Shown: positions 1 through 64,000 of the stretch, in pieces
How positions within the stretch are numbered: position 1 is the stretch's first letter
How the letters are laid out: each line of letters starts with the position of its first letter
Assembly: GCF_003269295.1 (NCBI RefSeq)
Contig: NZ_QLTT01000004.1
Span: 558,001-622,000, forward strand
Source: Lentzea atacamensis
Lineage (GTDB): Bacteria > Actinomycetota > Actinomycetes > Mycobacteriales > Pseudonocardiaceae
Direction of reading: 5' to 3'
DNA: 64,000 bases
Position numbers and translations under genes: made by a program
Notes under the pieces: model-generated
The model's database searches: none
What the model saw: only the letters and a program-made list of their open reading frames with translations
What the model was told of the DNA's origin: nothing

Positions 1-473
1 TGTTCGGCCACAGCATGGGCGGGCTGATCGCGTTCGACGTGGCACGCAGGCTGGGCGGTCTCGTCGAGCACCTCTTCGTGTCCGCGACCAGGGCGCCGCA
101 CCTGAAGTCCGGCGACGAGCCGCACCTGCTCGATGACGACGGCCTGCTCGACTGGATGACCAGGCTCGGTGGCGTGCCCGCGGACCTGCTGGCGCACAGG
201 GAGATGCTCGCCCTGCTCCTGCCGACGCTGCGTGCCGACCTGACCGTGTGCGCCCGTTACCGCGGCACCGAAGACGTGATCGACGTGCCCATCACCGCGT
301 TCGCCGGCACCGGTGACCCGCTCGCGAGCGAGGCCGAGGTCGCCGCCTGGGAGCGCCACACCACCGCCGGCTTCGACCTCGTGGTCCGGCCCGGCGGCCA
401 CTTCTACCTCAAAGACGATCCGGCGGCGGTGACGAGCGTCCTGTGCGCGGCCGCCAAGGAAGGTGTGCAGTGA
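1..473 (+). CDS. Type II thioesterase, 5' end missing
   Basis: C-terminal about 156 residues of an alpha/beta-hydrolase thioesterase; the frame is open from base 3 and the true start lies left of the window. The nucleophile motif GHSMGG lies at the very edge (bases 6-23). A likely catalytic Asp is in the GTGDPL stretch and the His in GGHFYL near the C-terminus, giving the Ser-Asp-His triad. Stand-alone thioesterases of this family hydrolyse mis-primed acyl groups from NRPS/PKS carrier domains. The stop overlaps the GTG start of the next NRPS (GTGA), so it is the upstream member of the same operon. Confidence is high on family; whether it edits or releases product cannot be read from sequence. 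Confidence 0.9.
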   Translation, partial: FGHSMGGLIAFDVARRLGGLVEHLFVSATRAPHLKSGDEPHLLDDDGLLDWMTRLGGVPADLLAHREMLALLLPTLRADLTVCARYRGTEDVIDVPITAFAGTGDPLASEAEVAAWERHTTAGFDLVVRPGGHFYLKDDPAAVTSVLCAAAKEGVQ

Positions 474-3400
474 GCCACGAGCAACCCTTTGTCGGCAAGC
501 ACCCCGCGACTCGCGGCCAGCAGCAGATCTGGTTCTCAGACCAGCTGGCGCCGGGCGCCACGTTCAACACGGTCCCGGTGCACGTGGAGATCACCGGCGC
601 GCTGGACACCGGCGCGCTCACCGCCGCGCTGATGGCGGTCGTGCACCGGCACGAGCCGCTGCGCACGACGTACCGGCTCGACGGCACCGAACTCGTAGCG
701 GTGGTCGCCCCTGACCCACAGGTGACGATCAATGCCTGGGACCTCCGTGAACTCCTGCCCGCTGAACGCACTGCACGCGCCGAAGCGTTGGTGGCCAACG
801 AACTCGCGCGCCCCATCGACATTTCCAGCGGCGCGCCGTTGCGAGCAGTGTTGCTGCGCCTGGACGACGACAGCCACCAGCTCGTCCTGCTGGTGCACCA
901 CATCGCGGTGGACGGCGCGTCGGTCGCGGTGATCCAGGAGGAGCTCGTGCGCTCCTACGCCGGTCAGGTGGCGTTGCCGCAGCCCGGGGTCCGGTACCGC
1001 GACGTCGCCCTGCTGAGCGGTGATGCCGACGTCGAACACTGGTGCGCGGAGCTCGCGGATCTGCCGGAACCCCTGGAACTGCCCAACATCCGCACCCGGC
1101 CCGCACAGCCGGACTTCGCCGCCGAGGTGCTGCCGCTGGTCGTGCCCGAGGAACTGGCGAACGCCGTCCGGAAGACCGCGAGCACGCACCGCTCGTCGTC
1201 GTTCATGGTGCTGCTGACCGCGTTCTCCGTGCTGCTGCACAGGTTGACGGGCTCGTCGGACATCGTGGTCGGCTCGCCGTCCGCCGGACGTGAACACGCC
1301 GACACGCACGACCTGGTCGGCTACTTCGTCAACATGCTCGCGCTGCGTGTGCGGCTCGGCTGGGACCCGACCTGCGCCGAGGCGATGGACCTCGTGCGCG
1401 ACACCGTCCTGGACGCGCTCGACCACCGCGAAGCGCCGTTCCACCAGATCGTGGAAGCGCTGGGGGAGAAGGGCGACGTGGACCGGCACCCGGTCTTCCA
1501 GGTCGTCTTCGCGTCCCCGCCGCCGCTCGCCGGGCCGCTGGCCGCGGGTGGCTGCGTGTTCACGTTCACCCAGGGCACCAGCAACCAGTGCCTGTACGAC
1601 CTCGAACTGCAGCTGCCGGACTCTGGCAGCGGCGAGCTGCGCGGCTGGGCCAAGTTCCGCACCGCGCTCTACCAGCGTGCCGACATCGTCGACCTGACCG
1701 AGCGCTTCACCACCGTGCTGGAGCAGCTGACCAGCACGCCGGACGCACGCCTGTCCAACCTGTCGCTGCTCTCCGCCGACGAGACCCTGCGGATCGTCCG
1801 CGACCTCAACGCGAACGCGACCGCGTACCCGGCGGACGCGACGCTGGTCGAGCTGTTCGAGCAGACCGCGGACCGGTTCTCCGAAGACATCGCAGTCGAG
1901 TTCGGCTCGGTCAGCCTCACCTACGCGGAGCTCGACCAGCGCGCCAACCGGCTGGCCGCGCACCTCGGCGCTCTGGGCGTGGGCGTGGGAACTCCGGTCG
2001 GAATTCTGCTGGAACGAGGCGTGGACTGGATCGTCGCCGCGATCGCCGTGCTCAAGGCGGGTGGCGCGTACCTGCCGCTCGACCCGGAGTACCCGATCGA
2101 ACGCCTGCAGGCGTTGTGCGCGGACGCTTCCGCCGCTGTCGTGGTCGCCGGCCGGCCCGCGGACCTGGGGGTCGAGCTGGTCGACCTGTCCGCGACGGTG
2201 CTGACCTGTCCGGCGGATCGTCCACAGCGGACGGTCGAGCCGGACGACCTCGCCTACGTCATGTACACGTCCGGCTCGACCGGGATGCCGAAGGGCGTCT
2301 GCGTCAGTCACCGCAACGTGGTCCGGCTGGTCCGTGACACCAACTACGTCGAGTTCGCGCCCGGTGACCGGGTCGCGCAGGCGTCGACGACGACGTTCGA
2401 CGCGGCGACGTTCGAGATCTGGGGTGCGTTGCTCAACGGCGGCCGGCTGGTCGGCCTGCCGAAGGACATCGCGCTGGACCCCGCGGCGCTGGGGGAGTGG
2501 TTGCGCGCCAACTCGATCGACACGCTGTTCCTGACCACGTCGGTCGCGATGCACGTGGCTCGTGAGCTTCCTGCCGCGCTGTCCTCGTTGCGGTACTTCG
2601 TTTTCGGCGGCGAACAGCCGGACGAGCACGCGGTCGCCACGCTCGTCGCGCATCCCGGCGGTCCCGAGCACGTCGTGAACGGCTACGGGCCGACCGAGAC
2701 CACGACCTTCGCATCGAGTCACTCCTGCGATCGGTCCGAAGGCCGGATTCCGCTGGGCCGCGCTCTCAGCAACACCCAGCTGTACGTGCTGGACCAGTAC
2801 CTGGAGCCGGTGCCGCCGATGGTCGCGGGCGAGCTGTGCATCGGTGGTGACGGCGTCGGCCGCGGCTACGTGGGCAATCCCGCGCTGACGGCGGAACGGT
2901 TCGTGCCCGATCACGTCGGTGGCAGGCCGGGTGCGCGGCTGTACCGGACCGGTGACCTGGCCCGGCTGCTGCCGGACGGGACGTTCGAGTACCTGGGCAG
3001 GGCCGACCGGCAGGTGAAGATCCGCGGGTTCCGGATCGAACCGGGCGAGGTCGAGGCGTGCCTGCACTCCTCGGGTCTGGTGCGCCAGGCGGTCGTCGTG
3101 CCGCGCGAGGACGCCGCCGGTGACGTCAGCCTGGTCGGTTACGTCGTGCTGGAACAGCAGGGCGACGAGCAGCTCGACGAGCTGATGCGGCACGTGCGGG
3201 ACGCGTTGCCCGCGTACCTGGTGCCGTCCGCGCTGGTGCCGATGGAGACGTTGCCGTTGACGCGCAACGGAAAGCTCGACCTGCGCGCGTTGCCGGACCC
3301 GGAGATCGCGGCCGAGGAACCCGACGAGCCGCAGACGGTGACCGAGGTCGCCGTGGCGGACCTGTGGCGGCAGGTGCTCGGCGCGGAGTCGGTCGGCAGG

Positions 3401-3634
3401 GACGCGAACTTCTTCGATCTCGGCGGCCATTCGCTGAAGGCGGCCAGGATCCTCTCGCGCATCGAGAGCGAGCTGGGTGTCCGGCTGCCGATGCGGTCGC
3501 TGTTCGACCACCCGACCGTCGCCGGCATCGCGACCGAGGTCGACAGGTTGCGTGACACCACACCCGTATCCGTTGGCGCGATCCGGGCAGAGGCCAGGTC
3601 CTCGCTCTCCGTCGCCGACCTGCTCGATCTGTGA
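470..3634 (+). CDS. NRPS module C-A-PCP (NRPS1)
   Basis: 1054-aa single-module peptide synthetase. Condensation domain about residues 15-440 with HHIAVDG at 143-149; adenylation domain about 465-955 with YTSGSTGMPKG (near 598), GYGPTE, YRTGDL and NGKLDLRALP; carrier domain with LGGHSLKA, phosphopantetheine Ser988. Start chosen as the GTG overlapping the thioesterase stop; the open frame extends 27 bp further upstream inside that gene. A hand alignment to GrsA gives the pocket code D-A-F-F-V-G-G-T-F, close to the published valine code DAFWIGGTFK, so a branched aliphatic residue (Val/Ile-like) is the best guess. It begins directly with a C domain, so an upstream donor is expected. Confidence 0.93.
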   Translation: MSHEQPFVGKHPATRGQQQIWFSDQLAPGATFNTVPVHVEITGALDTGALTAALMAVVHRHEPLRTTYRLDGTELVAVVAPDPQVTINAWDLRELLPAERTARAEALVANELARPIDISSGAPLRAVLLRLDDDSHQLVLLVHHIAVDGASVAVIQEELVRSYAGQVALPQPGVRYRDVALLSGDADVEHWCAELADLPEPLELPNIRTRPAQPDFAAEVLPLVVPEELANAVRKTASTHRSSSFMVLLTAFSVLLHRLTGSSDIVVGSPSAGREHADTHDLVGYFVNMLALRVRLGWDPTCAEAMDLVRDTVLDALDHREAPFHQIVEALGEKGDVDRHPVFQVVFASPPPLAGPLAAGGCVFTFTQGTSNQCLYDLELQLPDSGSGELRGWAKFRTALYQRADIVDLTERFTTVLEQLTSTPDARLSNLSLLSADETLRIVRDLNANATAYPADATLVELFEQTADRFSEDIAVEFGSVSLTYAELDQRANRLAAHLGALGVGVGTPVGILLERGVDWIVAAIAVLKAGGAYLPLDPEYPIERLQALCADASAAVVVAGRPADLGVELVDLSATVLTCPADRPQRTVEPDDLAYVMYTSGSTGMPKGVCVSHRNVVRLVRDTNYVEFAPGDRVAQASTTTFDAATFEIWGALLNGGRLVGLPKDIALDPAALGEWLRANSIDTLFLTTSVAMHVARELPAALSSLRYFVFGGEQPDEHAVATLVAHPGGPEHVVNGYGPTETTTFASSHSCDRSEGRIPLGRALSNTQLYVLDQYLEPVPPMVAGELCIGGDGVGRGYVGNPALTAERFVPDHVGGRPGARLYRTGDLARLLPDGTFEYLGRADRQVKIRGFRIEPGEVEACLHSSGLVRQAVVVPREDAAGDVSLVGYVVLEQQGDEQLDELMRHVRDALPAYLVPSALVPMETLPLTRNGKLDLRALPDPEIAAEEPDEPQTVTEVAVADLWRQVLGAESVGRDANFFDLGGHSLKAARILSRIESELGVRLPMRSLFDHPTVAGIATEVDRLRDTTPVSVGAIRAEARSSLSVADLLDL

Positions 3635-3648
3635 GAGGGAGGAAAGTC

Positions 3649-6600
3649 GTGCAGGACGTGTTGCGGCGCTTGAAGGCGCTGGACCCGGAACGCCGCGCGG
3701 CCGTGTTCGCGCAGCTCGCCGAGCGCGGCGAGGAGTTCAACGTGCACCCGGTGTCGTCGGGCCAGCGGCGGCTGTGGCTGCTGGACCAGCTGCATCCAGG
3801 TAGCCCCGTCTACAACGTGCCCTACGCCTTCCGGCTGCGCGGGCCCGTGGACAGTGCAGCGCTGGGGGCCGCGTTGCTCTCGCTCGGTCGGCGCCACGAG
3901 GTGCTGCGGACCGTTTTTCTCGACCTCGACGGGGATCCGCGGCAGGTGATCCTGCCGGAGCCGCAGTTCACGCTCGTGGTGACGGAGGTGTCGGTTCCTG
4001 CTTCGGAGCGGGACGCTTTCGCTTCCGCGCGTGCCGCTGAGGCCGCGAGGGAACCGTTCGATCTGGCTGAGGGCCCGTTGCTGAGGGCCGAACTGGTCGT
4101 CTTCTCCGCGACCGACGCGTTGCTGCTGGTCACCATGCACCACATCGTCTGCGACGGCTGGAGCACCCAGCTGTTGTTCGCCGAGTGGCGCGCCGCCTAC
4201 GAGTCGGCGGACCTCGGCCCCGCGCCGACCCAGTACCTGGACTTCAGCCGCTGGCAGACCGAGTGGCTGGCCGGTCCGGACGGCGCGCGGCTGGAGGAGT
4301 ACTGGACCTCGCAGCTCGCCGGTGTGCCTCCGGTGCTGGAGCTGCCGGCGGATCACCCGCGTCCGGCCGTGATGAAGATGCGCGGTGGGGCGGAGTCGTT
4401 CGCCTGGCCTGCTTCGCTGAAGGAGCGGCTGGACTCGTTCTGCCTGGCCGAGCGCGTCACGCCGTTCATGGTGCTGCTGACCGCGTGGAACGTGTTGCTG
4501 CACCGCTACTCCGGTGCTGACGACCTCGTGGTCGGCACGAACGTGGCCAACCGGCGTGCCGAGATCGAGAACGCGGTCGGCTTCTTCGTCAACACGGTCG
4601 CGATCCGCACCCGTGTCTCGCCCTCGGTCAGCTTCCGGTCGCTGCTGCACCAGGTGCGTGACACGACGCTGGCCGCCCAGCAGCACCAGGACCTGCCGTT
4701 CGAGCGGGTCGTCGAGGCGCTCGCACCGCCGCGCAGCACCGCGCACCAGCCGGTGATCCAGACGATCGTCGGCATGGAGGACTCGCAGCACGAGATCTTC
4801 TCGCTGCCCGGTGTGTCCGTGTCCAGGGTGGCGTCCCACTCGGGCACCGCGAAGTGGGACCTGGAGCTGGGCGTCACGTCGACGTCCGGCGGGATCGCCG
4901 GGCTGCTGGAGTACGACAGCGCGCTGTACGAACCGGCGACGGTGCGGCGGCTGCTGGGGCACCTGGAGACGTTGCTGTTCGCCGGCCTCGACGATCCGTC
5001 CTGCCCGGTCGGCCGTCTGACGATGATCACCGCTGCCGAGCGTGCGCAGCTGGTGGACGAGTGGAACCCGCCGGTGCCGCCACGGCTGGACGACGTGCTG
5101 GTGCACGAACTGATGGAGGCGTCCGCGGACCGCACTCCCGATGCGGTGGCACTGGTGTTCGAGGACCAGTCGCTCACCTACCGCGAGCTGGAGGCGCGGG
5201 CGAACCAGCTCGCGCACCAGCTGCGCTCGTCGGGCATCGGGCGTGGTGACCTGGTCGGCATCAGCCTGCCGCGGTCGCTCGACCTCGTGGTGGCGCAGCA
5301 GGGTGTGCTCAAGTCCGGTGCCGCCTACGTGCCGCTCGACCCCGAGTACCCGGCGGATCGGCTGGCGTACATGGTCGCCGACTCCGGTCTGCGGGTGGTC
5401 GTGACGCTGGCCGCGTTCGCCTCACGCTTCCCCTCCGCCGACACGCTGTCGTTGGACGCCGTGGACCTGTCCGCGTTCGCCACGGACCGTCCACAGCGGA
5501 CTGTTTCACCGGACGACCTCGCGTACGTGATCTACACGTCCGGCTCGACGGGCAAGCCGAAGGGCGCCATGCTGCCACACCGGGGCGTGGTGAACCTCGC
5601 GGACGAGCTGGCGCGGATGCTCGGCATCGGGCCCGGCAACCGGATGCTGCAGTTCGCGTCGTTCAGCTTCGACGTGTCGGTCGCCGACATCATGGTCACG
5701 CTGGGCTCGGGCGCCACGGTGGTGCTCGCACCGCAGCACGATCTGCAGCCCGGTCCCGACCTGGCGCGCACGATCAACGCGCAGCGCGTCGACACGGCCT
5801 GCCTGCCGCCGACGGTCCTGCGGCTGACCGACCCGGCCTCGGTACCCGGTCTGCGCACGTTGATGGCGGGCGGCGAGGCCTGCCCGGACGAGGTGGCGGC
5901 GCTGTGGGCGCCCGGCAGGCGGTTCATCAACATCTACGGGCCGACCGAGGCGAGCATCTGGATCACCTCCGCGGAGTGCGACGGCACCGAGAGCCCGTTG
6001 CCGATCGGCCGTCCGATCGCCGGCAACACGGCGTACGTGCTCGACGAGAACCGCGAGCCGTTGCCGATCGGTGTGCCGGGTGAGCTTTACCTCGGCGGCG
6101 TGCAGGTGGCGCGCGGTTACCTGAACCGGCCGGAGCTCACGTCGGAGCGGTTCGTGGCCGACCCGTTCACCGGCGGGCGCCTCTACCGGACCGGCGACCT
6201 CGCGCGGTTCCTGCCGGACGGGCGGATCGAGTTCCTCCGGCGGATGGACAACCAGATCAAGCTGCGCGGCTACCGGATCGAGCTGGGCGAGATCCAGACG
6301 GCGGTGAGCCGGCACCCGTCGGTGCGGGCCGCGGTCGTCATCGCGCGAGAGGACGTGCCGGGCGATGTCCGCCTGGTCGCCTACGCGGTGGCCGCGCCGG
6401 GCTGCCGGATCGACGCCGCGGAGCTGCGCACCCACCTGCGACGCGGGCTGCCGGAGTACATGGTGCCCTCGGCGTTCGTCGAGGTGCCGACGATTCCGCG
6501 CAACCCCAACGGAAAGCTCGACCACCGGGCGTTGCCGAAGCTGGAGTCGGTGCGTGCCGAACGGGTCGTGGTGCCGGCCGGTACGCGGACCGAGCGCGCG

Positions 6601-6867
6601 ATCTCCGACGTCTGGAGCGAGGTGCTCCGGATGGACCGGATCGGCGCCGACGACAACTTCTTCGACCTCGGCGGCAATTCGGTGCTGCTGGTGAAGGCGC
6701 GGAGCAGGTTGGCGGAGGTGTTCGCGCGCGAGGTTCCGACGGTCACGTTGTTCACGTACCCGACCGTGCGGGCGCTCGCGGCCCATTTCGACGGGAGTGG
6801 CGAGGTGGAGGCGCGGAGCGTCGCCGGTGGCAGAAAGGCCTTGCTGGCGCGGGGGAGGACGTCGTGA
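3649..6867 (+). CDS. NRPS module C-A-PCP (NRPS2)
   Basis: 1072-aa synthetase. Condensation motif HHIVCDG at about 164-170, adenylation core YTSGSTGKPKG near 629, IYGPTE, YRTGDL, NGKLDHRALP, and carrier motif LGGNSVLL with Ser1011. I prefer the GTG at 3649 over one at 3631 because a GGGAGG Shine-Dalgarno sits 6-8 bases before it. The hand-derived pocket code is D-V-A-C-M-G-I-I-W, which matches no code I know well, so the substrate is left open. The C-terminal tail after the carrier domain (SGEVEARSVAGG..) is copied in a tandem repeat at the junction with the PKS gene. Immediately downstream of NRPS1, same operon. Confidence 0.93.
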   Translation: MQDVLRRLKALDPERRAAVFAQLAERGEEFNVHPVSSGQRRLWLLDQLHPGSPVYNVPYAFRLRGPVDSAALGAALLSLGRRHEVLRTVFLDLDGDPRQVILPEPQFTLVVTEVSVPASERDAFASARAAEAAREPFDLAEGPLLRAELVVFSATDALLLVTMHHIVCDGWSTQLLFAEWRAAYESADLGPAPTQYLDFSRWQTEWLAGPDGARLEEYWTSQLAGVPPVLELPADHPRPAVMKMRGGAESFAWPASLKERLDSFCLAERVTPFMVLLTAWNVLLHRYSGADDLVVGTNVANRRAEIENAVGFFVNTVAIRTRVSPSVSFRSLLHQVRDTTLAAQQHQDLPFERVVEALAPPRSTAHQPVIQTIVGMEDSQHEIFSLPGVSVSRVASHSGTAKWDLELGVTSTSGGIAGLLEYDSALYEPATVRRLLGHLETLLFAGLDDPSCPVGRLTMITAAERAQLVDEWNPPVPPRLDDVLVHELMEASADRTPDAVALVFEDQSLTYRELEARANQLAHQLRSSGIGRGDLVGISLPRSLDLVVAQQGVLKSGAAYVPLDPEYPADRLAYMVADSGLRVVVTLAAFASRFPSADTLSLDAVDLSAFATDRPQRTVSPDDLAYVIYTSGSTGKPKGAMLPHRGVVNLADELARMLGIGPGNRMLQFASFSFDVSVADIMVTLGSGATVVLAPQHDLQPGPDLARTINAQRVDTACLPPTVLRLTDPASVPGLRTLMAGGEACPDEVAALWAPGRRFINIYGPTEASIWITSAECDGTESPLPIGRPIAGNTAYVLDENREPLPIGVPGELYLGGVQVARGYLNRPELTSERFVADPFTGGRLYRTGDLARFLPDGRIEFLRRMDNQIKLRGYRIELGEIQTAVSRHPSVRAAVVIAREDVPGDVRLVAYAVAAPGCRIDAAELRTHLRRGLPEYMVPSAFVEVPTIPRNPNGKLDHRALPKLESVRAERVVVPAGTRTERAISDVWSEVLRMDRIGADDNFFDLGGNSVLLVKARSRLAEVFAREVPTVTLFTYPTVRALAAHFDGSGEVEARSVAGGRKALLARGRTS

Positions 6868-6938
6868 GCGGTGAGGTTGAGAGGCGGGCCGTCGCCGGCG
6901 GCAGGAAGGCTTTGCTGGCAAGGGGGAGGAAGTCGTGA
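6796..6938 (+). repeat. 71-bp tandem duplication at NRPS2/PKS junction
   Basis: Two similar copies (about 6796-6867 and 6867-6938) each carry the last codons of NRPS2, a GGGGGAGGA ribosome-binding site and an overlapping GTGA stop/start. The copies diverge at scattered bases, many of them silent, so the duplication is not brand new. The period of 71 is one less than a multiple of three, which exactly compensates the stop/start overlap. Confidence 0.85.
6864..6938 (+). CDS. 24-codon mini-ORF made by junction duplication
   Basis: A GTG overlapping the NRPS2 stop opens a frame of 24 codons ending in a TGA that overlaps the PKS start. The encoded peptide (VSGEVERRAVAGGRKALL..) repeats the NRPS2 C-terminal tail almost residue for residue. 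It is preceded by the GGGGGAGGA motif of the first copy, so ribosomes finishing NRPS2 could translate it and then re-initiate on the PKS. Whether it is expressed or merely passive is unknown; no function is implied. Confidence 0.5.
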   Translation: MSGEVERRAVAGGRKALLARGRKS

Positions 6939-9907
6939 CCGAGTACACCGGATTCGAGATCGCTGTAGTGGGTATGGCGGGCCGTTTCCCCGGTGCGTCC
7001 ACTGTGGATGATTTCTGGGACAACGTGCTCGCCGGAGAGGCCGGTGTCCGCCGCTTCACCGACGAGGAGCTCGACGCCGCGGGCGTCACCGCCGAGCGGC
7101 GTGCCGAGCCTGGTTTCGTGCCGATGGGCGGTGCGCTGGAAGGCATCGAGCTCTTCGACGCGAAGCTGTTCGGCTACAGCCCTCGCGACGCGGCCGTGCT
7201 GGACCCGCAGCAGCGCGTCTTCCTGGAGACCGCCTGGCACGCGCTGGAACACGCCGGCCACCTGGGCGGCAAGGACGTCGTCGGTGTCTACGCCTCGGCC
7301 AGCATCGACACGTACCTGCTGCGCCACCTGCTGAACAACCCGGCCGTGCCAGGCGGTCTGCAGCCGCTCGACCTGCTGCTGGCCAACGACAAGGACACGC
7401 TCGCCAGCCGGGTCGCCTACCACCTCGACCTGACCGGTCCCGCGATCACCGTGCAGACGGCGTGCTCGTCGTCGCTGGTGACGATCCACGTGGCCTGCCA
7501 GGCCCTGCTGGGCCGCGACTGCGACATCGCCCTGGCTGGCGGCGTGTCCATCCGCCCACCCGTGCACGAGGGCTATCAGCACACCGAGGGCGGCATCCTC
7601 GCCGCCGACGGCCGTTGCATGCCGTTCGACGCCGACGCGCACGGCGTGGTCGCGGGCAACGGCGTCGCCGCCGTGGTGCTGCGCCGCCTGGAAGACGCCC
7701 TGGCCGACGGCGACACCATCCACGCCGTCGTGAAGGGCACCGCCGTCAACAACGACGGCGCGGACAAGGTCGGCTTCACCGCGCCGAGCGTCAACGGCCA
7801 GGCGCGGGTGATCAGGGCGGCTCACGAGCTGTCCGAAGTGGACTCTTCGACCATCGGCTACGTCGAGGCGCACGGCACCGGCACGGCGCTCGGCGACCCG
7901 ATCGAGGTGGCGGCGCTGACCAAGGCGTTCGTCAACCCGCCATCGGCCTGTGCTCTGGGTTCGGTCAAGGCGTTGATCGGGCACCTGGACGCGGCGGCGG
8001 GTGTCGCCGGGTTCGTCAAGGCCTCGCTCGCGGTCAGGGACGGGGTGGTGCCGCCGAGCCCGTACTTCACCGCGCCCAACCCCGAGACCGGCCTGGAGAA
8101 CAGCCCGTTCTTCGTCAACCGCGAGGCACAGGAGTGGCCGGGACCGCGACCCCGGCGGGCAGGCATCAGCGGCTTCGGCATGGGCGGGACCAACGCGCAC
8201 GCCGTGCTGGAGGAGCCGCCGTCACCGGAGCCGATGGGGCCGGGCAGATCACGGCAGCTGCTGGTGTTGTCGGCGGGGTCCGAGGAGGCGTTGGGGGAGA
8301 GCAGGAAGCGGCTGGCCGAGCACCTCACAGCTGACCACGTGTCACTCGCCGACGTCGCCCACACCCTGCGCACCGGCCGCCGCACCAACCTCCCGCACCG
8401 CCTGGCCGTGGTGGCCGCTGACCCTGCCGAGGCCGCCTCCGTGCTGGCCTCCGCTTGGACCGGTTCCGGCGACCGCCGGGACGTGATGTTCCTGTTCCCC
8501 GGCCAGGGTTCGCAGTACGCGGGCATGGCCGAGCAGCTCGACCGCGAGGAGCCGGTGTTCCGCGCCGCGCTGGACGAGTGCGCCGTGCTGCTGCCGTTCG
8601 ACCTGCGCGACGTGCTGGCCGACGCGGAACGCCTCACGCGGACGAGGTACACCCAGCCCGCGCTGTTCGCGGTCGAGTACTCGCTCGCGAAGCTCTGGGA
8701 GCACTGGGGTGTGCGGCCTGCCGCGATGCTCGGGCACAGCGTCGGCGAGTACGTGGCCGCCTGCCTGGCAGGGGTCTTCTCGCTGCCGGACGCGGTGAAG
8801 CTGATCGCGGCGCGCGGCGAGCTGATGGACCGGTTGCCGGGCGGCGCGATGCTCTCGGTGTCGCTGGGCGCGGACGAACTGGCGCTGCCGGCCGACGTGC
8901 ACCTCGCCGCCAGCAACGCTCCGGCCCTGAGCACGGTCGCCGGGACGTTCGAGGCGGTGGAACGGTTCGAGGCGCAGCTGAGCGTCACCAGCCGGCGGCT
9001 GCACACGTCGCACGCGTTCCACTCGGCGATGATCGACCCGATGCTGGCCGAGTTCGCCTCGAAGGTGAGCGAGGTCGAGCTGCGGGAGCCGCGGATTCCC
9101 TTCGTCTCCAACGTGTCCGGCACCTGGATCACCAGTGGCGAGGCGACCGATCCCGGTTACTGGGTGCGGCACGCCCGCGAAGCGGTCCGGTTCAGCGAAG
9201 GTCTGCGCACGTTGCTCGCCGAGGGGCCGGTCAACCTGCTGGAGGTCGGGCCCGGCAACGTGCTCACGACGCTGGCGAGGCAGCACGACCTCGCAGGTGG
9301 TGGCCACGCGGCGTTCGGGTCGCTGCGGCACCCGCGGGAGGACAAGCACGACCTGGAGACCACCCTGTCCACGCTCGGCAGGCTGTGGATCGCCGGGGTG
9401 CCGGTGGACCTCGCGGCTGTGACGGCGGACGAGCGGAGGCGGCGGGTTCCGCTACCGGGGTATCCGTTCGCGCGGGAGCGGCACTGGGTGGACCTCCCCG
9501 GCACAGCAGCGCCACAGGTCGTGGTGAACGAGGAACGCGTCAGCGCGGCGGAACCTGCGGTCACCGGCGATCTGGCCGTGATCACCGGCATCTGGCAGGA
9601 GCTGCTCGGCATCCCCCGGATCAGCCCGCACGACGACTACTTCGAACTCGGCGGCCACTCGCTGCTCGCGACCCAGATCCTCGCGCGCATCACGGCCGAG
9701 CTCGGCGTGAGCCTCCCCGCGGGCGCGATCTTCGAGGCGCCGACTCCTGCCCGCCTGGTCGCGCTGGTGGAGCAGCAGCGCGGCGAGCACCAGGAAGACG
9801 ACGACGAGTTCGCCCGGCTGCTCGCCGAGATCCGCGACATGTCACCGGAAGAGCTGCGGGCCGAACTGGACCGCGAGCGGGACGCCCAGGAGATCTCCCA
9901 GTCATGA
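6935..9907 (+). CDS. Type I PKS module KS-AT-ACP
   Basis: 990-aa ketosynthase-acyltransferase-carrier protein that adds one C2 unit. KS about residues 5-420 with active Cys177 (TACSSSL), EAHGTGT and GSVKALIGHLDAA histidines. AT about 510-810 with FPGQGSQ, GHSVGEY (Ser602) and the HAFH motif near 693, which by established AT rules indicates malonyl-CoA. Carrier domain LGGHSLLA with Ser909. No ketoreductase, dehydratase or enoylreductase is present, so a beta-keto group is expected. The GTG start overlaps the mini-ORF stop and the TGA overlaps the ATG of the next NRPS. The C-terminal acidic tail resembles a docking region. Confidence 0.93.
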   Translation: MTEYTGFEIAVVGMAGRFPGASTVDDFWDNVLAGEAGVRRFTDEELDAAGVTAERRAEPGFVPMGGALEGIELFDAKLFGYSPRDAAVLDPQQRVFLETAWHALEHAGHLGGKDVVGVYASASIDTYLLRHLLNNPAVPGGLQPLDLLLANDKDTLASRVAYHLDLTGPAITVQTACSSSLVTIHVACQALLGRDCDIALAGGVSIRPPVHEGYQHTEGGILAADGRCMPFDADAHGVVAGNGVAAVVLRRLEDALADGDTIHAVVKGTAVNNDGADKVGFTAPSVNGQARVIRAAHELSEVDSSTIGYVEAHGTGTALGDPIEVAALTKAFVNPPSACALGSVKALIGHLDAAAGVAGFVKASLAVRDGVVPPSPYFTAPNPETGLENSPFFVNREAQEWPGPRPRRAGISGFGMGGTNAHAVLEEPPSPEPMGPGRSRQLLVLSAGSEEALGESRKRLAEHLTADHVSLADVAHTLRTGRRTNLPHRLAVVAADPAEAASVLASAWTGSGDRRDVMFLFPGQGSQYAGMAEQLDREEPVFRAALDECAVLLPFDLRDVLADAERLTRTRYTQPALFAVEYSLAKLWEHWGVRPAAMLGHSVGEYVAACLAGVFSLPDAVKLIAARGELMDRLPGGAMLSVSLGADELALPADVHLAASNAPALSTVAGTFEAVERFEAQLSVTSRRLHTSHAFHSAMIDPMLAEFASKVSEVELREPRIPFVSNVSGTWITSGEATDPGYWVRHAREAVRFSEGLRTLLAEGPVNLLEVGPGNVLTTLARQHDLAGGGHAAFGSLRHPREDKHDLETTLSTLGRLWIAGVPVDLAAVTADERRRRVPLPGYPFARERHWVDLPGTAAPQVVVNEERVSAAEPAVTGDLAVITGIWQELLGIPRISPHDDYFELGGHSLLATQILARITAELGVSLPAGAIFEAPTPARLVALVEQQRGEHQEDDDEFARLLAEIRDMSPEELRAELDRERDAQEISQS

Positions 9908-12900
9908 CCGACCACCTGACCAGCTCACTCACCGAGGAACAGCGGCTGCTGCTCGAACTGCGGCTCCGCAACGCCGACCGCTCGCAGCCCGTGTCCTTCA
10001 CCCAGGAACAGCTGTGGTTCCTCGACCGCCTCGACCCCGGCAACCCCGCCTACGCCATCCCGTTCGGGCTGCGGCTGACCGGGCCGCTCGACCGCACGGC
10101 ACTCGAACTGGCCGTCGGCCGGGTCGTTGACCGGCACTCCGCGCTGCGGACCACGTTCTTCGAACGCGACGGCGAGCTGCGGCAACGAGTGCGCGACAAC
10201 GTGTCCATCGCCATCGAGGTCACCGACCTGACCGCGAACCCTGAGCGCGCGCAGGAAGTCGCCCTCGAGCACGCCCGGCACGTGTTCGACCTGAGCACGG
10301 GACCGCTGGTGGCGTTCCGGCTCGTCGTGCTCGGCGACGAGGAGCACCTGCTGCTGGTGACCGCCCACCACATCGTGTTCGACGCGGCGTCGGCCGAGGT
10401 GTTCGGCAAGGATCTCGCGGCGTACTACGGCGGCGAGACGCTGCCCGAGCTGACCACGTCGTTCGGCCGGCACGCGGCAGCCGAACGGCGCAGGCTCACA
10501 GCGGGCGTCATGGACGAGCACCTCGAGTACTGGCGGGCCAGGCTCGCCGGCAGCCCCGCCCGCTCCACCGTGCCGTCCGACCTGCCACGACCGGCGATCC
10601 AGACGCACACCGGCGGACGGCACCACTTCGTCGTCCCCGCGGACCTCACCGGGAAGCTGGCCGCGCGTGCCCGCGAGCAGGGTGTGTCGCTGAACGCGGT
10701 GGTGCTGAGCGGGTTCGCCGCACTGCTCGGCCAGACGGCGGGCCAGGACCGGGTGCTGCTCGGCATGCCGGTCGGCGGCCGCGGCAGGACCGAGCTGGAG
10801 CCGATGATCGGCTCGCTGGCGAACATGCTGGTGCTGCGGGTTGATCTGGACGGCACCACGAGCGACGTGATCCGGGGTACGCACAAGGCGATCAGCGAGG
10901 CGTACACCCACCAGGACGCGCCGTACGCACGTGTCGTCGAGGCGGTCGACCCGCCGCGCGACCCCAGCCAGAACCCGTTGTTCCAGGCCATGCTCAGCCT
11001 CACCGAGGCACCCGCGACCCGTACGGTGGACGGCGTCGAGTTCAGCCCGTTCGAGATCGACAACGGTCTCACCGACTTCGACCTGTTCGTCATCCTGTCC
11101 AGAGCGGACGGTGAGCTGCGCGGAGTTCTCGGCTACAACGCCGATCTGTACCTCGCCGACACCGTCGCCGAGCTCGGCGAGCAGTTCCTCGCGATCCTGA
11201 CCGGCATCGTGGAGGACCGGCCCCTGCGGCCCAGGAACCGGATCTCCGTCGCGGCCACCTTCACCGCGGATCCCATCAGGGAGCCGCTGGACGTCCTGAA
11301 CGGTGTGCTGCGCCTGCCGGTCGACGTGGAACTGGCGCCGTACCAGCAGATCGTGCAGCACCTGCTGCACGGCGACAACGGCAGGCTCGCCGACGTCGTG
11401 CTGCTGCGCTGGGAAGACTGGTTGCGGCACGGTGACGCCCTGGACGCGGCCTGGCAGGACCTGGAAATGGCGATCACCGCCTACCGGCAGAAGTCGGCCG
11501 CGCCGCTGCACCTCGTCGTGTGCCCGTCCGAGCAGACGTTCGGCCACCTCGACGACAAGCTGGCCGTGCTCGCGGACCGGACCGACGGTGTGCACGCCTT
11601 CTGGTTCGCCGACTGGGCCGAAGCCCTGCCGGTCAGCGTCACGTTCGATCCCCAGGCCGACAAGCTCGGCCACGTCCCGTACACCCCGGAGATGTTCGCC
11701 GCGCTGGCGATCCTCCTCACGAAGAAGCTCAACCCCGACGCTCATCGCCTGCACCTGCTGGACTCCGCGCTCGGCGTCCCGGCGAAACTGGCCGAACGCG
11801 CCGCACCCGCTGTGCACGGCGTCGCGATCGACACCCCGCCGGTCGCCCCGCGCAACGACACCGAACGACGGCTCGCCAAGGTGTGGCGGGAGGTGCTCAA
11901 GCTCGACGAGGTCGGCGTCACGCACGACTTCTTCGCGCTGGGCGGCCACTCCCTGCTCGCGACGCAGCTGCTGTCCAAGGTGCACGCCGAGTTCGGTGTC
12001 GACGTGTCGCTGCACGCGCTGTTCACCCACCCGACGATCGAGGCGCTGGCGGCACTCGTCGAGGAGCCGCAGGAGAGCGGGCAGCCGCTGCTGCCGGTCT
12101 CCCGCTCCGGTGACCTCGGCCTGTCCGCCATCCAGCAGCGCATGTGGGCCGCCACCCAGCTCGACACGACCACGACCCGCATGAACACCACGTTCGCGGT
12201 CCGGTTGCGCGGCGAGCTGGACGTCGAGACGTTGAAGCGAGCGCTCGCGGACGTGGTGAGCAGGCACGAGATCCTGCGCACGACCTTCACCGAGCGCGAC
12301 GGCAAGCCGGCCATGGTCGTCCGCGACGGCATGGACTGCTGGCTCCCCGAGGCCAACGGCTCGCCGGACGAGTTCCTGCTGGAGCACACGAACCACGTGT
12401 ACGACCTGGAAAACGGCCCGCTGCTGCGCGCCAGGCTCGTGCGCACGGGCGAGAACGAGCACCACCTGCTGCTCGGCATGCACCACATCATCTGCGACAA
12501 CACGTCGTGGGGCGTGCTGCTCGCGGAGCTGTCCGCCGGGTACGCCGGCCGCGACCTGCCGGAGCTCGAGGTCCAGTACGCGGACTACGCGGCCTGGCAA
12601 CAGGAACTGCTCACCGAGGAAGCCCTCGAACCGCACCTGACGTACTGGCGCAACCGCCTCGCCGACGCGCCCGCGCAGCTGGAGACTCCCCCGGAACGCC
12701 CGGAACGCAACGAGACAGCCCGCGCTTCGTCCGTGGTGCCTCAGAGCGTCTCAGCGGCGTTGAAGGAGCTGGCCCGCGCCGAGGGCAGCACCCCGTTCGC
12801 CACGCTGCTCGCGGCCTACGCGGTGGTGCTGTACCGGCGCAGCGGGCAGCCGGACGTCGTGCTGAGCGTGCCCCAGCAGGGCAGGCCGCGGCCAGAGGTC

Positions 12901-15645
12901 GAGCACCTCATCGGCTGCTTCACCGACCTGCTGCCGATCCGCGCCGACCTCGGCGGCCGGCTGACGTTCCGGCAGATCCTGCAGCGCGTCCACCGCGCGA
13001 TGGTCGACGGCTACCAGCACGCCGACGTGCCGTTCTCCAGCGTGGCGCACGTGCTGCCACGTCAGAAGGGGCGCCACCCCGTCTACCAGTGCGCGTTCAA
13101 CTACGCGGACCTGCCCGACGAGGCGATGACCTGGCCGGGCCTGGAGCTGGAGCCGCTGGAGGTGCCGGTCACCAGCCTCGACTTCGACCTGTTCCTCACG
13201 CTGACCACGGAACACGGCGAGCTGGCCGCGACCCTGGAGTACAGCGCCGACCTGCTCACCACCGACGGCGCGGACGAACTGCTCACGGAGTACGTCACGC
13301 AGCTGCGAGACCTCGTCGCCGAGCCGGACGAGCCGGTCGTCGTCGAGCGGTCCACTGTGGAGGGGAAGCCGCTCAGCATCGTGTCGTCGCGACCGGTCGA
13401 CGGTGCGCTGACGGTGTTGTCGTCGTGGGCGGACAAGCTGGACCTGCCGCTCACCGTGCGCACGACGCCGGCCGGTCAGGTCCTGCGTCCGTTGCTGGAC
13501 CCGGAAGCCGGGCTCGACGGGGTGGAAGGGGAGACGACCGCGCTGGTGCTCCGGTGGGAGGACCTGTTCGAAGGTGGCGTCGGCCCGTTCGAAAACGCCT
13601 TCGCCCGGCTGTGCGCCGCGGTCGGACGGTGGACCGAGCGGACCGGTGGCTCGCTGGCGGTGCTGACCACGTCCGAGCGCGAGGAGAAGCCGTGGCCCGG
13701 CGTGTTCGGTCACGCGGCCGATCGTCTGGCCCGGCGTTTCCCTGCCGTGCGCGTCATCGACCTGCTGACCGCCGAGGGCGACCCGGACGTCGTGCTGGGC
13801 ACCGCACTCGCCCGGCTGGTGCACGCGGGAGAACTGCCGGCGGAGGAGCAGCGCACGACGGAGGCTCCGCGCACCGACGAGGAACGCGCGCTGGCGGCCG
13901 TCTGGCAGGAAGTCCTGAAGCTGCCAGAGGTCGGTGTGCACGACGACTTCTTCGAGCTCGGTGGCGACTCCATGACCGCCATTCAGGTCGTGTGGCTGGC
14001 GAACCAGGCGGGCATCAGGTTCACGCCCGCCCAGCTCACGGCCAAGCGGACCATCGCGGAACTGCTGCGCGTGCCCATGACCGAGGAGCAGCAAACGCTT
14101 GCGGCCGTGTGGCGCGAGGTGCTGAAGCTGCCAGAGGTCGGTGTGCACGACGACTTCTTCGAGCTCGGTGGCGACTCCATGACCGCGATCCAGGTCGTGT
14201 GGCTGGCGAACCAGGCGGGCATCAGGTTCACGCCCGCCCAGCTGACCGCGAAGCGAACCATCGCCGAGCTGTGTGCCGGAAACGCACCGCAGCAGATGGC
14301 CGACCAGGGACCCGTGGAGGGTGACTTCCCGGCCACCGGCGCCCAGCGCTGGTTCTTCGAGGCGCTGGCCACGTCGATGAAGACCCCGAGCCACTTCAAC
14401 CACCCGTACTACCTGCGGCTGCGCCGCCAGGCCACCCCGCAACAGCTCGAACAGGCCGTCAACGCGCTGGTCGCGCACCACGACGGGATGCGCCTGCGGT
14501 TCCGCCGCGAGGGAATCGACTGGCACGCCTCGCACGGCCCGGTCGAGGGCGCGATGCCGTTCGTGTCGTTCGACGTGTCGGACGTTCCGGCGGATCGGCG
14601 CGAGCAGGCGATCGAGGACCTGCTCAACGAGGTCCACCCGACGCTCGACCTCGCGCGGGGGCCGCTGGCCAAGGTAGTCCACTTCGGACTCGGCGACGAT
14701 GAACCCGACCGCGTGATGGTCATCTGCCACCACCTGGTGACCGACGGCGTCTCGCGCAGCCTGATCCTGGAGGACTTCCAGAACGCGCTGCGTCAGGTGC
14801 TCGAAGGGCAGAAGGCCGACCTCGGGCCGAAGACCACGTCGTTCAAGGACTGGGCGCTCCGGCTCGACGAGTACGCCCGCGGCCCTGAGCCGTTGCGGGA
14901 GCTGGAGTACTGGGAGGGGCAGGCGGCCGGCACCGAGGAGCTCACGCCCGACCTGCCGGGCCGGAACACGTTCGGTGTCATGCAGGACATCCACACGACG
15001 ATCGACGCCGAGACCACCGCGCGCCTGCGCGACCTGGCCAAGGCGCACCAGGTCGGCATCAGCGACCTGCTGATCTGGGCGTCCGTGCGGATGGCCGCCG
15101 ACCGCTCCGGCAGTCCCGAGTGGACGATCGCGACCACCGGGCACGGCAGGGAGGCGCTGTTCGACGACCTCGACCTGTCCCGCACGGTCGGCTGGTTCCA
15201 GGTCATGTACCCGATCCGGCTGACGCTCCCGGACGACAGCGACGTCAACGCGATCAAGTCGCTGGCCGGCCAGCTCAAGCAGGTGCCGGTCAACGGCATC
15301 GGCTACGGCCTGCTCCGGTACAGCAACCCGGATCCCGCGATCAGGCGGCGGCTGGAGACCCCGAACCCGCAGCTGACCGTCAACTACGCCGGCTCGTTCG
15401 GCTTCACCGACCTCTCCAGCGCCGACGAGCTGTTCGAGCTCTGCGACCGGGAGCTGGGTGTCCTGCAGGACGAGGGGACGGTGTGGCCGGGACGGATCGA
15501 CGTCGTCGGATCGCTGGTGAACGGCCAGATCCGCATCGAGATGAACTACGGCACCGAGATGTACCTGCCGGAAACCGCGCGCCGAATGCTCGGTGACATC
15601 GAAGAGCTGCTCCGGCAGCTCGTCTCACAGAAGAGGACGAAGTAA
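9904..15645 (+). CDS. NRPS without A domains: C-X-PCP-C-X-PCP-PCP-E-like
   Basis: 1913-aa protein; ATG overlaps the PKS stop (an open frame runs upstream to about 8455 but is PKS antiframe). C1 about residues 30-440, motif HHIVFDA (155-161); X1 about 445-640; PCP1 Ser683; C2 about 735-1140, motif HHIICDN (860-866); X2 about 1158-1315; PCP2 Ser1356 and PCP3 Ser1425 (LGGDSMTA, near-identical copies); epimerization-like domain about 1473-1909 with HHLVTDG, GHGRE, RTVGWF, NGIGYG and VNYAGSF. No adenylation motif occurs. X1 resembles the N-terminal domain of FkbH proteins (AATFTADP, APYQQIVQHL, LRWEDW, GHVPYTPEM) and stops where the HAD motif should start; X2 is shorter and more decayed. Both C domains have a changed last motif residue (A, N instead of G). 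The E-like domain has Thr1745 where the catalytic Glu of EGHGRE sits. A carrier-to-carrier assembly of ACP-borne units is inferred. Confidence 0.85.
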   Translation: MTDHLTSSLTEEQRLLLELRLRNADRSQPVSFTQEQLWFLDRLDPGNPAYAIPFGLRLTGPLDRTALELAVGRVVDRHSALRTTFFERDGELRQRVRDNVSIAIEVTDLTANPERAQEVALEHARHVFDLSTGPLVAFRLVVLGDEEHLLLVTAHHIVFDAASAEVFGKDLAAYYGGETLPELTTSFGRHAAAERRRLTAGVMDEHLEYWRARLAGSPARSTVPSDLPRPAIQTHTGGRHHFVVPADLTGKLAARAREQGVSLNAVVLSGFAALLGQTAGQDRVLLGMPVGGRGRTELEPMIGSLANMLVLRVDLDGTTSDVIRGTHKAISEAYTHQDAPYARVVEAVDPPRDPSQNPLFQAMLSLTEAPATRTVDGVEFSPFEIDNGLTDFDLFVILSRADGELRGVLGYNADLYLADTVAELGEQFLAILTGIVEDRPLRPRNRISVAATFTADPIREPLDVLNGVLRLPVDVELAPYQQIVQHLLHGDNGRLADVVLLRWEDWLRHGDALDAAWQDLEMAITAYRQKSAAPLHLVVCPSEQTFGHLDDKLAVLADRTDGVHAFWFADWAEALPVSVTFDPQADKLGHVPYTPEMFAALAILLTKKLNPDAHRLHLLDSALGVPAKLAERAAPAVHGVAIDTPPVAPRNDTERRLAKVWREVLKLDEVGVTHDFFALGGHSLLATQLLSKVHAEFGVDVSLHALFTHPTIEALAALVEEPQESGQPLLPVSRSGDLGLSAIQQRMWAATQLDTTTTRMNTTFAVRLRGELDVETLKRALADVVSRHEILRTTFTERDGKPAMVVRDGMDCWLPEANGSPDEFLLEHTNHVYDLENGPLLRARLVRTGENEHHLLLGMHHIICDNTSWGVLLAELSAGYAGRDLPELEVQYADYAAWQQELLTEEALEPHLTYWRNRLADAPAQLETPPERPERNETARASSVVPQSVSAALKELARAEGSTPFATLLAAYAVVLYRRSGQPDVVLSVPQQGRPRPEVEHLIGCFTDLLPIRADLGGRLTFRQILQRVHRAMVDGYQHADVPFSSVAHVLPRQKGRHPVYQCAFNYADLPDEAMTWPGLELEPLEVPVTSLDFDLFLTLTTEHGELAATLEYSADLLTTDGADELLTEYVTQLRDLVAEPDEPVVVERSTVEGKPLSIVSSRPVDGALTVLSSWADKLDLPLTVRTTPAGQVLRPLLDPEAGLDGVEGETTALVLRWEDLFEGGVGPFENAFARLCAAVGRWTERTGGSLAVLTTSEREEKPWPGVFGHAADRLARRFPAVRVIDLLTAEGDPDVVLGTALARLVHAGELPAEEQRTTEAPRTDEERALAAVWQEVLKLPEVGVHDDFFELGGDSMTAIQVVWLANQAGIRFTPAQLTAKRTIAELLRVPMTEEQQTLAAVWREVLKLPEVGVHDDFFELGGDSMTAIQVVWLANQAGIRFTPAQLTAKRTIAELCAGNAPQQMADQGPVEGDFPATGAQRWFFEALATSMKTPSHFNHPYYLRLRRQATPQQLEQAVNALVAHHDGMRLRFRREGIDWHASHGPVEGAMPFVSFDVSDVPADRREQAIEDLLNEVHPTLDLARGPLAKVVHFGLGDDEPDRVMVICHHLVTDGVSRSLILEDFQNALRQVLEGQKADLGPKTTSFKDWALRLDEYARGPEPLRELEYWEGQAAGTEELTPDLPGRNTFGVMQDIHTTIDAETTARLRDLAKAHQVGISDLLIWASVRMAADRSGSPEWTIATTGHGREALFDDLDLSRTVGWFQVMYPIRLTLPDDSDVNAIKSLAGQLKQVPVNGIGYGLLRYSNPDPAIRRRLETPNPQLTVNYAGSFGFTDLSSADELFELCDRELGVLQDEGTVWPGRIDVVGSLVNGQIRIEMNYGTEMYLPETARRMLGDIEELLRQLVSQKRTK
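13891..14271 (+). repeat. 207-bp in-frame tandem duplication of a PCP domain
   Basis: Copies 13891-14064 and 14098-14271 encode nearly identical carrier domains (VLKLPEVGVHDDFFELGGDS in both) separated by an 11-codon linker. Differences are mostly silent third positions, so the duplication is fairly recent or held by gene conversion. Both keep the phosphopantetheine Ser and the LGGDS form usual for carriers in front of E domains. Confidence 0.92.
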
Positions 15646-17003
15646 TGCCCAAGCCTTCGGGATTCGGCGCGTTCACGATCATGTGGGTGGGGCAGCTGCT
15701 GTCCGCACTCGGCACCCGCATGACGAACTTCGCGCTCAGCATCTGGGTGTGGCAGCACACCGGTTCGGCCACCGCGATGGCGCTGATGATGTTCTGCGGC
15801 TTCGGCTCGACGGTGTTGTTCAGCCCGATCGCCGGCAGCCTGATCGACCGGCTGAGCCGCAAGACGTCGATCATCATCAGCGAGATCGGGTCGATCTTCG
15901 TCACGTTCATCCTGCTGGCGTTGTTCCTCACGGACTCGACGCAGCTGTGGCACCTCTACCTCGTCAACGTGCTGACCGGCGCGCTGCTCGCGATCCAGGG
16001 GCCGGCGTTCGGGGCGACCATCGCGCTGATGATGGAGAAGGGGAAGTTCCTGCGGGCCAACGCGATGATGTGGTCGGTCAAGAGCTTCCCGGTGATCTTC
16101 GCGCCCGCGTTCGCCGCGACCCTGCTGGGGCTGACCGGCATCAAGCTGATCCTGCTGGTCGACGGGCTCACCTACGTGGTCGCGATCGTCTCGGTGCTCG
16201 TGGTGCACATCCCGCCGGTGCCGGGGCAGAACCGCGAGAAGAGCACCTTCTGGCAGGACTGCGTGTTCGGGTTCCGCTACATCGTCGAACGCCCGCCGCT
16301 GCTGGCCGTGCAGATCGTGCTGTTCTCCATCAGCCTCCTGGCCGCGCTGGCGTGGGCGCTGATCGTCCCGCTGGTGCTGGCCCGCACGATGGGCGACGAG
16401 GGCACGCTGGGCCTGGTGCAGAGCATCGGCGCCGTCGGCGGTGTGCTGGGCGGTGTCCTGCTGGGTGTCATGAAGCCGCCGCGGCGCAAGATGCTCGTGG
16501 TGCTCGGCGCGATCCTGGTGTTCAGCATCATCGGCCGGATCGTCTACGGCGTCGGTGACGGCCTGATCGCGTGGGCCGCGGCGATGTTCTTCGTCGAGCT
16601 GACGATCCCGTTCATCGACGGCCTCGCCCAGACGATCTGGCAGGAGAAGGTCGATCCCGCCGTGCAGGGCCGTGTGTTCTCCGCCCGCAACTTCTTCGAG
16701 AACCTCTCGGTGCCGATCGGTTTCGCGGCCGCGGGTCCGCTGGTGGACAAGGTGCTGGAGCCGGCGATGCGCGGGGACACCGCGCTGGCGCACACGTTCG
16801 GCTGGATGGTCGGCACCGGACCGGGCGCCGGCATCGGCCTGCTGTTCGTGATCGTCGGTGTGCTCGGTGCCGGTGTCGGCGTGGCGGGTTTCCTCAGCCG
16901 CAACGTCCGTGAGGTCGAGATCCTCGTGCCCGACCACGAGCCCGAGCCCGAGCCCGAGAACAAGCCCGTTGAACGCGTCGCCCAGCCCGCGCTGGCCGAC
17001 TGA
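15645..17003 (+). CDS. MFS exporter, EntS-like
   Basis: 452-aa polytopic membrane protein of the MFS_3 (enterobactin exporter EntS-like) group, with about 12 hydrophobic segments and the loop motif DRLSRKT after TM2. The ATG overlaps the TAA of the NRPS (TAATG), tying it to the assembly line. It most likely exports the peptide-polyketide product. The C-terminus ends in an acidic Pro-Glu run (EPEPEPENKP) predicted to be cytosolic. The EntS resemblance alone does not prove that the product is a siderophore. Confidence 0.88.
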   Translation: MPKPSGFGAFTIMWVGQLLSALGTRMTNFALSIWVWQHTGSATAMALMMFCGFGSTVLFSPIAGSLIDRLSRKTSIIISEIGSIFVTFILLALFLTDSTQLWHLYLVNVLTGALLAIQGPAFGATIALMMEKGKFLRANAMMWSVKSFPVIFAPAFAATLLGLTGIKLILLVDGLTYVVAIVSVLVVHIPPVPGQNREKSTFWQDCVFGFRYIVERPPLLAVQIVLFSISLLAALAWALIVPLVLARTMGDEGTLGLVQSIGAVGGVLGGVLLGVMKPPRRKMLVVLGAILVFSIIGRIVYGVGDGLIAWAAAMFFVELTIPFIDGLAQTIWQEKVDPAVQGRVFSARNFFENLSVPIGFAAAGPLVDKVLEPAMRGDTALAHTFGWMVGTGPGAGIGLLFVIVGVLGAGVGVAGFLSRNVREVEILVPDHEPEPEPENKPVERVAQPALAD

Positions 17004-17015
17004 GAAGGGGGAGAG

Positions 17016-17201
17016 ATGAACACCGCGCTCTACCGGGTCGTGGTCAACGACGAGGAGCAGTACGCGCTCTGGCCCGCCCACAAGGACAACGCGCCCGGCT
17101 GGCGCGACGCCGGGGTCAGCGGGGCCAAGGAGGAGTGCCTGGAGCACATCGGCCGCGTGTGGACGGACATGCGCCCGCTCAGCCTGCGGGGGCGGTCATG
17201 A
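17016..17201 (+). CDS. MbtH-like protein
   Basis: 61-aa MbtH family protein with the family signature [21 protein letters not shown] and [10 protein letters not shown]. MbtH proteins bind adenylation domains and aid their folding and activity, so the likely partners are the A domains of NRPS1 and NRPS2. GGGGGAGAG precedes the ATG. Its stop overlaps the ATG of the following ACP. Confidence 0.95.
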
Positions 17202-17425
17202 CGTTCGCGGACGTGGTCGCCAGCGCGCTGGACGTCGACCCGGCGCACGTCACCGACGAAGCCGGGAGGGACTCGCTGGCGAGCTGGACCAGCATGCGGC
17301 ACATCCAGCTGATCGTGACGCTGGAGGAGGCCTACGGGCTGTCCTTCGACTACGAGGAGATCGCCGACGCGCGGACCGTCCGGGACGTCCGCGACGTGTT
17401 GCGCGCCAAGGGGGTCGAGGTCTGA
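17198..17425 (+). CDS. Acyl carrier protein 1
   Basis: 75-aa free-standing carrier protein. The phosphopantetheine site is D-S26-L (RDSLASW), followed by the usual hydrophobic helix II ([13 protein letters not shown]). It lies between mbtH and an FkbH-like gene with overlapping stop/start codons on both sides. Its DSLASWTS pattern is very like the second ACP at 21676 (DSLANWTS), which pairs with the intact FkbH. I infer that each ACP serves the FkbH-type protein next to it. Confidence 0.9.
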
Positions 17426-18819
17426 TGAGCGACGACCTCGCGGCGGTGCGCACCCGCTGGCAGGAGATCGCCAGAACCGGCGAGCGGCCGGTGATCTCGA
17501 TCGGCTTCCTGGCGAGCTACACGATCGACCCGGTGCTGCCCTATCTCGGAGTGGCACTGCACGACGCCGGCCTGCCCGCGTCGTGCCACACCGGGCCGTA
17601 CAACCAGATCGTGCAGCAGTGCCTGGACGACAGCTCACCGAAGACGGACGTTCTCGTTGTGGCGCCGCGGTTCGAGGAGCTGGGCGACGACCTGATGACC
17701 GCGGTCGACGCCGCTCTCTCGGCGGCGCGGCGGCGTGGATCGTTCCTGGTGATCGTGTTGCCTGCGGTGCCTGAGGAGCGCGCGTACGGACACCTGGACG
17801 ACGGTAGGGCCGCGGGTACGGCTGCCACGGCTCATGCGGTGCGCGAAGAGGTTCGTGCGCTGCTGGCGGACCGGCCGGACGCGTGGGTGGTGGACGCCGA
17901 GCAGGCTGTTCGCGCGGTCGGCACCTCCAAGGCGCACCACGCCGCCATGTTCAAGTTCGCGAAGATCCCCTACACCGAGGCGGTGTTCCACGAGCTGGCC
18001 GCACAGCTGGCCGGTGTGTTGCGCGCGGTGTACGGCGCGACCCCGCGAGTGGTGGTGCTCGACGGCGACTCGTTGCAGGGGATGAAGAACCCGAGCGAGT
18101 TCGACGGGCAGCTCGAGCAGATCCACGCGTCGGGCGCACGGCTGGCGTTGCGCGCCGGTCCGGAGAACGTGGACGCGTTGTGGGAGAAGCTCTCCGCGGA
18201 GCTGCCGGTGTTCACGACCGAGCTCGTGGACGCGTCGGTGACGGACTGCCGTCCGGTGCAGGAGCAGCTGGCGGCGCTCGCCCAGGACATGGGCGTACCC
18301 ACCGAGTCCGCGGTGCTGCTCTCGTGGCCGGTCGACCTTCGTCGCTCAGGCCTGCTCGACCGGCTCCCGGCGTTCGAGACGGCTCCGCGCCGGGATCGGC
18401 GGCAGGTGGAGCGCACCGTGTCGCTGGCCGACTTCGTGGCAGGGCTGAACGTCGAGGTCGACCTCCAGCCCGTCGGTCCGGACTCGGCGGCCAAGGTCGT
18501 CGAGGTCGTGTCCAGGGCCAAGGACTTCACGCTCGGCACCGAGCAGCTCGACCTGACCGAACCGGGCCGCGAGGTGTTCGCGGTGCGCGTGCGCGACCGG
18601 TTCGGCGACTACGGCATCAGCGGCGCCGTCGCCATCAGCGGGGAGGGCGTGGTGGACGTTTTCTCGCTGTCCTGCGTCGTGCTCGGCAAGGGCGTTCAGG
18701 ACCTCGTCCTGCGGCAGCTGCCCGGCGCAGCCGTCTTCCGCTACCGCAAGACACCGCACAACCAGATCACCGCCGCGTTCCTGAAGGACGCCGGGGTAGT
18801 TGTTGAGGAGATCTCGTGA
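17425..18819 (+). CDS. FkbH-like protein with degenerate HAD motif
   Basis: 464 aa; co-linear with FkbH but shorter. N-terminal SGNH-like part about residues 20-205 (GFLASYTIDPVL, GPYNQIVQQCL, KIPYTEAVF); HAD part starts VVVLDGDSLQG with Asp213 and Asp215, but the canonical DxDNT/LWGG is replaced by DGDS/LQG; C-terminal GNAT-like part (RDRFGDYGISG, VFSLSCVVLGKG) matches the end of FkbH. The family makes glyceryl-ACP from 1,3-bisphosphoglycerate and needs the HAD active site for phosphate removal. Here phosphatase chemistry is doubtful; a changed substrate or a non-catalytic carrier-binding role is inferred. ATG overlaps the ACP1 stop. Confidence 0.75.
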   Translation: MSDDLAAVRTRWQEIARTGERPVISIGFLASYTIDPVLPYLGVALHDAGLPASCHTGPYNQIVQQCLDDSSPKTDVLVVAPRFEELGDDLMTAVDAALSAARRRGSFLVIVLPAVPEERAYGHLDDGRAAGTAATAHAVREEVRALLADRPDAWVVDAEQAVRAVGTSKAHHAAMFKFAKIPYTEAVFHELAAQLAGVLRAVYGATPRVVVLDGDSLQGMKNPSEFDGQLEQIHASGARLALRAGPENVDALWEKLSAELPVFTTELVDASVTDCRPVQEQLAALAQDMGVPTESAVLLSWPVDLRRSGLLDRLPAFETAPRRDRRQVERTVSLADFVAGLNVEVDLQPVGPDSAAKVVEVVSRAKDFTLGTEQLDLTEPGREVFAVRVRDRFGDYGISGAVAISGEGVVDVFSLSCVVLGKGVQDLVLRQLPGAAVFRYRKTPHNQITAAFLKDAGVVVEEIS

Positions 18820-19826
18820 CTGTCCACTTCGGAGTCGTGGCGCTCGGCCACGTGCTCGGCGAGCCGGTCGACGTGGCCTCGGCCGCCGCTGACTACACCA
18901 GCGACGTCGACCGCGTGCTCGGCTGGGGCTACCGGACGTTCCACCGCGCTGCGGACGGTGTCGGGCTCACCGACCTGGCCGCAGAGGCGGGCGCGAAAGC
19001 ACTGGCGAACGCCGGCGTGCGGCCGGACGAGGTCGATCTCGTCGTGCTGGCGCTGTCCGACCTGTCCGAGCACCTGTACTGGGACGCGGCCGGTGCCACC
19101 CAGGCGAAGATCGGCGCGCACGGATCCGAGGCCGTGCTGCTGACCCAGGCGTGCGGCGGGGGAGTGGCGGCGTTCGACATCGTCGCAGGCAAGTTCGCCA
19201 CACACCCCGACTACCGGACGGCGCTGATCATCGGCGCCAACCGCGTCTGCGAGACGTACTGGAACCGGATGGAGATCAACACCAGCATCTTCTCCGACGG
19301 GGCCGCCGCGGCAGTGGTCCAGCGCGACCACCCGCACCGGCGGTGGATCAACACCGAGATCATCAGCGACGGCCGGTACGCCGACTTCATGATGATGGAC
19401 GTCGGTGCCGCGGCACGTCCGTTCGCCGATGGGGAACCGGTGGGCGTGAAGAGCCCGCAGAAGCGGCTGGAGGAGTTCTTCGCGGGCGACATCCGCAAGA
19501 TGTTCGAGTTCGTGTCGACGATCCGCACCAACAACCACGAGGTCGTGCGCCGGGCCTGCAAACGCGCCGGTATCACGCCTTCCGACGTCCGCAGGCTGCT
19601 GCACCTGCACGACAGCGCGCCGGCTCTCACGTTGCTGGCGAAGGACCTCGACATGGGTCTGGAGTGGACGAACGCCTCCGTCGCCGCCGCACACGGACAC
19701 GTCGGCTGCGCGGACCAGCTGATGTCGCTGGAGCTTGTTTCGGACGAACTCGCCAAGGGCGATGTCGTGGCACTGACCAGCACGGCCAGCGGCATGCACT
19801 GGCTCTGCACGCTGCTGGAAATCTGA
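18816..19826 (+). CDS. KASIII (FabH)-like ketosynthase/acyltransferase
   Basis: 336-aa thiolase-fold protein of the ketoacyl-ACP synthase III group. The active Cys113 is in TQACGGG. The usual His-Gln-Ala-Asn segment reads HLHDSAP, and the usual Gly-Asn-Thr segment reads AHGHVGC, so the standard Cys-His-Asn triad is altered. Such variants include acyl transferases and the FabH-like enzymes that join glyceryl-ACP to a ketoacyl chain in tetronate pathways. Location between two FkbH-type genes and two ACPs points to handling of an ACP-bound C3 unit. GTG start overlaps the upstream stop. Confidence 0.8.
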   Translation: MTVHFGVVALGHVLGEPVDVASAAADYTSDVDRVLGWGYRTFHRAADGVGLTDLAAEAGAKALANAGVRPDEVDLVVLALSDLSEHLYWDAAGATQAKIGAHGSEAVLLTQACGGGVAAFDIVAGKFATHPDYRTALIIGANRVCETYWNRMEINTSIFSDGAAAAVVQRDHPHRRWINTEIISDGRYADFMMMDVGAAARPFADGEPVGVKSPQKRLEEFFAGDIRKMFEFVSTIRTNNHEVVRRACKRAGITPSDVRRLLHLHDSAPALTLLAKDLDMGLEWTNASVAAAHGHVGCADQLMSLELVSDELAKGDVVALTSTASGMHWLCTLLEI

Positions 19827-19835
19827 GGGGGATCA

Positions 19836-21683
19836 ATGGACGTCCTGGCGAGAATCCGCCAACTCACCAAGCCCGGTGCCGCCGCCGACCCGGCGCTGCT
19901 GGCCGATCTGGCTTCCTTGACGGACCTTCCGGCGTTGCTCGAAGCCGGCCGGCTGCTCGCGAAGGTACCCGCTTCGCTGCTGGGGAAGCTGAAGCCGTTG
20001 CGGGTGGCCATCACCGGCACGTTCACCGCGTCCGGTGTGGCGCCGCTGCTGCGGGTCGCCCTGCTGGGCAAGGGAATCGCGCCCGAGATCCACGTGTCCG
20101 GCTTCGACCAGCTGGCCGTCGACCTGAGCAGTCCGTCGTCACCGCTCGCGGAGTTCGACCCGCAGGTGACCCTGTGCCTGCTGCACGACGACTGGTTCGT
20201 GCCGCGTGACTGGGACCCCGCCGACCCGGAGGGCTTCAGCGGGGCGGTGCGCTCACGCTGGTCGATGTTCGACAACCTCGTCGGCGGGTTCACCGAACGG
20301 TCCGGCAGCGCGGTTCTGGTGCACACCGTTCCGTTGTCGCCCATCGAGATCCGCGGAGTCGTGGCGTTCGACGGCCGTGCCGCGCTGGGTCGCGCGTGGC
20401 GTGACCTGAACAGCGACCTGCTCGGCATGGCGCTGCGCCGTGACCAGGTCCACGCGCTGGACCTGGAGGCCTACCTGGTGGACGCTCCTGCCCGGCTGCG
20501 CGACGAGCGGCTGTACCGCTTCGCCAGTGCGGCCTGGACGCCCGAGGTCGAGCACGTCTACGCCGCGGAGGCCGCGAACTTCTGCCGCGCGTTCATGGGC
20601 ATGGCCAAGAAGGTTCTCGTGCTCGACCTGGACAACACGCTGTGGGGTGGCGTGGTCGGTGACGACGGCCCGAGCGGCATCCAGATCGGCCCGATGTACC
20701 CCGGCAACGCGTTCCGCGAGATGCAGCGCCGCGCGGTCTCGTTGCGCCGGCAGGGCGTCGTGCTGGCGTTGTGCAGCAAGAACGAGGCCGCGATCGTCGA
20801 CCAGGTCCTGAACGAGCACCCGGACCTGGTGATCCGGCCCGCCGACATCGCGGCCCGCGCGGTCAACTGGCAGCCGAAGGACCAGAACATCCGGGCGCTC
20901 GCGGCTCAGCTGAACCTCGGCCTGGACAGCTTCGTCTTCGCCGACGACAGCACGTTCGAGACCGAGCTCGTCCGCGGCTCGATCCCCGAGGTCACCGTCG
21001 TGCACCTGAACGGCGACCCGGCCGATCACGTCGCCGCCGTGCAGCGGGCTGGTTCGTTCGACGTGCTGACGACGACGGCCACCGACCGCTCCCGCACCGA
21101 GCTGTACAAGGCCCGCGCCGAACGCACGTCGTTCGCCGAGTCGTTCGGCACGGTGGACGACTACCTGCGCAGCCTGGAGATCACCGTGACGGTGCGGGAG
21201 GCCGACGAGTTCAGCCTGCCGCGGCTGGTCCAGCTCGGCCAGCGCACCAACCAGTTCAACATGATCGGCCGCTCGCACCCCGAGGCCCGGACGCGCGAAA
21301 TGGCCGCTTCCGACGACTGCCTGGTGCTGGTCTTCGAGGTGGCGGACCGGTTCGGTGCCCAGGGAATCGTCGGCGGTGTCTGGGTTTCTCGTCGGGACGA
21401 CCACTGGCTCATCGAGAACTTCGTGATGAGCTGCCGCGTCTTCACCCGCGGCGTCGAGCACACCGTCGTCCAGCACATCGTCGACCGCGCCGCGTCTGCA
21501 GGGGCATCGCGCCTGGAGGCCGACTTCGCCGCCACGGACCGCAACAAGGCCGCGGCCGCGTTCTACCCGGAGGCCGGCTTTTCGCTGACCGATGGCCGTT
21601 ACACACTGCCGGTCGTGCCGCGGCCGCAGATCAGTCCTGATTGGACCACTCTCGTCGTCGACATGGAGCACGCTGATGTCTGA
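19836..21683 (+). CDS. fkbH: FkbH: glyceryl-ACP synthase/phosphatase
   Basis: 615-aa FkbH family enzyme. N-terminal SGNH-like domain about residues 45-250 (AITGTFTASGV, FDQLAVDL, LLHDDWF); HAD domain from about 260 with the intact motif Asp264-Leu-Asp266-Asn-Thr-LWGG; later HAD elements LCSKNE and VFADDSTFE; C-terminal GNAT-like domain with VADRFGAQGIVGG. The family takes 1,3-bisphosphoglycerate, removes phosphate and loads glycerate on an ACP. GGGGGATC precedes the ATG. The 3' end overlaps ACP2 by 8 bases, the likely carrier. No methoxymalonate dehydrogenases or O-methyltransferase follow, so the glyceryl unit may be used as such or converted by other enzymes. Confidence 0.92.
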   Translation: MDVLARIRQLTKPGAAADPALLADLASLTDLPALLEAGRLLAKVPASLLGKLKPLRVAITGTFTASGVAPLLRVALLGKGIAPEIHVSGFDQLAVDLSSPSSPLAEFDPQVTLCLLHDDWFVPRDWDPADPEGFSGAVRSRWSMFDNLVGGFTERSGSAVLVHTVPLSPIEIRGVVAFDGRAALGRAWRDLNSDLLGMALRRDQVHALDLEAYLVDAPARLRDERLYRFASAAWTPEVEHVYAAEAANFCRAFMGMAKKVLVLDLDNTLWGGVVGDDGPSGIQIGPMYPGNAFREMQRRAVSLRRQGVVLALCSKNEAAIVDQVLNEHPDLVIRPADIAARAVNWQPKDQNIRALAAQLNLGLDSFVFADDSTFETELVRGSIPEVTVVHLNGDPADHVAAVQRAGSFDVLTTTATDRSRTELYKARAERTSFAESFGTVDDYLRSLEITVTVREADEFSLPRLVQLGQRTNQFNMIGRSHPEARTREMAASDDCLVLVFEVADRFGAQGIVGGVWVSRRDDHWLIENFVMSCRVFTRGVEHTVVQHIVDRAASAGASRLEADFAATDRNKAAAAFYPEAGFSLTDGRYTLPVVPRPQISPDWTTLVVDMEHADV

Positions 21684-21918
21684 GGTTTTCGTGGAAGTGG
21701 CCGGCCTGGTCGGCCAGGTGACGGACCTGCCGGTCGAGGAGATCTCGGCCGACTCGCGGTTCGACTCGCTCGCCAACTGGACGAGCTACGAGGCCCTGCG
21801 CCTGCTCACCGGCATCGAGCAGCGCTTCTCGGTGCGCCTCGACCTGCAGGAGTACTTCGCCCTCAAGGACGTCGGCGGTCTCGTCGCCGCGGTGTCCTCG
21901 GCTCAGGTGAAGCCGTGA
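21676..21918 (+). CDS. Acyl carrier protein 2
   Basis: 80-aa free-standing carrier protein with D-S31-L at the phosphopantetheine site. The ATG lies inside the last codons of fkbH, the usual arrangement for glyceryl-ACP pairs, so it probably receives the FkbH product. The longer open frame upstream is fkbH sequence in another frame. Confidence 0.9.
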   Translation: MSEVFVEVAGLVGQVTDLPVEEISADSRFDSLANWTSYEALRLLTGIEQRFSVRLDLQEYFALKDVGGLVAAVSSAQVKP

Positions 21919-22322
21919 TCCTGCGCATCGACCACGTGGGCGTGGTGACAGCCGACCTCAACGCTTCGTTGGCGGTCATGGACATGAAGTGCACCTACTC
22001 CGACGACGTCTCGGCCTATGGCGTGGCAACCTCGTTCTGGCAGTGCCCAGGCGACACGACGTCGATCGAGCTGGTGGCCCCGGTCCGTGCCGATGCCGCG
22101 GTGCACGGCCACCTGGCACGGCTCGGCCCCGGCCTGAACCACGTGGCGTTCGAGGTGGACGACATCGACGCGGACCTGGCGGCACTGCAGGACCGCGGCG
22201 CGATCCTCGTCGACGAGAAGCCGTGCCAGGGCGGCCGGCCGGGCCTGCGGGTGGCGTTCGCCCACCTCGGCCCGGCCACCGGCCTGCTGGTCGAGCTCGT
22301 CGACTACGGCAACCGGGCCTGA
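21915..22322 (+). CDS. VOC (glyoxalase/methylmalonyl-CoA epimerase-like) protein
   Basis: 135-aa vicinal-oxygen-chelate protein with two beta-alpha-beta-beta-beta units: IDHVGVVTADL at the start, LNHVAFEVDDIDADL in the middle, VELVDYGN at the end. Metal-ligand candidates are His in IDHVG, His in LNHVAF and Glu in LLVELVD. It resembles methylmalonyl-CoA epimerases. As last gene of the operon (GTG overlapping the ACP2 stop) it may epimerize or tailor an acyl intermediate. No exact substrate can be read. Confidence 0.82.
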   Translation: MILRIDHVGVVTADLNASLAVMDMKCTYSDDVSAYGVATSFWQCPGDTTSIELVAPVRADAAVHGHLARLGPGLNHVAFEVDDIDADLAALQDRGAILVDEKPCQGGRPGLRVAFAHLGPATGLLVELVDYGNRA

Positions 22323-23125
22323 GGCTGTTCGGAGGCCTCCTCGTGAGGCCTCCGCTCGTTCGGCCGCCGGGTCAGCACGAGCGGCCCGTCCTCGGTGATC
22401 GCGACGGTGTGCTCCGAGTGCGCGGTGCGCGACCCGTCGGCGGACCGGAGCGTCCAGCCGTCCTCGTCGAAGACGATCTGGTCGGTCGTGGCGGCCAGCC
22501 ACGGTTCGATCGCGATGGTCAGGCCGGGCCGCAGCTTCATGCCGTGCCCGCGCCTGCCGTTGTTCGACACGTGCGGCGCCTCGTGCATGGTCCGCCCGAT
22601 CCCGTGCCCGCCGAACTCGAGGTTGGGCGTGTACCCGAACTCCGCTGCGACCTCCCCGATGGACGCCTCGATGTCGCCCATTCGGTTGCCGGGCCGCGCG
22701 GCCTCGATCGCGGCCTCCAACGCCACCTCGGTGGCGCGGATGAGGTGCAGATCCGCCTCGCGCGGCGTGCCGACGACGATGGACATGGCCGAGTCCGCCA
22801 CCCACCCGTCGATGCTGACGGCGATGTCCATCGTGAGCAGGTCCCCGTCCTGCAGCACGTAGCTCTTCGGCAGCCCGTGCAACACCGCGTCGTTGACCGA
22901 CAGGCAGATGACGTTGCGGAACGGGCCGCGCCCGAACGACGGCGAGTAGTCCCAGTAGCAGGACTCGGCGCCGCGCTCCTGGATCATCCCGCGCGCGTGG
23001 TGCTCGAGGTCGAGCAGGTTCACGCCGACCGCGGCCACTGTGGAGAGCTCCTCGAGCAGCTCTCCGACGAACTGGCCGGTGACGTGCATGCGCTCGATCT
23101 CGCGCGGCGACTTGAGTTCGATCAA
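22304..23125 (-). CDS. map: Type I methionine aminopeptidase
   Basis: 273-aa pita-bread-fold metallopeptidase that removes N-terminal Met. Metal ligands are visible as TMDIAV, VADSA, GGHGIGRTMHE, AIEPW and SEHTV. I chose the TTG start at 23125 (IELKSPREIERM) because GGAGG stands 6 bases before it; the frame extends further upstream through a promoter-like palindrome. The 3' end overlaps the convergent VOC gene by 19 bp. The tail after LVLTRRP is an extra low-complexity segment. Housekeeping function; actinomycetes often have more than one copy. Confidence 0.92.
   Translation of the reverse strand: MIELKSPREIERMHVTGQFVGELLEELSTVAAVGVNLLDLEHHARGMIQERGAESCYWDYSPSFGRGPFRNVICLSVNDAVLHGLPKSYVLQDGDLLTMDIAVSIDGWVADSAMSIVVGTPREADLHLIRATEVALEAAIEAARPGNRMGDIEASIGEVAAEFGYTPNLEFGGHGIGRTMHEAPHVSNNGRRGHGMKLRPGLTIAIEPWLAATTDQIVFDEDGWTLRSADGSRTAHSEHTVAITEDGPLVLTRRPNERRPHEEASEQPQARLP
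22331..22353. terminator. Hairpin after the NRPS-PKS operon
   Basis: Stem GGAGGCCT, 7-base loop, AGGCCTCC, just 3' of the VOC stop and inside the last codons of the convergent map gene. It has no T run, as is common for actinomycete terminators, and could serve both directions. Confidence 0.55.
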
Positions 23126-23147
23126 CGTGATCCTCCGTAGGCTGGTG

Positions 23148-23165
23148 CCGGTATAACTATACCGG
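23148..23165 (-). promoter_or_regulatory. Palindromic -10/operator of map
   Basis: CCGGTATA-AC-TATACCGG, a perfect 8-bp inverted repeat, 22 bases before the map start. Read on the minus strand it contains TATAGT, a good -10 hexamer. A repressor bound here would cover the promoter; which one is unknown. Confidence 0.6.
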
Positions 23166-23273
23166 ATCACGCTTGGAGGCCGGACAACGTCACGGCCCTA
23201 GCGGCTGAACAACATCACCTGGGCGGGCGACGTGGTTTGCGCTCACCCGCGCCACGTCTCCACAGTGCCGGGC

Positions 23274-23828
23274 ATGAAGCAGGTGCTGCAGCACAGGATC
23301 GACTCGACCTTCGTCCACTACGACGTCAACCGCAACGGCGTCATCGAGCTGGCCGACATCTATGCGCTGGCCAACCGGCTGCTGCAGGCGTTCGGTGAAC
23401 CGGCGTCCTCCGAGCGCGGCAGGGAGCTGGTCGACGCGTACGACAGGTTCTGGGAGGTGCTGGTCGAGCACTGCGACGCCGACCGCGACGGGCGGATCGG
23501 GCCCGCGGAGTACCGGGAGGCGATGATCTCGGCGTTCGTCGAGGCCGGGTCGTTCGACGCGGACTTCCTGGAGGTAGTGCAGTCGTTGCTGGACATCGCG
23601 GACACCAACGGCGACGGGCGGGTGGACGTGGGTGAGTTCCAGGTGTTGCTGAAGGCTCGTGGGCTGAGCGAGGAGGAGTGCGGGCTGGCCTTCGTGCACC
23701 TCGACACCGACGGCGACGGGGCCATCAGCGTGCAGGAATACGTTGCGGCCGTGCGGGACTTCTACACGAACCCCGCAGGGGACACCCCCGGTAGCTGGTT
23801 GTACCCCACGTCGTTGCAGCTCACGTGA
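23274..23828 (+). CDS. EF-hand calcium-binding protein
   Basis: 184-aa cytosolic protein with four EF-hand loops: DVNRNGVIELAD, DADRDGRIGPAE, DTNGDGRVDVGE and DTDGDGAISVQE. All four keep the acidic positions 1, 3 and 12, so all may bind calcium. The layout resembles calerythrin-type calcium buffers or sensors of actinomycetes. The ATG at 23274 gives the family's normal N-terminus; an upstream GTG in frame adds only 14 unconvincing residues. It stands alone between map and an ABM-domain gene. Confidence 0.9.
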   Translation: MKQVLQHRIDSTFVHYDVNRNGVIELADIYALANRLLQAFGEPASSERGRELVDAYDRFWEVLVEHCDADRDGRIGPAEYREAMISAFVEAGSFDADFLEVVQSLLDIADTNGDGRVDVGEFQVLLKARGLSEEECGLAFVHLDTDGDGAISVQEYVAAVRDFYTNPAGDTPGSWLYPTSLQLT

Positions 23829-23836
23829 ACTGGTTT

Positions 23837-23855
23837 TAGTCAGCAATTATGACTA
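23837..23855. promoter_or_regulatory. Inverted repeat upstream of the ABM gene
   Basis: TAGTCA-N7-TGACTA in an unusually A/T-rich stretch, followed by TATCAT (possible -10) and a further TGACTA at 23867-23872. It is a candidate promoter/operator for the short gene starting at 23866, whose transcript would be nearly leaderless. Confidence 0.4.
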
Positions 23856-23865
23856 TCATGAAATA

Positions 23866-24153
23866 GTGACTACTACGGTGGAGCTGACCCGCTTCCGGGT
23901 GCTGCCCGGAAAGGTCGACCAGTTGCTGGCCGCCCGGCCGGGCATGATCGCCGACTTCGAGGCCGACCGCGAGGGATTCCTCGGCGCACGGCTCGTGCGG
24001 CTGCCCAACGACGAATGGCTCGACATCGTCGAGTGGCGTTCGTCGGCGGACTACGCCGCTTCCAGTGCGAAGGGCGCGAACCTGCCCGGCATCAAGGCCT
24101 TCTTCGACGCCATCGACTCGCTCGTGAGCGCGGAGGAAGGCGTGTTGCCGTGA
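23866..24153 (+). CDS. ABM-domain (antibiotic biosynthesis monooxygenase-like) protein
   Basis: 95-aa ferredoxin-fold protein (VELTRFRVLPGK..., EGFLGARLVRL, WLDIVEWRSSADY) of the ABM superfamily. Members include cofactor-free monooxygenases and haem or quinone-binding proteins; the substrate cannot be told. The GTG at 23866 is used because the upstream frame is the 3' end of the EF-hand gene and the codons in between are untypical. Confidence 0.75.
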   Translation: MTTTVELTRFRVLPGKVDQLLAARPGMIADFEADREGFLGARLVRLPNDEWLDIVEWRSSADYAASSAKGANLPGIKAFFDAIDSLVSAEEGVLP

Positions 24154-24229
24154 TTCGCCGAGCCGGGGCCTGGCGTGACCAGGCTCCGTGCCCGAACTGG
24201 ACGCAGCGGAAGCTCGACGCTTCCAGCGG

Positions 24230-24673
24230 TGAGCCATAACCCTTTTGGGACCGGACGGCGACATCAAGGATGACGTGCTCAACATGGCGTTCCGCAACTC
24301 GTGTCTGAACTGGGTGCCGGCGAAGGGGGCGCCGAAGATCGAGCCGAAGAACCGGGTCGGCTGCTACGGCGCGCACGACACGGAGTACCTGGACTCGGTC
24401 CTCGCGAACGGCGACATCGAGAAGGACGTGCCCTATCCCGGCGCCGAGGAGCTGACGAAGATCGGCGGCACCGGGTGCACGCGCACGTTCCTGTCGGACA
24501 AGGTGACCGGCCAGGACAAGGAGAAGACGCTGCGGTACTGGGTGATCATCCCCACCGCCGAGGCGTGGAAGGTGAAGACCAACAACGGTTACCGCCACTC
24601 CGACCGGCTCATCTACTGCTTCGTGGGCAAGGCGGACGGGTCGAAGCTGACCGAACCTCTCCTGAAGAACTGA
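24230..24673 (+). CDS. Septum-formation-domain-like protein, possibly truncated
   Basis: 147 aa from GTG 24230 (142 from TTG 24245). It has four well spaced cysteines and the pattern C-x-W ... YPG-x-EEL ... GC ... PTAEAW ... YCFV, which recalls the extracellular septum-formation domain of actinobacterial membrane proteins. Members usually have a Pro-rich N-terminus and one or more membrane segments first; neither is present, and there is no signal peptide. It may be a remnant or a solitary domain. No clear ribosome-binding site. Confidence 0.5.
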
Positions 24674-24738
24674 TTCCTGTCACATCCGCGCCCGCGATTT
24701 GGTCAAGTAGGCAGGAACCCGACGAGAGGATCAGCAGC

Positions 24739-25209
24739 GTGTCCTATCCCGAGAAGGTGTACTTCGGCGAGACCGGCGAGGTCAATGCGAACTTCCGCCC
24801 GGCGAGCACCCCCGTCGACACCGGCCGGCCCGAGCACGGCATCCACTACCTGGCGACCACCGAGACCACGCGCGGCGAGTTCGGGCTCTACCGGGTCGTC
24901 ATGAGGCCGAAGGCGGGCGGGCCGAGCACGCACTTCCACCGCACGATCTCGGAGTCGTTCTTCATCCTCAACGGCACCGTGCGCCTCTACAACGGCGACA
25001 AGTGGATCGACGCGGAGCAAGGCGACTTCCTGCACGTGCCGCAGGGCGGTCTGCACGCCTTCCGCAACGACTCCGACGCACCGGCCGAGATGTTGTTGCT
25101 GTTCACGCCGGGCGCGCCGCGTGAGGAGTACTTCGAGAAGCTGAGCAGCGTCGCGAAGGAGGATCTCACCGCGTTCCGCCTCAAGCACGACTCGTACTTC
25201 GTCGACTGA
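24739..25209 (+). CDS. Cupin-domain protein
   Basis: 156-aa single-cupin protein. Metal ligands are visible as H-F-H and a downstream Glu in STHFHRTISESFF, and the second cupin motif has His in PQGGLHAF. GAGAGGATC precedes the GTG. The family is broad (dioxygenases, isomerases, binding proteins) and nothing here narrows it. It is convergent with the ferredoxin/P450 pair, so probably independent. Confidence 0.82.
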   Translation: MSYPEKVYFGETGEVNANFRPASTPVDTGRPEHGIHYLATTETTRGEFGLYRVVMRPKAGGPSTHFHRTISESFFILNGTVRLYNGDKWIDAEQGDFLHVPQGGLHAFRNDSDAPAEMLLLFTPGAPREEYFEKLSSVAKEDLTAFRLKHDSYFVD

Positions 25210-25231
25210 CCGCACGCGGCGCGCCCCGCAG

Positions 25232-25426
25232 TCAGTCCTCCACCAGGATCGCCCCTGCCGGGCACACCGCCGCCGCGTGCCGCACGTCAGCCGAGCGGGC
25301 CTGGGGCGGGCTTGCGTCCAGCAGGTCCACCAGCCCGTCGGAGTCCCGCTGGTCGAACACGTCGTCCGCGGCCAGCACGCACTGGCCGGACCCGACGCAC
25401 TTCTCCTGGTCAACCACGACCTTCAC
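25232..25426 (-). CDS. [3Fe-4S] ferredoxin
   Basis: 64-aa ferredoxin with three cluster cysteines (EKCVGSGQC and AAVCPAG); the position usually holding the fourth Cys of a [4Fe-4S] site is Gly in CVGSGQC, which fits a [3Fe-4S] cluster. It starts 2 bases after the stop of the upstream P450 on the same strand and is the natural electron donor to it. Confidence 0.92.
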   Translation of the reverse strand: MKVVVDQEKCVGSGQCVLAADDVFDQRDSDGLVDLLDASPPQARSADVRHAAAVCPAGAILVED

Positions 25427-25428
25427 GT

Positions 25429-26637
25429 CTACCTCCAGGTGACGGGCAGCTCGGCGACACCACCGGTGAGCGTGGCGCGGACCTGCAGCTGGTCGATGTC
25501 CTTGGCCAGGCGCAACGCGGGCAGGCGGCGGGCCAGCGCGGAGAACACGACGCGCAGTTCCGTGCGGGCGAGCGACGCGCCGATGCAGAAGTGGGCGCCG
25601 TGGCCGAACCCGAGGTGTGTCCTTTCCGGACGGTCCGGGTTGAAGGTCTCGGCGTCGGAGTAGACCGAGGCGTCGCGGTTGGCCGCGTTGATCGACAGGA
25701 CCAGCGCGTCGCCGCGGCGGATCGTCACGCCGGCGATGTCGACGTCCTCGCGCGCGTACCGCAGCAGGCCGAGGTCGCCGGGCGCGCCCAGGCGCATGAT
25801 CTCCTCGACCACGGCGTCGACGTGGCCCTCCGGGTCGGCGACCAGCTCGTCCCAGCGTTCGCGGTTGGTCATCAGGAACAGCACGCCGAGGCCGATGCGG
25901 TTGACGGTCGTCTCGTGGCCCGCGAACAACAACCCGACGCAGAGCCGGACCATTTCCGCGTAGTCGTACGACGGGTCCTCGCTCTGGGCACGGATCAGGT
26001 CGGAGATCACGTCCTCGCCGAGCTGCGGGCGCTTGGTCTCGACGAGTCCCACCATGTAGCGGAAGAACTCCTCACGGGCCTGGTGGGCCTCCTCGCCGAT
26101 CGCGGTACCGGCCATGCGCTCGGACAGCGAGGCGAAGAGCTCGTGGTCGGCCTCCGGCACGCCGAGGAGCTGGCAGATCATGGCCACGGGCAACGGGAAC
26201 GCGAGCCCGGAGTGCAGGTCGACCACACCGGCGGCATCGTGCTCCGCGGTCAGCTGGTCCAGGTAGCCGTCGACCAGCAGGTCCATGTGATCGGACAGCA
26301 TCCGCATGCGCTTGGCGGAGAACGCCGGGGTCAGCAGGCGGCGCATGCGCGCGTGGTCGGCCTCCTCCGTCTCGTACTCGCCGGTCGGCCCGTCCTGCAC
26401 GGCGGCGGTGGAGATGCGCGACGCACGTTCCGGTTCCGGGTGGGAACGGCCGAAGCGCTTGTCGCCCAGCAGGAGACGGACCTCCTCGTACCGGGTCACG
26501 AGCCAGGCGGGGTCACCCGCCGGTGTCGTGACGGGCGCGATCGGAGCTTCTCGGCGCAGCACTTCGTAGAGAGGGGCGAGGTCGAGGACGTTCGGCCTCG
26601 CCAGCGGCAGCTGCAGGCGCTCAGCGTCAATGCTCAT
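25429..26637 (-). CDS. Cytochrome P450
   Basis: 402-aa class I bacterial P450. I-helix LLFAGHETTVN, ExxR motif in VEEIMRLG, haem loop FGHGAHFCIG with the Cys ligand. The ATG at 26637 gives MSIDAERLQLP, a normal P450 N-terminus; the open frame upstream overlaps the operator. Together with its ferredoxin it forms a two-gene unit facing a TetR gene across a palindromic operator, so it is likely repressed by that TetR and induced by a small ligand. The substrate is unknown. Confidence 0.93.
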   Translation of the reverse strand: MSIDAERLQLPLARPNVLDLAPLYEVLRREAPIAPVTTPAGDPAWLVTRYEEVRLLLGDKRFGRSHPEPERASRISTAAVQDGPTGEYETEEADHARMRRLLTPAFSAKRMRMLSDHMDLLVDGYLDQLTAEHDAAGVVDLHSGLAFPLPVAMICQLLGVPEADHELFASLSERMAGTAIGEEAHQAREEFFRYMVGLVETKRPQLGEDVISDLIRAQSEDPSYDYAEMVRLCVGLLFAGHETTVNRIGLGVLFLMTNRERWDELVADPEGHVDAVVEEIMRLGAPGDLGLLRYAREDVDIAGVTIRRGDALVLSINAANRDASVYSDAETFNPDRPERTHLGFGHGAHFCIGASLARTELRVVFSALARRLPALRLAKDIDQLQVRATLTGGVAELPVTWR

Positions 26638-26653
26638 GCACCGACCGTAGCGC

Positions 26654-26676
26654 TTTATGGCACTCACTGCCATAAA
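26654..26676. promoter_or_regulatory. TetR operator between P450 and tetR
   Basis: Perfect 9-bp inverted repeat TTTATGGCA-N5-TGCCATAAA, centred in the 71-bp divergent promoter region. Size, symmetry and place are typical for a TetR-family dimer site that controls both genes. Confidence 0.75.
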
Positions 26677-26708
26677 AGTTTCGACGGGTGGCGTGCTTAA
26701 ATCGCCCG

Positions 26709-27365
26709 ATGACGGACGTTGCCACCGAAAAGCCTCGCCGAGGACGGCCGCCGGTGAGCGACGAGCAACGTCAGCGGCAGCGCCTCGACATCTCGCGCCA
26801 CGCGGTGCGGTTGTTCGCGGAGCAGGGCGTCGCCGCGACGTCCGGGGAGCAGATCGCCCAGGCCGCCGGCGTCTCCGAGCGCACGTTCTGGCGCTACTTC
26901 CCGCACAAGGAGAGCTGCGTCGAGCCGTTGCTCACCAAGATGGTCGACGCGTTCTGCGTGGTGCTGCGGGCGTGGCCGCCGGAGCTGGAGCTGATCGACC
27001 ACCTGCGCGAGGCCTACACGCCGGTGCTGGACTCGGCGAGCGACGAGGACGTCGAGGCCGTGCTCGAGGTGGTGCGGCTGACCCACGGCGAACCCGCGTT
27101 GCGCGCCGCCTACCTCATGCTCCGCGAACGGGCGGAGGACGCGCTGGCGGACGTGCTCGCGAAGCGGCTGGACCTGCCGCCCACGGCGATCGAGGTGAAG
27201 GTCCAGGCCGCCGCCATGAGCGCCGTGCTGAAGGTGGCGACCGACGACGTCGCCCAGGCCTCGGTCGAGGGCGTCACGCAGGCAGGACTCGACGGGCATC
27301 GCGAACAGCTGGCCACGACGCTCAGCCTCGTGCTGCGCTGCCTCTCTCAGGCCGCCGCCGGGTGA
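26709..27365 (+). CDS. TetR-family regulator
   Basis: 218-aa repressor. N-terminal helix-turn-helix about residues 25-70 (AEQGVAATSGEQIAQAAGVS, ERTFWRYFPHKE); the C-terminal helical domain is ligand-binding. The ATG at 26709 follows the divergent intergenic region; an in-frame GTG 21 bp upstream is possible. It most likely binds the palindrome at 26654-26676 and represses the P450/ferredoxin pair and itself. Confidence 0.9.
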   Translation: MTDVATEKPRRGRPPVSDEQRQRQRLDISRHAVRLFAEQGVAATSGEQIAQAAGVSERTFWRYFPHKESCVEPLLTKMVDAFCVVLRAWPPELELIDHLREAYTPVLDSASDEDVEAVLEVVRLTHGEPALRAAYLMLRERAEDALADVLAKRLDLPPTAIEVKVQAAAMSAVLKVATDDVAQASVEGVTQAGLDGHREQLATTLSLVLRCLSQAAAG

Positions 27366-27683
27366 TCAGGCGGGGTTCCAGCCGGCGAGCGCCCAGAGGA
27401 ACACCGTCACCAGCACCACCACGATCACCAGTCCGGTCGCGCCCGCCCAGGCCAGTCCCGAGCCGATCGACCGCCACGGGTTCGGAGCGGCGGTCCTGAC
27501 CGCCACGCCTGCCAGCGCCGAGCCGAGGGCGATCCAGACGAACGTGTACGCGTACTCGCCGCCCTGCCAGCCGATCGGCTCCAGGAAGTCGTGCAGGAAG
27601 GCGACGACGGTCAACACGAGCAGGATCACCGGGACGGCGAAGCCTGCCAGCGCGGCGACCCGGCCGCGGTCGAGTTCGGTCAT
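27366..27683 (-). CDS. Small membrane protein, three TM segments
   Basis: 105-aa hydrophobic protein with three predicted membrane spans (VAALAGFAVPVILLVLTVVA, YTFVWIALGSALAG and GATGLVIVVVLVTVFLWAL). I recognise no family. Its stop is directly 3' of the convergent tetR stop. The ATG at 27683 removes an untypical N-terminal extension that crosses the palindromes. Confidence 0.7.
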   Translation of the reverse strand: MTELDRGRVAALAGFAVPVILLVLTVVAFLHDFLEPIGWQGGEYAYTFVWIALGSALAGVAVRTAAPNPWRSIGSGLAWAGATGLVIVVVLVTVFLWALAGWNPA

Positions 27684-27740
27684 GCTTCGAGCTTGCTCGC
27701 CCGGCCGCGCCAGCGGCATCAGTACAACTACGCACCCTCG

Positions 27741-27760
27741 CATCGGACCGTGGTCCGATG
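27741..27760. promoter_or_regulatory. 20-bp palindrome in divergent promoter region
   Basis: CATCGGACC-GT-GGTCCGATG, a perfect 9-bp inverted repeat between two divergent membrane-protein genes. It is a likely regulator site for one or both; the regulator is not obvious locally. Confidence 0.6.
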
Positions 27761-27763
27761 TGA

Positions 27764-27789
27764 GCAACGCTCGGGCTTCCTAGCGTTGC
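27764..27789 (+). promoter_or_regulatory. Second inverted repeat next to the start of the 27795 gene
   Basis: GCAACGCT-N10-AGCGTTGC, 8-bp arms, ending 5 bases before the ATG at 27795. In the RNA it could form a hairpin over the ribosome-binding region; as DNA it could be a second operator. Confidence 0.45.
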
Positions 27790-27794
27790 GGGGC

Positions 27795-28466
27795 ATGAGG
27801 GTTCTCGCACTGGGGATCGGTCCGCTGGTCTGGTTCGCCGCACTGCTCGTGCGGCATCTCGGGGTGGAGACGGCAGGGTTCACCGTGGCGGAACGGGCGC
27901 GCTTCGACGCCGAACCGTTCGCCGCGCCAGGGCAACTGGCCGCGTACGCGCGACAGCCGGAGCTGGTCACGGCCGGGTACGCGTTGTTCGCCCTTGCGTC
28001 GATCCTGTTGTGCGCCACCGTGATCGTGTTCGCGCGGGAGATCGGCGGCCGCCTCGCCTTCGCCGGTGGAGCGGTGCTGGTGGCGTCGCTGTTCGCGCGG
28101 CTGTACTTCTCCGGCATCGACCTGACGGCCTTCGTGCTGGTCGACCGGATGGGACTGGACCGGGCCGCATCGTTCGTGATGGAGTCCTATGTGGACCTCT
28201 CCTACGGGCTGTGGCGGGTTCCGGTGGCGGCGTCGGCGGGGTCGATCGTGGGCGCGGTGCTGCTCGCGATCGGGGGGTGGCGTGCCGGAAAGCTCGGTGT
28301 GGTGCCGTGTTTCCTGCTGCTGTCGTTCGGATGGGTGTTCATGGGCGTGCTGAAAGAGGCCACGCTGATCACCGTGCTGCACGGGGGCGTGGCGGCGGTG
28401 GTGTTGTTCGGATGGTGGACGGTGGGCGGGCGCTCTCTCGCCTGGCCGGCGAGAGAGCGCCGCTAG
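27795..28466 (+). CDS. Polytopic membrane protein of unknown function
   Basis: 223 aa with about six hydrophobic segments (e.g. LGIGPLVWFAALLVRHL, GYALFALASILLCATVIVF, VLHGGVAAVVLFGWW). The first segment is followed by an extracytoplasmic loop rich in Ala/Glu. No family recognised. It ends one base before the stop of the convergent secreted-protein gene. Confidence 0.7.
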   Translation: MRVLALGIGPLVWFAALLVRHLGVETAGFTVAERARFDAEPFAAPGQLAAYARQPELVTAGYALFALASILLCATVIVFAREIGGRLAFAGGAVLVASLFARLYFSGIDLTAFVLVDRMGLDRAASFVMESYVDLSYGLWRVPVAASAGSIVGAVLLAIGGWRAGKLGVVPCFLLLSFGWVFMGVLKEATLITVLHGGVAAVVLFGWWTVGGRSLAWPARERR

Positions 28467-28467
28467 A

Positions 28468-28812
28468 TCACCACCAGCTGGAGCAACGCCCGCTCAGGCT
28501 GTCGCAGAGGCGGAAGGCGATCTTCGAGACGTCCGAGTAGCTGCCCGAGAAGCTCGAGTTCCTCACCGAGCCGTCCTCGGAGCGCTGCAGATAGGTGTGC
28601 GAGGGCAGCGACGACGGACCGTCGGTCCACCACCTGCCGTCGTAGTCGTTGCCGTCCCAGACCCACGACTTGCACAGTGGCAGCGTGCCGCCTTCCGGGC
28701 CGCGCAGGTCGGTGCACTGCTGGGCGGCAGACGCGGGGGAGGCGGCGAAGACGATCGCACCGGCGACGGTTGCGACGACGACGCCGATTTTCTTGGCAGC
28801 GTTGAGAAGCAT
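28468..28812 (-). CDS. Small secreted protein
   Basis: 114 aa. Sec signal peptide with hydrophobic core VVVATVAGAIVFAA and an ASA cleavage site before AAQQC. The mature part of about 85 residues has four cysteines (QQC, PLC, RLC, GRC), so two disulfides are possible, and several Trp (WVW, WW). No family recognised. It lies downstream of the ricin-lectin gene on the same strand, 28 bases apart, and may be co-transcribed. Confidence 0.72.
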   Translation of the reverse strand: MLLNAAKKIGVVVATVAGAIVFAASPASAAQQCTDLRGPEGGTLPLCKSWVWDGNDYDGRWWTDGPSSLPSHTYLQRSEDGSVRNSSFSGSYSDVSKIAFRLCDSLSGRCSSWW

Positions 28813-28840
28813 GATGTGGCCCCAGTTCCGGTGAGAGAGA

Positions 28841-29335
28841 TCAGGCGTCGATGATGCGGGCGTCGAAGTACCAGCCTTGCTCGCCGCCGCCGTTGGCCGA
28901 CCACTGCACGATCTTGGCGCCGTTCGCGGTGCTGCCGCCGCCGGAGACCGACGCGACCTTGCCGCTCTTGCCGTTGTACAGATAGCCGCTCGAGCGGTGG
29001 TCCCAGGACTGCTCGGGCTCGCCGTTGCAGGTCCACTGGATCAGCTCGGCGCCGTTGGCCGTGCTGCCGCCGCCCGAGACCGAGAGGCACTTGCCGCTCT
29101 TGCGGTTCTTCAGCTGGCTGCCGGACCAGTACCAGAGCTGCTCACCGCCGTCGTTGCAGCTCCACTGGATGACGTTGGCGCCGTTGGTGGTGCTGCCGCC
29201 GCCCTCGACGGACATGCACTTCTCGCTCTTGAAGTTCACGATGTTGTAGTAGGTCGCCGCGCTGGCCTGCGGAGCCATCGCCGCGGTGAGACCGACAGCC
29301 GCCAGTGCGGCGAAAACCGTTCTGCTGTAACGCAA
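28841..29335 (-). CDS. Secreted ricin-type beta-trefoil lectin
   Basis: 164 aa from a TTG start preceded by TGGGGTG. The signal peptide (VFAALAAVGLTAAMA, cleaved after ASA) is followed by three repeats of about 45 residues, each with GGGST, an NGA-x-x-x-QW core (VIQWSC, LIQWTC, IVQWSA) and a closing EQ-x-W. This is the RICIN beta-trefoil, a carbohydrate-binding fold usually attached to a catalytic domain; here it stands alone. An upstream GTG/ATG would add 30 unconvincing residues. Confidence 0.85.
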   Translation of the reverse strand: MRYSRTVFAALAAVGLTAAMAPQASAATYYNIVNFKSEKCMSVEGGGSTTNGANVIQWSCNDGGEQLWYWSGSQLKNRKSGKCLSVSGGGSTANGAELIQWTCNGEPEQSWDHRSSGYLYNGKSGKVASVSGGGSTANGAKIVQWSANGGGEQGWYFDARIIDA

Positions 29336-29507
29336 ATCGCACCCCAGTGTGATCGGTCGGGTCGAGCGACCCGTGATTGCGACGTTACAAACGTCATCAG
29401 GGGTGATCCAACACCAGCTGATCAAGTTCGCCTGGACTTCATTTCCCCTTCATCTCGGTGATCACCGGCTGGAGCCCGGCTCGCCCGTGTTCGACCGCCT
29501 GAAATCA

Positions 29508-29539
29508 GCCGGTCCCGGCGACTCGTCGCCGGGACCGGC
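29508..29539. terminator. Strong hairpin downstream of the subtilase remnant
   Basis: A 14-bp perfect stem GCCGGTCCCGGCGA / TCGCCGGGACCGGC with a CTCG loop, starting 5 bases after the minus-strand stop at 29544. It probably terminates transcription of the original peptidase gene. The rest of 29336-29507 shows only the promoter side of the lectin gene. Confidence 0.7.
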
Positions 29540-29543
29540 CGAA

Positions 29544-29984
29544 TCAGACTTCGCGTCCGCCCGTCAGTTCCCCGACCGCGTCGAACGCGGACTGCTCCGT
29601 GGCGATCATCGTTGCCGCGATCTTGCCGGCGACGGTCGTCGCCGCGAACGAGGTGCCCGTCCACTGGGCGGTTCCTTCGAACACGACGGGGTTGCTCGGC
29701 GGTTCGATGCAGCCCATCGGCACCGTGTACTTGACACCTCCGCACACGGAGGTGCTCAGCACCTGCTCGCCGAGCTCGAACAGGTCGATCCACTCGGCGT
29801 CCCGCGGGTTGAAGTCGGACGGGGCCCCGTTCCTGCCCACCGACCCCACGGCGATGACTCCGTCGCAGGCGGCGGGGAGGCCGGGCCGGTTGTTCTGCCC
29901 GACGCCCTTGACGGCGTCTTGCCGCCCGTGGTTGCCCGCCGCGGCGACCACGACGACCTTGTTGCGCAACAGGTCCCGCCACAC
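29544..29984 (-). pseudogene. Subtilase (S8) C-terminal remnant
   Basis: Open frame of 146 codons matching the second half of a subtilisin catalytic domain: oxyanion Asn region AAAGNHG and the Ser motif GTSFAATTVAG are present. The Asp (DTG) and His (HGTHVAG) motifs are absent because the frame is closed by a TAG about 15 bases upstream of the first possible start. It therefore cannot be an active peptidase. The 5' half appears deleted; the break lies near 29985-30000. Confidence 0.75.
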
Positions 29985-30039
29985 CGGTGAGCACTAAGGA
30001 TCCGAGTGCGGACTGGCCTGTCGTCGCGACCGGTTCGGT

Positions 30040-30513
30040 TCAGCCGCCGGGAAACCCGTCAGGTTCCAGCTGAACGACGTGCACCCGGTCGCGCAGGGCG
30101 TGCGCGACCGAGTCGAATCCCTTCTTGACGTACTCGCCCTGTGCCGCGAACACCGCCTCGGCGTACTCGCCGGTGAACGTCTCGAACGTGCGGTAGCTGC
30201 ACCGGCCGGGGCCGAGGGGGGTGATCACCTGGTCGCGCGTGCCGAGCAGGCCGGGGAACGTGTCACCGGTGTCGTAGCGCAGCAACCGCGGCGGCTCGAC
30301 GACGCGGATGTACTCGCGGCTGACCCACGTGCCCTCGCTCCCGTCGGGCTTGGGCAGCGTGAGGTCGATCGGCGAGCCGACGGCCAGGGTCGTGTCCACG
30401 GCCAGGGTGTACGGATTCCACTGTGGATAGTTCGGATAGTCCAGCAGCACGCCCCAGACGAGCTCGGCGGGTGCCTCGATCTCCACGGTGACCGACTCGA
30501 TGAGGTAGCTCAT
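30040..30513 (-). CDS. SRPBCC (START-like) protein
   Basis: 157-aa helix-grip protein (IEAPAELVWGVLLDYPNYPQ at the start, then beta strands and a long C-terminal helix GEYVKKGFDSVAHALR). The family binds hydrophobic ligands or acts as cyclase/aromatase-like enzymes. The ATG overlaps the SDR stop by 4 bases (ATGA), so it is the last gene of the DUF1214-sulfotransferase-SDR unit and probably handles the same lipid-like substrate. Confidence 0.85.
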   Translation of the reverse strand: MSYLIESVTVEIEAPAELVWGVLLDYPNYPQWNPYTLAVDTTLAVGSPIDLTLPKPDGSEGTWVSREYIRVVEPPRLLRYDTGDTFPGLLGTRDQVITPLGPGRCSYRTFETFTGEYAEAVFAAQGEYVKKGFDSVAHALRDRVHVVQLEPDGFPGG

Positions 30514-31289
30514 GCCGGCATGTACTCCCCGCCGTTGACGTCCAGGACCGCACCGGTGACCTCGGAAGCGCACCGGGACAACAGGAACAGCACCGCGCCC
30601 GCGCAGGCTTCGTCGGTCGGGATGCGGCCGAGAGGGTTCCGCGAGGCGATCTCGTCGTACACGTCCTGCTCGCTCACCCCGCGCGACTCCGCGGTGAACT
30701 TGAGGTAGAACCGCACCCCCGGACCGTCGAGCCACCCCATGATCGCCTGGTTCGCGCGGATGCCGTGCTGGCCGAGTTCCAGCGCGAGGAACTGGGTAGC
30801 GGTCGCCATGGCCGACTTCGCCACCGCGTAACCGGCCTCGCCGCGCATCGGTTTGCGGGTGGTCATGGTGCCGATGTTGACGATCGAACCGTGCCCGGCC
30901 GCCTTCATGTGCGGCACGACTTCGCGAGTCACGTTCAACGCGCCGTACAGGATGATGTCCATCGACCGGCGGATCGCCTTCTCCGGTGTCTCCAGCAGGT
31001 CGAAGAAACCGGGATGCCCGAACGCCGAGTTCACCAGCCCGGTGATCTTCCCGAACCGGTCGACCGCGGTCGAGACCAGGTGCGCGACCTCCTCGGGCCT
31101 GCGGACGTCGCACTGCACACCGACGGCCTCGCCACCGGCCGCCGTGACGTCCTTCTCCACCTGCTTCATCACGTCGGCTGAGCGGGCGGCCATCACGACC
31201 TTCGCGCCCTCGGCGGCGGCGCGGGTGGCGAGCTTCGAACCCAGGCCGGGGCCGACGCCGGTGACCACCACGACCTCGTCTTGCAGCAT
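30510..31289 (-). CDS. Short-chain dehydrogenase/reductase
   Basis: 259-aa SDR. Cofactor motif TGVGPGLG near the N-terminus, NSAFG, and active-site YAVAK. The catalytic Ser position reads Thr/Met (GTMTTRKP), a tolerated change. AARSA after strand 2 suggests NADP or NAD. Start and stop both overlap neighbours by 4 bases. In context it likely oxidises or reduces a hydroxyl on the substrate of the adjacent sulfotransferase. Confidence 0.88.
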   Translation of the reverse strand: MLQDEVVVVTGVGPGLGSKLATRAAAEGAKVVMAARSADVMKQVEKDVTAAGGEAVGVQCDVRRPEEVAHLVSTAVDRFGKITGLVNSAFGHPGFFDLLETPEKAIRRSMDIILYGALNVTREVVPHMKAAGHGSIVNIGTMTTRKPMRGEAGYAVAKSAMATATQFLALELGQHGIRANQAIMGWLDGPGVRFYLKFTAESRGVSEQDVYDEIASRNPLGRIPTDEACAGAVLFLLSRCASEVTGAVLDVNGGEYMPA

Positions 31290-32440
31290 CACAGGTAGAC
31301 CTCCGAGTAGAAGGCGAAGTCGCGGTGCAGCTGGTCCTCGGACAGCCCGAAGTCCGTTGGCGCGTAGGAATGTGAGCCGTGCCGTTCGGTGCGGTTCTGC
31401 GCCAGGTAGGCCTCGAACGCCGCGTCGTCGGCGGGGCCGGCGGGCAGGCCCAGCGCGTCGAGCACGTTGCGGGCGACCTCCACGGGTTTGCTGACGGTGT
31501 CGGCGAACCGCACGTCCACGAACCGGCCGGGGCGCGCCTCCCTGGCGGAGGCGAAGTCCTGCAACGTCCTGGCGAACCGGCGAGACCAGTACTGTCCGAT
31601 GCGGACCGGGTCGACGCTTTCGCTGTACTGCGACGACATCGCGCGCACCATCGAGGCGTACGACGGCACGGCGTTGGCGGGCGAGCGGTGCGTCATCACG
31701 ATCTTGCAGCCGGCGAACGTGTCGAACACGGTGTCGACCGCGGTCAGGTGGTGGGGTGACTTGAGCACCCACGGGCGTCCGGCGCGAGCGGGGTTCTGCC
31801 ACTGCAACACCTGCAGCCACTCGCGCAGCTCGGCGTAGGCCTTCGACTGATCGGCGGAGCGCAGCCAGTCGCCGTACGAAGGCACCCAGTAGAACGAGTC
31901 GTAGCTCATCGATACGAACGTCCGGTCGAGCAGGATCACGTCCTCCTCCGGCCCGTCCCACACGACCGTGTGCAGGTCGCCGAAGTCGGGGGAGAGCTGC
32001 GCGAACATCTGCATGCGCTCCTGGGCGCGGCGTTTGCGCACCGCCGCGTCCGGCCCCTCGCCCGGGAACGGGATCGGGTAGGCGACCTCCCACGACAGCG
32101 TCGAGGTGACCTGGGGTGACGCGGCCAGCAAACGGTGCAGCAGGGTCGATCCGGTGCGCGGCAGACCGCAGATCTCCGCGGCCACGCGCACTTCCTCGTC
32201 CAGCACCGCCGGGTGTTCGCGTTGCCACGCGCGCAGCCGCAGCCGGTCGCAGAGCAACGCGGTCAGCCGGTGCCTGGTCAGCTCGAAGCCCGGCGGTGAC
32301 AGCGCGGCCTCGGTGTTGAGGCTCGTCACGAGCACGTCCAGCGGTTCGCGGAACCAGTCGTCACCGAAGTCCGAGAGCCCTGTCTTCGCGCGGGCCTTGT
32401 CCATCAGCTCCGGGACGTTCAGCGCGGTCGTGACCGTCAT
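31289..32440 (-). CDS. PAPS-dependent sulfotransferase
   Basis: 383-aa sulfotransferase family protein. The 5'-phosphosulfate loop is CGLPRTGSTLLHRLL and the 3'-phosphate region fits HRSPANAVPS. Other family patterns: LKSPHHL and a C-terminal YAPTDFGLS. It transfers sulfate from PAPS to a hydroxyl, typically of steroids, lipids or glycopeptides. cysNC and cysD, which make PAPS, lie 1.1 kb upstream on the same strand. The longer open frame to 32974 is antisense to DUF1214; the ATG at 32440 overlaps the DUF1214 stop and follows GGAGGAG. Confidence 0.9.
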   Translation of the reverse strand: MTVTTALNVPELMDKARAKTGLSDFGDDWFREPLDVLVTSLNTEAALSPPGFELTRHRLTALLCDRLRLRAWQREHPAVLDEEVRVAAEICGLPRTGSTLLHRLLAASPQVTSTLSWEVAYPIPFPGEGPDAAVRKRRAQERMQMFAQLSPDFGDLHTVVWDGPEEDVILLDRTFVSMSYDSFYWVPSYGDWLRSADQSKAYAELREWLQVLQWQNPARAGRPWVLKSPHHLTAVDTVFDTFAGCKIVMTHRSPANAVPSYASMVRAMSSQYSESVDPVRIGQYWSRRFARTLQDFASAREARPGRFVDVRFADTVSKPVEVARNVLDALGLPAGPADDAAFEAYLAQNRTERHGSHSYAPTDFGLSEDQLHRDFAFYSEVYL

Positions 32441-33495
32441 CGAATCTCCTCCAGGGAAACCACGCGGCACTTGGGGATCGGGTGTTCGGAGGCGCCGAGC
32501 CAGCGCAGCAACGCCGTGCCGGAGCGGTGCCCGCACGTGTCGATCCAGTTCGCGACGCCCGGATCCCGTTCCGCCACCACGATCGTCAGCCGGCCGTCCG
32601 CGTCCAGGACGGCGGTGTGCTTGTTCACGGTGATCCTGCGGTGGTGGTCGAGCGACTCCATCCACCAGTTGCCGAGCTGGAAGTTCCAGTACGGGCACTC
32701 GGGCACGTCGGTCTCGATCACCCACGCCTCGCCGGGGCGCAGCGTCCAGTACCCGTGCAGGTAGAAGATCTCCGGATCGCCACCGGCGCGCTGGAACATC
32801 TCCTGGCCGAAGTCGGGGAGCTCGTTGGGGCGCGCCATGAACGTACGCGTCCAGTGCGCGAACGTCGCCGCTGTCCCGTGCACGGACAGCGCCGCCCGTT
32901 GCAGCGCCTTCGCCAGGAACTCGGGGGTGAGCTCCGCGGGTTCGGCCGGTCCGCCGATCTGTTCGACGTGCCATTCGCCCGGCTGTTCGGTCGTGCGGTC
33001 GAGATAGGTCTGGCGCACCACCAGGCCGGTCGAGTCCGGGGCCAGCGGAAGCCAGTTGGTGCCCTGGCGGACCGCACTCGCGATGATCTCCACCGTGCCG
33101 TCCGGCTCGATCACCAGGTCGGCGTCGGACAGCTCGCCGGTGGACGCCATCGTGCCGTCCTTGGCGTACCGGTTTGCCTTGGAGCCGATGCTGAAGTACG
33201 CGATGCTGCCGCGTGTCCCGGTGATCCGGTAGGTGCGGTCACCGCGGATGTTCGCGGACAGGTAGACGTTGTCCGGGTTGTCCGCGCCGATCTTCACCAG
33301 GTCGAGCTGGTGGAACCGGGGGAAGTCGGGATCGGCGTTGTCCAGGCAGGAGTACAGCATCTCGCGGGTCAGCCTGGCGAGGTACCGGTAGCCCTCCGCG
33401 CGGTCGAGCGGGGTGTCCGGTGCCCCGTCCGCGCAGATCACCTCACCGGCCTTCTCCAGCGCCCGGCAGAACTGCGACCACGCCTGATCCGGCAC
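32437..33495 (-). CDS. DUF1214 protein
   Basis: 352 aa. The C-terminal half carries the DUF1214 pattern (YWNFQLGNWWMESLD, DPGVANWIDTCGHRSG). The N-terminal part has RGDRTYRITGTRGS. No signal peptide. The function of the family is not established; it recurs next to lipid/steroid modification genes. GTG start with GGGAGGG. First gene of the four-gene minus-strand unit, behind the operator-like sites 33512-33557. Confidence 0.85.
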   Translation of the reverse strand: MPDQAWSQFCRALEKAGEVICADGAPDTPLDRAEGYRYLARLTREMLYSCLDNADPDFPRFHQLDLVKIGADNPDNVYLSANIRGDRTYRITGTRGSIAYFSIGSKANRYAKDGTMASTGELSDADLVIEPDGTVEIIASAVRQGTNWLPLAPDSTGLVVRQTYLDRTTEQPGEWHVEQIGGPAEPAELTPEFLAKALQRAALSVHGTAATFAHWTRTFMARPNELPDFGQEMFQRAGGDPEIFYLHGYWTLRPGEAWVIETDVPECPYWNFQLGNWWMESLDHHRRITVNKHTAVLDADGRLTIVVAERDPGVANWIDTCGHRSGTALLRWLGASEHPIPKCRVVSLEEIR

Positions 33496-33511
33496 GGAAC
33501 CCTCCCGAATT

Positions 33512-33525
33512 TAGAACGTGTTCTA
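33512..33525. promoter_or_regulatory. Operator TAGAAC-GT-GTTCTA
   Basis: Perfect 6-bp inverted repeat 17 bases upstream of the DUF1214 start. It fits the TNNAACNNGTTNNA consensus known for the steroid-catabolism repressor KstR, and its GAAC/GTTC half-sites are the same as those beside the local tetR gene at 36295. Confidence 0.6.
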
Positions 33526-33543
33526 GCTGAACATACCGGATTC

Positions 33544-33557
33544 TGGACAACGTTCAA
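33544..33557. promoter_or_regulatory. Imperfect GGAC-AAC-GTTC site
   Basis: TGGACAACGTTCAA matches the TGAAC-AAC-GTTCA site at 36245 with one base changed. It overlaps the stop codon of cysNC and lies upstream of the DUF1214 unit, so it may be a third, weaker site for the same regulator. Confidence 0.4.
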
Positions 33558-35335
33558 CAGATGCCGAGCGCGCGCAGTCTGGCCACCACGACCTCGGCGG
33601 CCTGCTCGGGGCTCAGCGCCGTGGTGTCGAGCCTCACCTCGGGGTTCTCCGGTGGTTCGTAGGGCGAGTCGATGCCGGTGAAGTTCGCCAGCTCGCCCCT
33701 CCGGGCCCGTGCGTAGAGGCCTTTCGGGTCCCGCTGCTCGGCGACCTCCAGGGGCGTGTCCACGAAGACCTCGCAGAACTCGTTTTCGGCGACCAGGCTC
33801 CGTGCCAGCGCCCGCTCGGCCCGGAACGGCGAGATGAACGAGACGAGCACGATCAGCCCGGCGTCGACCATCAGCGCGGCGACTTCGGCGATGCGCCGGA
33901 TGTTCTCGACGCGGTCGGCGTCGCTGAAGCCGAGGTCGGAGTTCAGCCCGTGCCGGACGTTGTCGCCGTCCAGCAGGAACGTGTGCCTGCCGTCGGCGTG
34001 CAGGGCCTTCTCGACCAGGTCGGCGATCGTGGACTTGCCCGCGCCGGACAAGCCGGTCAGCCACACCACGCACGGCCGGTGCCCGTTGCGTTCGATCCGC
34101 GCCTGCTTGTCCACGGTCAGCGTCTGCCAGCGCAGGTTCGGCGACCGCAGCGCGAAATCGATCATCCCCGCGCCGACCGTGGCGTTCGTCAGCCGGTCGA
34201 GCACCACGAACGAGCCCAGGTCGCGGTTGGTGCGGTAGCTCTCGAACGGCACCGGCGCGTCGAAGTGCACGCTGTCGACGCCGATCTCGTTGAGCTGCAG
34301 AGCTTTCGTGGCGGTGAATCCGTGGGTGCGCGCGCCGATCTTGGCGAGGTACTGCCTGCCGGGCAACAGGCCGGCCTCGTTCAGCCACACCAGATGCGCC
34401 TGGAACGTGTCGGCCACCCTCGGCGGGTCCGCTGCCGAGGCCAGCAAGTCACCGCGGCTCGCGTCCACGTCGTCGGCTAGCACGACCGTGACCGACGATC
34501 CCGCGAGGGCCTCAGTCAAGTCGCCGTCCATCGTGACGATCCGCTCCACAGTGGATGCACGGTCACCGGGCAACACCCGGACTTCATCGCCTTGGCGCAA
34601 AGTCCCTCGCAGCACCCGCCCGGAGAAGCCGCGGAACGTCCTGTCCGGCCGGTTCACCCACTGCACGAGGAACCGGGACGGCCCGTTCTCCTCGGGGGTG
34701 ACGACCACCGACTCCAGCCACTGCAGCAGGGTTTTCCCGTCGTACCAGGGCGTCAGCTCGCTGTGCCCGACCACGTTGACGCCCTCGGTCGCGGACATCG
34801 GCACACAGGTGATCTCCGCGAAACCCAGGTCGGCGGCGAACTCCGTGAACTCGAAGCACACCTTCTCGAACGCCTCCCGCGAGTAGCTCAGGAGATCGAG
34901 CTTGTTCACGGCCAGTGCGACATGCCGAATGCCCAGCAACGACACGATGCGGGCGTGCCGGCGCGTCTGGCTGAGCACACCTTTGCCCGCGTCGAGCAGG
35001 ATCACCGCGGCATCGGCGGTGGACGCGCCGGTGACCATGTTGCGCGTGTACTGCTCATGCCCTGGTGTGTCCGCGACGATGAACCTCCGCGCCTCCGTGG
35101 AGAAGAACCGGTACGCGACGTCGATCGTGATGCCCTGCTCGCGTTCGGCGGCAAGCCCGTCCACGAGCAGCGCGAAGTCCAGCTCACCGCCACGCGTCCC
35201 GACCCGCCGGGAATCGGCTTCGAGCGCGGCGAGGTGGTCCGCGTACAGCAGCTTCGACTCGTACAGCAGCCTGCCGATCAGCGTGCTCTTGCCGTCGTCG
35301 ACGCTGCCGCAGGTGATGAACCGCAGAAGTTCCAT
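33554..35335 (-). CDS. cysNC: CysNC: ATP sulfurylase GTPase subunit fused to APS kinase
   Basis: 593 aa. N-terminal EF-Tu-like GTPase ([26 protein letters not shown]) stimulates APS formation by CysD; C-terminal APS kinase from about residue 420 has the P-loop [12 protein letters not shown] and [16 protein letters not shown]. Together with CysD it converts sulfate and ATP to PAPS. The ATG overlaps the cysD stop by one base. The fused form is common in actinobacteria. No PAPS reductase or sulfite reductase gene is near, so PAPS here likely supplies the sulfotransferase rather than assimilation. Confidence 0.95.
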
Positions 35336-36222
35336 CAGAAGTAGCCTTCCCGCTTCTTGCGCTCCATCGACCCGCTCTGGTCGTGGTCGATCAGCCGCCC
35401 CTGCCGTTCGGACGTGGTCGCGGCCCGCATCTCCTCGACGATCTCCGCGACCGTCCGCGCCTCGCTGCGCACCGCACCGGTCAGCGGATAGCAACCCAAC
35501 GTGCGGAAACGGACGAGTTCCTGGCGCGGAGGTTCGGACAGCGGCATCCGGTCGTCGTCGACCATGATCAGCATGCCGTCGCGGTCGACGACCGGCCGCT
35601 GGGCGGCGAAGTACAGCGGCACCACGGGAATCCGCTCGCGCTCGACGTACCGCCACACGTCCAGCTCGGTCCAGTTGGACAGCGGGAACACCCTGATGCT
35701 CTCGCCGGGTGCGACCCGCGTGTTGTAGAGCCGCCACAGCTCCGGCCGCTGGTTCTTCGGATCCCACTGGTGCTGCGCGGTCCGGAACGAGAACACCCTT
35801 TCCTTGGCGCGGGAGGCTTCCTCGTCCCGCCGCGCGCCGCCGAACGCGACGTCGAACCGGTGCTCGTCGAGCGCCTGGCGCAGTCCCTGGGTCTTCCAGA
35901 GGTCGGTGTGCCGGGCGGAACCGTGGTCGAACGGGTTGATGCCGAGCGCCACGCACTCCGGGTTGCGGTGCACGATCAGCTCCAGCCCGAGCTCAGCGGC
36001 CGTCCGGTCGCGGAACTCGATCATCTCCCGGAACTTCCACGTCGTGTCTACGTGCAGCAACGGAAACGGCGGCTTCGACGGGTAGAACGCCTTGCGTGCC
36101 AAGTGGAGCAGCACCGAGCTGTCCTTGCCGATCGAGTACAGCAACACCGGTCGCTCGCTCTCCGCGACCGCCTCGCGGAAGATGTCGACGCTGTCGGCTT
36201 CGAGCCGGTCGAGGTGGTCCAC
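35335..36222 (-). CDS. cysD: CysD: sulfate adenylyltransferase small subunit
   Basis: 295 aa, PP-loop N-type ATP pyrophosphatase fold. Motif [17 protein letters not shown] at about residues 28-44, then the CysD-typical [27 protein letters not shown] and a C-terminal [12 protein letters not shown]. It catalyses sulfate adenylation with CysN. I chose the GTG at 36222 ([11 protein letters not shown]), the normal CysD N-terminus; an ATG 36 bp upstream is possible. Its promoter faces the tetR gene with two operators between. Confidence 0.95.
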
Positions 36223-36244
36223 GCACCGACGGTAGCAACGAACC

Positions 36245-36280
36245 TGAACAACGTTCAATATGCTTTTGAACGTTGTTCAA
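36245..36280. promoter_or_regulatory. Paired GAAC-N3-GTTC operators between cysD and tetR
   Basis: Two inverted repeats, TGAAC-AAC-GTTCA (36245-36257) and TTGAAC-GTT-GTTCAA (36266-36280), centres 22 bases apart (about two helix turns). They fill the short region between divergent cysD and tetR starts and should control both. Confidence 0.8.
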
Positions 36281-36294
36281 CCTAGGATCCCGCT

Positions 36295-36909
36295 GTGAGC
36301 ACCGAGCAAACGGCCTGGGGTGACGCGGAAGGCAGGCGGCGGGACATCCTGTCGTCGGCCGAGCTGATCCTCGAACAGAGCGGCTACGCGGGTCTGACCA
36401 TGCGCGCGATCGCGGTGGGCGCCGGCGTCAGTTCCGGCACCGTGTACCAGTACTTCTCCGGCAAGGAGGACGTGTTCGCGGCGCTGATGGAACGGCGGCT
36501 GGACGAGCTGCAGCACACGCTCGCGAACGTCGACAGGAGCCTCGGCATCGCGGGTGTGCTGCGCGAGATCGAGCCCCAGGTCACCGAGCTGTGGCGGCGG
36601 TTCGGGCGGTCGGCGGCGCAATGGGAGGCGAAGGTGCTCTCCGGCGGCCGCAGGGGCAAGGAGATCACCGGGTCCGCGCAGGACTACCGCAAGACGATCA
36701 AGGCGCTCGCCAGGGCGCTGAGCGAGACCGCGGCGGCGAGCGGCCAGACGCTGATCGACGACCCGGCGCTGCCGCACTGGGTGTGGGACTCGCTGATCGG
36801 GCTGGCGGACGACCTGCTGCTGCAGGGCGCACGCAGCAACCGGGTGAAGCCGGGGCGCCTCGTCGAGTTCGCGACCGGTGCGATCGAACGGGGTGTCATC
36901 GCCCGGTGA
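36295..36909 (+). CDS. TetR-family regulator of the sulfation region
   Basis: 204-aa regulator with N-terminal helix-turn-helix (GYAGLTMRAIAVGAGVSSGT, VYQYFSGKEDVF) and an all-helical ligand domain. GTG start 14 bases after the second operator. The matching half-sites beside cysD and the DUF1214 unit suggest that it coordinates PAPS supply with sulfation. Its last 30 codons are copied twice downstream in a tandem repeat. Confidence 0.88.
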   Translation: MSTEQTAWGDAEGRRRDILSSAELILEQSGYAGLTMRAIAVGAGVSSGTVYQYFSGKEDVFAALMERRLDELQHTLANVDRSLGIAGVLREIEPQVTELWRRFGRSAAQWEAKVLSGGRRGKEITGSAQDYRKTIKALARALSETAAASGQTLIDDPALPHWVWDSLIGLADDLLLQGARSNRVKPGRLVEFATGAIERGVIAR

Positions 36910-37372
36910 CGAGTGAGTCCAGCGTGGCGCCGCCGTGCTCGCCGTAGTACTGGCGGGAACCGTCGTGTGGTCGGCTTGGTCGGCTTGGTCGGGTCTGTCG
37001 ACCTGCTGCTGCAGGGCGCACGCAGCAACCGGGTGAAGCCGGGGCGCCTCGTCGAGTTCGCGACCGGTGCGATCGAACGGGGTGTCATCGCCCGGTGACG
37101 AGTGAGTCCAGCGTGGCGCCGCCGTGCTCGCCGTAGTACTGGCGGGAGCCGTCGTGTGGTCGGCTTGGTCGGGTCTGTCGGCCTGCTGCTGCAGGGCGCA
37201 CGCAGCAACCGGGTGAAGCCGGCGCGCCTCGTCGAGTTCGCGACCGGTGCGATCGAACGGGGTGTCATCGCCCGGTGACGAGTGAGTCCAGCGTGGCGCC
37301 GCCGTGCTCGCCGCAGTGCCGGCGGGAGGCGTCGAGCGTGGCCGGCTTGTCCGCTTCGTCGGGTCTGCCGAC
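36813..37372. repeat. Triplicated convergent gene junction (189/180/190 bp)
   Basis: Three units begin at 36813, 37002 and 37182 with CTGCTGCTGCAGGGCGCACG. Each carries the 3' end and stop of tetR on the plus strand and the 3' end and stop of the convergent gene on the minus strand. Unit 1 has an extra 9-bp CGGCTTGGT copy. Units 1 and 2 are nearly identical; unit 3 diverges at its far end, where it joins the real minus-strand gene. The 355 bases 36910-37264 hold nothing else. Confidence 0.92.
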
Positions 37373-37906
37373 CTGACCGAAGAGCCGTCTCAGCAGCTCG
37401 ACCTGTTCGTCGAGGCCGACGCGCAGGAAGTCGCTGCAGGTGGAACGGACGGTGAGCCGGTCGTCCCGCGGCATCAGGTCCAGCGGTCCGGTCACGAAGA
37501 GCAACGCGACGACGATCGCCAGGCCGAACGCGATCACGGCGCCACCGGACGAGCTCTTCCGCGGCGCGAGCCAGGTCCGAGCCTGCTCGACGAACGGTTC
37601 CGGCTCGGCGAGGGCGGTGTCGATCCAGAACTCGACGCTGTCGCCGCCCGCCAGGTCGAACTGGACGTGACCTGCGACGAACATGATGCGGACGACCTGT
37701 TTTCGCTCGTAGGAACCCGTCCAGAAGGGGGCGGGCCGCACGAGCACGAGCCGGTCGGGCAGCAGGTACACGACGTCGCGCTCGCCGCGGGCGAGTCGCT
37801 CGGTCTGGCCTGGCTGTACCACCGTGCCCGCCAGCCGGGCCAGCACCTGGTCGTGTTCGTGCGCGCCGAGAGCCGCGGAGGCCGTCGACCACAGATCGGG
37901 TTCCAC
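37265..37906 (-). CDS. Membrane-anchored protein of unknown function
   Basis: 213 aa with one clear membrane segment (AVIAFGLAIVVALLFVTGPL) at about residues 125-145, a cytosolic beta-rich first half (VYLLPDRLVLVRPAPFW, VQFDLAGGDSVEFWID) that resembles PH-like domains, and a polar C-terminus with Cys. No family assigned. GTG start. Its last 25 codons are part of the triplicated repeat; extra copies of this 3' end remain at 36910-37264. Confidence 0.7.
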   Translation of the reverse strand: MEPDLWSTASAALGAHEHDQVLARLAGTVVQPGQTERLARGERDVVYLLPDRLVLVRPAPFWTGSYERKQVVRIMFVAGHVQFDLAGGDSVEFWIDTALAEPEPFVEQARTWLAPRKSSSGGAVIAFGLAIVVALLFVTGPLDLMPRDDRLTVRSTCSDFLRVGLDEQVELLRRLFGQVGRPDEADKPATLDASRRHCGEHGGATLDSLVTGR

Positions 37907-37962
37907 GACCGTGCTATCGCTCCGAGCGTGGACCTTGGTTAGCCGCCGGGCCGATGTTCGTC

Positions 37963-38511
37963 TTAATGGCTCTCGTCACGTGGCCGGGGCACGACCGGAA
38001 GGTCGTACCTGCGCCGGATGCTGGTGCCGAGCACGCCGATGTCGGCTCCGTAGACGTGGATCGAGATCGCCACCGACGACGAGTTGTTGCGGACCTTGTG
38101 GATGTCGCCCGGCGGCACCAGGTACGACGCCACGCCTTCGGGGGTCCGGTTCACCCGCAACGGGATCAGCCCGTTGCCCGCGAGCCGGTAGGTGGTCTCT
38201 TCTTCTTCACCGACGTACGTGCCGACCACACACCACGACACGTGGTCGTGGATGCACGTTTCCTGACCCGGCAGCCAGACCAGGGCGACGACCGAGAAGC
38301 TGCCGTCCGGCTCGACGTGCAGGACGTGCTGGCGGTAGTGGTTCGGGTCGGGTTCCCGGTGGTCGCGGTCCAGCAGGCCGCGGTCGGCGAGATGGCCGGT
38401 CAGGGCCCTGGCGACGCGTGCGGCGACGGTGGCGTCGTCACCTCCGGCGGTCACGGCTTCACGGATGTCGCCGACCAGGAGTGCGGCGGTGGGGGAGAGC
38501 AGACGAGGCAT
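37963..38511 (-). CDS. Cysteine-dioxygenase-like cupin
   Basis: 182-aa thiol dioxygenase family protein. Iron ligands H-x-H appear in CIHDHVSWCVVG and the third His in VPPGDIHKV; YGADIG follows as in the family. It would oxidise cysteine or a related thiol to the sulfinate. The YeiH-type transporter lies directly upstream on the same strand, so organic sulfur oxidation and export of a sulfur oxyanion may be linked. ATG start. Confidence 0.83.
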   Translation of the reverse strand: MPRLLSPTAALLVGDIREAVTAGGDDATVAARVARALTGHLADRGLLDRDHREPDPNHYRQHVLHVEPDGSFSVVALVWLPGQETCIHDHVSWCVVGTYVGEEEETTYRLAGNGLIPLRVNRTPEGVASYLVPPGDIHKVRNNSSSVAISIHVYGADIGVLGTSIRRRYDLPVVPRPRDESH

Positions 38512-38532
38512 GGCGGTGACTCCTTCGCTGGG

Positions 38533-39540
38533 TCACGTGATCAACAGAGCGCCGGCCAGCGCCACCGCGGCGATCAGGACCGTGGACAGCAGGCCCAGCG
38601 TCAGCGCGGGCAGGCCGGAGCGGACGAGAGAGCGCAGGCGCACGGCCGTGCCCAGGGCGAACATGCCGGCGGCCAGCAGCAGGTTGTCCACGAACGTCGC
38701 GAGCGACAGCACCGCGTCCGGCAGGACGTCAGTGGCGCGCACGGCGGCCGCGACCAGGAATCCCACGACGAACAACGGCACGATCGGCGGGCGCTTGCCG
38801 GCGTCCGGGAACCTGCGGCGTTCGCTGATGCTCACCGCGGCGAGCATCGGGGCCAGCAGCACGACCCTGGTCAGCTTCACCGCGACCGCGATGGCGAGCG
38901 CGCCGGTGACCGGTCCCGCGGCGGCGACCACCTGGGCGACCTCGTGGACGCTTCCGCCTGCCCACACCCCGTAGCCGGCGGGGGACAGGCCGGTGAGCGG
39001 GTGCAGCGCGGGCAGGCTGAACATCGCCACGGTGCCGAAGAGGGTGACGAGGCCGAGCGCCCTGGCGACGTCCTCCTCGTCCTGCTCCCGCACGCCGTTC
39101 ATGGCGGCGACGGCCGACGCGCCGCAGATCGAGAACCCGGTGGCGATCAGCAACGACAGCCCCTCGCCCACGCCGAGCACCCTGCCGAGCCAGCGCGTCA
39201 CGGCGAACGTCACCACCACGGCGACGACCGCCAGCGCCAGCACCTCGTAACCGAGTGCCAGCACGTCCCTGACCACGAGCTTCAGCCCGAGCAGCACGAT
39301 GCCGAGGCGCAGCAGCCGCCGTCCGGCGAGCTTGAACCCCGGGCTGAGCGACGCGGGGAGACGCACGACGTTGGCCACGACAGCGCCGAGCAGCACCGCC
39401 ACGGTAAGCGCACTGACAGAGGGCAGCATCCAGGCGGCGAACATCGCGACGGTGACACCACCGGCGACCACGGTCAGGCCGGGTACCGGTGAGTCGGTCG
39501 CGCGCGGCGTTGTCCGGATGCTGCCCATGACAGCAACCAT
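38533..39540 (-). CDS. YeiH-family putative sulfur-anion exporter
   Basis: 335-aa membrane protein of the YeiH/UPF0324 family (annotated as putative sulfate exporters), with about ten hydrophobic segments, the conserved CGASAVAAM stretch and the polar tail motif SVHEVAQVVAAAG. Two starts, ATG 39540 and 39528, are possible. It is preceded by lysR on the same strand and a LysR box, and followed 21 bases later by the dioxygenase gene. Transport of sulfite, sulfate or a sulfonate is inferred from context only. Confidence 0.85.
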   Translation of the reverse strand: MVAVMGSIRTTPRATDSPVPGLTVVAGGVTVAMFAAWMLPSVSALTVAVLLGAVVANVVRLPASLSPGFKLAGRRLLRLGIVLLGLKLVVRDVLALGYEVLALAVVAVVVTFAVTRWLGRVLGVGEGLSLLIATGFSICGASAVAAMNGVREQDEEDVARALGLVTLFGTVAMFSLPALHPLTGLSPAGYGVWAGGSVHEVAQVVAAAGPVTGALAIAVAVKLTRVVLLAPMLAAVSISERRRFPDAGKRPPIVPLFVVGFLVAAAVRATDVLPDAVLSLATFVDNLLLAAGMFALGTAVRLRSLVRSGLPALTLGLLSTVLIAAVALAGALLIT

Positions 39541-39586
39541 GACCCCGGTGATCTATGGGCAGAAGAGGCCCATTCCTTGGGTGGGT

Positions 39587-39601
39587 ATAAGTCGTGCTTA
39601 T
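39587..39601. promoter_or_regulatory. LysR-type box (T-N11-A)
   Basis: ATAAG-TCGTG-CTTAT, a perfect inverted repeat with the T-N11-A signature, between the lysR stop and the YeiH start. It suggests a separate promoter in front of the transporter under LysR control. Confidence 0.65.
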
Positions 39602-39602
39602 G

Positions 39603-40505
39603 TCAGGCGGTGGCCGCCGCCGTGACCATGGCGTCCACCGTGGCGCGCATCAGCGGCAGGCGGATCAGGTCGGGCCACGTGTAGAGGGCGGTCTCCCGTT
39701 CCGCGCTGGACTCCACCTCGACCGTGGTCAGGCCGGGGTGCTGCAGGAACGACAGCAGCAGCCGGGGCACGAGCGCGACGCCCAGCCCTGCGGTGACGAG
39801 ACTCTGGATGGCCAGGTTGTCGTCGGTGGAACAGGTGATGTCGGGGGCGAAGCCGGCTTCGGCGCAGGCGTCGTGGAGGGCGCGCTGGCAGCGCGGGCAC
39901 CCGGCGATCCAGCGTTCGCCCTCGGTCTCGGCGAGCGACACCCGTTCGCGACCGGCGAGCCGATGCCCGGCCGGCAGCAGCAACGCGAGCGGCTCCCGCA
40001 TGAGCGGCACGCGCAGCATCCCGGCGACGGCGGCCTCGTCCTGCGGCTCACCGCGGTAGCTGAAGCTGATCACCACGTCGGCCGTGCCGCTGCGGAGCAG
40101 GGCGAACGACTCCGGCGGCTCCTCCTCGACCAGTTCGAGCCGCAGCTGGGGACGTTCCTTCGCGAGAATGGCCGCCGCGACCGGCACGAGCGAGACGTTG
40201 GCGCTGGGGAACGCGCAGATGCGGATGGTACCGATGTCGTGCATCGCGATCGCGCTGATCTGCTGGTGCGTCGCGGCCAGCTGGTCCAGCAGTGCGGTGC
40301 CGCGCTCGGCGAGGATGCGGCCGGCCTCGGTGAGAGTCAGCCCGCGGCCGGTGCGGACGAACAGCGGCCCGCCCACGTGCCGTTCCAGTGCCCGCATCTG
40401 CTGGCTGATCGCCGGCTGGGTGCAGTGCAGCTCCCGTGCGGCCGCGCTGAACGAGCCCGTCCTGGCGACGGTCGCGAACACCTCCAGCTGGCGGGTATCG
40501 AGCAC
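39603..40505 (-). CDS. LysR-family regulator
   Basis: 300 aa. Winged helix-turn-helix at residues 1-60 (MLDTRQLEVFATVARTGSFS, AARELHCTQPAISQQM), then a type 2 periplasmic-binding-like effector domain. ATG start. It probably activates the downstream YeiH and dioxygenase genes through the box at 39587-39601. Confidence 0.93.
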   Translation of the reverse strand: MLDTRQLEVFATVARTGSFSAAARELHCTQPAISQQMRALERHVGGPLFVRTGRGLTLTEAGRILAERGTALLDQLAATHQQISAIAMHDIGTIRICAFPSANVSLVPVAAAILAKERPQLRLELVEEEPPESFALLRSGTADVVISFSYRGEPQDEAAVAGMLRVPLMREPLALLLPAGHRLAGRERVSLAETEGERWIAGCPRCQRALHDACAEAGFAPDITCSTDDNLAIQSLVTAGLGVALVPRLLLSFLQHPGLTTVEVESSAERETALYTWPDLIRLPLMRATVDAMVTAAATA

Positions 40506-40519
40506 TTCCGCACCATATG

Positions 40520-40554
40520 CCTGATCGGCCGCCCGCGATGGACGGCCGATCAGG
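40520..40554. terminator. Hairpin between subtilase and lysR
   Basis: 12-bp perfect stem CCTGATCGGCCG / CGGCCGATCAGG with an 11-base loop, in the gap upstream of lysR and downstream of the minus-strand subtilase gene. It likely separates the two transcripts. Confidence 0.6.
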
Positions 40555-40592
40555 TGGGTGTTCTCAGAAGGTCGGCCGAGCTGACCGCGAAC

Positions 40593-40614
40593 TCGCCCGA
40601 TCAGGTTCGGGCGA
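40593..40614. terminator. Second hairpin just after the subtilase stop
   Basis: TCGCCCGA-N6-TCGGGCGA, 8-bp stem, directly 3' of the minus-strand subtilase stop at 40620. It acts in tandem with the hairpin at 40520 or as mRNA 3' protection. Confidence 0.5.
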
Positions 40615-40619
40615 CGCCA

Positions 40620-42335
40620 TCAGAAGGTCAGTTTCCAGGAGTTGATGTAGCCGGTGTCGACGCGGGCGACGTCCTGCACCTGCAACTTCCAGGTGCCGTT
40701 CGCGACCTCGCTCGACGCGTTGACCGTGAACGTCTGCACGACGTTGTCGGCGCTGTCGTTGCTCGAGTTCTGCAGCCGGTACGCCGTGCCGTCCGGGGCG
40801 ATCAGGTCGATGACCAGGTCACCGCGGTACGTGTGCACGATGTTGACGTCGACCTTGAGCGTGGCCGGGGCGTTGCCCGCCACACCCGAGACAGTGATCG
40901 AGCTGCTCACGGCCGTGCCGGCGTCCGGGATGGCGACGTCGGCGGTGTTCTCGAACGAGTTGCCGGGAGGCGTGCCGGTGTCGACCGCGGCGAACGCGTC
41001 GACGCGGCCCTCGCCGAAGAAGTTGTTCTTCGCCGTGGTGCCGGAGCACCGGGTGTCGGTGCAGCTCAGGTCGTCGGCCTGGGTGGCGAGCAGCTGACGC
41101 AGCTGCGCCGGGGTGGCCGTGGGGTTGACCGACTTCAGCAGTGCGGCGACACCCGCGACGTGCGGGGCGGCCATCGACGTGCCGTCCTTCGAGCCGTACC
41201 CGCCGCCGGGGACGGTCGAGTAGACCCTCTCACCCGGCGCCGCGACGTGGACCTTGTCGGTGCCGTAGTTGGAGAACAACGACTTGCTGTTGGTCGAGCC
41301 GATCGACGAGACGCTGACGACGCCGGACACCTCGGTCGGCACGCTCAGGCACGCGTTGGTGACGTTGCGCGTGACCACAGTGGAGTCGTTGGGGCTCTTG
41401 GTGTCGCGGGTCTTGTTCGCGAGGTTGTAGTTCTCGTTGCCCGCCGCGGCCACGTTCAGCACGCCCTTGCCCTCGGCGTAGGCCACGGCGCGCTTCACGC
41501 CCTCCAGGATGGCGTCCTGGTCGGCGTTGTCCGGGCAGTTGAACAGCCACGGGTCGGTGTAGTAGCTGTTGTTGGTCACCTCGAAGCCGCGGTCACCGGA
41601 GAAGACCATGGCGCAGATGGTGTTCTCGGGGAAGAAGTACCCGGACGGCTTCTCCGCGATGCGCACCGAGGCGATCTTCACGCCCGGCGCCACGCCGACC
41701 ACGCCGCGCCCGTTCTTGGCCGCCGCGATCGTGCCCGCGACGTGCGTGCCGTGGGTGTCGGTGTCCCGCCACGAACCCGCGCGGGTGTCGAGCTTGCCGT
41801 AGGCGCAGGACGCGGAGTTGGCCGCGTCGAAGTTCGCCTTGAGGTCGTCGTGCAGGTCGTCGACCCCGGTGTCGAGCACGCCGACCGTCACGGTCGCCGA
41901 CCCCTGGTTGACCGCCCACGCCTTGTCGGCGCCGATCTGCGTCATGTCCGAGCGCAGGGGCTCGGACGTGGCCGGGCCGACCCGCGTCGGCTCGACCGGG
42001 AACGGCAGGCTGGCCGCCTCGGCCGGGATGTCCGACGTGCGGGTGGCGCCCACCTTCTGCACACCGGTGACGGCACGCATCCGGCTCGCGAAGTCAGCCG
42101 CACCCGAGTGCGCGACGATGACGCCGATCGCGTCGTACGTGGCCCAGACCGTGCCGCTGTTGCTCGTGATCGCCGACGTGGCACCGCTCGTGGCGCCCGG
42201 CGCCGTGATGACCAGGTACGAGCGCGTGCCCGCGAGCGGCGCCGCGGCGGCGGGGGTGGCCGCCACCAGGACACCGGCGCCCACGGCCGCGGCGATGACC
42301 GCGGCGCGCAGGCGTGATCGTGAACGCAAGAACAC
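40620..42335 (-). CDS. Secreted subtilisin-like protease with P domain
   Basis: 571-aa S8 peptidase. Signal peptide (AAVIAAAVGAGVLVAATPAA), an inhibitor-type propeptide to about residue 130, then the catalytic domain with Asp in GVLDTGVD, His in HGTHVAGT, oxyanion Asn in AAAGNEN and Ser in GTSMAAPHVAG. C-terminal about 130 residues form a proprotein-convertase P domain (VDVNIVHTYRGDLVIDLIAP). GTG start with GGAGGA. Extracellular protein degradation or processing. The open frame extends 66 bp upstream without support. Confidence 0.92.
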   Translation of the reverse strand: MFLRSRSRLRAAVIAAAVGAGVLVAATPAAAAPLAGTRSYLVITAPGATSGATSAITSNSGTVWATYDAIGVIVAHSGAADFASRMRAVTGVQKVGATRTSDIPAEAASLPFPVEPTRVGPATSEPLRSDMTQIGADKAWAVNQGSATVTVGVLDTGVDDLHDDLKANFDAANSASCAYGKLDTRAGSWRDTDTHGTHVAGTIAAAKNGRGVVGVAPGVKIASVRIAEKPSGYFFPENTICAMVFSGDRGFEVTNNSYYTDPWLFNCPDNADQDAILEGVKRAVAYAEGKGVLNVAAAGNENYNLANKTRDTKSPNDSTVVTRNVTNACLSVPTEVSGVVSVSSIGSTNSKSLFSNYGTDKVHVAAPGERVYSTVPGGGYGSKDGTSMAAPHVAGVAALLKSVNPTATPAQLRQLLATQADDLSCTDTRCSGTTAKNNFFGEGRVDAFAAVDTGTPPGNSFENTADVAIPDAGTAVSSSITVSGVAGNAPATLKVDVNIVHTYRGDLVIDLIAPDGTAYRLQNSSNDSADNVVQTFTVNASSEVANGTWKLQVQDVARVDTGYINSWKLTF

Positions 42336-42491
42336 TGTTCCTCCAACACTCCCTAGCGGGCGATGCCCGCGCACGTTCGCGCGGGTGCAGGGGCCCGTCA
42401 AACGCGTTAGAGGAGGTCAGGACGGATTCGGGACGCGCGGTTCCAGAAATGCTCCGTTCGGTTCACGCCGAACGTCGCACGTCAGGGCCCA

Positions 42492-42629
42492 TCAACGCCT
42501 CATGATCAACCCGACGAGGTGGTTCATGCCGGCCTGCACGCACGGCTCCTCGGCGTGCTTGCCGGCGCAGCCCGGCGCCCAGCCGCTGCCGTCGCCGTAG
42601 TCCGAGAAGTGGCCCGTGGAACAGGCCAT
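42492..42629 (-). CDS. Possible 45-aa Cys-containing ORF
   Basis: Open frame with ATG and TGA in the gap between the subtilase and marR genes. The peptide begins MACSTGHFSDYGDGSGWAPG and has three Cys. The frame is open further upstream into the marR 3' end, so it could also be the tail of a lost larger protein. No ribosome-binding site is evident. The remainder of the gap 42336-42651 shows nothing clear. Confidence 0.25.
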   Translation of the reverse strand: MACSTGHFSDYGDGSGWAPGCAGKHAEEPCVQAGMNHLVGLIMRR

Positions 42630-42651
42630 GGACCGGCCATTGGTGGCCTGA

Positions 42652-43140
42652 TCAGCGCGGAAGGTGCCGGAACAGCTCGCGCAACGCGGCCGTGGCGTTG
42701 TCGAGCAGCTCGGCGGGGACCGCGGACAGCACCTCGTCGTGCGCCTTGCTGTTCGCGATCACGACCTCCTCGGCGACCGACCGGCCGCGCGGGGTGAGGC
42801 GCACGAAGGTGCTGCGGCCGTCGGTCTGGTCCGGCTCCCGCTCCACCAGGCCGCGGCTCACGAGGCGGTTCACCACGTTGCTCGTGCCGCCGGTCGAGAG
42901 CAGCAGTGAGCGGCTGAGCTCGTTCGCCTTGAGCCGGTAGGGCTTCCCACTGCGGCGCAGGGCTGCCAGCACGTCGAAGTCGGCGCCGGTCAGGTCGAAC
43001 CCGGTCACGGTGGCGCGGGTGGCCTCGCCGAGCAGTCCCGACAGCACCATCACGCGCTTGCCGAGCTCCGAGCTCGCCACGAGGGCTTCCGGGAGCTCCG
43101 CCCGCCACCGGTCCATCAGCTCATCCACACGATCCGTCAC
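42652..43140 (-). CDS. MarR-family regulator
   Basis: 162-aa winged-helix regulator (FDVLAALRRSGKPYRLKANE, LSRSLLLSTGGTSNVVNRLV, and the wing REPDQTDGRSTFVRLTPRG). GTG start. Divergent from the amidohydrolase gene with a palindrome in the 62-bp gap, so it probably represses that gene and itself and responds to a small aromatic-type ligand, as usual for the family. Confidence 0.9.
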   Translation of the reverse strand: MTDRVDELMDRWRAELPEALVASSELGKRVMVLSGLLGEATRATVTGFDLTGADFDVLAALRRSGKPYRLKANELSRSLLLSTGGTSNVVNRLVSRGLVEREPDQTDGRSTFVRLTPRGRSVAEEVVIANSKAHDEVLSAVPAELLDNATAALRELFRHLPR

Positions 43141-43167
43141 AGGTCAAAGCCTATTGCACACCGTGAT

Positions 43168-43183
43168 AGCTTTTAAGAAAGCT
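43168..43183. promoter_or_regulatory. MarR operator candidate
   Basis: AGCTTT-TAAG-AAAGCT, perfect 6-bp inverted repeat between marR and the amidohydrolase gene, in a locally A/T-rich stretch. Confidence 0.6.
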
Positions 43184-43202
43184 TTCGAGTGAGGGGGATT
43201 CC

Positions 43203-44402
43203 ATGGACTTCGTGCTGCGCAACGCGCTGGTGATCGACACCGATCCGGTCGTGGTCATGCCCGGCACCGACGTGCTGGTGTCGGACGGCCGGATCGCCGC
43301 GGTCGGCAAGGGGTTGCCCGCGGCGACGGTGATCGACTGCACGGACCGGATCGTGCTGCCCGGTTTCGTCGACACGCATCGGCACCTGTGGCAGGTGCTG
43401 ATGCGGTCGTTCTGCGCTGACATGACGCTCGGCGAGTACCTGGAGCGGATGCTGATGCCGGTCCAGGCGGTCCTCTCACCGGACGAGCTGAGGATCGGGA
43501 CGCTCGCGGGTGCGCTCGAGTGCATGGCGTCCGGGATCACGACGGTGCAGGACTTCTCGTTCGCGCCGACCTTCGGCCACGCCGAGGCCGCCGTGCGAGG
43601 GCTGCGGGAGTCCGGCGTCCGCGCGATGTACGGCTACGGTCAGCCGGTCTTCGGCCCTGCCTGCGCGGAAGAGGACGTGCGGCGTGGCGCCGCGCTGGGC
43701 GGCGGGCTGGTCGACATCGCACTGGCGCCGCTCGGACCGTCCTTTTCGGACATCGGCGTCGTGGAGCGGGACTGGCTGCTCGCCCGGTCGCTGGGAATGC
43801 GCGTGGTCACGCACGTCGCCGGGAAGGGGAACCCGATCTCGGCACTGCGCGACAGGGGCCTGCTCGACGCGAACACCACGTTCGTGCACGGCAACGAGCT
43901 CGGCGACGACGAGCTGAAGCTGGTCGCCGAGGCCGGTGCGGGCGTGTCGATCGCGCCCGCCGTCGAAGCGGTGATGGGGCACGGCGTGCCGATGGTGCGC
44001 CGCACTCGCGCGTTCGGCGTGCCGACCGGCCTCGGTGTCGACACGGTGACGGCCGTCGCGGGGGACATGTTCTCCCTCATGCGCGCCGCGTTGCTCTCCA
44101 CGCATCTGAGCGAGGGAGTGCACGTCACGCCCGCGGACGTGTTGCGGATGGCGACCATCGAAGGTGCGGCGGCGATCGGCATGGCCGATCGGGTCGGGTC
44201 GCTCGGCGTGGGCAAGCACGCGGATCTGGTGGTGCTGCGGGCTGACGACCTCAACCTCCTCGGTACCCACGACCCGGTCGCAGCCCTCGTCACCGCCGCA
44301 CACCCCGGCAACCTCGAGAAGGTGTTCGTCGGTGGTGTGGAGGCGGAGACGCAGGACGTGGCCGGTGCCGTCAGGGATGTCGTGGCACGCCTGAAGCGGT
44401 AG
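43203..44402 (+). CDS. Amidohydrolase (TrzA/AtzA-like deaminase/hydrolase)
   Basis: 399-aa metal-dependent hydrolase. Metal sites DTHRHLW, THVAG, VHGNEL and GLGVDT; composite N- and C-terminal beta domain (LVIDTDPVVVMPGT ... GKHADLVVLRADD). This subgroup deaminates or dechlorinates heterocycles or hydrolyses cyclic amides. GAGGGGGATTCC precedes the ATG. Controlled by the divergent MarR, as typical for catabolic genes. The 3' end overlaps the SARP gene by 32 bp. Confidence 0.88.
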   Translation: MDFVLRNALVIDTDPVVVMPGTDVLVSDGRIAAVGKGLPAATVIDCTDRIVLPGFVDTHRHLWQVLMRSFCADMTLGEYLERMLMPVQAVLSPDELRIGTLAGALECMASGITTVQDFSFAPTFGHAEAAVRGLRESGVRAMYGYGQPVFGPACAEEDVRRGAALGGGLVDIALAPLGPSFSDIGVVERDWLLARSLGMRVVTHVAGKGNPISALRDRGLLDANTTFVHGNELGDDELKLVAEAGAGVSIAPAVEAVMGHGVPMVRRTRAFGVPTGLGVDTVTAVAGDMFSLMRAALLSTHLSEGVHVTPADVLRMATIEGAAAIGMADRVGSLGVGKHADLVVLRADDLNLLGTHDPVAALVTAAHPGNLEKVFVGGVEAETQDVAGAVRDVVARLKR

Positions 44403-46125
44403 TGCGTCTCGACGGGCCCAGCTCCGCGGCGAAGAGGCGCATCAGTCCGGGCAACCGGTAGGTGTCGCCGTCACTCCACTCGGCGAGACCGAGGTCGACC
44501 AGGTGGTCCAGCGCGGCCTCGGTCTCCAGCGGGTCCGCGCCCAGCTCGCCGGCGGCGGTGGCGGCGTCGCACAGCTCGTACCGGCCGAGGAGCCGGAACG
44601 CGTTGGCCGCCAGCGGGTCGTCGACGGCGCTGAACGCCGCGGCGCAGGCGGCGCGGACCGACTCGCCGCCGAAGCTGAGCTCGGCGAGCCTCCGCCAGTC
44701 GGGGTCCAGCCGGCGGGCCAGCCAGGCCAGCGGACGGGCGGGGCGGTGCGCTAGGATGGCGCCCGCGATCTGCAGCGCCAGCGGGATTCCGTGACAGCAC
44801 TGGACGATCCGGGCGGCGGCACCGGGTTCTGCCGATGCCCTCGGCACCAGTCGCGTGAGCAGTTCCAGTCCGTCCACATCGGACAGAGGGCTGAGCCGGA
44901 GGTGTTCCGCGCCGTCCAGCAGGAGCGGTGCCCGGCTGGTGATCAGCACCGCGCACGGGCCGGTCGCGGGCATCAGCTCACGCAGCGGTGCGGGGTCGGT
45001 CGCGCCGTCGAGCACCACGAGCACCGCCTGGTCGGCCAGCCGGGACCGCAGCAGGGCGGCGGCCTCGTCCACCGCGTGCGGTACGTCGGAGACCCCGAGG
45101 TGCCGCAGCAGCCGATGGGGGACGCGCGTCGCCTGCCGGAGGTCGATGTAGAGCTGGCCGTCGGGGAACATCGGCGTTATGCGGTGCGCGACCTCCAGTG
45201 CCAGCGCGCTCTTGCCGACGCCGCACTGGCCGTGCACCACGGCCGCGGTGGGCGTGGTGCCGCAGAGCAAGGCCTGCAGCCGCGCCACCTCCTGCTCGCG
45301 GCCGCTGAACGACCGGCAGGGCGCCGGAAGCTCTTTCGGTGCGCGGAAGGAGGAGGCACGCACGGTGCTGGCCGCGGTCAGTCCCGGATCGCGGTCGAGC
45401 ACCGCCTGGTGCAGCTTGACGAGCTCCGGTGAGGGCTCCAGGCCGAGACGGTCGGCGATCACCCTGCGGTAGTCGGTGAAGACGGCGAGAGCTCCCGCCA
45501 GGTCGCCCGCCCGGTACAGCGCGGTCACCAGGTGCGCCCGCGGCCGTTCCCGCAACGGGTGCTCCGCCGCGAACTCGCGCAGCGGCGTGATCAGCTCGCG
45601 GTGCTCGCCGAGGCCCAGCCGCGCGTCGAAGTGGTCCTCGGTCACCGCCAGCCGCAGCTCCTCGACCGGTGCGACCAACGCGGCGAGCGCCTCGTTGTCC
45701 GCCAAGTCCTCCAGCACCGCGCCCCGGCACGCGGAAAGCGCTTCACCGAGATGACGCGCGGCCGCCGCGTGATCACCGCGGGACAGCGCGGTCCTGCCCG
45801 CGTCGGCCCGTTCGGTGAACAGGTGCAGGTCCAGCTCGCCCGGCCGCAGCGTGAGCTCGTACCCCGCCTGCCGTCCGGCGATGCGCTGTGCTCCATCGGG
45901 AAGCACCTGGCGCAGCCGATTGGCGTACGTGCGGAGGTTGGCCACCGCGGACATCGGCGGCTCGTCCGCCCACAGCGCGCGGACCAGCCTGCGGATCGGC
46001 ACCGGCCGACCTGGGTTGAGCAGCAGCGTGGCGAGCAGGAGGCGTTGCTTGAGCGAGCCGAGCGCGACGTTCGTGCCGCGGGCGCGCACCTCGATTCTCC
46101 CCAGAATCCTGAACTCGACTGACAC
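44371..46125 (-). CDS. SARP/AfsR-type regulator with NB-ARC ATPase domain
   Basis: About 584 aa. OmpR-like DNA-binding domain at residues 1-95 (FRILGRIEV, LKQRLLLATLLLNPG), bacterial transcriptional activation domain to about 250, then a P-loop ATPase (VVHGQCGVGKSALALEVAHR) with an arginine-rich helical end. SARPs activate secondary-metabolite genes. It is divergent from the Cys-rich peptide cassette 150 bp away and is its most likely activator. GTG 46125 or GTG 46155 may be the start. Confidence 0.88.
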   Translation of the reverse strand: MSVEFRILGRIEVRARGTNVALGSLKQRLLLATLLLNPGRPVPIRRLVRALWADEPPMSAVANLRTYANRLRQVLPDGAQRIAGRQAGYELTLRPGELDLHLFTERADAGRTALSRGDHAAAARHLGEALSACRGAVLEDLADNEALAALVAPVEELRLAVTEDHFDARLGLGEHRELITPLREFAAEHPLRERPRAHLVTALYRAGDLAGALAVFTDYRRVIADRLGLEPSPELVKLHQAVLDRDPGLTAASTVRASSFRAPKELPAPCRSFSGREQEVARLQALLCGTTPTAAVVHGQCGVGKSALALEVAHRITPMFPDGQLYIDLRQATRVPHRLLRHLGVSDVPHAVDEAAALLRSRLADQAVLVVLDGATDPAPLRELMPATGPCAVLITSRAPLLLDGAEHLRLSPLSDVDGLELLTRLVPRASAEPGAAARIVQCCHGIPLALQIAGAILAHRPARPLAWLARRLDPDWRRLAELSFGGESVRAACAAAFSAVDDPLAANAFRLLGRYELCDAATAAGELGADPLETEAALDHLVDLGLAEWSDGDTYRLPGLMRLFAAELGPSRRTTASGVPRHP

Positions 46126-46274
46126 GCCGGTGATCCTGACCGGGGCCGCTGACACAACGCCGACACGACATACACGCGGACGTGTATCCGCGCTGGGCGC
46201 CGCCGTGTACCCGCTTTTCCTACGTTGACGCCACCGACGCCACCCGGCGCGGAGGAAGTGAGGGAGCGCGACAC

Positions 46275-46481
46275 ATGCGCAAGACGTTGGAGTCGCTCAG
46301 CGACAAGCTGCTCGGCATGTTCGTGGCAAAGGTGGACGTGGGCGCGGCCTGCCCGCCCGACCCGTTCTACAAGCACTGCTACTGCCGTGAACGCAGTGAC
46401 TTCCGCCAGCGCTGCTCGTACAACGGCGCGTGCAGGGTCACCTGTGGCCCGTGCACGGTCTTCCGGATCTGCGGCGCGTGA
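46275..46481 (+). CDS. 68-aa cysteine-rich peptide, probable precursor
   Basis: ATG follows GGAGGAAGTGAGG. The leader (MRKTLESLSDKLLGMFVAKV) is an amphipathic helix without a Sec-type core. The C-terminal about 44 residues hold eight Cys (ACPPDPF, HCYC, RQRC, NGAC, VTCGPC, RICGA) and basic/aromatic residues. VGA just before the first Cys is a possible signal-peptidase-type cleavage site. Downstream genes for thiol oxidation, export and proteolysis suggest that this is the substrate, matured to a peptide with up to four disulfides. No family recognised; methylamine dehydrogenase light chain also needs MauD/MauE, but this peptide has no Trp. Confidence 0.75.
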   Translation: MRKTLESLSDKLLGMFVAKVDVGAACPPDPFYKHCYCRERSDFRQRCSYNGACRVTCGPCTVFRICGA

Positions 46482-46487
46482 CCAGAT

Positions 46488-46521
46488 GCCGTGAGTGGTG
46501 ACGCGTCTCGCCACTCACGGC
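46488..46521 (+). terminator. Hairpin between precursor and maturation genes
   Basis: 11-bp perfect stem GCCGTGAGTGG / CCACTCACGGC with a 12-base loop, 6 bases after the peptide stop. In peptide operons such hairpins partly stop transcription or protect the upstream RNA, so precursor is made in excess over the enzymes. Confidence 0.65.
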
Positions 46522-46553
46522 TTCCCGTTCCCCTCTAACTTCGGAGACTTCTC

Positions 46554-47060
46554 ATGTCAGTGCTGACCGCCGCGGTCGTGGTCGTCGGAATCCTGTGCGT
46601 GCTGGACCTGTTGCTGAGCTTCGGCATCATCCGGCGGTTGCGCGAGCAGAACGAGGCGCTGCGCGACCTGCGGGAGAAGCAGGCGGCGGCCGAACCGGAC
46701 ATCATGCTGCCCGCCGGCTCCCGCATCGAACTGTCCGATGTGGACGTCTCCGGTGCGCTGGTCGGCTTCTTCTCCCCGAACTGCGAGCCGTGCAAGGAAC
46801 GCATGCCCCAGTTCATCGAGTACGCCACCGGCCACCGCGGCAAGGTGCTCGCGGTCGCCGCGGGAGGTGCCGAGGAGGTCACCGACATGGTGGTGCGCCT
46901 CGGCGAGGTGGCCGAGGTCGTCGTCGAGGAGATGGGCGGCCCGCTGCACAACGCGTTCGGCACGACCGGCTACCCGGCGGTGTGCCTGATCGACAGCGAC
47001 GCGACCGTCGTGGCGAGCGGCTGGGAGATGTCAGCGCTGCCGGTTCACGCGACCCGGTGA
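46554..47060 (+). CDS. MauD/TlpA-like membrane-anchored thioredoxin
   Basis: 168 aa. N-terminal membrane anchor (LTAAVVVVGILCVLDLLLSF), a short coiled linker (LREQNEALRDLREKQ), then a thioredoxin domain with the redox pair Cys77-EP-Cys80 (FFSPNCEPCKE) and cis-Pro in GYPAVCLID. It faces outward and would oxidise or isomerise disulfides. MauD does this for methylamine dehydrogenase light chain. The stop overlaps the GTG of the ABC gene. Confidence 0.85.
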   Translation: MSVLTAAVVVVGILCVLDLLLSFGIIRRLREQNEALRDLREKQAAAEPDIMLPAGSRIELSDVDVSGALVGFFSPNCEPCKERMPQFIEYATGHRGKVLAVAAGGAEEVTDMVVRLGEVAEVVVEEMGGPLHNAFGTTGYPAVCLIDSDATVVASGWEMSALPVHATR

Positions 47061-48889
47061 ACACCGAGCTCGGCGCCCGCCGGGTGCTGTCGCTCCTGGT
47101 CAGCGCTTTCGGCCTGACGAGGACGGCGTCGCCGGCGGGCACACCGGTGTACGTGGTGCTCTGCCTGCTCGGCGGCGTCGTGCCGCTCGCGGCGGCGTGG
47201 TGCACCAAGATCCTGCTGGACGGTCTCGCCGCGGACGGCGGCTGGGCGACGCTGGTGCCGTGGGCCGTCGCGCTGGCGGTGACCGGCCTGGTCAGCGGCC
47301 TGCTGCCGGTCGCGACGGAGTACCTCAAGCAACGGCTGGACCGCGCCGTCGCGGTGCTGACGATGGACCGCCTGTACCAGGCGATGGGCAGGCTCACCGG
47401 CCTGGCGCGCATGGAGGATCCGCGTTTCCGCGACAAGCTCCAGCTGGCGCAGCAGACCGGCCGCAGCGGTCCCGGTCAGCTCGTCGACGACGGTCTGGGC
47501 GCGGTGCAGGCTGCCGTGACGGCGGGCGGGTTCCTCGGCACGCTGGTTGTGCTGAACGCCGGCATGGCGGTGATCGTGCTGCTCGCCGCCGTGCCCGCGC
47601 TGATCGCCCACCTGCGGCTCAGCCGGGCCAGGGCCGAGGTGCTGTGGTCGATCACCCCAGCCGAGCGGCGTGAGGTGTTCTACGCGGAGCTGTTGTCGAG
47701 CCTCGACGCGGCGAAGGAACTGCGGCTGCTCGGGCTCGGCGACCTCTTCCGGCGCCGCATGCTCGTGGAGCTGACCGCGGCGCACGCCGTCGTGGAAGGA
47801 CAGGACCGGCGTGACGCGCGGGTTCGAGGGCTGCTCGCCGGCCTGACCGCGCTGGTGTCGGCCGCCGGGCTGGTCTGGTCGGTGTGGCTCGCCGCCGCCG
47901 GATCGCTGTCGATCGGTGACGTCGCGATGTTCGTGGCCGCCGTCGCCGGGGTGCAGAGCGCGTCGCAGAGCCTGGTGCACAACCTCGCCTCCGCGCACCA
48001 CTCGGTGCTGCTGTTCCACCACTACCGGGAGATCGAGTCACAGCCGGCGGACCTGCCCGTGGCCGCTGTGCCGCAACCGGTTCCGCCGCTGCGGCACGGC
48101 ATCGAGCTGCGCAACGTGTGGTTCCGCTACGCCGACGACCAGCCGTGGGTGCTGTGCGGGGTGAACCTGACGATCCCGCACGGCAGCGCGTTCGCGCTGG
48201 TCGGCCTGAACGGCGCGGGGAAGTCGACGATCGTCAAGCTGCTGTGCCGGTTCTACGACCCCTGCCGCGGCGCGATCCTGTGGGACGGCGTCGACCTGCG
48301 CTCCTTCTCACCCGAGGACCTGCGCGCGCACATCGGCGCGGTCTTCCAGGACTACATGCGCTACGACCTCAGCGCCGCCGAGAACATCGGCGTGGGCGAC
48401 GTGTCCTCAATGGACGACCGCGGTCGCGCCGTCGCGGCGGCACAGCGGGCGGGCGCGCACGACGCGGTGACGGCATTGCCCCGCGGCTACGACACGTTGC
48501 TGTCGCGCATGTTCTTCGACGAGGCCGACCGTGAGGACCCGGAGACCGGCGTGCTGCTCTCCGGCGGCCAGTGGCAACGGCTCGCGCTCGCACGGGCGTT
48601 CCTGCGCGACCGCAGGGACCTGATGATCCTGGACGAACCCAGCTCCGGCCTGGACGCGCAGGCCGAGCACGAGGTGCACAGCAGCCTGCGCCGGCACCGC
48701 GAGGGTGCGACGAGCGTGCTGATCTCGCACCGGCTCGGCACGATCCGCGACGCCGGGGTGATCGCGGTCCTCACCGGCGGGCAGATCTCGGAGCTCGGCA
48801 CGCACGACGAACTGCTGGCGCTGGGCGGCGACTACGCACGGCTCTTCCGCTTGCAGGCTTCGGGATACGACGAGGTGGTGACCGGATGA
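47057..48889 (+). CDS. ABC exporter, fused permease-ATPase
   Basis: 610 aa. Six-TM exporter domain to about residue 330, then ATPase with Walker A GLNGAGKSTIVK, signature LSGGQWQRLA and Walker B DLMILDEPSSGLD. No C39 peptidase domain at the N-terminus, so leader removal must be done by another enzyme. Adjacent to the Cys-rich peptide and S26 peptidase genes; it probably exports the peptide. Its 3' end is duplicated at 48886-48978. Confidence 0.9.
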   Translation: MNTELGARRVLSLLVSAFGLTRTASPAGTPVYVVLCLLGGVVPLAAAWCTKILLDGLAADGGWATLVPWAVALAVTGLVSGLLPVATEYLKQRLDRAVAVLTMDRLYQAMGRLTGLARMEDPRFRDKLQLAQQTGRSGPGQLVDDGLGAVQAAVTAGGFLGTLVVLNAGMAVIVLLAAVPALIAHLRLSRARAEVLWSITPAERREVFYAELLSSLDAAKELRLLGLGDLFRRRMLVELTAAHAVVEGQDRRDARVRGLLAGLTALVSAAGLVWSVWLAAAGSLSIGDVAMFVAAVAGVQSASQSLVHNLASAHHSVLLFHHYREIESQPADLPVAAVPQPVPPLRHGIELRNVWFRYADDQPWVLCGVNLTIPHGSAFALVGLNGAGKSTIVKLLCRFYDPCRGAILWDGVDLRSFSPEDLRAHIGAVFQDYMRYDLSAAENIGVGDVSSMDDRGRAVAAAQRAGAHDAVTALPRGYDTLLSRMFFDEADREDPETGVLLSGGQWQRLALARAFLRDRRDLMILDEPSSGLDAQAEHEVHSSLRRHREGATSVLISHRLGTIRDAGVIAVLTGGQISELGTHDELLALGGDYARLFRLQASGYDEVVTG

Positions 48890-48978
48890 ACTGGGTGGGC
48901 TCCGTGTCGTTCGGTGACGGCCGTTCGCGGTCCTTCCGCTTGCAGGCTCCAAAATGTGACTGGGTGGTGACCGGATGA
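48886..48978 (+). CDS. 30-aa mini-ORF copied from the ABC gene end
   Basis: ATG overlaps the ABC stop (ATGA), and the TGA overlaps the ATG of the S26 gene. Its C-terminus (FRLQAPKCDWVVTG) repeats the ABC C-terminus (FRLQASGYDEVVTG). The period is 89 bp, again one less than a multiple of three. This is the same architecture as the mini-ORF at 6864. It may be translated by coupling; function unknown. Confidence 0.5.
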   Translation: MNWVGSVSFGDGRSRSFRLQAPKCDWVVTG

Positions 48979-49394
48979 TCTGGGTGGCGTCTTTCGCCGT
49001 TCTCGCCCTTGTGGCCTGGCTGCTCGTGTTGCGCAGCCGCTTGCTCGTGGTCACGGTGCGCGGCGTCAGCATGGAACCGACCTACCGCTCGGGCGACCGG
49101 TTGCTGGTCCGCCGGGCCGGGCTCGACCGCGTCCGCGCCGGCCAGGTCGTGGTCGTGCAGGTGGACAGCGCCACGCCGGACGACCCGACGGGAGGCCGCA
49201 TGGTGAAACGCGCCGCGGCGGTGCCGGGTGATCCCGTGCCGCCGGAGATCCCGGTGCCGGGGCCGCGGGTCCCGGCGGATCGCCTGCTGGTGCTCGGTGA
49301 CAACCTCGCGCGCAGCAACGACTCCCGGCGGCTGGGCTATCTCCCGGCGGACGCGTTGATCGGTGTCGTGCTCAGGCCGATCGGGCAGGGGTGA
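48975..49394 (+). CDS. S26 (type I) signal peptidase
   Basis: 139 aa. N-terminal membrane anchor (WVASFAVLALVAWLLVL), then Ser32 in GVSMEP and Lys78 in RMVKRAAAVPGD, the Ser/Lys dyad of leader peptidases, and GDN-x-SNDSR at the end. It is shorter than housekeeping LepB and sits in the peptide cassette; the likely role is cutting the leader of the Cys-rich peptide outside the membrane. The ATG overlaps the mini-ORF stop. Confidence 0.88.
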   Translation: MIWVASFAVLALVAWLLVLRSRLLVVTVRGVSMEPTYRSGDRLLVRRAGLDRVRAGQVVVVQVDSATPDDPTGGRMVKRAAAVPGDPVPPEIPVPGPRVPADRLLVLGDNLARSNDSRRLGYLPADALIGVVLRPIGQG

Positions 49395-49557
49395 TGCGGT
49401 GTTGAGTGCGGGTGTGATGGACCTTGTGCGGGCTCGTTCTGCGCGGTGTCGTGTTGAGGCCGATCGGGCAGGGGTGATGCGGTGTTGAGTGCGGGTGTGA
49501 TGGACCTTGTGCGGGCTCGTTCTGCGCGGTGTCGTGTTGAGGCCGATCGGACGGGGG
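49375..49557 (+). repeat. 83-bp tandem repeat at the S26/MauE junction
   Basis: GGCCGATCGG recurs at 49375, 49458 and 49541. Units 1 and 2 are practically identical over 83 bp, and unit 3 is partial. Each unit repeats the S26 end (VLRPIGQG) and a sequence like the beginning of the MauE gene (TTGAGTGCGGGTG). The stretch 49395-49581 holds no further gene. Confidence 0.88.
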
Positions 49558-49581
49558 CGAAGTGATGTCAGAGGTGAAATC

Positions 49582-50112
49582 TTGCTGAGCACGGGTGCTG
49601 TGGTCCTCTGCGGAATCGTCCTGCTGGTCTCCGCGGTGAGCAAGGTCCGCAGCAGGTCCGACTACGCCGAGTTCGTCGCGTCGGTGCCGGCGTTCGGGAT
49701 TCCCGCGCGGTGGACGCGTCTCTTCGCGGTGCTGACGGTCGTGGCGGAGTTCGCGACCGCCGCGCTGCTGCTCGCGTCCGTCTTCACCGGGTACTGGCCC
49801 GCCGTCGCCGGTCTGGCGCTGGCGGTGGGCGTGTTCGGTGTGCTGACCGCCGTGGTGTGGCGCGCGGTGTCACGGCGGTCCGGCGCGGTGTGCCGGTGTT
49901 TCGGGCGCGCTCGCACCACGCTCGCGCACCGGCACATCGTGCGCAACGCCTTCCTCCTGGCGGTGGCCGCGGCCGGCCTGGCCGCACTGTCCCTTGTGGA
50001 CTCGGCGACCGATCCCGCCGCGCTGTGGCTGGCCGCGGCCGTCGGCGCGGTGGGCGCGGTGCTGGTGGTGCGGTTCGACGACCTGGCCGACCTCGTCGCC
50101 GGTCCCGTCTAG
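49582..50112 (+). CDS. MauE/DoxX-like membrane protein
   Basis: 176 aa with four to five membrane segments (VVLCGIVLLVSAVSKVRSR first, typical of the family) and a Cys pair in AVCRCFGRA. MauE-type proteins pass redox equivalents to the periplasmic thiol system. It likely works with the MauD-like thioredoxin. TTG start chosen because GAGGTG precedes it; other starts fall in the repeat. The 3' end overlaps the convergent P450 by 4 bases. Confidence 0.78.
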   Translation: MLSTGAVVLCGIVLLVSAVSKVRSRSDYAEFVASVPAFGIPARWTRLFAVLTVVAEFATAALLLASVFTGYWPAVAGLALAVGVFGVLTAVVWRAVSRRSGAVCRCFGRARTTLAHRHIVRNAFLLAVAAAGLAALSLVDSATDPAALWLAAAVGAVGAVLVVRFDDLADLVAGPV

Positions 50113-51416
50113 CCGAGGCTCGCCGGCAGGCGTTCGAAGCCGCGCAGGATGCGGGTCGGACGGCGGCGCGCACCGGTCAGCAGCCGCAGGCCGGGGAACC
50201 GCTCGAACACGGTGCGCAGCCCGATCTCGCCCTCCATCCGCGCGAGCTGGGCCCCGAGGCAGTAGTGGCGACCGGCGCCGAACGACACGTGGTCGCGGGC
50301 GTTCTGGCGGGTGATGTCGAACGCCGACGGTCGCTCGAAGACCTCCGGGTCGCGGTTGGCCCCGGCGAGCACGGTGGTGACGAGCTGGCCGCGCCGCACG
50401 GGGATGCCGGCGATCGTCGTGTCGCGCGAGCACATGCGGCCGGTCAGCAGGACCGGCGGGTCGAAGCGGAGGATCTCGTCGACGGCGTTGCTCCACAGCT
50501 CTGGCCTGGCGCGGAGGGTGGCGAGCTGGTCCGGGTGCTGCGTCAGCAACGCGATGCCGTTGCCCAGGAGGTTGACCGTGGTTTCGAAACCTGCGGCCAG
50601 GACGAGGCCCGCCGTGGCTTTGAGCTCGCGCTCGGTGAGACCGGCGCCGTCCTCGCGCGCGGCGATGAGGCGGCTGAGGAGGTTGTCGCCGGGGTTGGCG
50701 CGCAAGGCGTCGAGGTGGCGCGTGAGCCAGGCGTCGAACGTGTTCAGCGTGGACTCGACGTTGCGGAAGACGCGCCACGACAGGCCCAGGTCGAGGCTCG
50801 GGGCGGCCGCCGCGCCGAGGGCGAGGACCGTCGCGCGTTCCTGTGGTGGTACACCGAGGATCTCGCTGATGACGGTGACCGGCAGCAGGCCGCAGTACGT
50901 TTCGATGAGGTCGACCGGGTTCGCCGGATCCAGGCCGTCCAGCAGCTCGTCGGCGATCGCCTGGGTGCGCTCGCGAAGCTGTTCCACGGCGCGGGCGGTG
51001 AAGACGCGGGTGACGAGCTTGCGGTAGCGGGTGTGCGCCGGCGGTTCGACGACCAGCAGCGACGGCGGCTGCACGGGGTGGGTGACCTCGGAGGCGGACC
51101 AGGCGGCGAGCTTGCCGAGGATGCCGGCGCCGAAGCGGGGGCGGGTCGTCACGAAGGCGTCGTCGGCGAGGACGTCCCTGACGATCGCGTGCCGGGTCGT
51201 GGTGTGGCCGACCTTGGTGGCGGCGAGCGGGCCGCGCGCGCGGATCTCGTCGAACAGTCCGGTGAGGTCGGCGCCCGTGGACGCCTCGACGGTGATGCGG
51301 CCCTGCAGGTCGCCGCGGCGGGCTGCCAGGCGCAGTACCGCCCGTGGCAGCGCGTGGCCGATGCCCCAGCGCACCACCGGTTTGACGTGCTCCTCCGCGA
51401 GAGTTGAGGTACTCAT
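50109..51416 (-). CDS. Cytochrome P450
   Basis: 435 aa. I-helix VLAAGFETTVN, ExxR in DEILRFDPP, haem loop FGAGRHYCLGAQLAR. ATG start. Longer than the P450 at 25429 because of an N-terminal extension (RWGIGHALPRAVLRLAARRG). Convergent with the peptide cassette and without its own ferredoxin gene here. A link to the peptide cassette is possible but not supported by strand. Confidence 0.92.
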   Translation of the reverse strand: MSTSTLAEEHVKPVVRWGIGHALPRAVLRLAARRGDLQGRITVEASTGADLTGLFDEIRARGPLAATKVGHTTTRHAIVRDVLADDAFVTTRPRFGAGILGKLAAWSASEVTHPVQPPSLLVVEPPAHTRYRKLVTRVFTARAVEQLRERTQAIADELLDGLDPANPVDLIETYCGLLPVTVISEILGVPPQERATVLALGAAAAPSLDLGLSWRVFRNVESTLNTFDAWLTRHLDALRANPGDNLLSRLIAAREDGAGLTERELKATAGLVLAAGFETTVNLLGNGIALLTQHPDQLATLRARPELWSNAVDEILRFDPPVLLTGRMCSRDTTIAGIPVRRGQLVTTVLAGANRDPEVFERPSAFDITRQNARDHVSFGAGRHYCLGAQLARMEGEIGLRTVFERFPGLRLLTGARRRPTRILRGFERLPASLG

Positions 51417-51514
51417 CAGTTCCGCAGCGTTCCTGCTGCGGGGCGACGAGTCAAGGGTGGTCCGTCCGGCCGAATCGGAAGTCCACTTCGGACCAACGAG
51501 TACCCTGCCGCGCC

Positions 51515-52660
51515 ATGGAGATCCGGGCGTTGCTCGACCGCATGACGCACGAGGACCACCGGCGCGAGGCCGAGGACTTCGTGACAGAGCACGGCATCAC
51601 GTCGTTCGACGAAATAGCGGAACTGATCGCCACGTCCGGTGACGGCCAGGCCGTGCAGTCGGCGTGCCGGGTGTTCTCCCTGCTCGACGCCGCCGACGAG
51701 GTCTACCTGGCCGCGGCCCGCCACCCGCACGCGGCGGTGCGCCGGGTGGCCGCGAGCATGTTCCGCGGCGAGAAGGCACTGCGGTACGCGCGTGAACTGC
51801 TGCCGTTGCTGGCCGACCAGGACCACTACGTGCGGCAGGAAGCGTTGTGGGCGTTCGGAACCATGGGCCCGGACGTGTTGCCACTGCTGCACGAGACGCG
51901 CCGCACGGCCAAGGGTGCGACGCGCCGGGGAGCGCTCGCCGGAATCGTCGAGGTCGCCGGCCCGGACGCGATGTCGGCGGCGGACCGCCGGATGATCGAG
52001 CGGTACATCCGCGTCAAGATCGAAGAAGAGATGTACGGCTCCGAGGAGATGCATCTCTGCGGTGGCTGGTACGCGATCAAAACCGACAACCAGGCCGCCG
52101 TGCTCGAGGTCTGCGGACTGCAGGACCCGACACCGGTGACGAAGGTGCTGGGCGGCGCGGCGTGGAACAACGACCACCACGCGTGGTCCAAGGCCGACGA
52201 GCACGTGGAGTGTGCGCGGGTCTACGTCACGGGCGCGTGGGACGGCTGGACGTTGGTGTTCGGCGAACCGTTCGCGCACGCGGAAAGGCCGGTGCACGAG
52301 ATCTGCGCGGTGCTGAGCGCGGTGTTCGGCGAGGCGCACCACTACGGCATGAGCTGTGGGGACGGCTGGACGGCGTGGTGCATCGCGGAAAGCGGCGAGG
52401 TCGTCCGCTACTACGACGCGTTCAAGCCGGAGGAGCAGATCGGCGAGCTCGATGTCGAGGAGGGCAGGGGACTGCCGCACGACTGGAGCGACGAGAACGA
52501 CGATCTCGACGACATCTGGGCGACCGAGGTGGCCGAGGAGTTGTCGGTCGACCCCACGTACTTCGACGGCGACGTGGAGGGGCACGGCGTCCTCGCCCTG
52601 ACCCAGTGCGGCCGCACCTATGGCTCTCCCAAGGGTTTTCTGGAAATCACGCGCGGATGA
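51515..52660 (+). CDS. HEAT-repeat protein of unknown function
   Basis: 381-aa cytosolic protein. Residues about 1-170 form HEAT/Armadillo-like helices (RHPHAAVRRVAASMFRGE, LADQDHYVRQEALWAFG). The C-terminal half is acidic and Trp-rich (GAWDGWTLVFGEPF, SCGDGWTAWCIAE), resembling immunity-type or SMI1-like folds that sense partner proteins. ATG start. Ends in 14-bp overlap with the convergent deoR. No partner visible. Confidence 0.7.
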   Translation: MEIRALLDRMTHEDHRREAEDFVTEHGITSFDEIAELIATSGDGQAVQSACRVFSLLDAADEVYLAAARHPHAAVRRVAASMFRGEKALRYARELLPLLADQDHYVRQEALWAFGTMGPDVLPLLHETRRTAKGATRRGALAGIVEVAGPDAMSAADRRMIERYIRVKIEEEMYGSEEMHLCGGWYAIKTDNQAAVLEVCGLQDPTPVTKVLGGAAWNNDHHAWSKADEHVECARVYVTGAWDGWTLVFGEPFAHAERPVHEICAVLSAVFGEAHHYGMSCGDGWTAWCIAESGEVVRYYDAFKPEEQIGELDVEEGRGLPHDWSDENDDLDDIWATEVAEELSVDPTYFDGDVEGHGVLALTQCGRTYGSPKGFLEITRG

Positions 52661-53387
52661 CCGGCACCTCCAGCGCTCGCACGACCGCGTTGTCCGCGTC
52701 CGTGACCACTCCGGCGACCTCGCTGAACGGCAGCACGCCGAACCGGGACGCGGTGCCGATCTTCTCCGAACTGGCAAGCACGTACGTGTCGGCCGCCTGG
52801 TGGGCGAGCGCGCGCTTCATCGCGGCCTCGTCCGCGTCGCCGGTGGTCAGCCCCGCCTCCGGATGCACGCCCGTGACGCCGAGCAGGAACAGGTCGGCGT
52901 GCACACCCCGCGCGGCCTCCACGGCGGCGGCGCCGCAGGCGACCATCGAGTGTTTGAACAACCGGCCACCGATCACGTAGACATCCACGTCGCGGTGTTC
53001 TTCCAGCGCGCTCGCGATCGTCGGGCTGTGTGTGACGACCGTGGCCTGCAGGTCGAGCGGTAGCGCGCGCACCACGGCGAGGGTGGTCGTGCCGCCGTCG
53101 AGGATCACGGTGGCGCCGGGCTCGATCAACGCCGCCGCTGCTCGTGCGACTCGTTGCTTGCCGTCGACCGATACCTCTTGGCGCGTCGCGTAGTCGGCGA
53201 TCGCGGGGGAGATGGGCAGCGCGCCGCCGTACACGCGTTGGCAGAGGCCCGCTGCCGCGAGATCGCGCAGGTCGCGGCGGATCGTGTCCTCGGAGATGCC
53301 GACCTCGGCGGCGAGGTCCTTGGCGACGATCCGGCCTTCGGTGCGCAGGCGTTCGAGCAGCAGGTCACGGCGTTGGGCGGCGAGCAT
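52647..53387 (-). CDS. DeoR-family regulator
   Basis: 246 aa. DeoR helix-turn-helix (IVAKDLAAEVGISEDTIRRD) at residues 18-50 and the sugar-phosphate-isomerase-like sensor domain (ILDGGTTTLAVVRAL). Effectors of the family are phosphorylated sugars. Divergent from the small gene at 53437 with a palindrome between. ATG start with GGAGAAACG. Confidence 0.92.
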   Translation of the reverse strand: MLAAQRRDLLLERLRTEGRIVAKDLAAEVGISEDTIRRDLRDLAAAGLCQRVYGGALPISPAIADYATRQEVSVDGKQRVARAAAALIEPGATVILDGGTTTLAVVRALPLDLQATVVTHSPTIASALEEHRDVDVYVIGGRLFKHSMVACGAAAVEAARGVHADLFLLGVTGVHPEAGLTTGDADEAAMKRALAHQAADTYVLASSEKIGTASRFGVLPFSEVAGVVTDADNAVVRALEVPVIRA

Positions 53388-53411
53388 GCACGTTTCTCCT
53401 TGTTTTTGCCG

Positions 53412-53424
53412 AGTGTTGCACACT
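53412..53424. promoter_or_regulatory. Palindrome between deoR and the DUF4406-like gene
   Basis: AGTGT-TGC-ACACT, 5-bp inverted repeat 24 bases upstream of the deoR start. Candidate DeoR site. Confidence 0.45.
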
Positions 53425-53436
53425 ATGGTTGATCGC

Positions 53437-53799
53437 ATGCTGATTCTGATCGCAGGGCCCTACCGCTCGGGCACCGGGGACGACCCCGAACTGATGGCGC
53501 GCAACCTCGCCCGGCTGGAGGAGGCCGCGTGGCCGATCTTCCGCAGCGGGCACGTGCCGATGATCGGCGAATGGGTGGCGTTGCCGGTGCTGCGCGGTGC
53601 GGGCGGGAGCTCGCCGATGGACCCGATCGCGGCGGAGATCATGTACCCGACCGCCGAACGGCTGCTGGAGCACTGCGACGCGGTGCTGCGGCTGCCCGGT
53701 GAGTCGACCGGCGCGGACCAGGACGTGCGGATCGCCAGGGAGCGCGGTCTGCCGGTCTACGAGAAGGTGGAGGACATCCCGGGCTACCGCGCGGCCTAG
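53437..53799 (+). CDS. DUF4406-like (nucleoside deoxyribosyltransferase-like) protein
   Basis: 120 aa. Starts LILIAGPYRSGTGDD, the Rossmann-like beginning shared by DUF4406 and nucleoside 2-deoxyribosyltransferases; later LLEHCDAVLRLPGESTGADQ and IARERGLPVY complete the pattern. Such proteins bind nucleotides or phosphorylated sugars. An ATG at 53425 in frame would add four residues. Probably controlled by the divergent DeoR. Confidence 0.75.
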   Translation: MLILIAGPYRSGTGDDPELMARNLARLEEAAWPIFRSGHVPMIGEWVALPVLRGAGGSSPMDPIAAEIMYPTAERLLEHCDAVLRLPGESTGADQDVRIARERGLPVYEKVEDIPGYRAA

Positions 53800-53952
53800 C
53801 TCGCGGGGAGCGCACGATCCGGTTCTGGGACGCGGACGCCGAGGACGGCCACGACGCCGATCCGCTCGCAGTGGCGGGGAACCCGCGGAGACCTCGCCGC
53901 GCTGCTGGACGTGCGCGCGGTCTTCCGCGCCGGGGAACGAGTCGCCGGCTGA
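53800..53952 (+). pseudogene. Amidohydrolase C-terminal remnant (tentative)
   Basis: The last 23 codons before the TGA at 53950 read RGDLAALLDVRAVFRAGERV, the usual end of metallo-dependent amidohydrolases. The expected preceding DxDPLA segment is visible in another frame, so a deletion and a frameshift are likely. No start codon. Confidence 0.35.
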
Positions 53953-53958
53953 CGTGTC

Positions 53959-54555
53959 TCAGCCGCGGGCTGCGGCGACGAACTCACGCATCCGGCCGTG
54001 GTCCTTGACGCCACGGCTCGATTCGATGCCGCTGGACACGTCGACGCCCCACGGCGCAGCCACGCCGATCGCCCCGGCGACCGTCTCCGGTGCCAGCCCG
54101 CCCGCCAGCACCCACCTGCCGGTGGGCCGGTTGTCCCGGAGCTTCGTGATGTCCCACTGCTCACCGGAGCCCGCGACGGGGGAGTCGATCAGCAGCAGCT
54201 CCTCGCCGAACGCGCCGGTGCGCACGTCGGTGCCCGGCCCTAGCGCGGTCGCCCTGATCAGCTGGAACGGCTGCGGGGCCAGCTCGTCGAACGCTTCCTT
54301 CGGGTAGTCGCCGTGCAGCTGCAGCGCCTGAACGCCGGTCCGCAGCGCCAGCTCACCGGCTTCCGCGGCCGTGATGCCGCGCACCACGGCGACGGTGAGG
54401 ACGTGCGCCGGCACCGCCGCGACGAGCCCGCGCGCCAGGCCGGCGTCGATCTGACGAGGGCTGGTGGTCAGGACGAAACCGACGGCGTCGGCCCCGGCCT
54501 CGACGGCCACGGCGACGTCGGACTCGGTGCGCAGACCACAGAGCTTCACGAACAC
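53959..54555 (-). CDS. trpF: Phosphoribosylanthranilate isomerase
   Basis: 198-aa TIM-barrel enzyme of tryptophan synthesis. KLCGLRTESDV with the active Cys at the start, GADAVGFVLT, LQLHGDY, and the phosphate loop GVDVSSGIESSRGVKDH at the end. GTG start. No other trp genes adjacent; a separate trpF is common in actinomycetes, where PriA often covers this step, so this may be a secondary copy. Confidence 0.93.
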   Translation of the reverse strand: MFVKLCGLRTESDVAVAVEAGADAVGFVLTTSPRQIDAGLARGLVAAVPAHVLTVAVVRGITAAEAGELALRTGVQALQLHGDYPKEAFDELAPQPFQLIRATALGPGTDVRTGAFGEELLLIDSPVAGSGEQWDITKLRDNRPTGRWVLAGGLAPETVAGAIGVAAPWGVDVSSGIESSRGVKDHGRMREFVAAARG

Positions 54556-54684
54556 ACCACGAATCCTAAGACTCCATCAGAGTGCGAATGCCGTGTGGCC
54601 GTGTTCACCTGTCGCGCAGCTAACAGTCACACATCGTCGCGCCGCCTGGTCCTACTTGTAGAGACACGGGCAACGGAGGCCGCG

Positions 54685-56415
54685 ATGACGCACCCTGAAC
54701 ATCAGACAGCCACGTCAGTGCTGGTGATCGGCACCGGCGGCGCGGGACTGCGCGCCGCGATCGAGCTGGCCGAGCGCGGTGTCGACGTGCTCGTCGTCGG
54801 CAAGCGCCCCAAGGCCGACGCGCACACCGCGCTCGCGGCGGGCGGCATCAACGCGGCGCTGGCGACGATGGACCCCACCGACACGTGGCAGCAGCACGCC
54901 GCCGACACCATCAAGGAGAGCTATCTCCTCGCGAACCCGGACATCGTGCGGATCGTCGCGGAACAGGCCCCGCGGGGCATCGAGGACCTGGAACGCTGGG
55001 GCATGCCGTTCGCGCGCGAGGCCGACGGCCGGATCTCCCAGCGGTTCTTCGGCGCGCACACCTTCCGCCGCACCTCGTTCGCCGGTGACTACACCGGTCT
55101 GGAGATCCAGCGCACCCTCGTGAACCGGGCCGCACAGCTGAACATCCCCATCCACGACTCCTGCTACATCACGCAGATCCTGGTGCGGGACAACGTGGTC
55201 TTCGGCGCGTACGGGTTCGACCTGAACACCGGCACGCGCCACGTGTTCCACGCCGACGCGGTGATCCTCGCCGCCGGTGGCCACACGCGGATCTGGCGGC
55301 GCACCTCCTCGCGCCGCGACGAGAACACCGGCGACTCGTTCCGCCTGGCAGCGCTGGCCGGCGGACGTATCCGTGATCCCGAGCTGGTGCAGTTCCACCC
55401 GTCCGGCCTGCTCGAACCGGAGAACGCGGCCGGCACCCTGGTGTCGGAGGCGGCCCGCGGTGAAGGTGGCGTGCTGACCAACGCGCTGGGCGAGCGGTTC
55501 ATGTCCCGCTACGACCCGCAACGCATGGAACTGTCCACACGCGACAGAGTGGCGCTCGCGGCGTACACCGAGATCAAGGAGGGCCGCGGCACCCCGAACG
55601 GTGGCGTGTGGCTGGACGTCTCGCACCTGCCGCGCGAGCAGATCATGCGCCGGCTGCCGCGGGTCTACCAGACGCTGCTCGAACTGCAGATGAAGGACAT
55701 CACCCGCGAGGCGATGGAAATCGCCCCGACCGCGCACTACTCGATGGGCGGCGTGTGGGTGTCGCCGGACGACCACTCGACGGGCGTGGAGGGCCTGTAC
55801 GCGATCGGCGAGGCGTCCAGCGGCCTGCACGGCGCGAACCGGCTCGGCGGCAACTCGCTCATCGAGTTGCTGGTGTACGGCCGGATCGTGGGCGAGGCGG
55901 CCGCCGAGTACTCCGCTTCCCTCGGCGCACAACGCCGTTCGCGCATCGTGCTGGCCGAGGCGCGGGCCGAGGTGGACACGTTGCTGTCCGCGGACGGCCA
56001 CGAGAACGTCCGTGCCCTGCAACGGTCCTTGCGCAACACGATGACCGAGCACGCGGGCGTCGTGCGCGACGAAGCCGGTCTGCGCAAGGGACTCGCGGAG
56101 CTGGACGAGCTCGAAGACCGCATCCGCGACATCGGCGTGCACCCGGACCTCGCCGGCTACCAGGACCTCGCCCACGCCTTCGACCTGAAGGCCTCGGCGA
56201 TGGCGGCGCGCGCGACCCTGGAGTGCGCGCTGGAACGCCGCGAGACCCGCGGCTGCCACAACCGGTCCGACCACCCGGACCTCGATCCCGCGCAGCAGGT
56301 GAACCTCGTCTGGTCGGGTCCCGGCTGGGTCGACCGGGAGGAGATCCCTCCGGTGCCTGCGGAGATCGCGGTGCTCATGAGGGACGTGGACACGGTCGGC
56401 AAGCTGGTTGAGTGA
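54685..56415 (+). CDS. SdhA/FrdA-like flavoprotein
   Basis: 576 aa. FAD motif VIGTGGAGLRAAIELAERG, AGGINAAL, substrate-site HPSGLLEPE and active region RGEGGVL, TAHYSMGG, ANRLGGNSL. The His for covalent FAD binding in SdhA would be in AHTALAAGG. Fits the flavoprotein subunit of a succinate dehydrogenase/fumarate reductase; L-aspartate oxidase is the main alternative. No iron-sulfur or membrane subunit is adjacent. GGAGG precedes the ATG. The 3' end is part of a tandem repeat. Confidence 0.87.
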   Translation: MTHPEHQTATSVLVIGTGGAGLRAAIELAERGVDVLVVGKRPKADAHTALAAGGINAALATMDPTDTWQQHAADTIKESYLLANPDIVRIVAEQAPRGIEDLERWGMPFAREADGRISQRFFGAHTFRRTSFAGDYTGLEIQRTLVNRAAQLNIPIHDSCYITQILVRDNVVFGAYGFDLNTGTRHVFHADAVILAAGGHTRIWRRTSSRRDENTGDSFRLAALAGGRIRDPELVQFHPSGLLEPENAAGTLVSEAARGEGGVLTNALGERFMSRYDPQRMELSTRDRVALAAYTEIKEGRGTPNGGVWLDVSHLPREQIMRRLPRVYQTLLELQMKDITREAMEIAPTAHYSMGGVWVSPDDHSTGVEGLYAIGEASSGLHGANRLGGNSLIELLVYGRIVGEAAAEYSASLGAQRRSRIVLAEARAEVDTLLSADGHENVRALQRSLRNTMTEHAGVVRDEAGLRKGLAELDELEDRIRDIGVHPDLAGYQDLAHAFDLKASAMAARATLECALERRETRGCHNRSDHPDLDPAQQVNLVWSGPGWVDREEIPPVPAEIAVLMRDVDTVGKLVE

Positions 56416-56566
56416 GGTGCGTGGAGGTGGTCGCGGGTTGGTCGGGTCGTTGGTGGGAGGCGTCGTCACGGTTGGCGAGTTGGTTGAGTGAGGTGCGTGG
56501 AGGTGGTCGCGGGTTGGTCGGGTCGCTGGTGGGAGACATCGTCACGGTTGGCAAGCTGGTCGAGTG
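56407..56566 (+). repeat. 76-bp tandem repeat at the flavoprotein gene end
   Basis: The tail GTTGAGTGAGGTGCGTGGAG recurs at 56407 and 56483, with a third gene-like end (GGCAAGCTGGTCGAGTGAGG) at 56551. Each copy restores the LVE-stop end of the protein. No gene in 56416-56566. Confidence 0.85.
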
Positions 56567-56570
56567 AGGC

Positions 56571-56607
56571 GAGGGGCGGGAGCACCGGGGATGGGCTCCC
56601 GCCCCTC
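56571..56607. terminator. Hairpin between flavoprotein and acyltransferase genes
   Basis: 12-bp perfect stem GAGGGGCGGGAG / CTCCCGCCCCTC with a 13-base loop in the gap between convergent genes. Likely bidirectional terminator. Confidence 0.7.
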
Positions 56608-56676
56608 GTTCGTCACCGCGGTGCCCGCAAGTGCTTCCGTGCCGCCAACTCCTCGTCCCCGACGAACTGATGCAGG

Positions 56677-57717
56677 TCACACGCCCGTGAGGTCGCGCTG
56701 CACGACGTCACGGGTGCGCGACCTGCCTCGCTCGATCATCGGCAGCTCCACGAAGCGGTGGCACAGATCGGCGATCCCGATCGCGACCAGCGACGTCAGC
56801 ACGGCCATGAGCAGGCCGGATGCCCCCGACAGCAGCACCGCGGAGTGCGCGATCGACTGCACGAGGTAGATCGAGTACGACCGCTCGCCGAGCCACACCA
56901 TCGGGCGAGCCGACAGCAGCCGCTGGGGCAGGCCGGGAGCGAGCAGCGCGGGCAGCGTCAGCCCGGCCGCGACCGCGTAGATCGGCACCACCGACACGAA
57001 ACCGGGGATGGCTCCGTCCAGCGCGCTGGAGATCAGCGGAACGGCCAGGTGCACGCCGATGAACAGCACGATCACCCAGGGCACCATGAACGGCCGGAGC
57101 AACGCGAACCCGCGGCGGTTGTTCATCAGCAGCGCCACCGCGCACCCGACCAGCACGGTGAAGTAGTGCACTGACCACCCCTTGGGATCCGACGAAACGG
57201 TGAACGGTACGACGACCAACGCGAGCGTCATCAGCCCGACCGTCACCCACGGACGCCAGCGCGGAAGCAACACGAACGCCAGCAACGGCCACACGAGGTA
57301 GAACTTCTGCTCCACGCCGAGCGACCACGACTGCCCGTACGCGCCGCCGTGCCCGAACTCGTTGAAGAAGACCAGGTACAGCGGGAAGTCCCGGCCGAGC
57401 GGGTTCTGCCAGAGCTGCCCGGCGATCAGCAACCCGGCCGCCGTCACGAACAGGACCACGAAGTACATCGGCAGGATCCGGAACGCGCGCCGCCGGTAGA
57501 ACCGCGCGAGCGAGATCCGCCCGTTCCGCGCGTGCTCCCGCAGCAGCAGCGTGGTGATCAGGAATCCCGACAGCACGAAGAAGATCTGGACCCCGAGCCA
57601 GCCTTGCAGAAACCCGGGTCCGCCGTAGTGGAAGAACACCACCAGCAGGGCGGCGACGGCACGTACGCCGTCCAACGCGGGAAAGCGTTTCAGCCCAAGG
57701 AAGTCGTCATGGGTCAT
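56677..57717 (-). CDS. Acyltransferase-3 family membrane protein
   Basis: 346 aa with about ten membrane segments. Signature of the family: PALDGVRAVAALLVVFFHYG with the catalytic His and RFYRRRAFRILPMY. Such enzymes O-acylate cell-surface sugars or antibiotics. ATG start. Divergent from a GT87 gene, so cell-envelope glycan modification is plausible. Confidence 0.9.
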   Translation of the reverse strand: MTHDDFLGLKRFPALDGVRAVAALLVVFFHYGGPGFLQGWLGVQIFFVLSGFLITTLLLREHARNGRISLARFYRRRAFRILPMYFVVLFVTAAGLLIAGQLWQNPLGRDFPLYLVFFNEFGHGGAYGQSWSLGVEQKFYLVWPLLAFVLLPRWRPWVTVGLMTLALVVVPFTVSSDPKGWSVHYFTVLVGCAVALLMNNRRGFALLRPFMVPWVIVLFIGVHLAVPLISSALDGAIPGFVSVVPIYAVAAGLTLPALLAPGLPQRLLSARPMVWLGERSYSIYLVQSIAHSAVLLSGASGLLMAVLTSLVAIGIADLCHRFVELPMIERGRSRTRDVVQRDLTGV

Positions 57718-57744
57718 GCTCTCTAGTGGTCGAAGACGCCCTGG

Positions 57745-57785
57745 GCGTTCCCATGAGGACGGTCACATTCCCCTGATGGGAACGC
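57745..57785. promoter_or_regulatory. Long inverted repeat in divergent promoter region
   Basis: GCGTTCCCAT-N21-ATGGGAACGC, perfect 10-bp arms, between the divergent acyltransferase and GT87 genes. Each arm contains GGAAC pointing outward, the usual -35 of ECF sigma promoters, so the repeat may be two divergent -35 elements or a dimer operator. Confidence 0.5.
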
Positions 57786-57813
57786 GAAAGACCGCTGCGG
57801 CCAAGAAGCATAT

Positions 57814-59058
57814 GTGAACGAGACAGTGCTGATCAGACAGCTCGTCGACGACGTACCGCCGATGTCCGCCGATGCGTTCGCGTCCGGGCGAAGGCGAATC
57901 CTCACGCTGCACCGGTGGGTGAAGGCGCGCAAGGCGACTCGTGTGCTGTGGTTCGTGGCACTGGCCGCGCTGCCGATCGTCCTGGCCGCGGCAGGCTGCT
58001 ACTACCTCGATCTGCAGGTGTACCGCACTGGCGGACTCGCCTGGCTGAAGGGGCTTCCGCTCTACACCGACTTTCCGGGAACGCTGGACGGGCCGGCCCT
58101 GCCGTTCACCTATCCGCCGATAGCCGCTGTCCTCTTCAGCGGTCTCACGTTCCTGCCGGTGTGGGCGTCGAACGCGCTCGTGGTGGTCGTCAGCTTCCTG
58201 TGCCTGTCCGTGGTCTGCTTCCTGGTCACCGGACGGCTCACGCAGCGGGCGAACGTCGTGTGGACGGTCACCGCCGCCGTTTCCGTCGCCGCCCTGGCAC
58301 TGGAACCGGTGATCTCGACGTTCCTCTTCGGACAGATCAACCTGGTGCTGATGGCGCTCGTGGTCGTGGACTGCCTGGCCGCCACCGACCGCCGGTGGAG
58401 AGGCGTGCTGGTCGGGCTGGCCGCGGCGATCAAGCTGACGCCGTTGATCTTCCTGCTGTACTTCCTGGTGCGCAGGGACTGGCGGGCGGCGCTCACGTCG
58501 GTCGCGACGTTCGCGGGCCTCGCCGGCGCCGGGTTCGTGCTCGCGCCGAAGGACTCCGCCGAGTACTGGTTCCACGCGCTGCTCGACCCCGGCCGCGTCG
58601 GCGGTCTCGCGTACATGGCCAACCAGTCGTTGCGCGGTGTGCTGCACCGGGTCAACCCCGGCCAGCCCACCGAAACGCTGCTGTGGGTGCTCTTGTCGGC
58701 GATCGTCGTGGTGCTCGCGGTCGTGGCCGCGCGCAAGGCGGGCAACGACGTCGTTGCGCTGACCGCGATCGCGACGGCGGGACTGCTCGTGTCGCCGGTC
58801 TCCTGGTCCCACCACTGGGTGTGGTGCGTGCCCGCGCTCCTCGCTCTGGGGTTCGTGCGCCGGAAGTGGGCGTGGGTGACTCTCGGGGCACTGGTCGTGG
58901 TGTGCCTTCTCCATCCGTTCACCTGGTTGCCCCACACCGGCGACAAGGAGATGTTGTGGACCTGGTGGCAGCACATCTACGGCGACGCGTACACGTGGGT
59001 CGCGATCGGCGCGCTCGTGGCGCTGGCCGCCACCAGACCCAGGCTCAGCAGCGCTTGA
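57814..59058 (+). CDS. GT87-family membrane glycosyltransferase
   Basis: 414 aa with about ten membrane segments and the first-loop Asp in YYLDLQVYR followed by LPFTYPPIAAVLF, as in polyprenyl-phosphate-mannose-dependent alpha-mannosyltransferases (DUF2029/GT87). The first 35 residues (LIRQLVDDVPPMSADAFASG) are cytosolic and resemble the N-terminus of CU044_5270-type anchored proteins, an unusual addition. GTG start. Role in lipomannan or wall glycan is inferred from family. Confidence 0.83.
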   Translation: MNETVLIRQLVDDVPPMSADAFASGRRRILTLHRWVKARKATRVLWFVALAALPIVLAAAGCYYLDLQVYRTGGLAWLKGLPLYTDFPGTLDGPALPFTYPPIAAVLFSGLTFLPVWASNALVVVVSFLCLSVVCFLVTGRLTQRANVVWTVTAAVSVAALALEPVISTFLFGQINLVLMALVVVDCLAATDRRWRGVLVGLAAAIKLTPLIFLLYFLVRRDWRAALTSVATFAGLAGAGFVLAPKDSAEYWFHALLDPGRVGGLAYMANQSLRGVLHRVNPGQPTETLLWVLLSAIVVVLAVVAARKAGNDVVALTAIATAGLLVSPVSWSHHWVWCVPALLALGFVRRKWAWVTLGALVVVCLLHPFTWLPHTGDKEMLWTWWQHIYGDAYTWVAIGALVALAATRPRLSSA

Positions 59059-59632
59059 CGCGCACCACGCCGCGGCTCGTCTCCACGATCGTGAAGTTCA
59101 GCCGGTCCGGATCCGCGGACCCGAGCGTCACGCGCACCTCGGCGTTGATGTTGATGTTGCGCGGCGAACCGCACGGCGACCACTGGATCTCCGCCGAGTT
59201 CGGGCGGTAGTAGGTCTGCCAGTCGTCGCTGAACGGGCCGGTGAACGCGTGGGTCACCGTGGCGTTGGCCGACGAGCCCTGCAGGTAGGTGTTGACGCGG
59301 TTCAGCGCGGTCGCGCCTGCCTGCAGGTGCGTGTAGCCCTCGTACGTGGTGCGCGCCAGGCCGTAGGTGTAGCCCTCCGGCACGGTCACGCGGAGGTTGA
59401 TCTGGCAGTTCTTGCGCATGTCGAGGGGTGACGAGCCGCCTCCCGCCCGCGCCAGGAACGTGTGGTAGCCGATCGTGAATGTTCTGCCGTCCGTCTTGAC
59501 GTCGGCGTCACCGGCCGGGCAACCCGATCCGTTGACGGTCACGACGTCGATGGCGGCCGTGGGTTCTTCCGCCACGTCCGCCGGTGCGAGGGCGGATAGA
59601 GCTACGAATGCTGCCGCTGCCGTGTTGAGCAT
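59045..59632 (-). CDS. Secreted DUF4360-like protein
   Basis: 195 aa. Signal peptide (LNTAAAAFVALSALAPADVA), mature part with four Cys (GSGCPAGDADV, KNCQINL, SPCGSP, final KRC) and the DUF4360 pattern FTIGYHTFLARAGG, CQINLRVTVPEGYTYG. Function of the family is unknown. ATG 59632 follows GGAGAGG. 14-bp convergent overlap with GT87. Confidence 0.8.
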   Translation of the reverse strand: MLNTAAAAFVALSALAPADVAEEPTAAIDVVTVNGSGCPAGDADVKTDGRTFTIGYHTFLARAGGGSSPLDMRKNCQINLRVTVPEGYTYGLARTTYEGYTHLQAGATALNRVNTYLQGSSANATVTHAFTGPFSDDWQTYYRPNSAEIQWSPCGSPRNININAEVRVTLGSADPDRLNFTIVETSRGVVRVKRC

Positions 59633-59709
59633 GTGAACCTCTCCAGGGAGTCCGTGACGGCGGCAGCATTCGACGGTAGCGCCGATCCACCTGACGTTTC
59701 CCTGACAAT

Positions 59710-60534
59710 TCACGGCTTGAACGGCAGCAGCTCCTCCTCGACGCCGGGCCGCACGACGACGCACGTGGACTCCGGCACCTCCTGCCAGGCTCCGACCAGG
59801 TCACCCAGCGGTTCGGACACGATGAGCCGGGAGTCGTCGGCGACGTTCTGCAGCGCCGGGTTGTCCGGGTACTGGCGCCGCAGCGTCGACACGTCGGTGC
59901 TGTGGAACAGCGTCCGCGACCTGCCCCGGCTGGAGTAGCGGAACGCCCAGGTCGTCGAGCCGTCGGTGACCGCGACGGTCATCTGGATCGGGTACTCGAC
60001 GCCCGCTCGCCTGCCCACGTCCTCGACGAACTCGACCATGCGCGCGACGGCGCCGGGCGGGTCCTGCTCCAGCCCGAAGCTGACCGCGAGGTAGAACATG
60101 ATCTCGGAGTCCGTCGAGCCCTCGATCAGCGGGAACAGCGCGGGATCGATCGCCAGCGCCAGTTCGCGGCGCACCAGCGGGAACTTCGCGATGAGCCCGT
60201 TGTGCATCCACAACCAGTTCTTGTGGCGGAACGGGTGGCAGTTCGACCGCTGCACCGCGCCGCCGGTCGACGCCCGCACGTGCGCGAAGACCCGGTCGAC
60301 GGTGATCTGCGCGGACAGTTCGCGGAGGTTGCGGTCGTTCCACGCCGGTTCGGTGCTCAGGAACAGTCCCGGCGTGCTCGTGCTGCCGTACCAGCCGATG
60401 CCGAACCCGTCCCCGTTCACGGCCGTCGTGCCCAGCCGGGCGTGCTTCGACTGCATGACCAGCGAGTTCTCCGGCGCGTAGAGCAGTTCCTCCAATAGCA
60501 CCGGCGAACCGGAATACGCGAGCCACCGGCACAT
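59710..60534 (-). CDS. Class II glutamine amidotransferase (YafJ/EgtC-like)
   Basis: 274 aa. N-terminal nucleophile Cys2 (MCRWLAYSG), NGDGFGIGWY, FAHVRAST, NCHPFRH and HNGLIAKF are the Ntn-hydrolase GATase type 2 signatures. EgtC of ergothioneine synthesis belongs here, but no egtABDE genes are near, so a YafJ-type gamma-glutamyl hydrolase is equally likely. GGGAGG precedes the ATG. The much longer open frame upstream is antisense. Confidence 0.88.
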   Translation of the reverse strand: MCRWLAYSGSPVLLEELLYAPENSLVMQSKHARLGTTAVNGDGFGIGWYGSTSTPGLFLSTEPAWNDRNLRELSAQITVDRVFAHVRASTGGAVQRSNCHPFRHKNWLWMHNGLIAKFPLVRRELALAIDPALFPLIEGSTDSEIMFYLAVSFGLEQDPPGAVARMVEFVEDVGRRAGVEYPIQMTVAVTDGSTTWAFRYSSRGRSRTLFHSTDVSTLRRQYPDNPALQNVADDSRLIVSEPLGDLVGAWQEVPESTCVVVRPGVEEELLPFKP

Positions 60535-60630
60535 CACGAACCTCCCTTTGCCCAGCGCTACATGGGAACACGTACCCCACCGGAAATGCGAGGTTTGCGG
60601 CGGCGCGCCCTCCTCGGGCAGCATGCTGGG

Positions 60631-60951
60631 GTGACGGTTCCTCCCGGCGTGCGACCTCCGGCCTACCAGCAGCACTTCGAGACGATCGAAACGCGCGTGC
60701 CGGTCGAGCGGGTCGAGCCGGCCGAGCCGCGCCAGGAACGCCAGGACATCGCCGTCATCGGCTCGATCGCGGCGCTCGTGCTCGCGCTGACGGTCTGCAC
60801 CCTGGTCCTGGACCACCCGGCCGCTCGCACCGTGGCCGCCGGCCTCGCGACCCTGGGCCTGGTCGTCGCCGTGATCCTGATGCTGCTGGGCAAGCGGCCG
60901 GAGCCGGGCAGGCACGTGGCCCGGCACGCCATCGAACGACGGCCGGGCTGA
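60631..60951 (+). CDS. Small membrane protein
   Basis: 106 aa. A polar N-terminus rich in Glu/Arg/Pro (VERVEPAEPRQERQD) is followed by two membrane segments (IAALVLALTVCTLVL and VAAGLATLGLVVAVILMLLG). No family recognised. GTG 60631 preferred; an in-frame start at 60562 adds a basic stretch. Confidence 0.6.
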   Translation: MTVPPGVRPPAYQQHFETIETRVPVERVEPAEPRQERQDIAVIGSIAALVLALTVCTLVLDHPAARTVAAGLATLGLVVAVILMLLGKRPEPGRHVARHAIERRPG

Positions 60952-60958
60952 CCACGCG

Positions 60959-61180
60959 CTACCTGATCGTCGCGAGGCCCGCTCGCGCGTACTTCTCGTC
61001 CAGGTCACCGCTCGGGGCGCCGCCGACCCCGATGCCCGCGATCGACGTGCCGTCCACCGCGACCGGCACCCCGCCGCCCAGGAACAGCGTGCCGGGGATG
61101 TCCCGCAGCGTCGCGCCCTGACCCGTGACCCGCCCCGCGAGCTCCGAGGTCGGGGCGTTGAACGACACCGCGACCAGGCG
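60959..61180 (-). pseudogene. GlcG/HbpS-family 3' fragment
   Basis: The reading frame matches the second half of a GlcG domain: SFNAPTSELAG, LFLGGGVPVAVDG, SIAGIGVGGAPSGDLDE. The first half is absent; upstream of about 61180 the minus strand is antisense to a TetR fragment. The intact protein would be a haem-binding or degrading small protein. Confidence 0.75.
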
Positions 61181-61543
61181 CTGCGGCACCCGCAGGCGGC
61201 CCCGCTCGTGCTCACCCGCCAGCTCGCCTCGTCCCAGGCGGTCGCGCCGATCAATGCGGTGCTGGAGGTGCTCAAGGACGCGGGCGCGGAGACCGGGTAC
61301 GCCGTGCACATGCTGCGGATGCTGCTCGCGACGTTGATCGGCACGCTGCTGCGCGAGGTGTCGGCGGCTCCGGCGTTCGGCAGCAACGATCGCGAAGGCA
61401 CGCTGGCGGCCAGTGGGCTGCCCGCGCTCATCGAGGCCGCGCCGCACCTCGCGCGGTTCGACCGCGAGGCCGAGTTCGAGTACGCGGTGGACCTGGCGAT
61501 CACCGCCGTGCTGCACCGCATTGATCTTCGGAGGGCGCGCTAG
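61177..61543 (+). pseudogene. TetR C-terminal fragment
   Basis: The frame encodes only a TetR-type ligand-binding domain (LVLTRQLASSQAVAP, GYAVHMLRMLLATLIGT, FDREAEFEYAVDLAI). The helix-turn-helix is missing because the region left of about 61177 belongs to the GlcG fragment. It cannot bind DNA. It marks the right side of a deletion that removed both 5' ends of a divergent pair. Confidence 0.75.
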
Positions 61544-61568
61544 GCCGAACGGCGGCACACTCGCCGTC

Positions 61569-62399
61569 GTGAACCTCCGACGGTGGCCCGTGGTCGCGGC
61601 AGCAGGCTTCGTCTTCGCCGCTGTCGTGTACGTGCTGGCGGTGCTGACGCGGGCGGGTCAGACCATCGAGAACGCGGCGTTGCGCGGCGCCGACCAGGAC
61701 GACGTGTCCGAAACGGACGCCGCCTGGCACGCGCTCGGCCAGATCACCGTGTACTCGCTGGCGGCGGCAGTGGTCGCGGTGGCCCTCGTCGGCGTGCTCA
61801 GGAAGCGCTGGGACCTGACCGTCGCGGCGGTCGGCGTGATCGTCGCCGGCCAGCTCGTCGTGCAGGTGCTCAAACGGTGGGTGCTGCCGCGGCCGGGCCT
61901 GGTCGAGGTCACCGGCGGCTACGCGCACAACAGCCTGCCCAGCGGCCACACCACGATCGCGATGACGGTGCTGTTCGCCGCGATCATCGTCGTGCCGTGG
62001 AAGTGGCGCGGCGTGATGCTGTTCTTCGTGCTGCCGTGGGCCACCGCGATCGGCCAGTACACGCTGACCGCGAAGTGGCACCGGCTCAGCGACACCCTCG
62101 CCGCCGACGGCATCGCGCTCGCCATCGCAGCCCTCGCCTCGTGGTGGCTGCAGCGCAAGGGGTCGCTGACGGTCTACACAGGACCGCGCCGCGCCGGCCG
62201 GGTCGTGCTGGTCGTGTTCTGGTCGCTGATCGCCGCGGCGACGCTGGCGCTCGGCCTGATCCTGTGGGGATTTTCGCTGGCCGGAGAGGGTCTTGACGCG
62301 GACGAGTGGGTGGTCTACCTGGGTGCGGGGACGTTCGCGTCGGCCGGGTCGCTCCTCGCGGCGCTCACCTTCCTCGCGTGCTGGCGGAGAATTCACTGA
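61569..62399 (+). CDS. PAP2 phosphatase-family membrane protein
   Basis: 276 aa with six to eight membrane segments. The three PAP2 motifs are KRWVLPRP, LPSGHT and KWHRLSDTLA (the family's SR-x5-H-x3-D region; the first Arg is Lys here). It dephosphorylates lipid phosphates such as undecaprenyl diphosphate. The C-terminal third adds three membrane spans beyond the core. GTG start. Confidence 0.87.
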   Translation: MNLRRWPVVAAAGFVFAAVVYVLAVLTRAGQTIENAALRGADQDDVSETDAAWHALGQITVYSLAAAVVAVALVGVLRKRWDLTVAAVGVIVAGQLVVQVLKRWVLPRPGLVEVTGGYAHNSLPSGHTTIAMTVLFAAIIVVPWKWRGVMLFFVLPWATAIGQYTLTAKWHRLSDTLAADGIALAIAALASWWLQRKGSLTVYTGPRRAGRVVLVVFWSLIAAATLALGLILWGFSLAGEGLDADEWVVYLGAGTFASAGSLLAALTFLACWRRIH

Positions 62400-62462
62400 C
62401 AACCAGTTGATCTCCCGCGCGTCCTGACAGGTGGAGAGTTCCACAAGAAGGGGGACAGGACG

Positions 62463-63341
62463 TTGGTTGTTGACCGTCGCTCGGTTCTGGCACTGGGCGC
62501 GGGTGCCGCGCTGGCCGTCGCCGTGCCCGCCCAGGCACAGGCGTCGTCGATCAGCGGCAAGCTGCGTGACCTCGAACAGCAGCACGGCGCACGCCTCGGC
62601 GTGTTCGCCACCGACACGGGCAGCGGCCGCACGGTGCTGCACCGCGCGGATGAGCTGTTCCCGATGTGCTCGACGTTCAAGACCATCGCGGCCGCGGCGA
62701 TCCTGCGCCGCGACCACAACGGCGCCTTGTTGGGCAAGGTGATCCGCTACACGCAGGAGGACGTCACCAAGTCCGGCTACGGCCCGATCACCGGCAAGGC
62801 GGAGAACCTCGCGAACGGCATGACCGTCTCCGCCCTGTGCGAGGCGACCATCACCTACAGCGACAACTGCGCGGCCAACCTGCTGCTCAAGGAGCTCGGC
62901 GGCCCCACGGCGATCACCCGCTTCAGCCGCTCGATCGGCGACCCGGTGACGCGCCTGGACCGCTGGGAGCCCGACCTGAACTCGGCGGAGCCGGGCCGGG
63001 TCACCGACACGACGTCGCCGCGCGCGATCGGCCAGAGCTACGCGAGGCTCACCCTCGGCCACGCCCTGAACCGCGCCGACGCCGACCAGCTGACGAGGTG
63101 GCTGCTGGCCAACACGACGGGCGGCAACCGCATCCGTGCCGGACTGCCCACGGCCTGGCGCTGGGGCGACAAGACGGGCACCGGCAAGTACGGCACCACC
63201 AACGACGTCGGCATCGCGTTCCCACCGGGACGGTCGCCGATCGTGATCGCCGTGCTGTCGACGAAGTCCGTCCAGGACGCGCCCGCAGACGAGCCGCTGC
63301 TGGCCAAGACGGCCGAGCTGGTGGCGGGGACGTTCAGCTGA
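62463..63341 (+). CDS. Class A beta-lactamase
   Basis: 292 aa. Active Ser in MCSTFKT (SxxK), SDN in YSDNCAAN, Glu in EPDLN and KTG in GDKTGTGKY: all four class A motifs intact. The N-terminus DRRSVLALGAGAALAVAV with twin Arg suggests Tat export. TTG start preceded by GAAGGGGGAC. No adjacent regulator. Intrinsic penicillinase of this type is common in soil actinomycetes. Confidence 0.95.
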   Translation: MVVDRRSVLALGAGAALAVAVPAQAQASSISGKLRDLEQQHGARLGVFATDTGSGRTVLHRADELFPMCSTFKTIAAAAILRRDHNGALLGKVIRYTQEDVTKSGYGPITGKAENLANGMTVSALCEATITYSDNCAANLLLKELGGPTAITRFSRSIGDPVTRLDRWEPDLNSAEPGRVTDTTSPRAIGQSYARLTLGHALNRADADQLTRWLLANTTGGNRIRAGLPTAWRWGDKTGTGKYGTTNDVGIAFPPGRSPIVIAVLSTKSVQDAPADEPLLAKTAELVAGTFS

Positions 63342-63356
63342 TCGTGACAGACGATC

Positions 63357-63384
63357 GCGCGGGCCGGCACCGGCCGGCCCGCGC
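63357..63384. terminator. Hairpin after the beta-lactamase gene
   Basis: 11-bp stem GCGCGGGCCGG / CCGGCCCGCGC with a 6-base loop, 15 bases after the stop. Confidence 0.7.
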
Positions 63385-63445
63385 GCTCTGCGACAACCTC
63401 TGAAACACCCCACGCGCAGGCCCTTCATCTGGTCAGATGGAGCGC

Positions 63446-64000
63446 ATGAGCACCTGGGGGAAAGCAATCGTGCTCGCTTTCGCGCTGCTGGCCACGCTCG
63501 TGGCACCGGCGCACGCGAGCAACCAGATCAGCGTGTCCGCGGCGGAGGTCACCTTGCCGCCTGGCCAGAACACGGCGTCCGTCGGCGTCAGCTGGCACAC
63601 CGACGGCAACCAGACGGTCCAGATCTGGATCCGTGAGACCGGCAAGGCCGCCAAGCTGTGGCGGCACGAAGTCAACGGCAGCGCCACCTGGCCGTACCTC
63701 CACGCCGGCACCACGACGACGTTCGAGCTGCGCGGCGGCCCGAACTTCGCCACCGTGCTGGGCACCACGAGCAGCACGGGACGCCTGCCAGGACGGTTGA
63801 GCGCCGACCGCACGCACCTCGCGCTCGCACCCGGCACCACCGGCACGATCGACCTGTCCTGGGCCACGGAGCTGAGCGATGCCCAGGTGTGGGTGTCGCA
63901 CAACGGAAATCCGCAGAAGCTGTACGCGCAGGGCCCGTCCGGCACCGGCCGGATCACCTGGATCAGCCGTGGCACCACGGTGTTCACGCTCTGGTCCGGC
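63446..64000 (+). CDS. Secreted protein, 3' end missing
   Basis: Open frame of 185 codons running off the right edge. Signal peptide MSTWGKAIVLAFALLATLVA with an AHA cleavage site, then Thr/Gly-rich beta-type repeats (VSAAEVTLPPGQNTASVGVS and HLALAPGTTGTIDLSW are parallel) each with a W-x-S/E-x-NG pattern. An in-frame ATG 9 bases upstream is possible. No family assigned. Confidence 0.75.
   Translation, partial: MSTWGKAIVLAFALLATLVAPAHASNQISVSAAEVTLPPGQNTASVGVSWHTDGNQTVQIWIRETGKAAKLWRHEVNGSATWPYLHAGTTTTFELRGGPNFATVLGTTSSTGRLPGRLSADRTHLALAPGTTGTIDLSWATELSDAQVWVSHNGNPQKLYAQGPSGTGRITWISRGTTVFTLWSG

Follow-up and report, generated by a model that had tools for sequence, protein, structure and literature searches.

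Modules in which FkbH takes the place of the adenylation (A) domain are known as complete C-FkbH-T modules (PMC8949500, PMC10099666). Such glycerate modules have been described for vioprolide, cystomanamide and corramycin, and a C-FkbH arrangement for foxicin (PMC8949500, PMC10099666, PMC5318452); the sections of these reports dealing with the modules present FkbH as a cis-acting loader of glycerate and the vioprolide C domain as ester-forming. The C-NEX-T type is represented by BurF of the malleicyprol pathway, published in 2025, where an A-less module carries a 244-aa segment resembling the N-terminal extension of FkbH (NEX) between C and T. According to the sections of that report that describe BurF, the segment has no phosphatase or acyltransferase parts and no identifiable functional residues, its role could only be inferred by the authors, an alpha-hydroxy acid is loaded in trans by the two-component system BurJ/BurH with ATP, and the C domain forms an ester (PMC12304814). 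Finally, E1/E2-ACP cassettes making short acyl-ACPs are outlined for naphthyridinomycin (NapB/C/D/E), quinocarcin (QncL/M/N), dnacin (DinQ/S/T/U) and scleric acid (SclQ1-4), and clusters of the dnacin/naphthyridinomycin type combine hydroxyethyl- or glycolyl-ACP with a KASIII and an inactive A domain (PMC7570522, PMC6335953).

The locus analysed here codes for an NRPS, named X-NRPS, that shares with BurF, as far as the published description of the latter goes, the A-less order with an FkbH-like extension between C and T; trans loading of an alpha-hydroxy acid and ester formation are proposed for it by analogy. However, BurF has one such module and a reductase end, whereas X-NRPS has two tandem modules, is probably supplied by FkbH2/ACP2/KAS3 or by E1/E2 instead of BurJ and BurH, and is accompanied by the pseudo-enzyme FkbH1. 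The original prediction regarded the assembly mode as undescribed, which is no longer tenable for the module type as such in view of BurF (PMC12304814), but no published counterpart was found for the tandem modules, for the series of erosion stages, for the pairing with FkbH1 or for the two supply cassettes.

The X-NRPS and its gene neighbourhood

The window comprises 64,000 nt of the soil actinobacterium Lentzea atacamensis (GTDB: Bacteria; Actinomycetota; Actinomycetes; Mycobacteriales; Pseudonocardiaceae), namely positions 558,001-622,000 of the forward strand of contig NZ_QLTT01000004.1 (assembly GCF_003269295.1). The genes around X-NRPS are compiled in Table 1.

Table 1. Genes and X-NRPS domains in the window (positions counted from its first nucleotide).
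Feature	Position	Strand	Basis
nrpsA, NRPS module C-A-PCP	443..3634	+	Pfam Condensation, AMP-binding, PP-binding
nrpsB, NRPS module C-A-PCP	3631..6867	+	Pfam
PKS module KS-AT-ACP	6935..9907	+	Pfam; synteny
X-NRPS without A domain, C1-X1-PCP1-C2-X2-PCP2-PCP3-E, 1913 aa	9904..15645	+	Pfam/NCBIfam, ORF
C1 domain, HHIVFDA motif	9946..11238	+	HHxxxD in 18/19 proteins
X1, FkbH N-terminal domain (NEX) without HAD; ATFTADP, PYQQ, LRWEDW, GHVPYT	about 11242..11823	+	hhalign, residue table, dN/dS
PCP1, LGGHS	11851..12081	+	Pfam, motif
C2 domain, HHIICDN motif	12106..13338	+	HHxxxD in 15/19 proteins; C1 sister clade
X2, more degenerate FkbH N-terminal domain, LRWED core kept	about 13351..13833	+	hhalign, dN/dS
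Tandem PCP2 and PCP3, LGGDS, near copies	13867..14274	+	ORF, DNA identity
E, terminal epimerase-type domain, HHLVTDG	14281..15618	+	TIGR01720 below cut-off
MFS transporter	15645..17003	+	Pfam MFS_1
MbtH-like protein (presumed)	17016..17201	+	ORF and synteny
ACP1, free carrier protein, likely ATG start at 17198	17198..17425	+	Weak NCBIfam ACP matches; synteny in 19/19 clusters
FkbH1, free FkbH-like, N-domain and GNAT-like end, HAD motifs not intact	17425..18819	+	TIGR01686 part match, alignment, tree
KAS3, KASIII-like, probable acyl-transfer enzyme	18816..19826	+	Pfam/NCBIfam, alignment, relatives' neighbours
FkbH2, complete FkbH, DLDNTL, ALCSKN, ADD motifs	19836..21683	+	TIGR01686 299 bits; PDB 3slr relative; motif table
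ACP2, free carrier protein, likely start at 21676	21676..21918	+	Pfam PP-binding
Glyoxalase/VOC-fold protein	21915..22322	+	Pfam Glyoxalase_4

Pfam recognised three Condensation and three PP-binding stretches in X-NRPS and no AMP-binding domain, in agreement with the predicted lack of an A domain. The two C domains named in the prediction are C1 and C2; the remaining Condensation stretch, at the C-terminus, is of the epimerase type, although its TIGR01720 score of 68.9 bits stays below the cut-off of 74.2. PCP2 has been copied in tandem to give PCP3, the two being 87 % identical in DNA over 201 bases, and three LGGxS sites occur in all 6 Lentzea proteins. In this genus C1 (dN/dS 0.22), C2 (0.25), PCP and E are under purifying selection, with values of 0.10-0.25. 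The A-domain pocket residues of nrpsA, read by eye against the specificity code, look Val-like. The product of the small gene downstream of the transporter, without NCBIfam match at E 0.001, is taken by us to be MbtH-like.

In a neighbourhood search for C-X-PCP modules, suggested along with the prediction, the C-X1-PCP-C-X2-PCP protein was found in 19 clusters in 18 genomes, including that of the window, and its domain order is kept in all 19. In G696 the X matches are divided over two contigs; this probable 20th cluster is not part of the counts. X2 of six clusters (G101, G154, G132, G247, G072 and G250b) and X1 of G225 were placed by position, without BLAST match to the respective window seed. 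A PKS module lies immediately 5' of X-NRPS in 9/19 clusters, with at most an MbtH gene in between, and in another 6/19 with an A-domain gene in between; it is found downstream on the opposite strand in G590 and G619, and none was seen in the stretches of G705 and G395.

FkbH N-terminal domains in the place of the A domain

X1 and X2 alone gave no Pfam or NCBIfam match. When their profiles were aligned by hhalign with 16 intact FkbH N-domains, X1 matched with a probability of 100 % (E 1.5e-42, 175 columns) and X2 with 99.5 % (E 2.5e-22, 167 columns), whereas column-shuffled controls reached at most 0.3 % and ten control domains at most 4 %, the exceptions being short stretches shared with the neighbouring PCP (49 and 64 %) and C domains (42 %). 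The matches to the family of the window's own FkbH2 N-domain were weaker, 91 and 90 %. On the strength of these alignments X1 and X2 are homologous to the FkbH N-terminal domain, which was labelled SGNH-like in the original proposal, and the prediction that such domains sit where an A domain is expected has held. L048, L061 and L065 (wrong frame, truncated, or insertion) are not part of the N-domain set, and L067 was left out of the second, larger tree and of the residue table.

X1 retains ten FkbH residues (F453, Q482, L487, L500, R502, D505, P541, D582, P592 and T594), each present in 18 or 19 of the 19 X1 rows and shared by 13-15 of the 15 complete FkbH proteins whose N-domains were compared. 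It ends before the HAD motif, as predicted and as seen in both the residue table and the regex searches: HAD motif I, CSKN and DD were found in 0, 0 and 0 of 19 X1 and in 1, 0 and 0 of 19 X2 sequences. TIGR01686 matches neither X1, X2 nor the whole X-NRPS. Of the features of this class they hence possess the N-terminal extension but not the HAD catalytic domain (DxDxT, DD), and the vioprolide-type feature of a complete FkbH acting in cis is absent. All 19 clusters, by contrast, display the C-NEX-T feature of an FkbH extension between C and T without A domain. X2 was thought to keep the LRWED core only; among the conserved residues, L, R, D and A are present in 18-19/19 rows and most others are gone. 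A truncated A domain, one of the conditions under which the idea was to be abandoned, is rejected for X1 and X2, as there is no AMP-binding match and profiles of A-domain halves reached at most 0.4 %. An ordinary linker, another of these conditions, is rejected for X1 by homology and selection: its dN/dS of 0.29 indicates purifying selection (X2 0.36; HAD remnant of FkbH1 0.42). The erosion of X2 has gone so far that this segment may be just a linker.

Catalysis of the SGNH kind was considered and set aside; PDB sequence searches gave nothing credible for X1 alone and no relative for the N-domain-only profile. The profile of intact FkbH N-domain plus HAD matches 3slr (BF1531) over both parts, the N part weakly (whole E 1e-40). 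FkbH-like proteins of this kind have the N-terminal domain family in common with X1 and X2, but the latter lack the HAD and GNAT parts.

X1 and X2 of all clusters form one clade each (19 rows each; support 95/94 and 98/85, in the larger tree 98/81 and 91/86), and C1 and C2, taken from 11/19 proteins, group as sisters (SH-aLRT 95, no bootstrap). Hence, a single module duplication is likely, and an ancestral C-FkbH-PCP module would have been duplicated before the 19 clusters diverged. Among the long X1 members, five extend into a tail that resembles HAD (96 %, E 2e-9, 52 columns), which makes decay from catalytic C-FkbH-PCP modules likely; ten long X2 tails reached only 39 % against HAD (controls below 1 %). 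The position of X1/X2 beside NRPS-embedded FkbH in the first tree (87/91) was not stable in the larger one. A second cluster in G045 contains a free FkbH1 with DxDNT, CSKN and DD still in place, which takes the basal position in the FkbH1 clade (21 rows, 100/99), and about 7 kb away a C-FkbH domain whose HAD is without the Cys and DD motifs. The C-NEX-HAD and GNAT-PCP parts of the latter are encoded by separate ORFs that overlap, and in the tree its N-domain falls outside X1/X2; as evidence for erosion this apparent intermediate is weaker than its appearance suggests. The stand-alone X protein of G294 was also considered as a free NEX protein and rejected, as it lies in a decayed remnant amid genes that by eye look transposase-like.

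FkbH1, ACP1 and the probable supply cassettes

Free FkbH and ACP genes had been noted in the same operon; they are there, together with a KASIII gene, with the restriction that FkbH1 has lost its own HAD motifs according to alignment and motif table. FkbH1 and ACP1 are found near X-NRPS in 19/19 clusters. The N-domain of FkbH1 also matches intact FkbH N-domains by profile with clean controls, and TIGR01686 covers its C-terminal part only (47.7 bits, cut-off 146.65). ACP1 gave no Pfam match at 1e-4. In 3/12 relatives of FkbH2 (L032, L033 and L034) the Cys of CSKN is replaced by Ala, which weakens the glyceryl-transfer reading there. This Cys was dropped as a mark of active FkbH, given the Ala in these three and CS[KRA]N in only 6/16 FkbH from other loci by regex.

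Genes for a 2-oxoacid-dehydrogenase-like E1/E2 set are present in 11 of the 18 clusters other than that of the window, and a lipoyl motif was found by regex in 8/10 E2 proteins checked. Seven of the 19 clusters have E1/E2 and no FkbH2 nearby, which indicates another small acyl unit there, and the predicted C3 units are thus too narrow a description. An E1/E2 pair beside ACP and KASIII, as in NapB-C-D-E, was not found within the 64-kb window; there, FkbH2 and ACP2 adjoin KAS3, so that a KASIII beside an acyl-ACP-making enzyme is seen as with NapE/DinQ. This likeness draws on the published descriptions of NapE and DinQ, which include short acyl-ACPs from E1/E2 and a KASIII of equal length (DinQ 336 aa). 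The accepting module is different: in DinL, as described, it contains an inactive A domain, whereas the counterpart in the window is an FkbH remnant. Among 20 listed KAS3 relatives outside X-clusters 15 were read: seven adjoin E1/E2 and the other eight a complete FkbH, and none of the 15, including the seven E1/E2 loci, has FkbH1 beside it. The whole genomes of G101, G154, G072 and G132 contain no KAS3 relative at E 1e-20, hence a KASIII cannot account for the transfer in all clusters. In another cluster type (L162-L164), A-less C-PCP modules occur with FkbH2/KAS3/ACP2 and without X domain, which means that X is not required for trans loading in general.

Charging of the carrier domains

With a probability of about 60 %, X1 and X2 are FkbH remnants in modules whose PCPs are charged in trans with an ACP-borne alpha-hydroxyacyl unit, NEX and FkbH1/ACP1 serving as platform. 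The front half of FkbH would stand in the place of the A domain most likely because short hydroxy acids are delivered by separate helper proteins. In the ancestral C-FkbH-PCP module FkbH itself would have charged the PCP with a short hydroxy acid, and subsequent loss of the catalytic HAD part would have left NEX, of which X1 preserves more than X2. The PCPs would now receive in trans a short alpha-hydroxyacyl unit first held on a free ACP; this might be glyceryl, which FkbH2 would attach to ACP2, and/or, for sister clusters, an acyl unit from the E1/E2 2-oxoacid-dehydrogenase pair. KAS3 is, where present, the probable carrier-to-carrier transferase, and NEX with the pseudo-enzyme pair FkbH1/ACP1 may act as docking or hand-over platform, similar to the vestigial AT domain that serves for docking in trans-AT PKSs. 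C1 and C2 would subsequently couple the unit to the chain, the probable linkage being an ester. The original idea that X1 and X2 recruit ACP-borne units or pass them to the PCPs may be regarded as plausible.

That NEX and FkbH1 perform a HAD-independent hydroxyacyl transfer from ACP1 to PCP, fed exchangeably by FkbH2 or E1/E2 and with KASIII not essential, is a tentative idea that we regard as possible rather than probable. If true, such a 'trans-FkbH' logic parallels trans-AT PKSs. The role of NEX is directly testable, since 19 natural clusters keep the extension without its enzyme, and the one related cluster with intact FkbH1 in trans as well as the A-less modules without extension offer material for comparison. 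Annotation tools would gain a rule for A-less modules, where the substrate is not readable from an A domain.

It seems unlikely that X1 and X2 are still catalytic, i.e. that the FkbH N-domain is a carrier-to-carrier acyltransferase from ACP1 to PCP, partnered by FkbH1 and independent of both HAD and KASIII. Such an activity would be in line with the ten residues kept by X1, with the constant company of FkbH1 and ACP1, and with the four genomes in which X-NRPS, ACP1, FkbH1 and E1/E2 occur without a KAS3 relative. However, no set of catalytic residues was recognised, F, Q, R, D, P and T could be conserved for structural reasons, X2 has lost most conserved residues in the same position, and the description of BurF points in the same direction for NEX (PMC12304814). 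Improbable, too, is that X1 and X2 are pure relics or spacers, whose role is limited to the distance between C and PCP. The lost HAD, the strong erosion of X2 (dN/dS 0.36; residue table) and the X-free C-PCP modules of L162-L164 speak for it, yet the dN/dS of X1 (0.29) is near the values of 0.22 and 0.25 for the catalytic C domains, and lower than that of the HAD remnant of FkbH1 (0.42), and its conserved residues are kept across 19 clusters.

The two A domains and the MbtH gene in the operon might suggest that PCP1 and PCP2 are charged with amino acids by the A domain of nrpsA or nrpsB in trans, the FkbH cassette making, for example, a starter unit. A trans-iterative A domain has been reported for capreomycin (PMC12400406); nevertheless, this explanation is quite improbable here, as the sequence that separates C from PCP derives from FkbH and shows no trace of an A domain. 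It is very hard to believe that X-NRPS is inactive or skipped: its C2 motif is lost in 4/19 proteins, but the C1 HHxxxD is present in 18/19, the domain order is kept in 19 clusters, and C1, C2, PCP and E are under purifying selection in Lentzea.

The terminal E domain is present in 12/12 clusters with FkbH2 and in 2/7 without it; the 5 clusters lacking E make one clade, so that its absence counts as one event. The co-occurrence of E and FkbH2 would fit a chiral glyceryl unit.

Domain composition and FkbH homology of the X-NRPS

The X-NRPS is organized as C1-X1-PCP1-C2-X2-PCP2-PCP3-E. Pfam recognized Condensation and PP-binding stretches, three of each, and found no AMP-binding domain, in agreement with the original prediction of an NRPS without A domain; the third Condensation stretch, which was not mentioned there, is an epimerase-type (E) domain. 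Searched alone, X1 and X2 gave no match in Pfam or NCBIfam. Immediately 5' of the operon, the window's genome harbors a BTAD-type regulator and a thioesterase, by inference of type II. Three LGGxS sites per protein occur in all six Lentzea X-NRPS proteins.

Coordinates of the X-NRPS operon in the window and of features in related loci (L051, L053, L066)
Feature	Location	Position	Strand	Description
5' part of operon	window	443-9907		two C-A-PCP proteins and one KS-AT-ACP protein
X-NRPS	window	9904-15645	+	1913 aa
PCP2/PCP3	window	13867-14274		tandem near-copies, DNA identity 87 % across 201 bases
Operon from X-NRPS on	window	to 22322		MFS, MbtH, ACP1, FkbH1, KAS3, FkbH2, ACP2, glyoxalase-fold gene
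Glyoxalase-fold gene	window	21915-22322		free, adjoining ACP2
PKS FkbH	L051	7232-11632		FkbM-type methyltransferase (PF05050) inside N-domain
PKS FkbH	L053	7364-10945		FkbM-type methyltransferase (PF05050) inside N-domain
NRPS	L066 (same genus)	4163-15394		3744 aa; C-FkbH-glyoxalase-PCP in single chain

The FkbH-N-like identity proposed for X1 and X2 was borne out by comparing profiles of 15 X1 and 15 X2 rows against N-domains taken from 16 complete FkbH of other loci (profile-profile; X1: probability 100, E 1.5e-42, 175 columns; X2: 99.5, 2.5e-22). Resemblance to the N-domains of the X-clusters' own FkbH2 family was weaker (X1 91 %, X2 90 %). Column-shuffled profiles reached at most 0.3 % and ten control domains at most 4 %, the exceptions being short overlaps with the flanking PCP (12-14 columns, 49 and 64 %) and with the flanking C sequence (20 columns, 42 %). 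In 18 or 19 of its 19 rows, X1 retains ten residues that 13-15 of 15 intact N-domains share; X2 kept L (19/19), R (18/19), D (19/19) and A (19/19), and lost most others. The HAD part is absent from both. The intact FkbH N+HAD profile matched PDB 3slr across both parts, the N part weakly, and no solved relative was found in the PDB for X1 alone or for the N-domain profile. The occurrence of FkbH-derived domains in an A-less NRPS is a real and well-supported feature.

Among the six Lentzea orthologues, constraint on X1 is almost that of a catalytic domain, because its dN/dS of 0.29 is close to those of C1 (0.22) and C2 (0.25), and that on X2 is weaker (0.36). The corresponding values for FkbH1, the free FkbH without intact HAD motifs, are 0.27 (N-domain) and 0.42 (HAD remnant).

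Distribution, candidate supply cassettes and proposed loading in trans

The neighborhood search for C-X-PCP modules that had been proposed recovered the same protein in 19 clusters from 18 genomes: the window with its five Lentzea orthologues (L032-L036), nine more clusters of the family (G045, G092, G101, G154, G132, G072, G247, the second G250 cluster, G225) and four of the order (G590, G619, G705, G395); a split copy in G696 was not counted. Five other genomes of the genus, among them Lentzea waywayandensis and L. albida, hold close relatives with 78-80 % X1 identity. Including complete FkbH proteins, X1 matches occurred in 32/390 genomes of the family, 22/397 of the order and 17/394 of the class, where absences weigh little since only about seven candidates per genome were scored. 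The best match outside the order (6.6e-35) falls among the values seen for complete FkbH proteins.

ACP1, FkbH1 and an MFS gene accompany the X-NRPS in all 19 clusters, and an MbtH match in 16. The complete FkbH2 co-occurs with the KASIII-like KAS3 in 12 clusters, in 11 of which ACP2 was seen; the stretch of L035 ends inside FkbH2. A 2-oxoacid-dehydrogenase-like E1alpha/E1beta/E2 set was found in 11 of 19 clusters, a count that excludes anything further downstream in L032-L036, whose stretches end near ACP2. Six of these 11 have neither FkbH2 nor KAS3 nearby, four have both cassettes, and G225 has KAS3 only. Outside the X-clusters, 15 KAS3 relatives were examined of 20 listed; seven adjoin E1/E2 and ACP, eight a complete FkbH, and none FkbH1. 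In the whole genomes G101, G154, G072 and G132 no KAS3 relative was found at E 1e-20, and each contains a complete FkbH elsewhere. FkbH1-type matches (N-domain covered with an E of at most 1e-20, four candidates scored per genome) numbered 18 in 390 family genomes, 15 of them at X-clusters. The other three lie on G045 contig 1, in the decayed G294 and in G214; in G214, E1alpha/E1beta adjoin FkbH1 and no X-NRPS was found within the 40 kb read. In G294 (L054), an X segment, ACP1, E1alpha, E1beta, E2 and FkbH1 remain among transposase-like genes.

Loading of the X-NRPS PCPs in trans is the best-supported reading of these data as a putative mechanism. FkbH2 carries DxDNT and DD in 12/12 proteins, with Ala in place of the CSKN Cys in three (L032, L033, L034; Cys in the window, L035 and L036). 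HHxxxD is retained in C1 (18/19) and C2 (15/19). The E domain is present in all 12 FkbH2 clusters and in two of the seven remaining ones, the absence counting as one event because the five clusters without E form one clade; this pattern would fit a chiral glyceryl unit in FkbH2 clusters and an achiral unit in the others. A general need for X is argued against by L162, L163 and L164 of the same genus, in which an A-less C-PCP protein without X stands beside KAS3, a complete FkbH (FkbH2) and an ACP (ACP2), putatively a second, simpler type of trans-loaded module. For L162 and L163, the C domains branch next to C1/C2 (SH-aLRT 85). The free glyoxalase-fold gene and the single chain of L066 hint at a functional link.

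Relation to known systems

C-FkbH-T modules have already been described (PMC8949500, PMC10099666, PMC5318452). So has, for relatives of dnacin and naphthyridinomycin, a route through E1/E2, ACP and KASIII in which the A domain is inactive (PMC7570522); E1/E2-ACP has been described for scleric acid (PMC6335953). The known system that comes nearest is BurF of malleicyprol biosynthesis, in which a domain of 244 aa named NEX separates C from T and by Foldseek resembles the N-terminal extension of FkbH-like proteins; BurJ and BurH load this module in trans, and the authors suggested that other FkbH parts may have been lost and that NEX may assist BurH (PMC12304814). The claim that the assembly mode is undescribed thus falls in part, because a C-NEX-T module loaded in trans is published; for the tandem NEX modules, the FkbH1 pairing and the erosion series, full-text searches of open-licence papers found no report. 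The X-NRPS modules are of the C-NEX-T kind, apparently in a form not met before.

Proposed origin and erosion of the X domains

X1 and X2 (19 rows each) form one clade each across all clusters in a first (X1 95/94, X2 98/85) and a second tree (98/81 and 91/86). The X2 rows from six clusters and the X1 row from G225 had been chosen by position, with no BLAST match to the respective seed. For the 11 of 19 proteins included, C1 and C2 came out as sister clades (SH-aLRT 95, no bootstrap). The simplest reading is a single module duplication that would have preceded divergence of the clusters. A link of X1/X2 to NRPS-embedded FkbH received 87/91 in the first tree and was unsupported in the second.

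HAD profiles matched the terminal stretch of five long X1 members (96 %, E 2e-9) and the middle part of FkbH1 (87 %); ten long X2 tails gave a hint only (39 %). The remaining controls stayed below 1 %, apart from a 93 % match of the FkbH1 segment where it overlaps with its own GNAT part. By regex, all three HAD motifs are missing in 19/21 FkbH1 proteins; that of G395 kept a motif-I-like string and that of G045 contig 1 all three. The latter is basal in the FkbH1 clade (100/99; other 20: 96/85), and the C-FkbH domain about 7 kb away kept LDGDG and lacks the Cys and DD motifs by eye. G045 contig 1 may represent an intermediate, with an active FkbH in trans while the cis copy fails. This is weakened by the split of its C-NEX-HAD and GNAT-PCP parts over two overlapping ORFs and by the position of the C-FkbH N-domain outside the X1/X2 grouping.

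Other FkbH architectures were also encountered. In the PKS FkbH of L051 and L053, halves of the N-domain match either side of the PF05050 insert (Pfam on L053 only), and L065 shows a similar insertion by eye. L045 and L047 (ORFs of 2169 and 2384 aa) have FkbH fused in one protein to SDR, MaoC-like, PCP, aldehyde dehydrogenase and iron-alcohol dehydrogenase domains (Pfam, L045 only).
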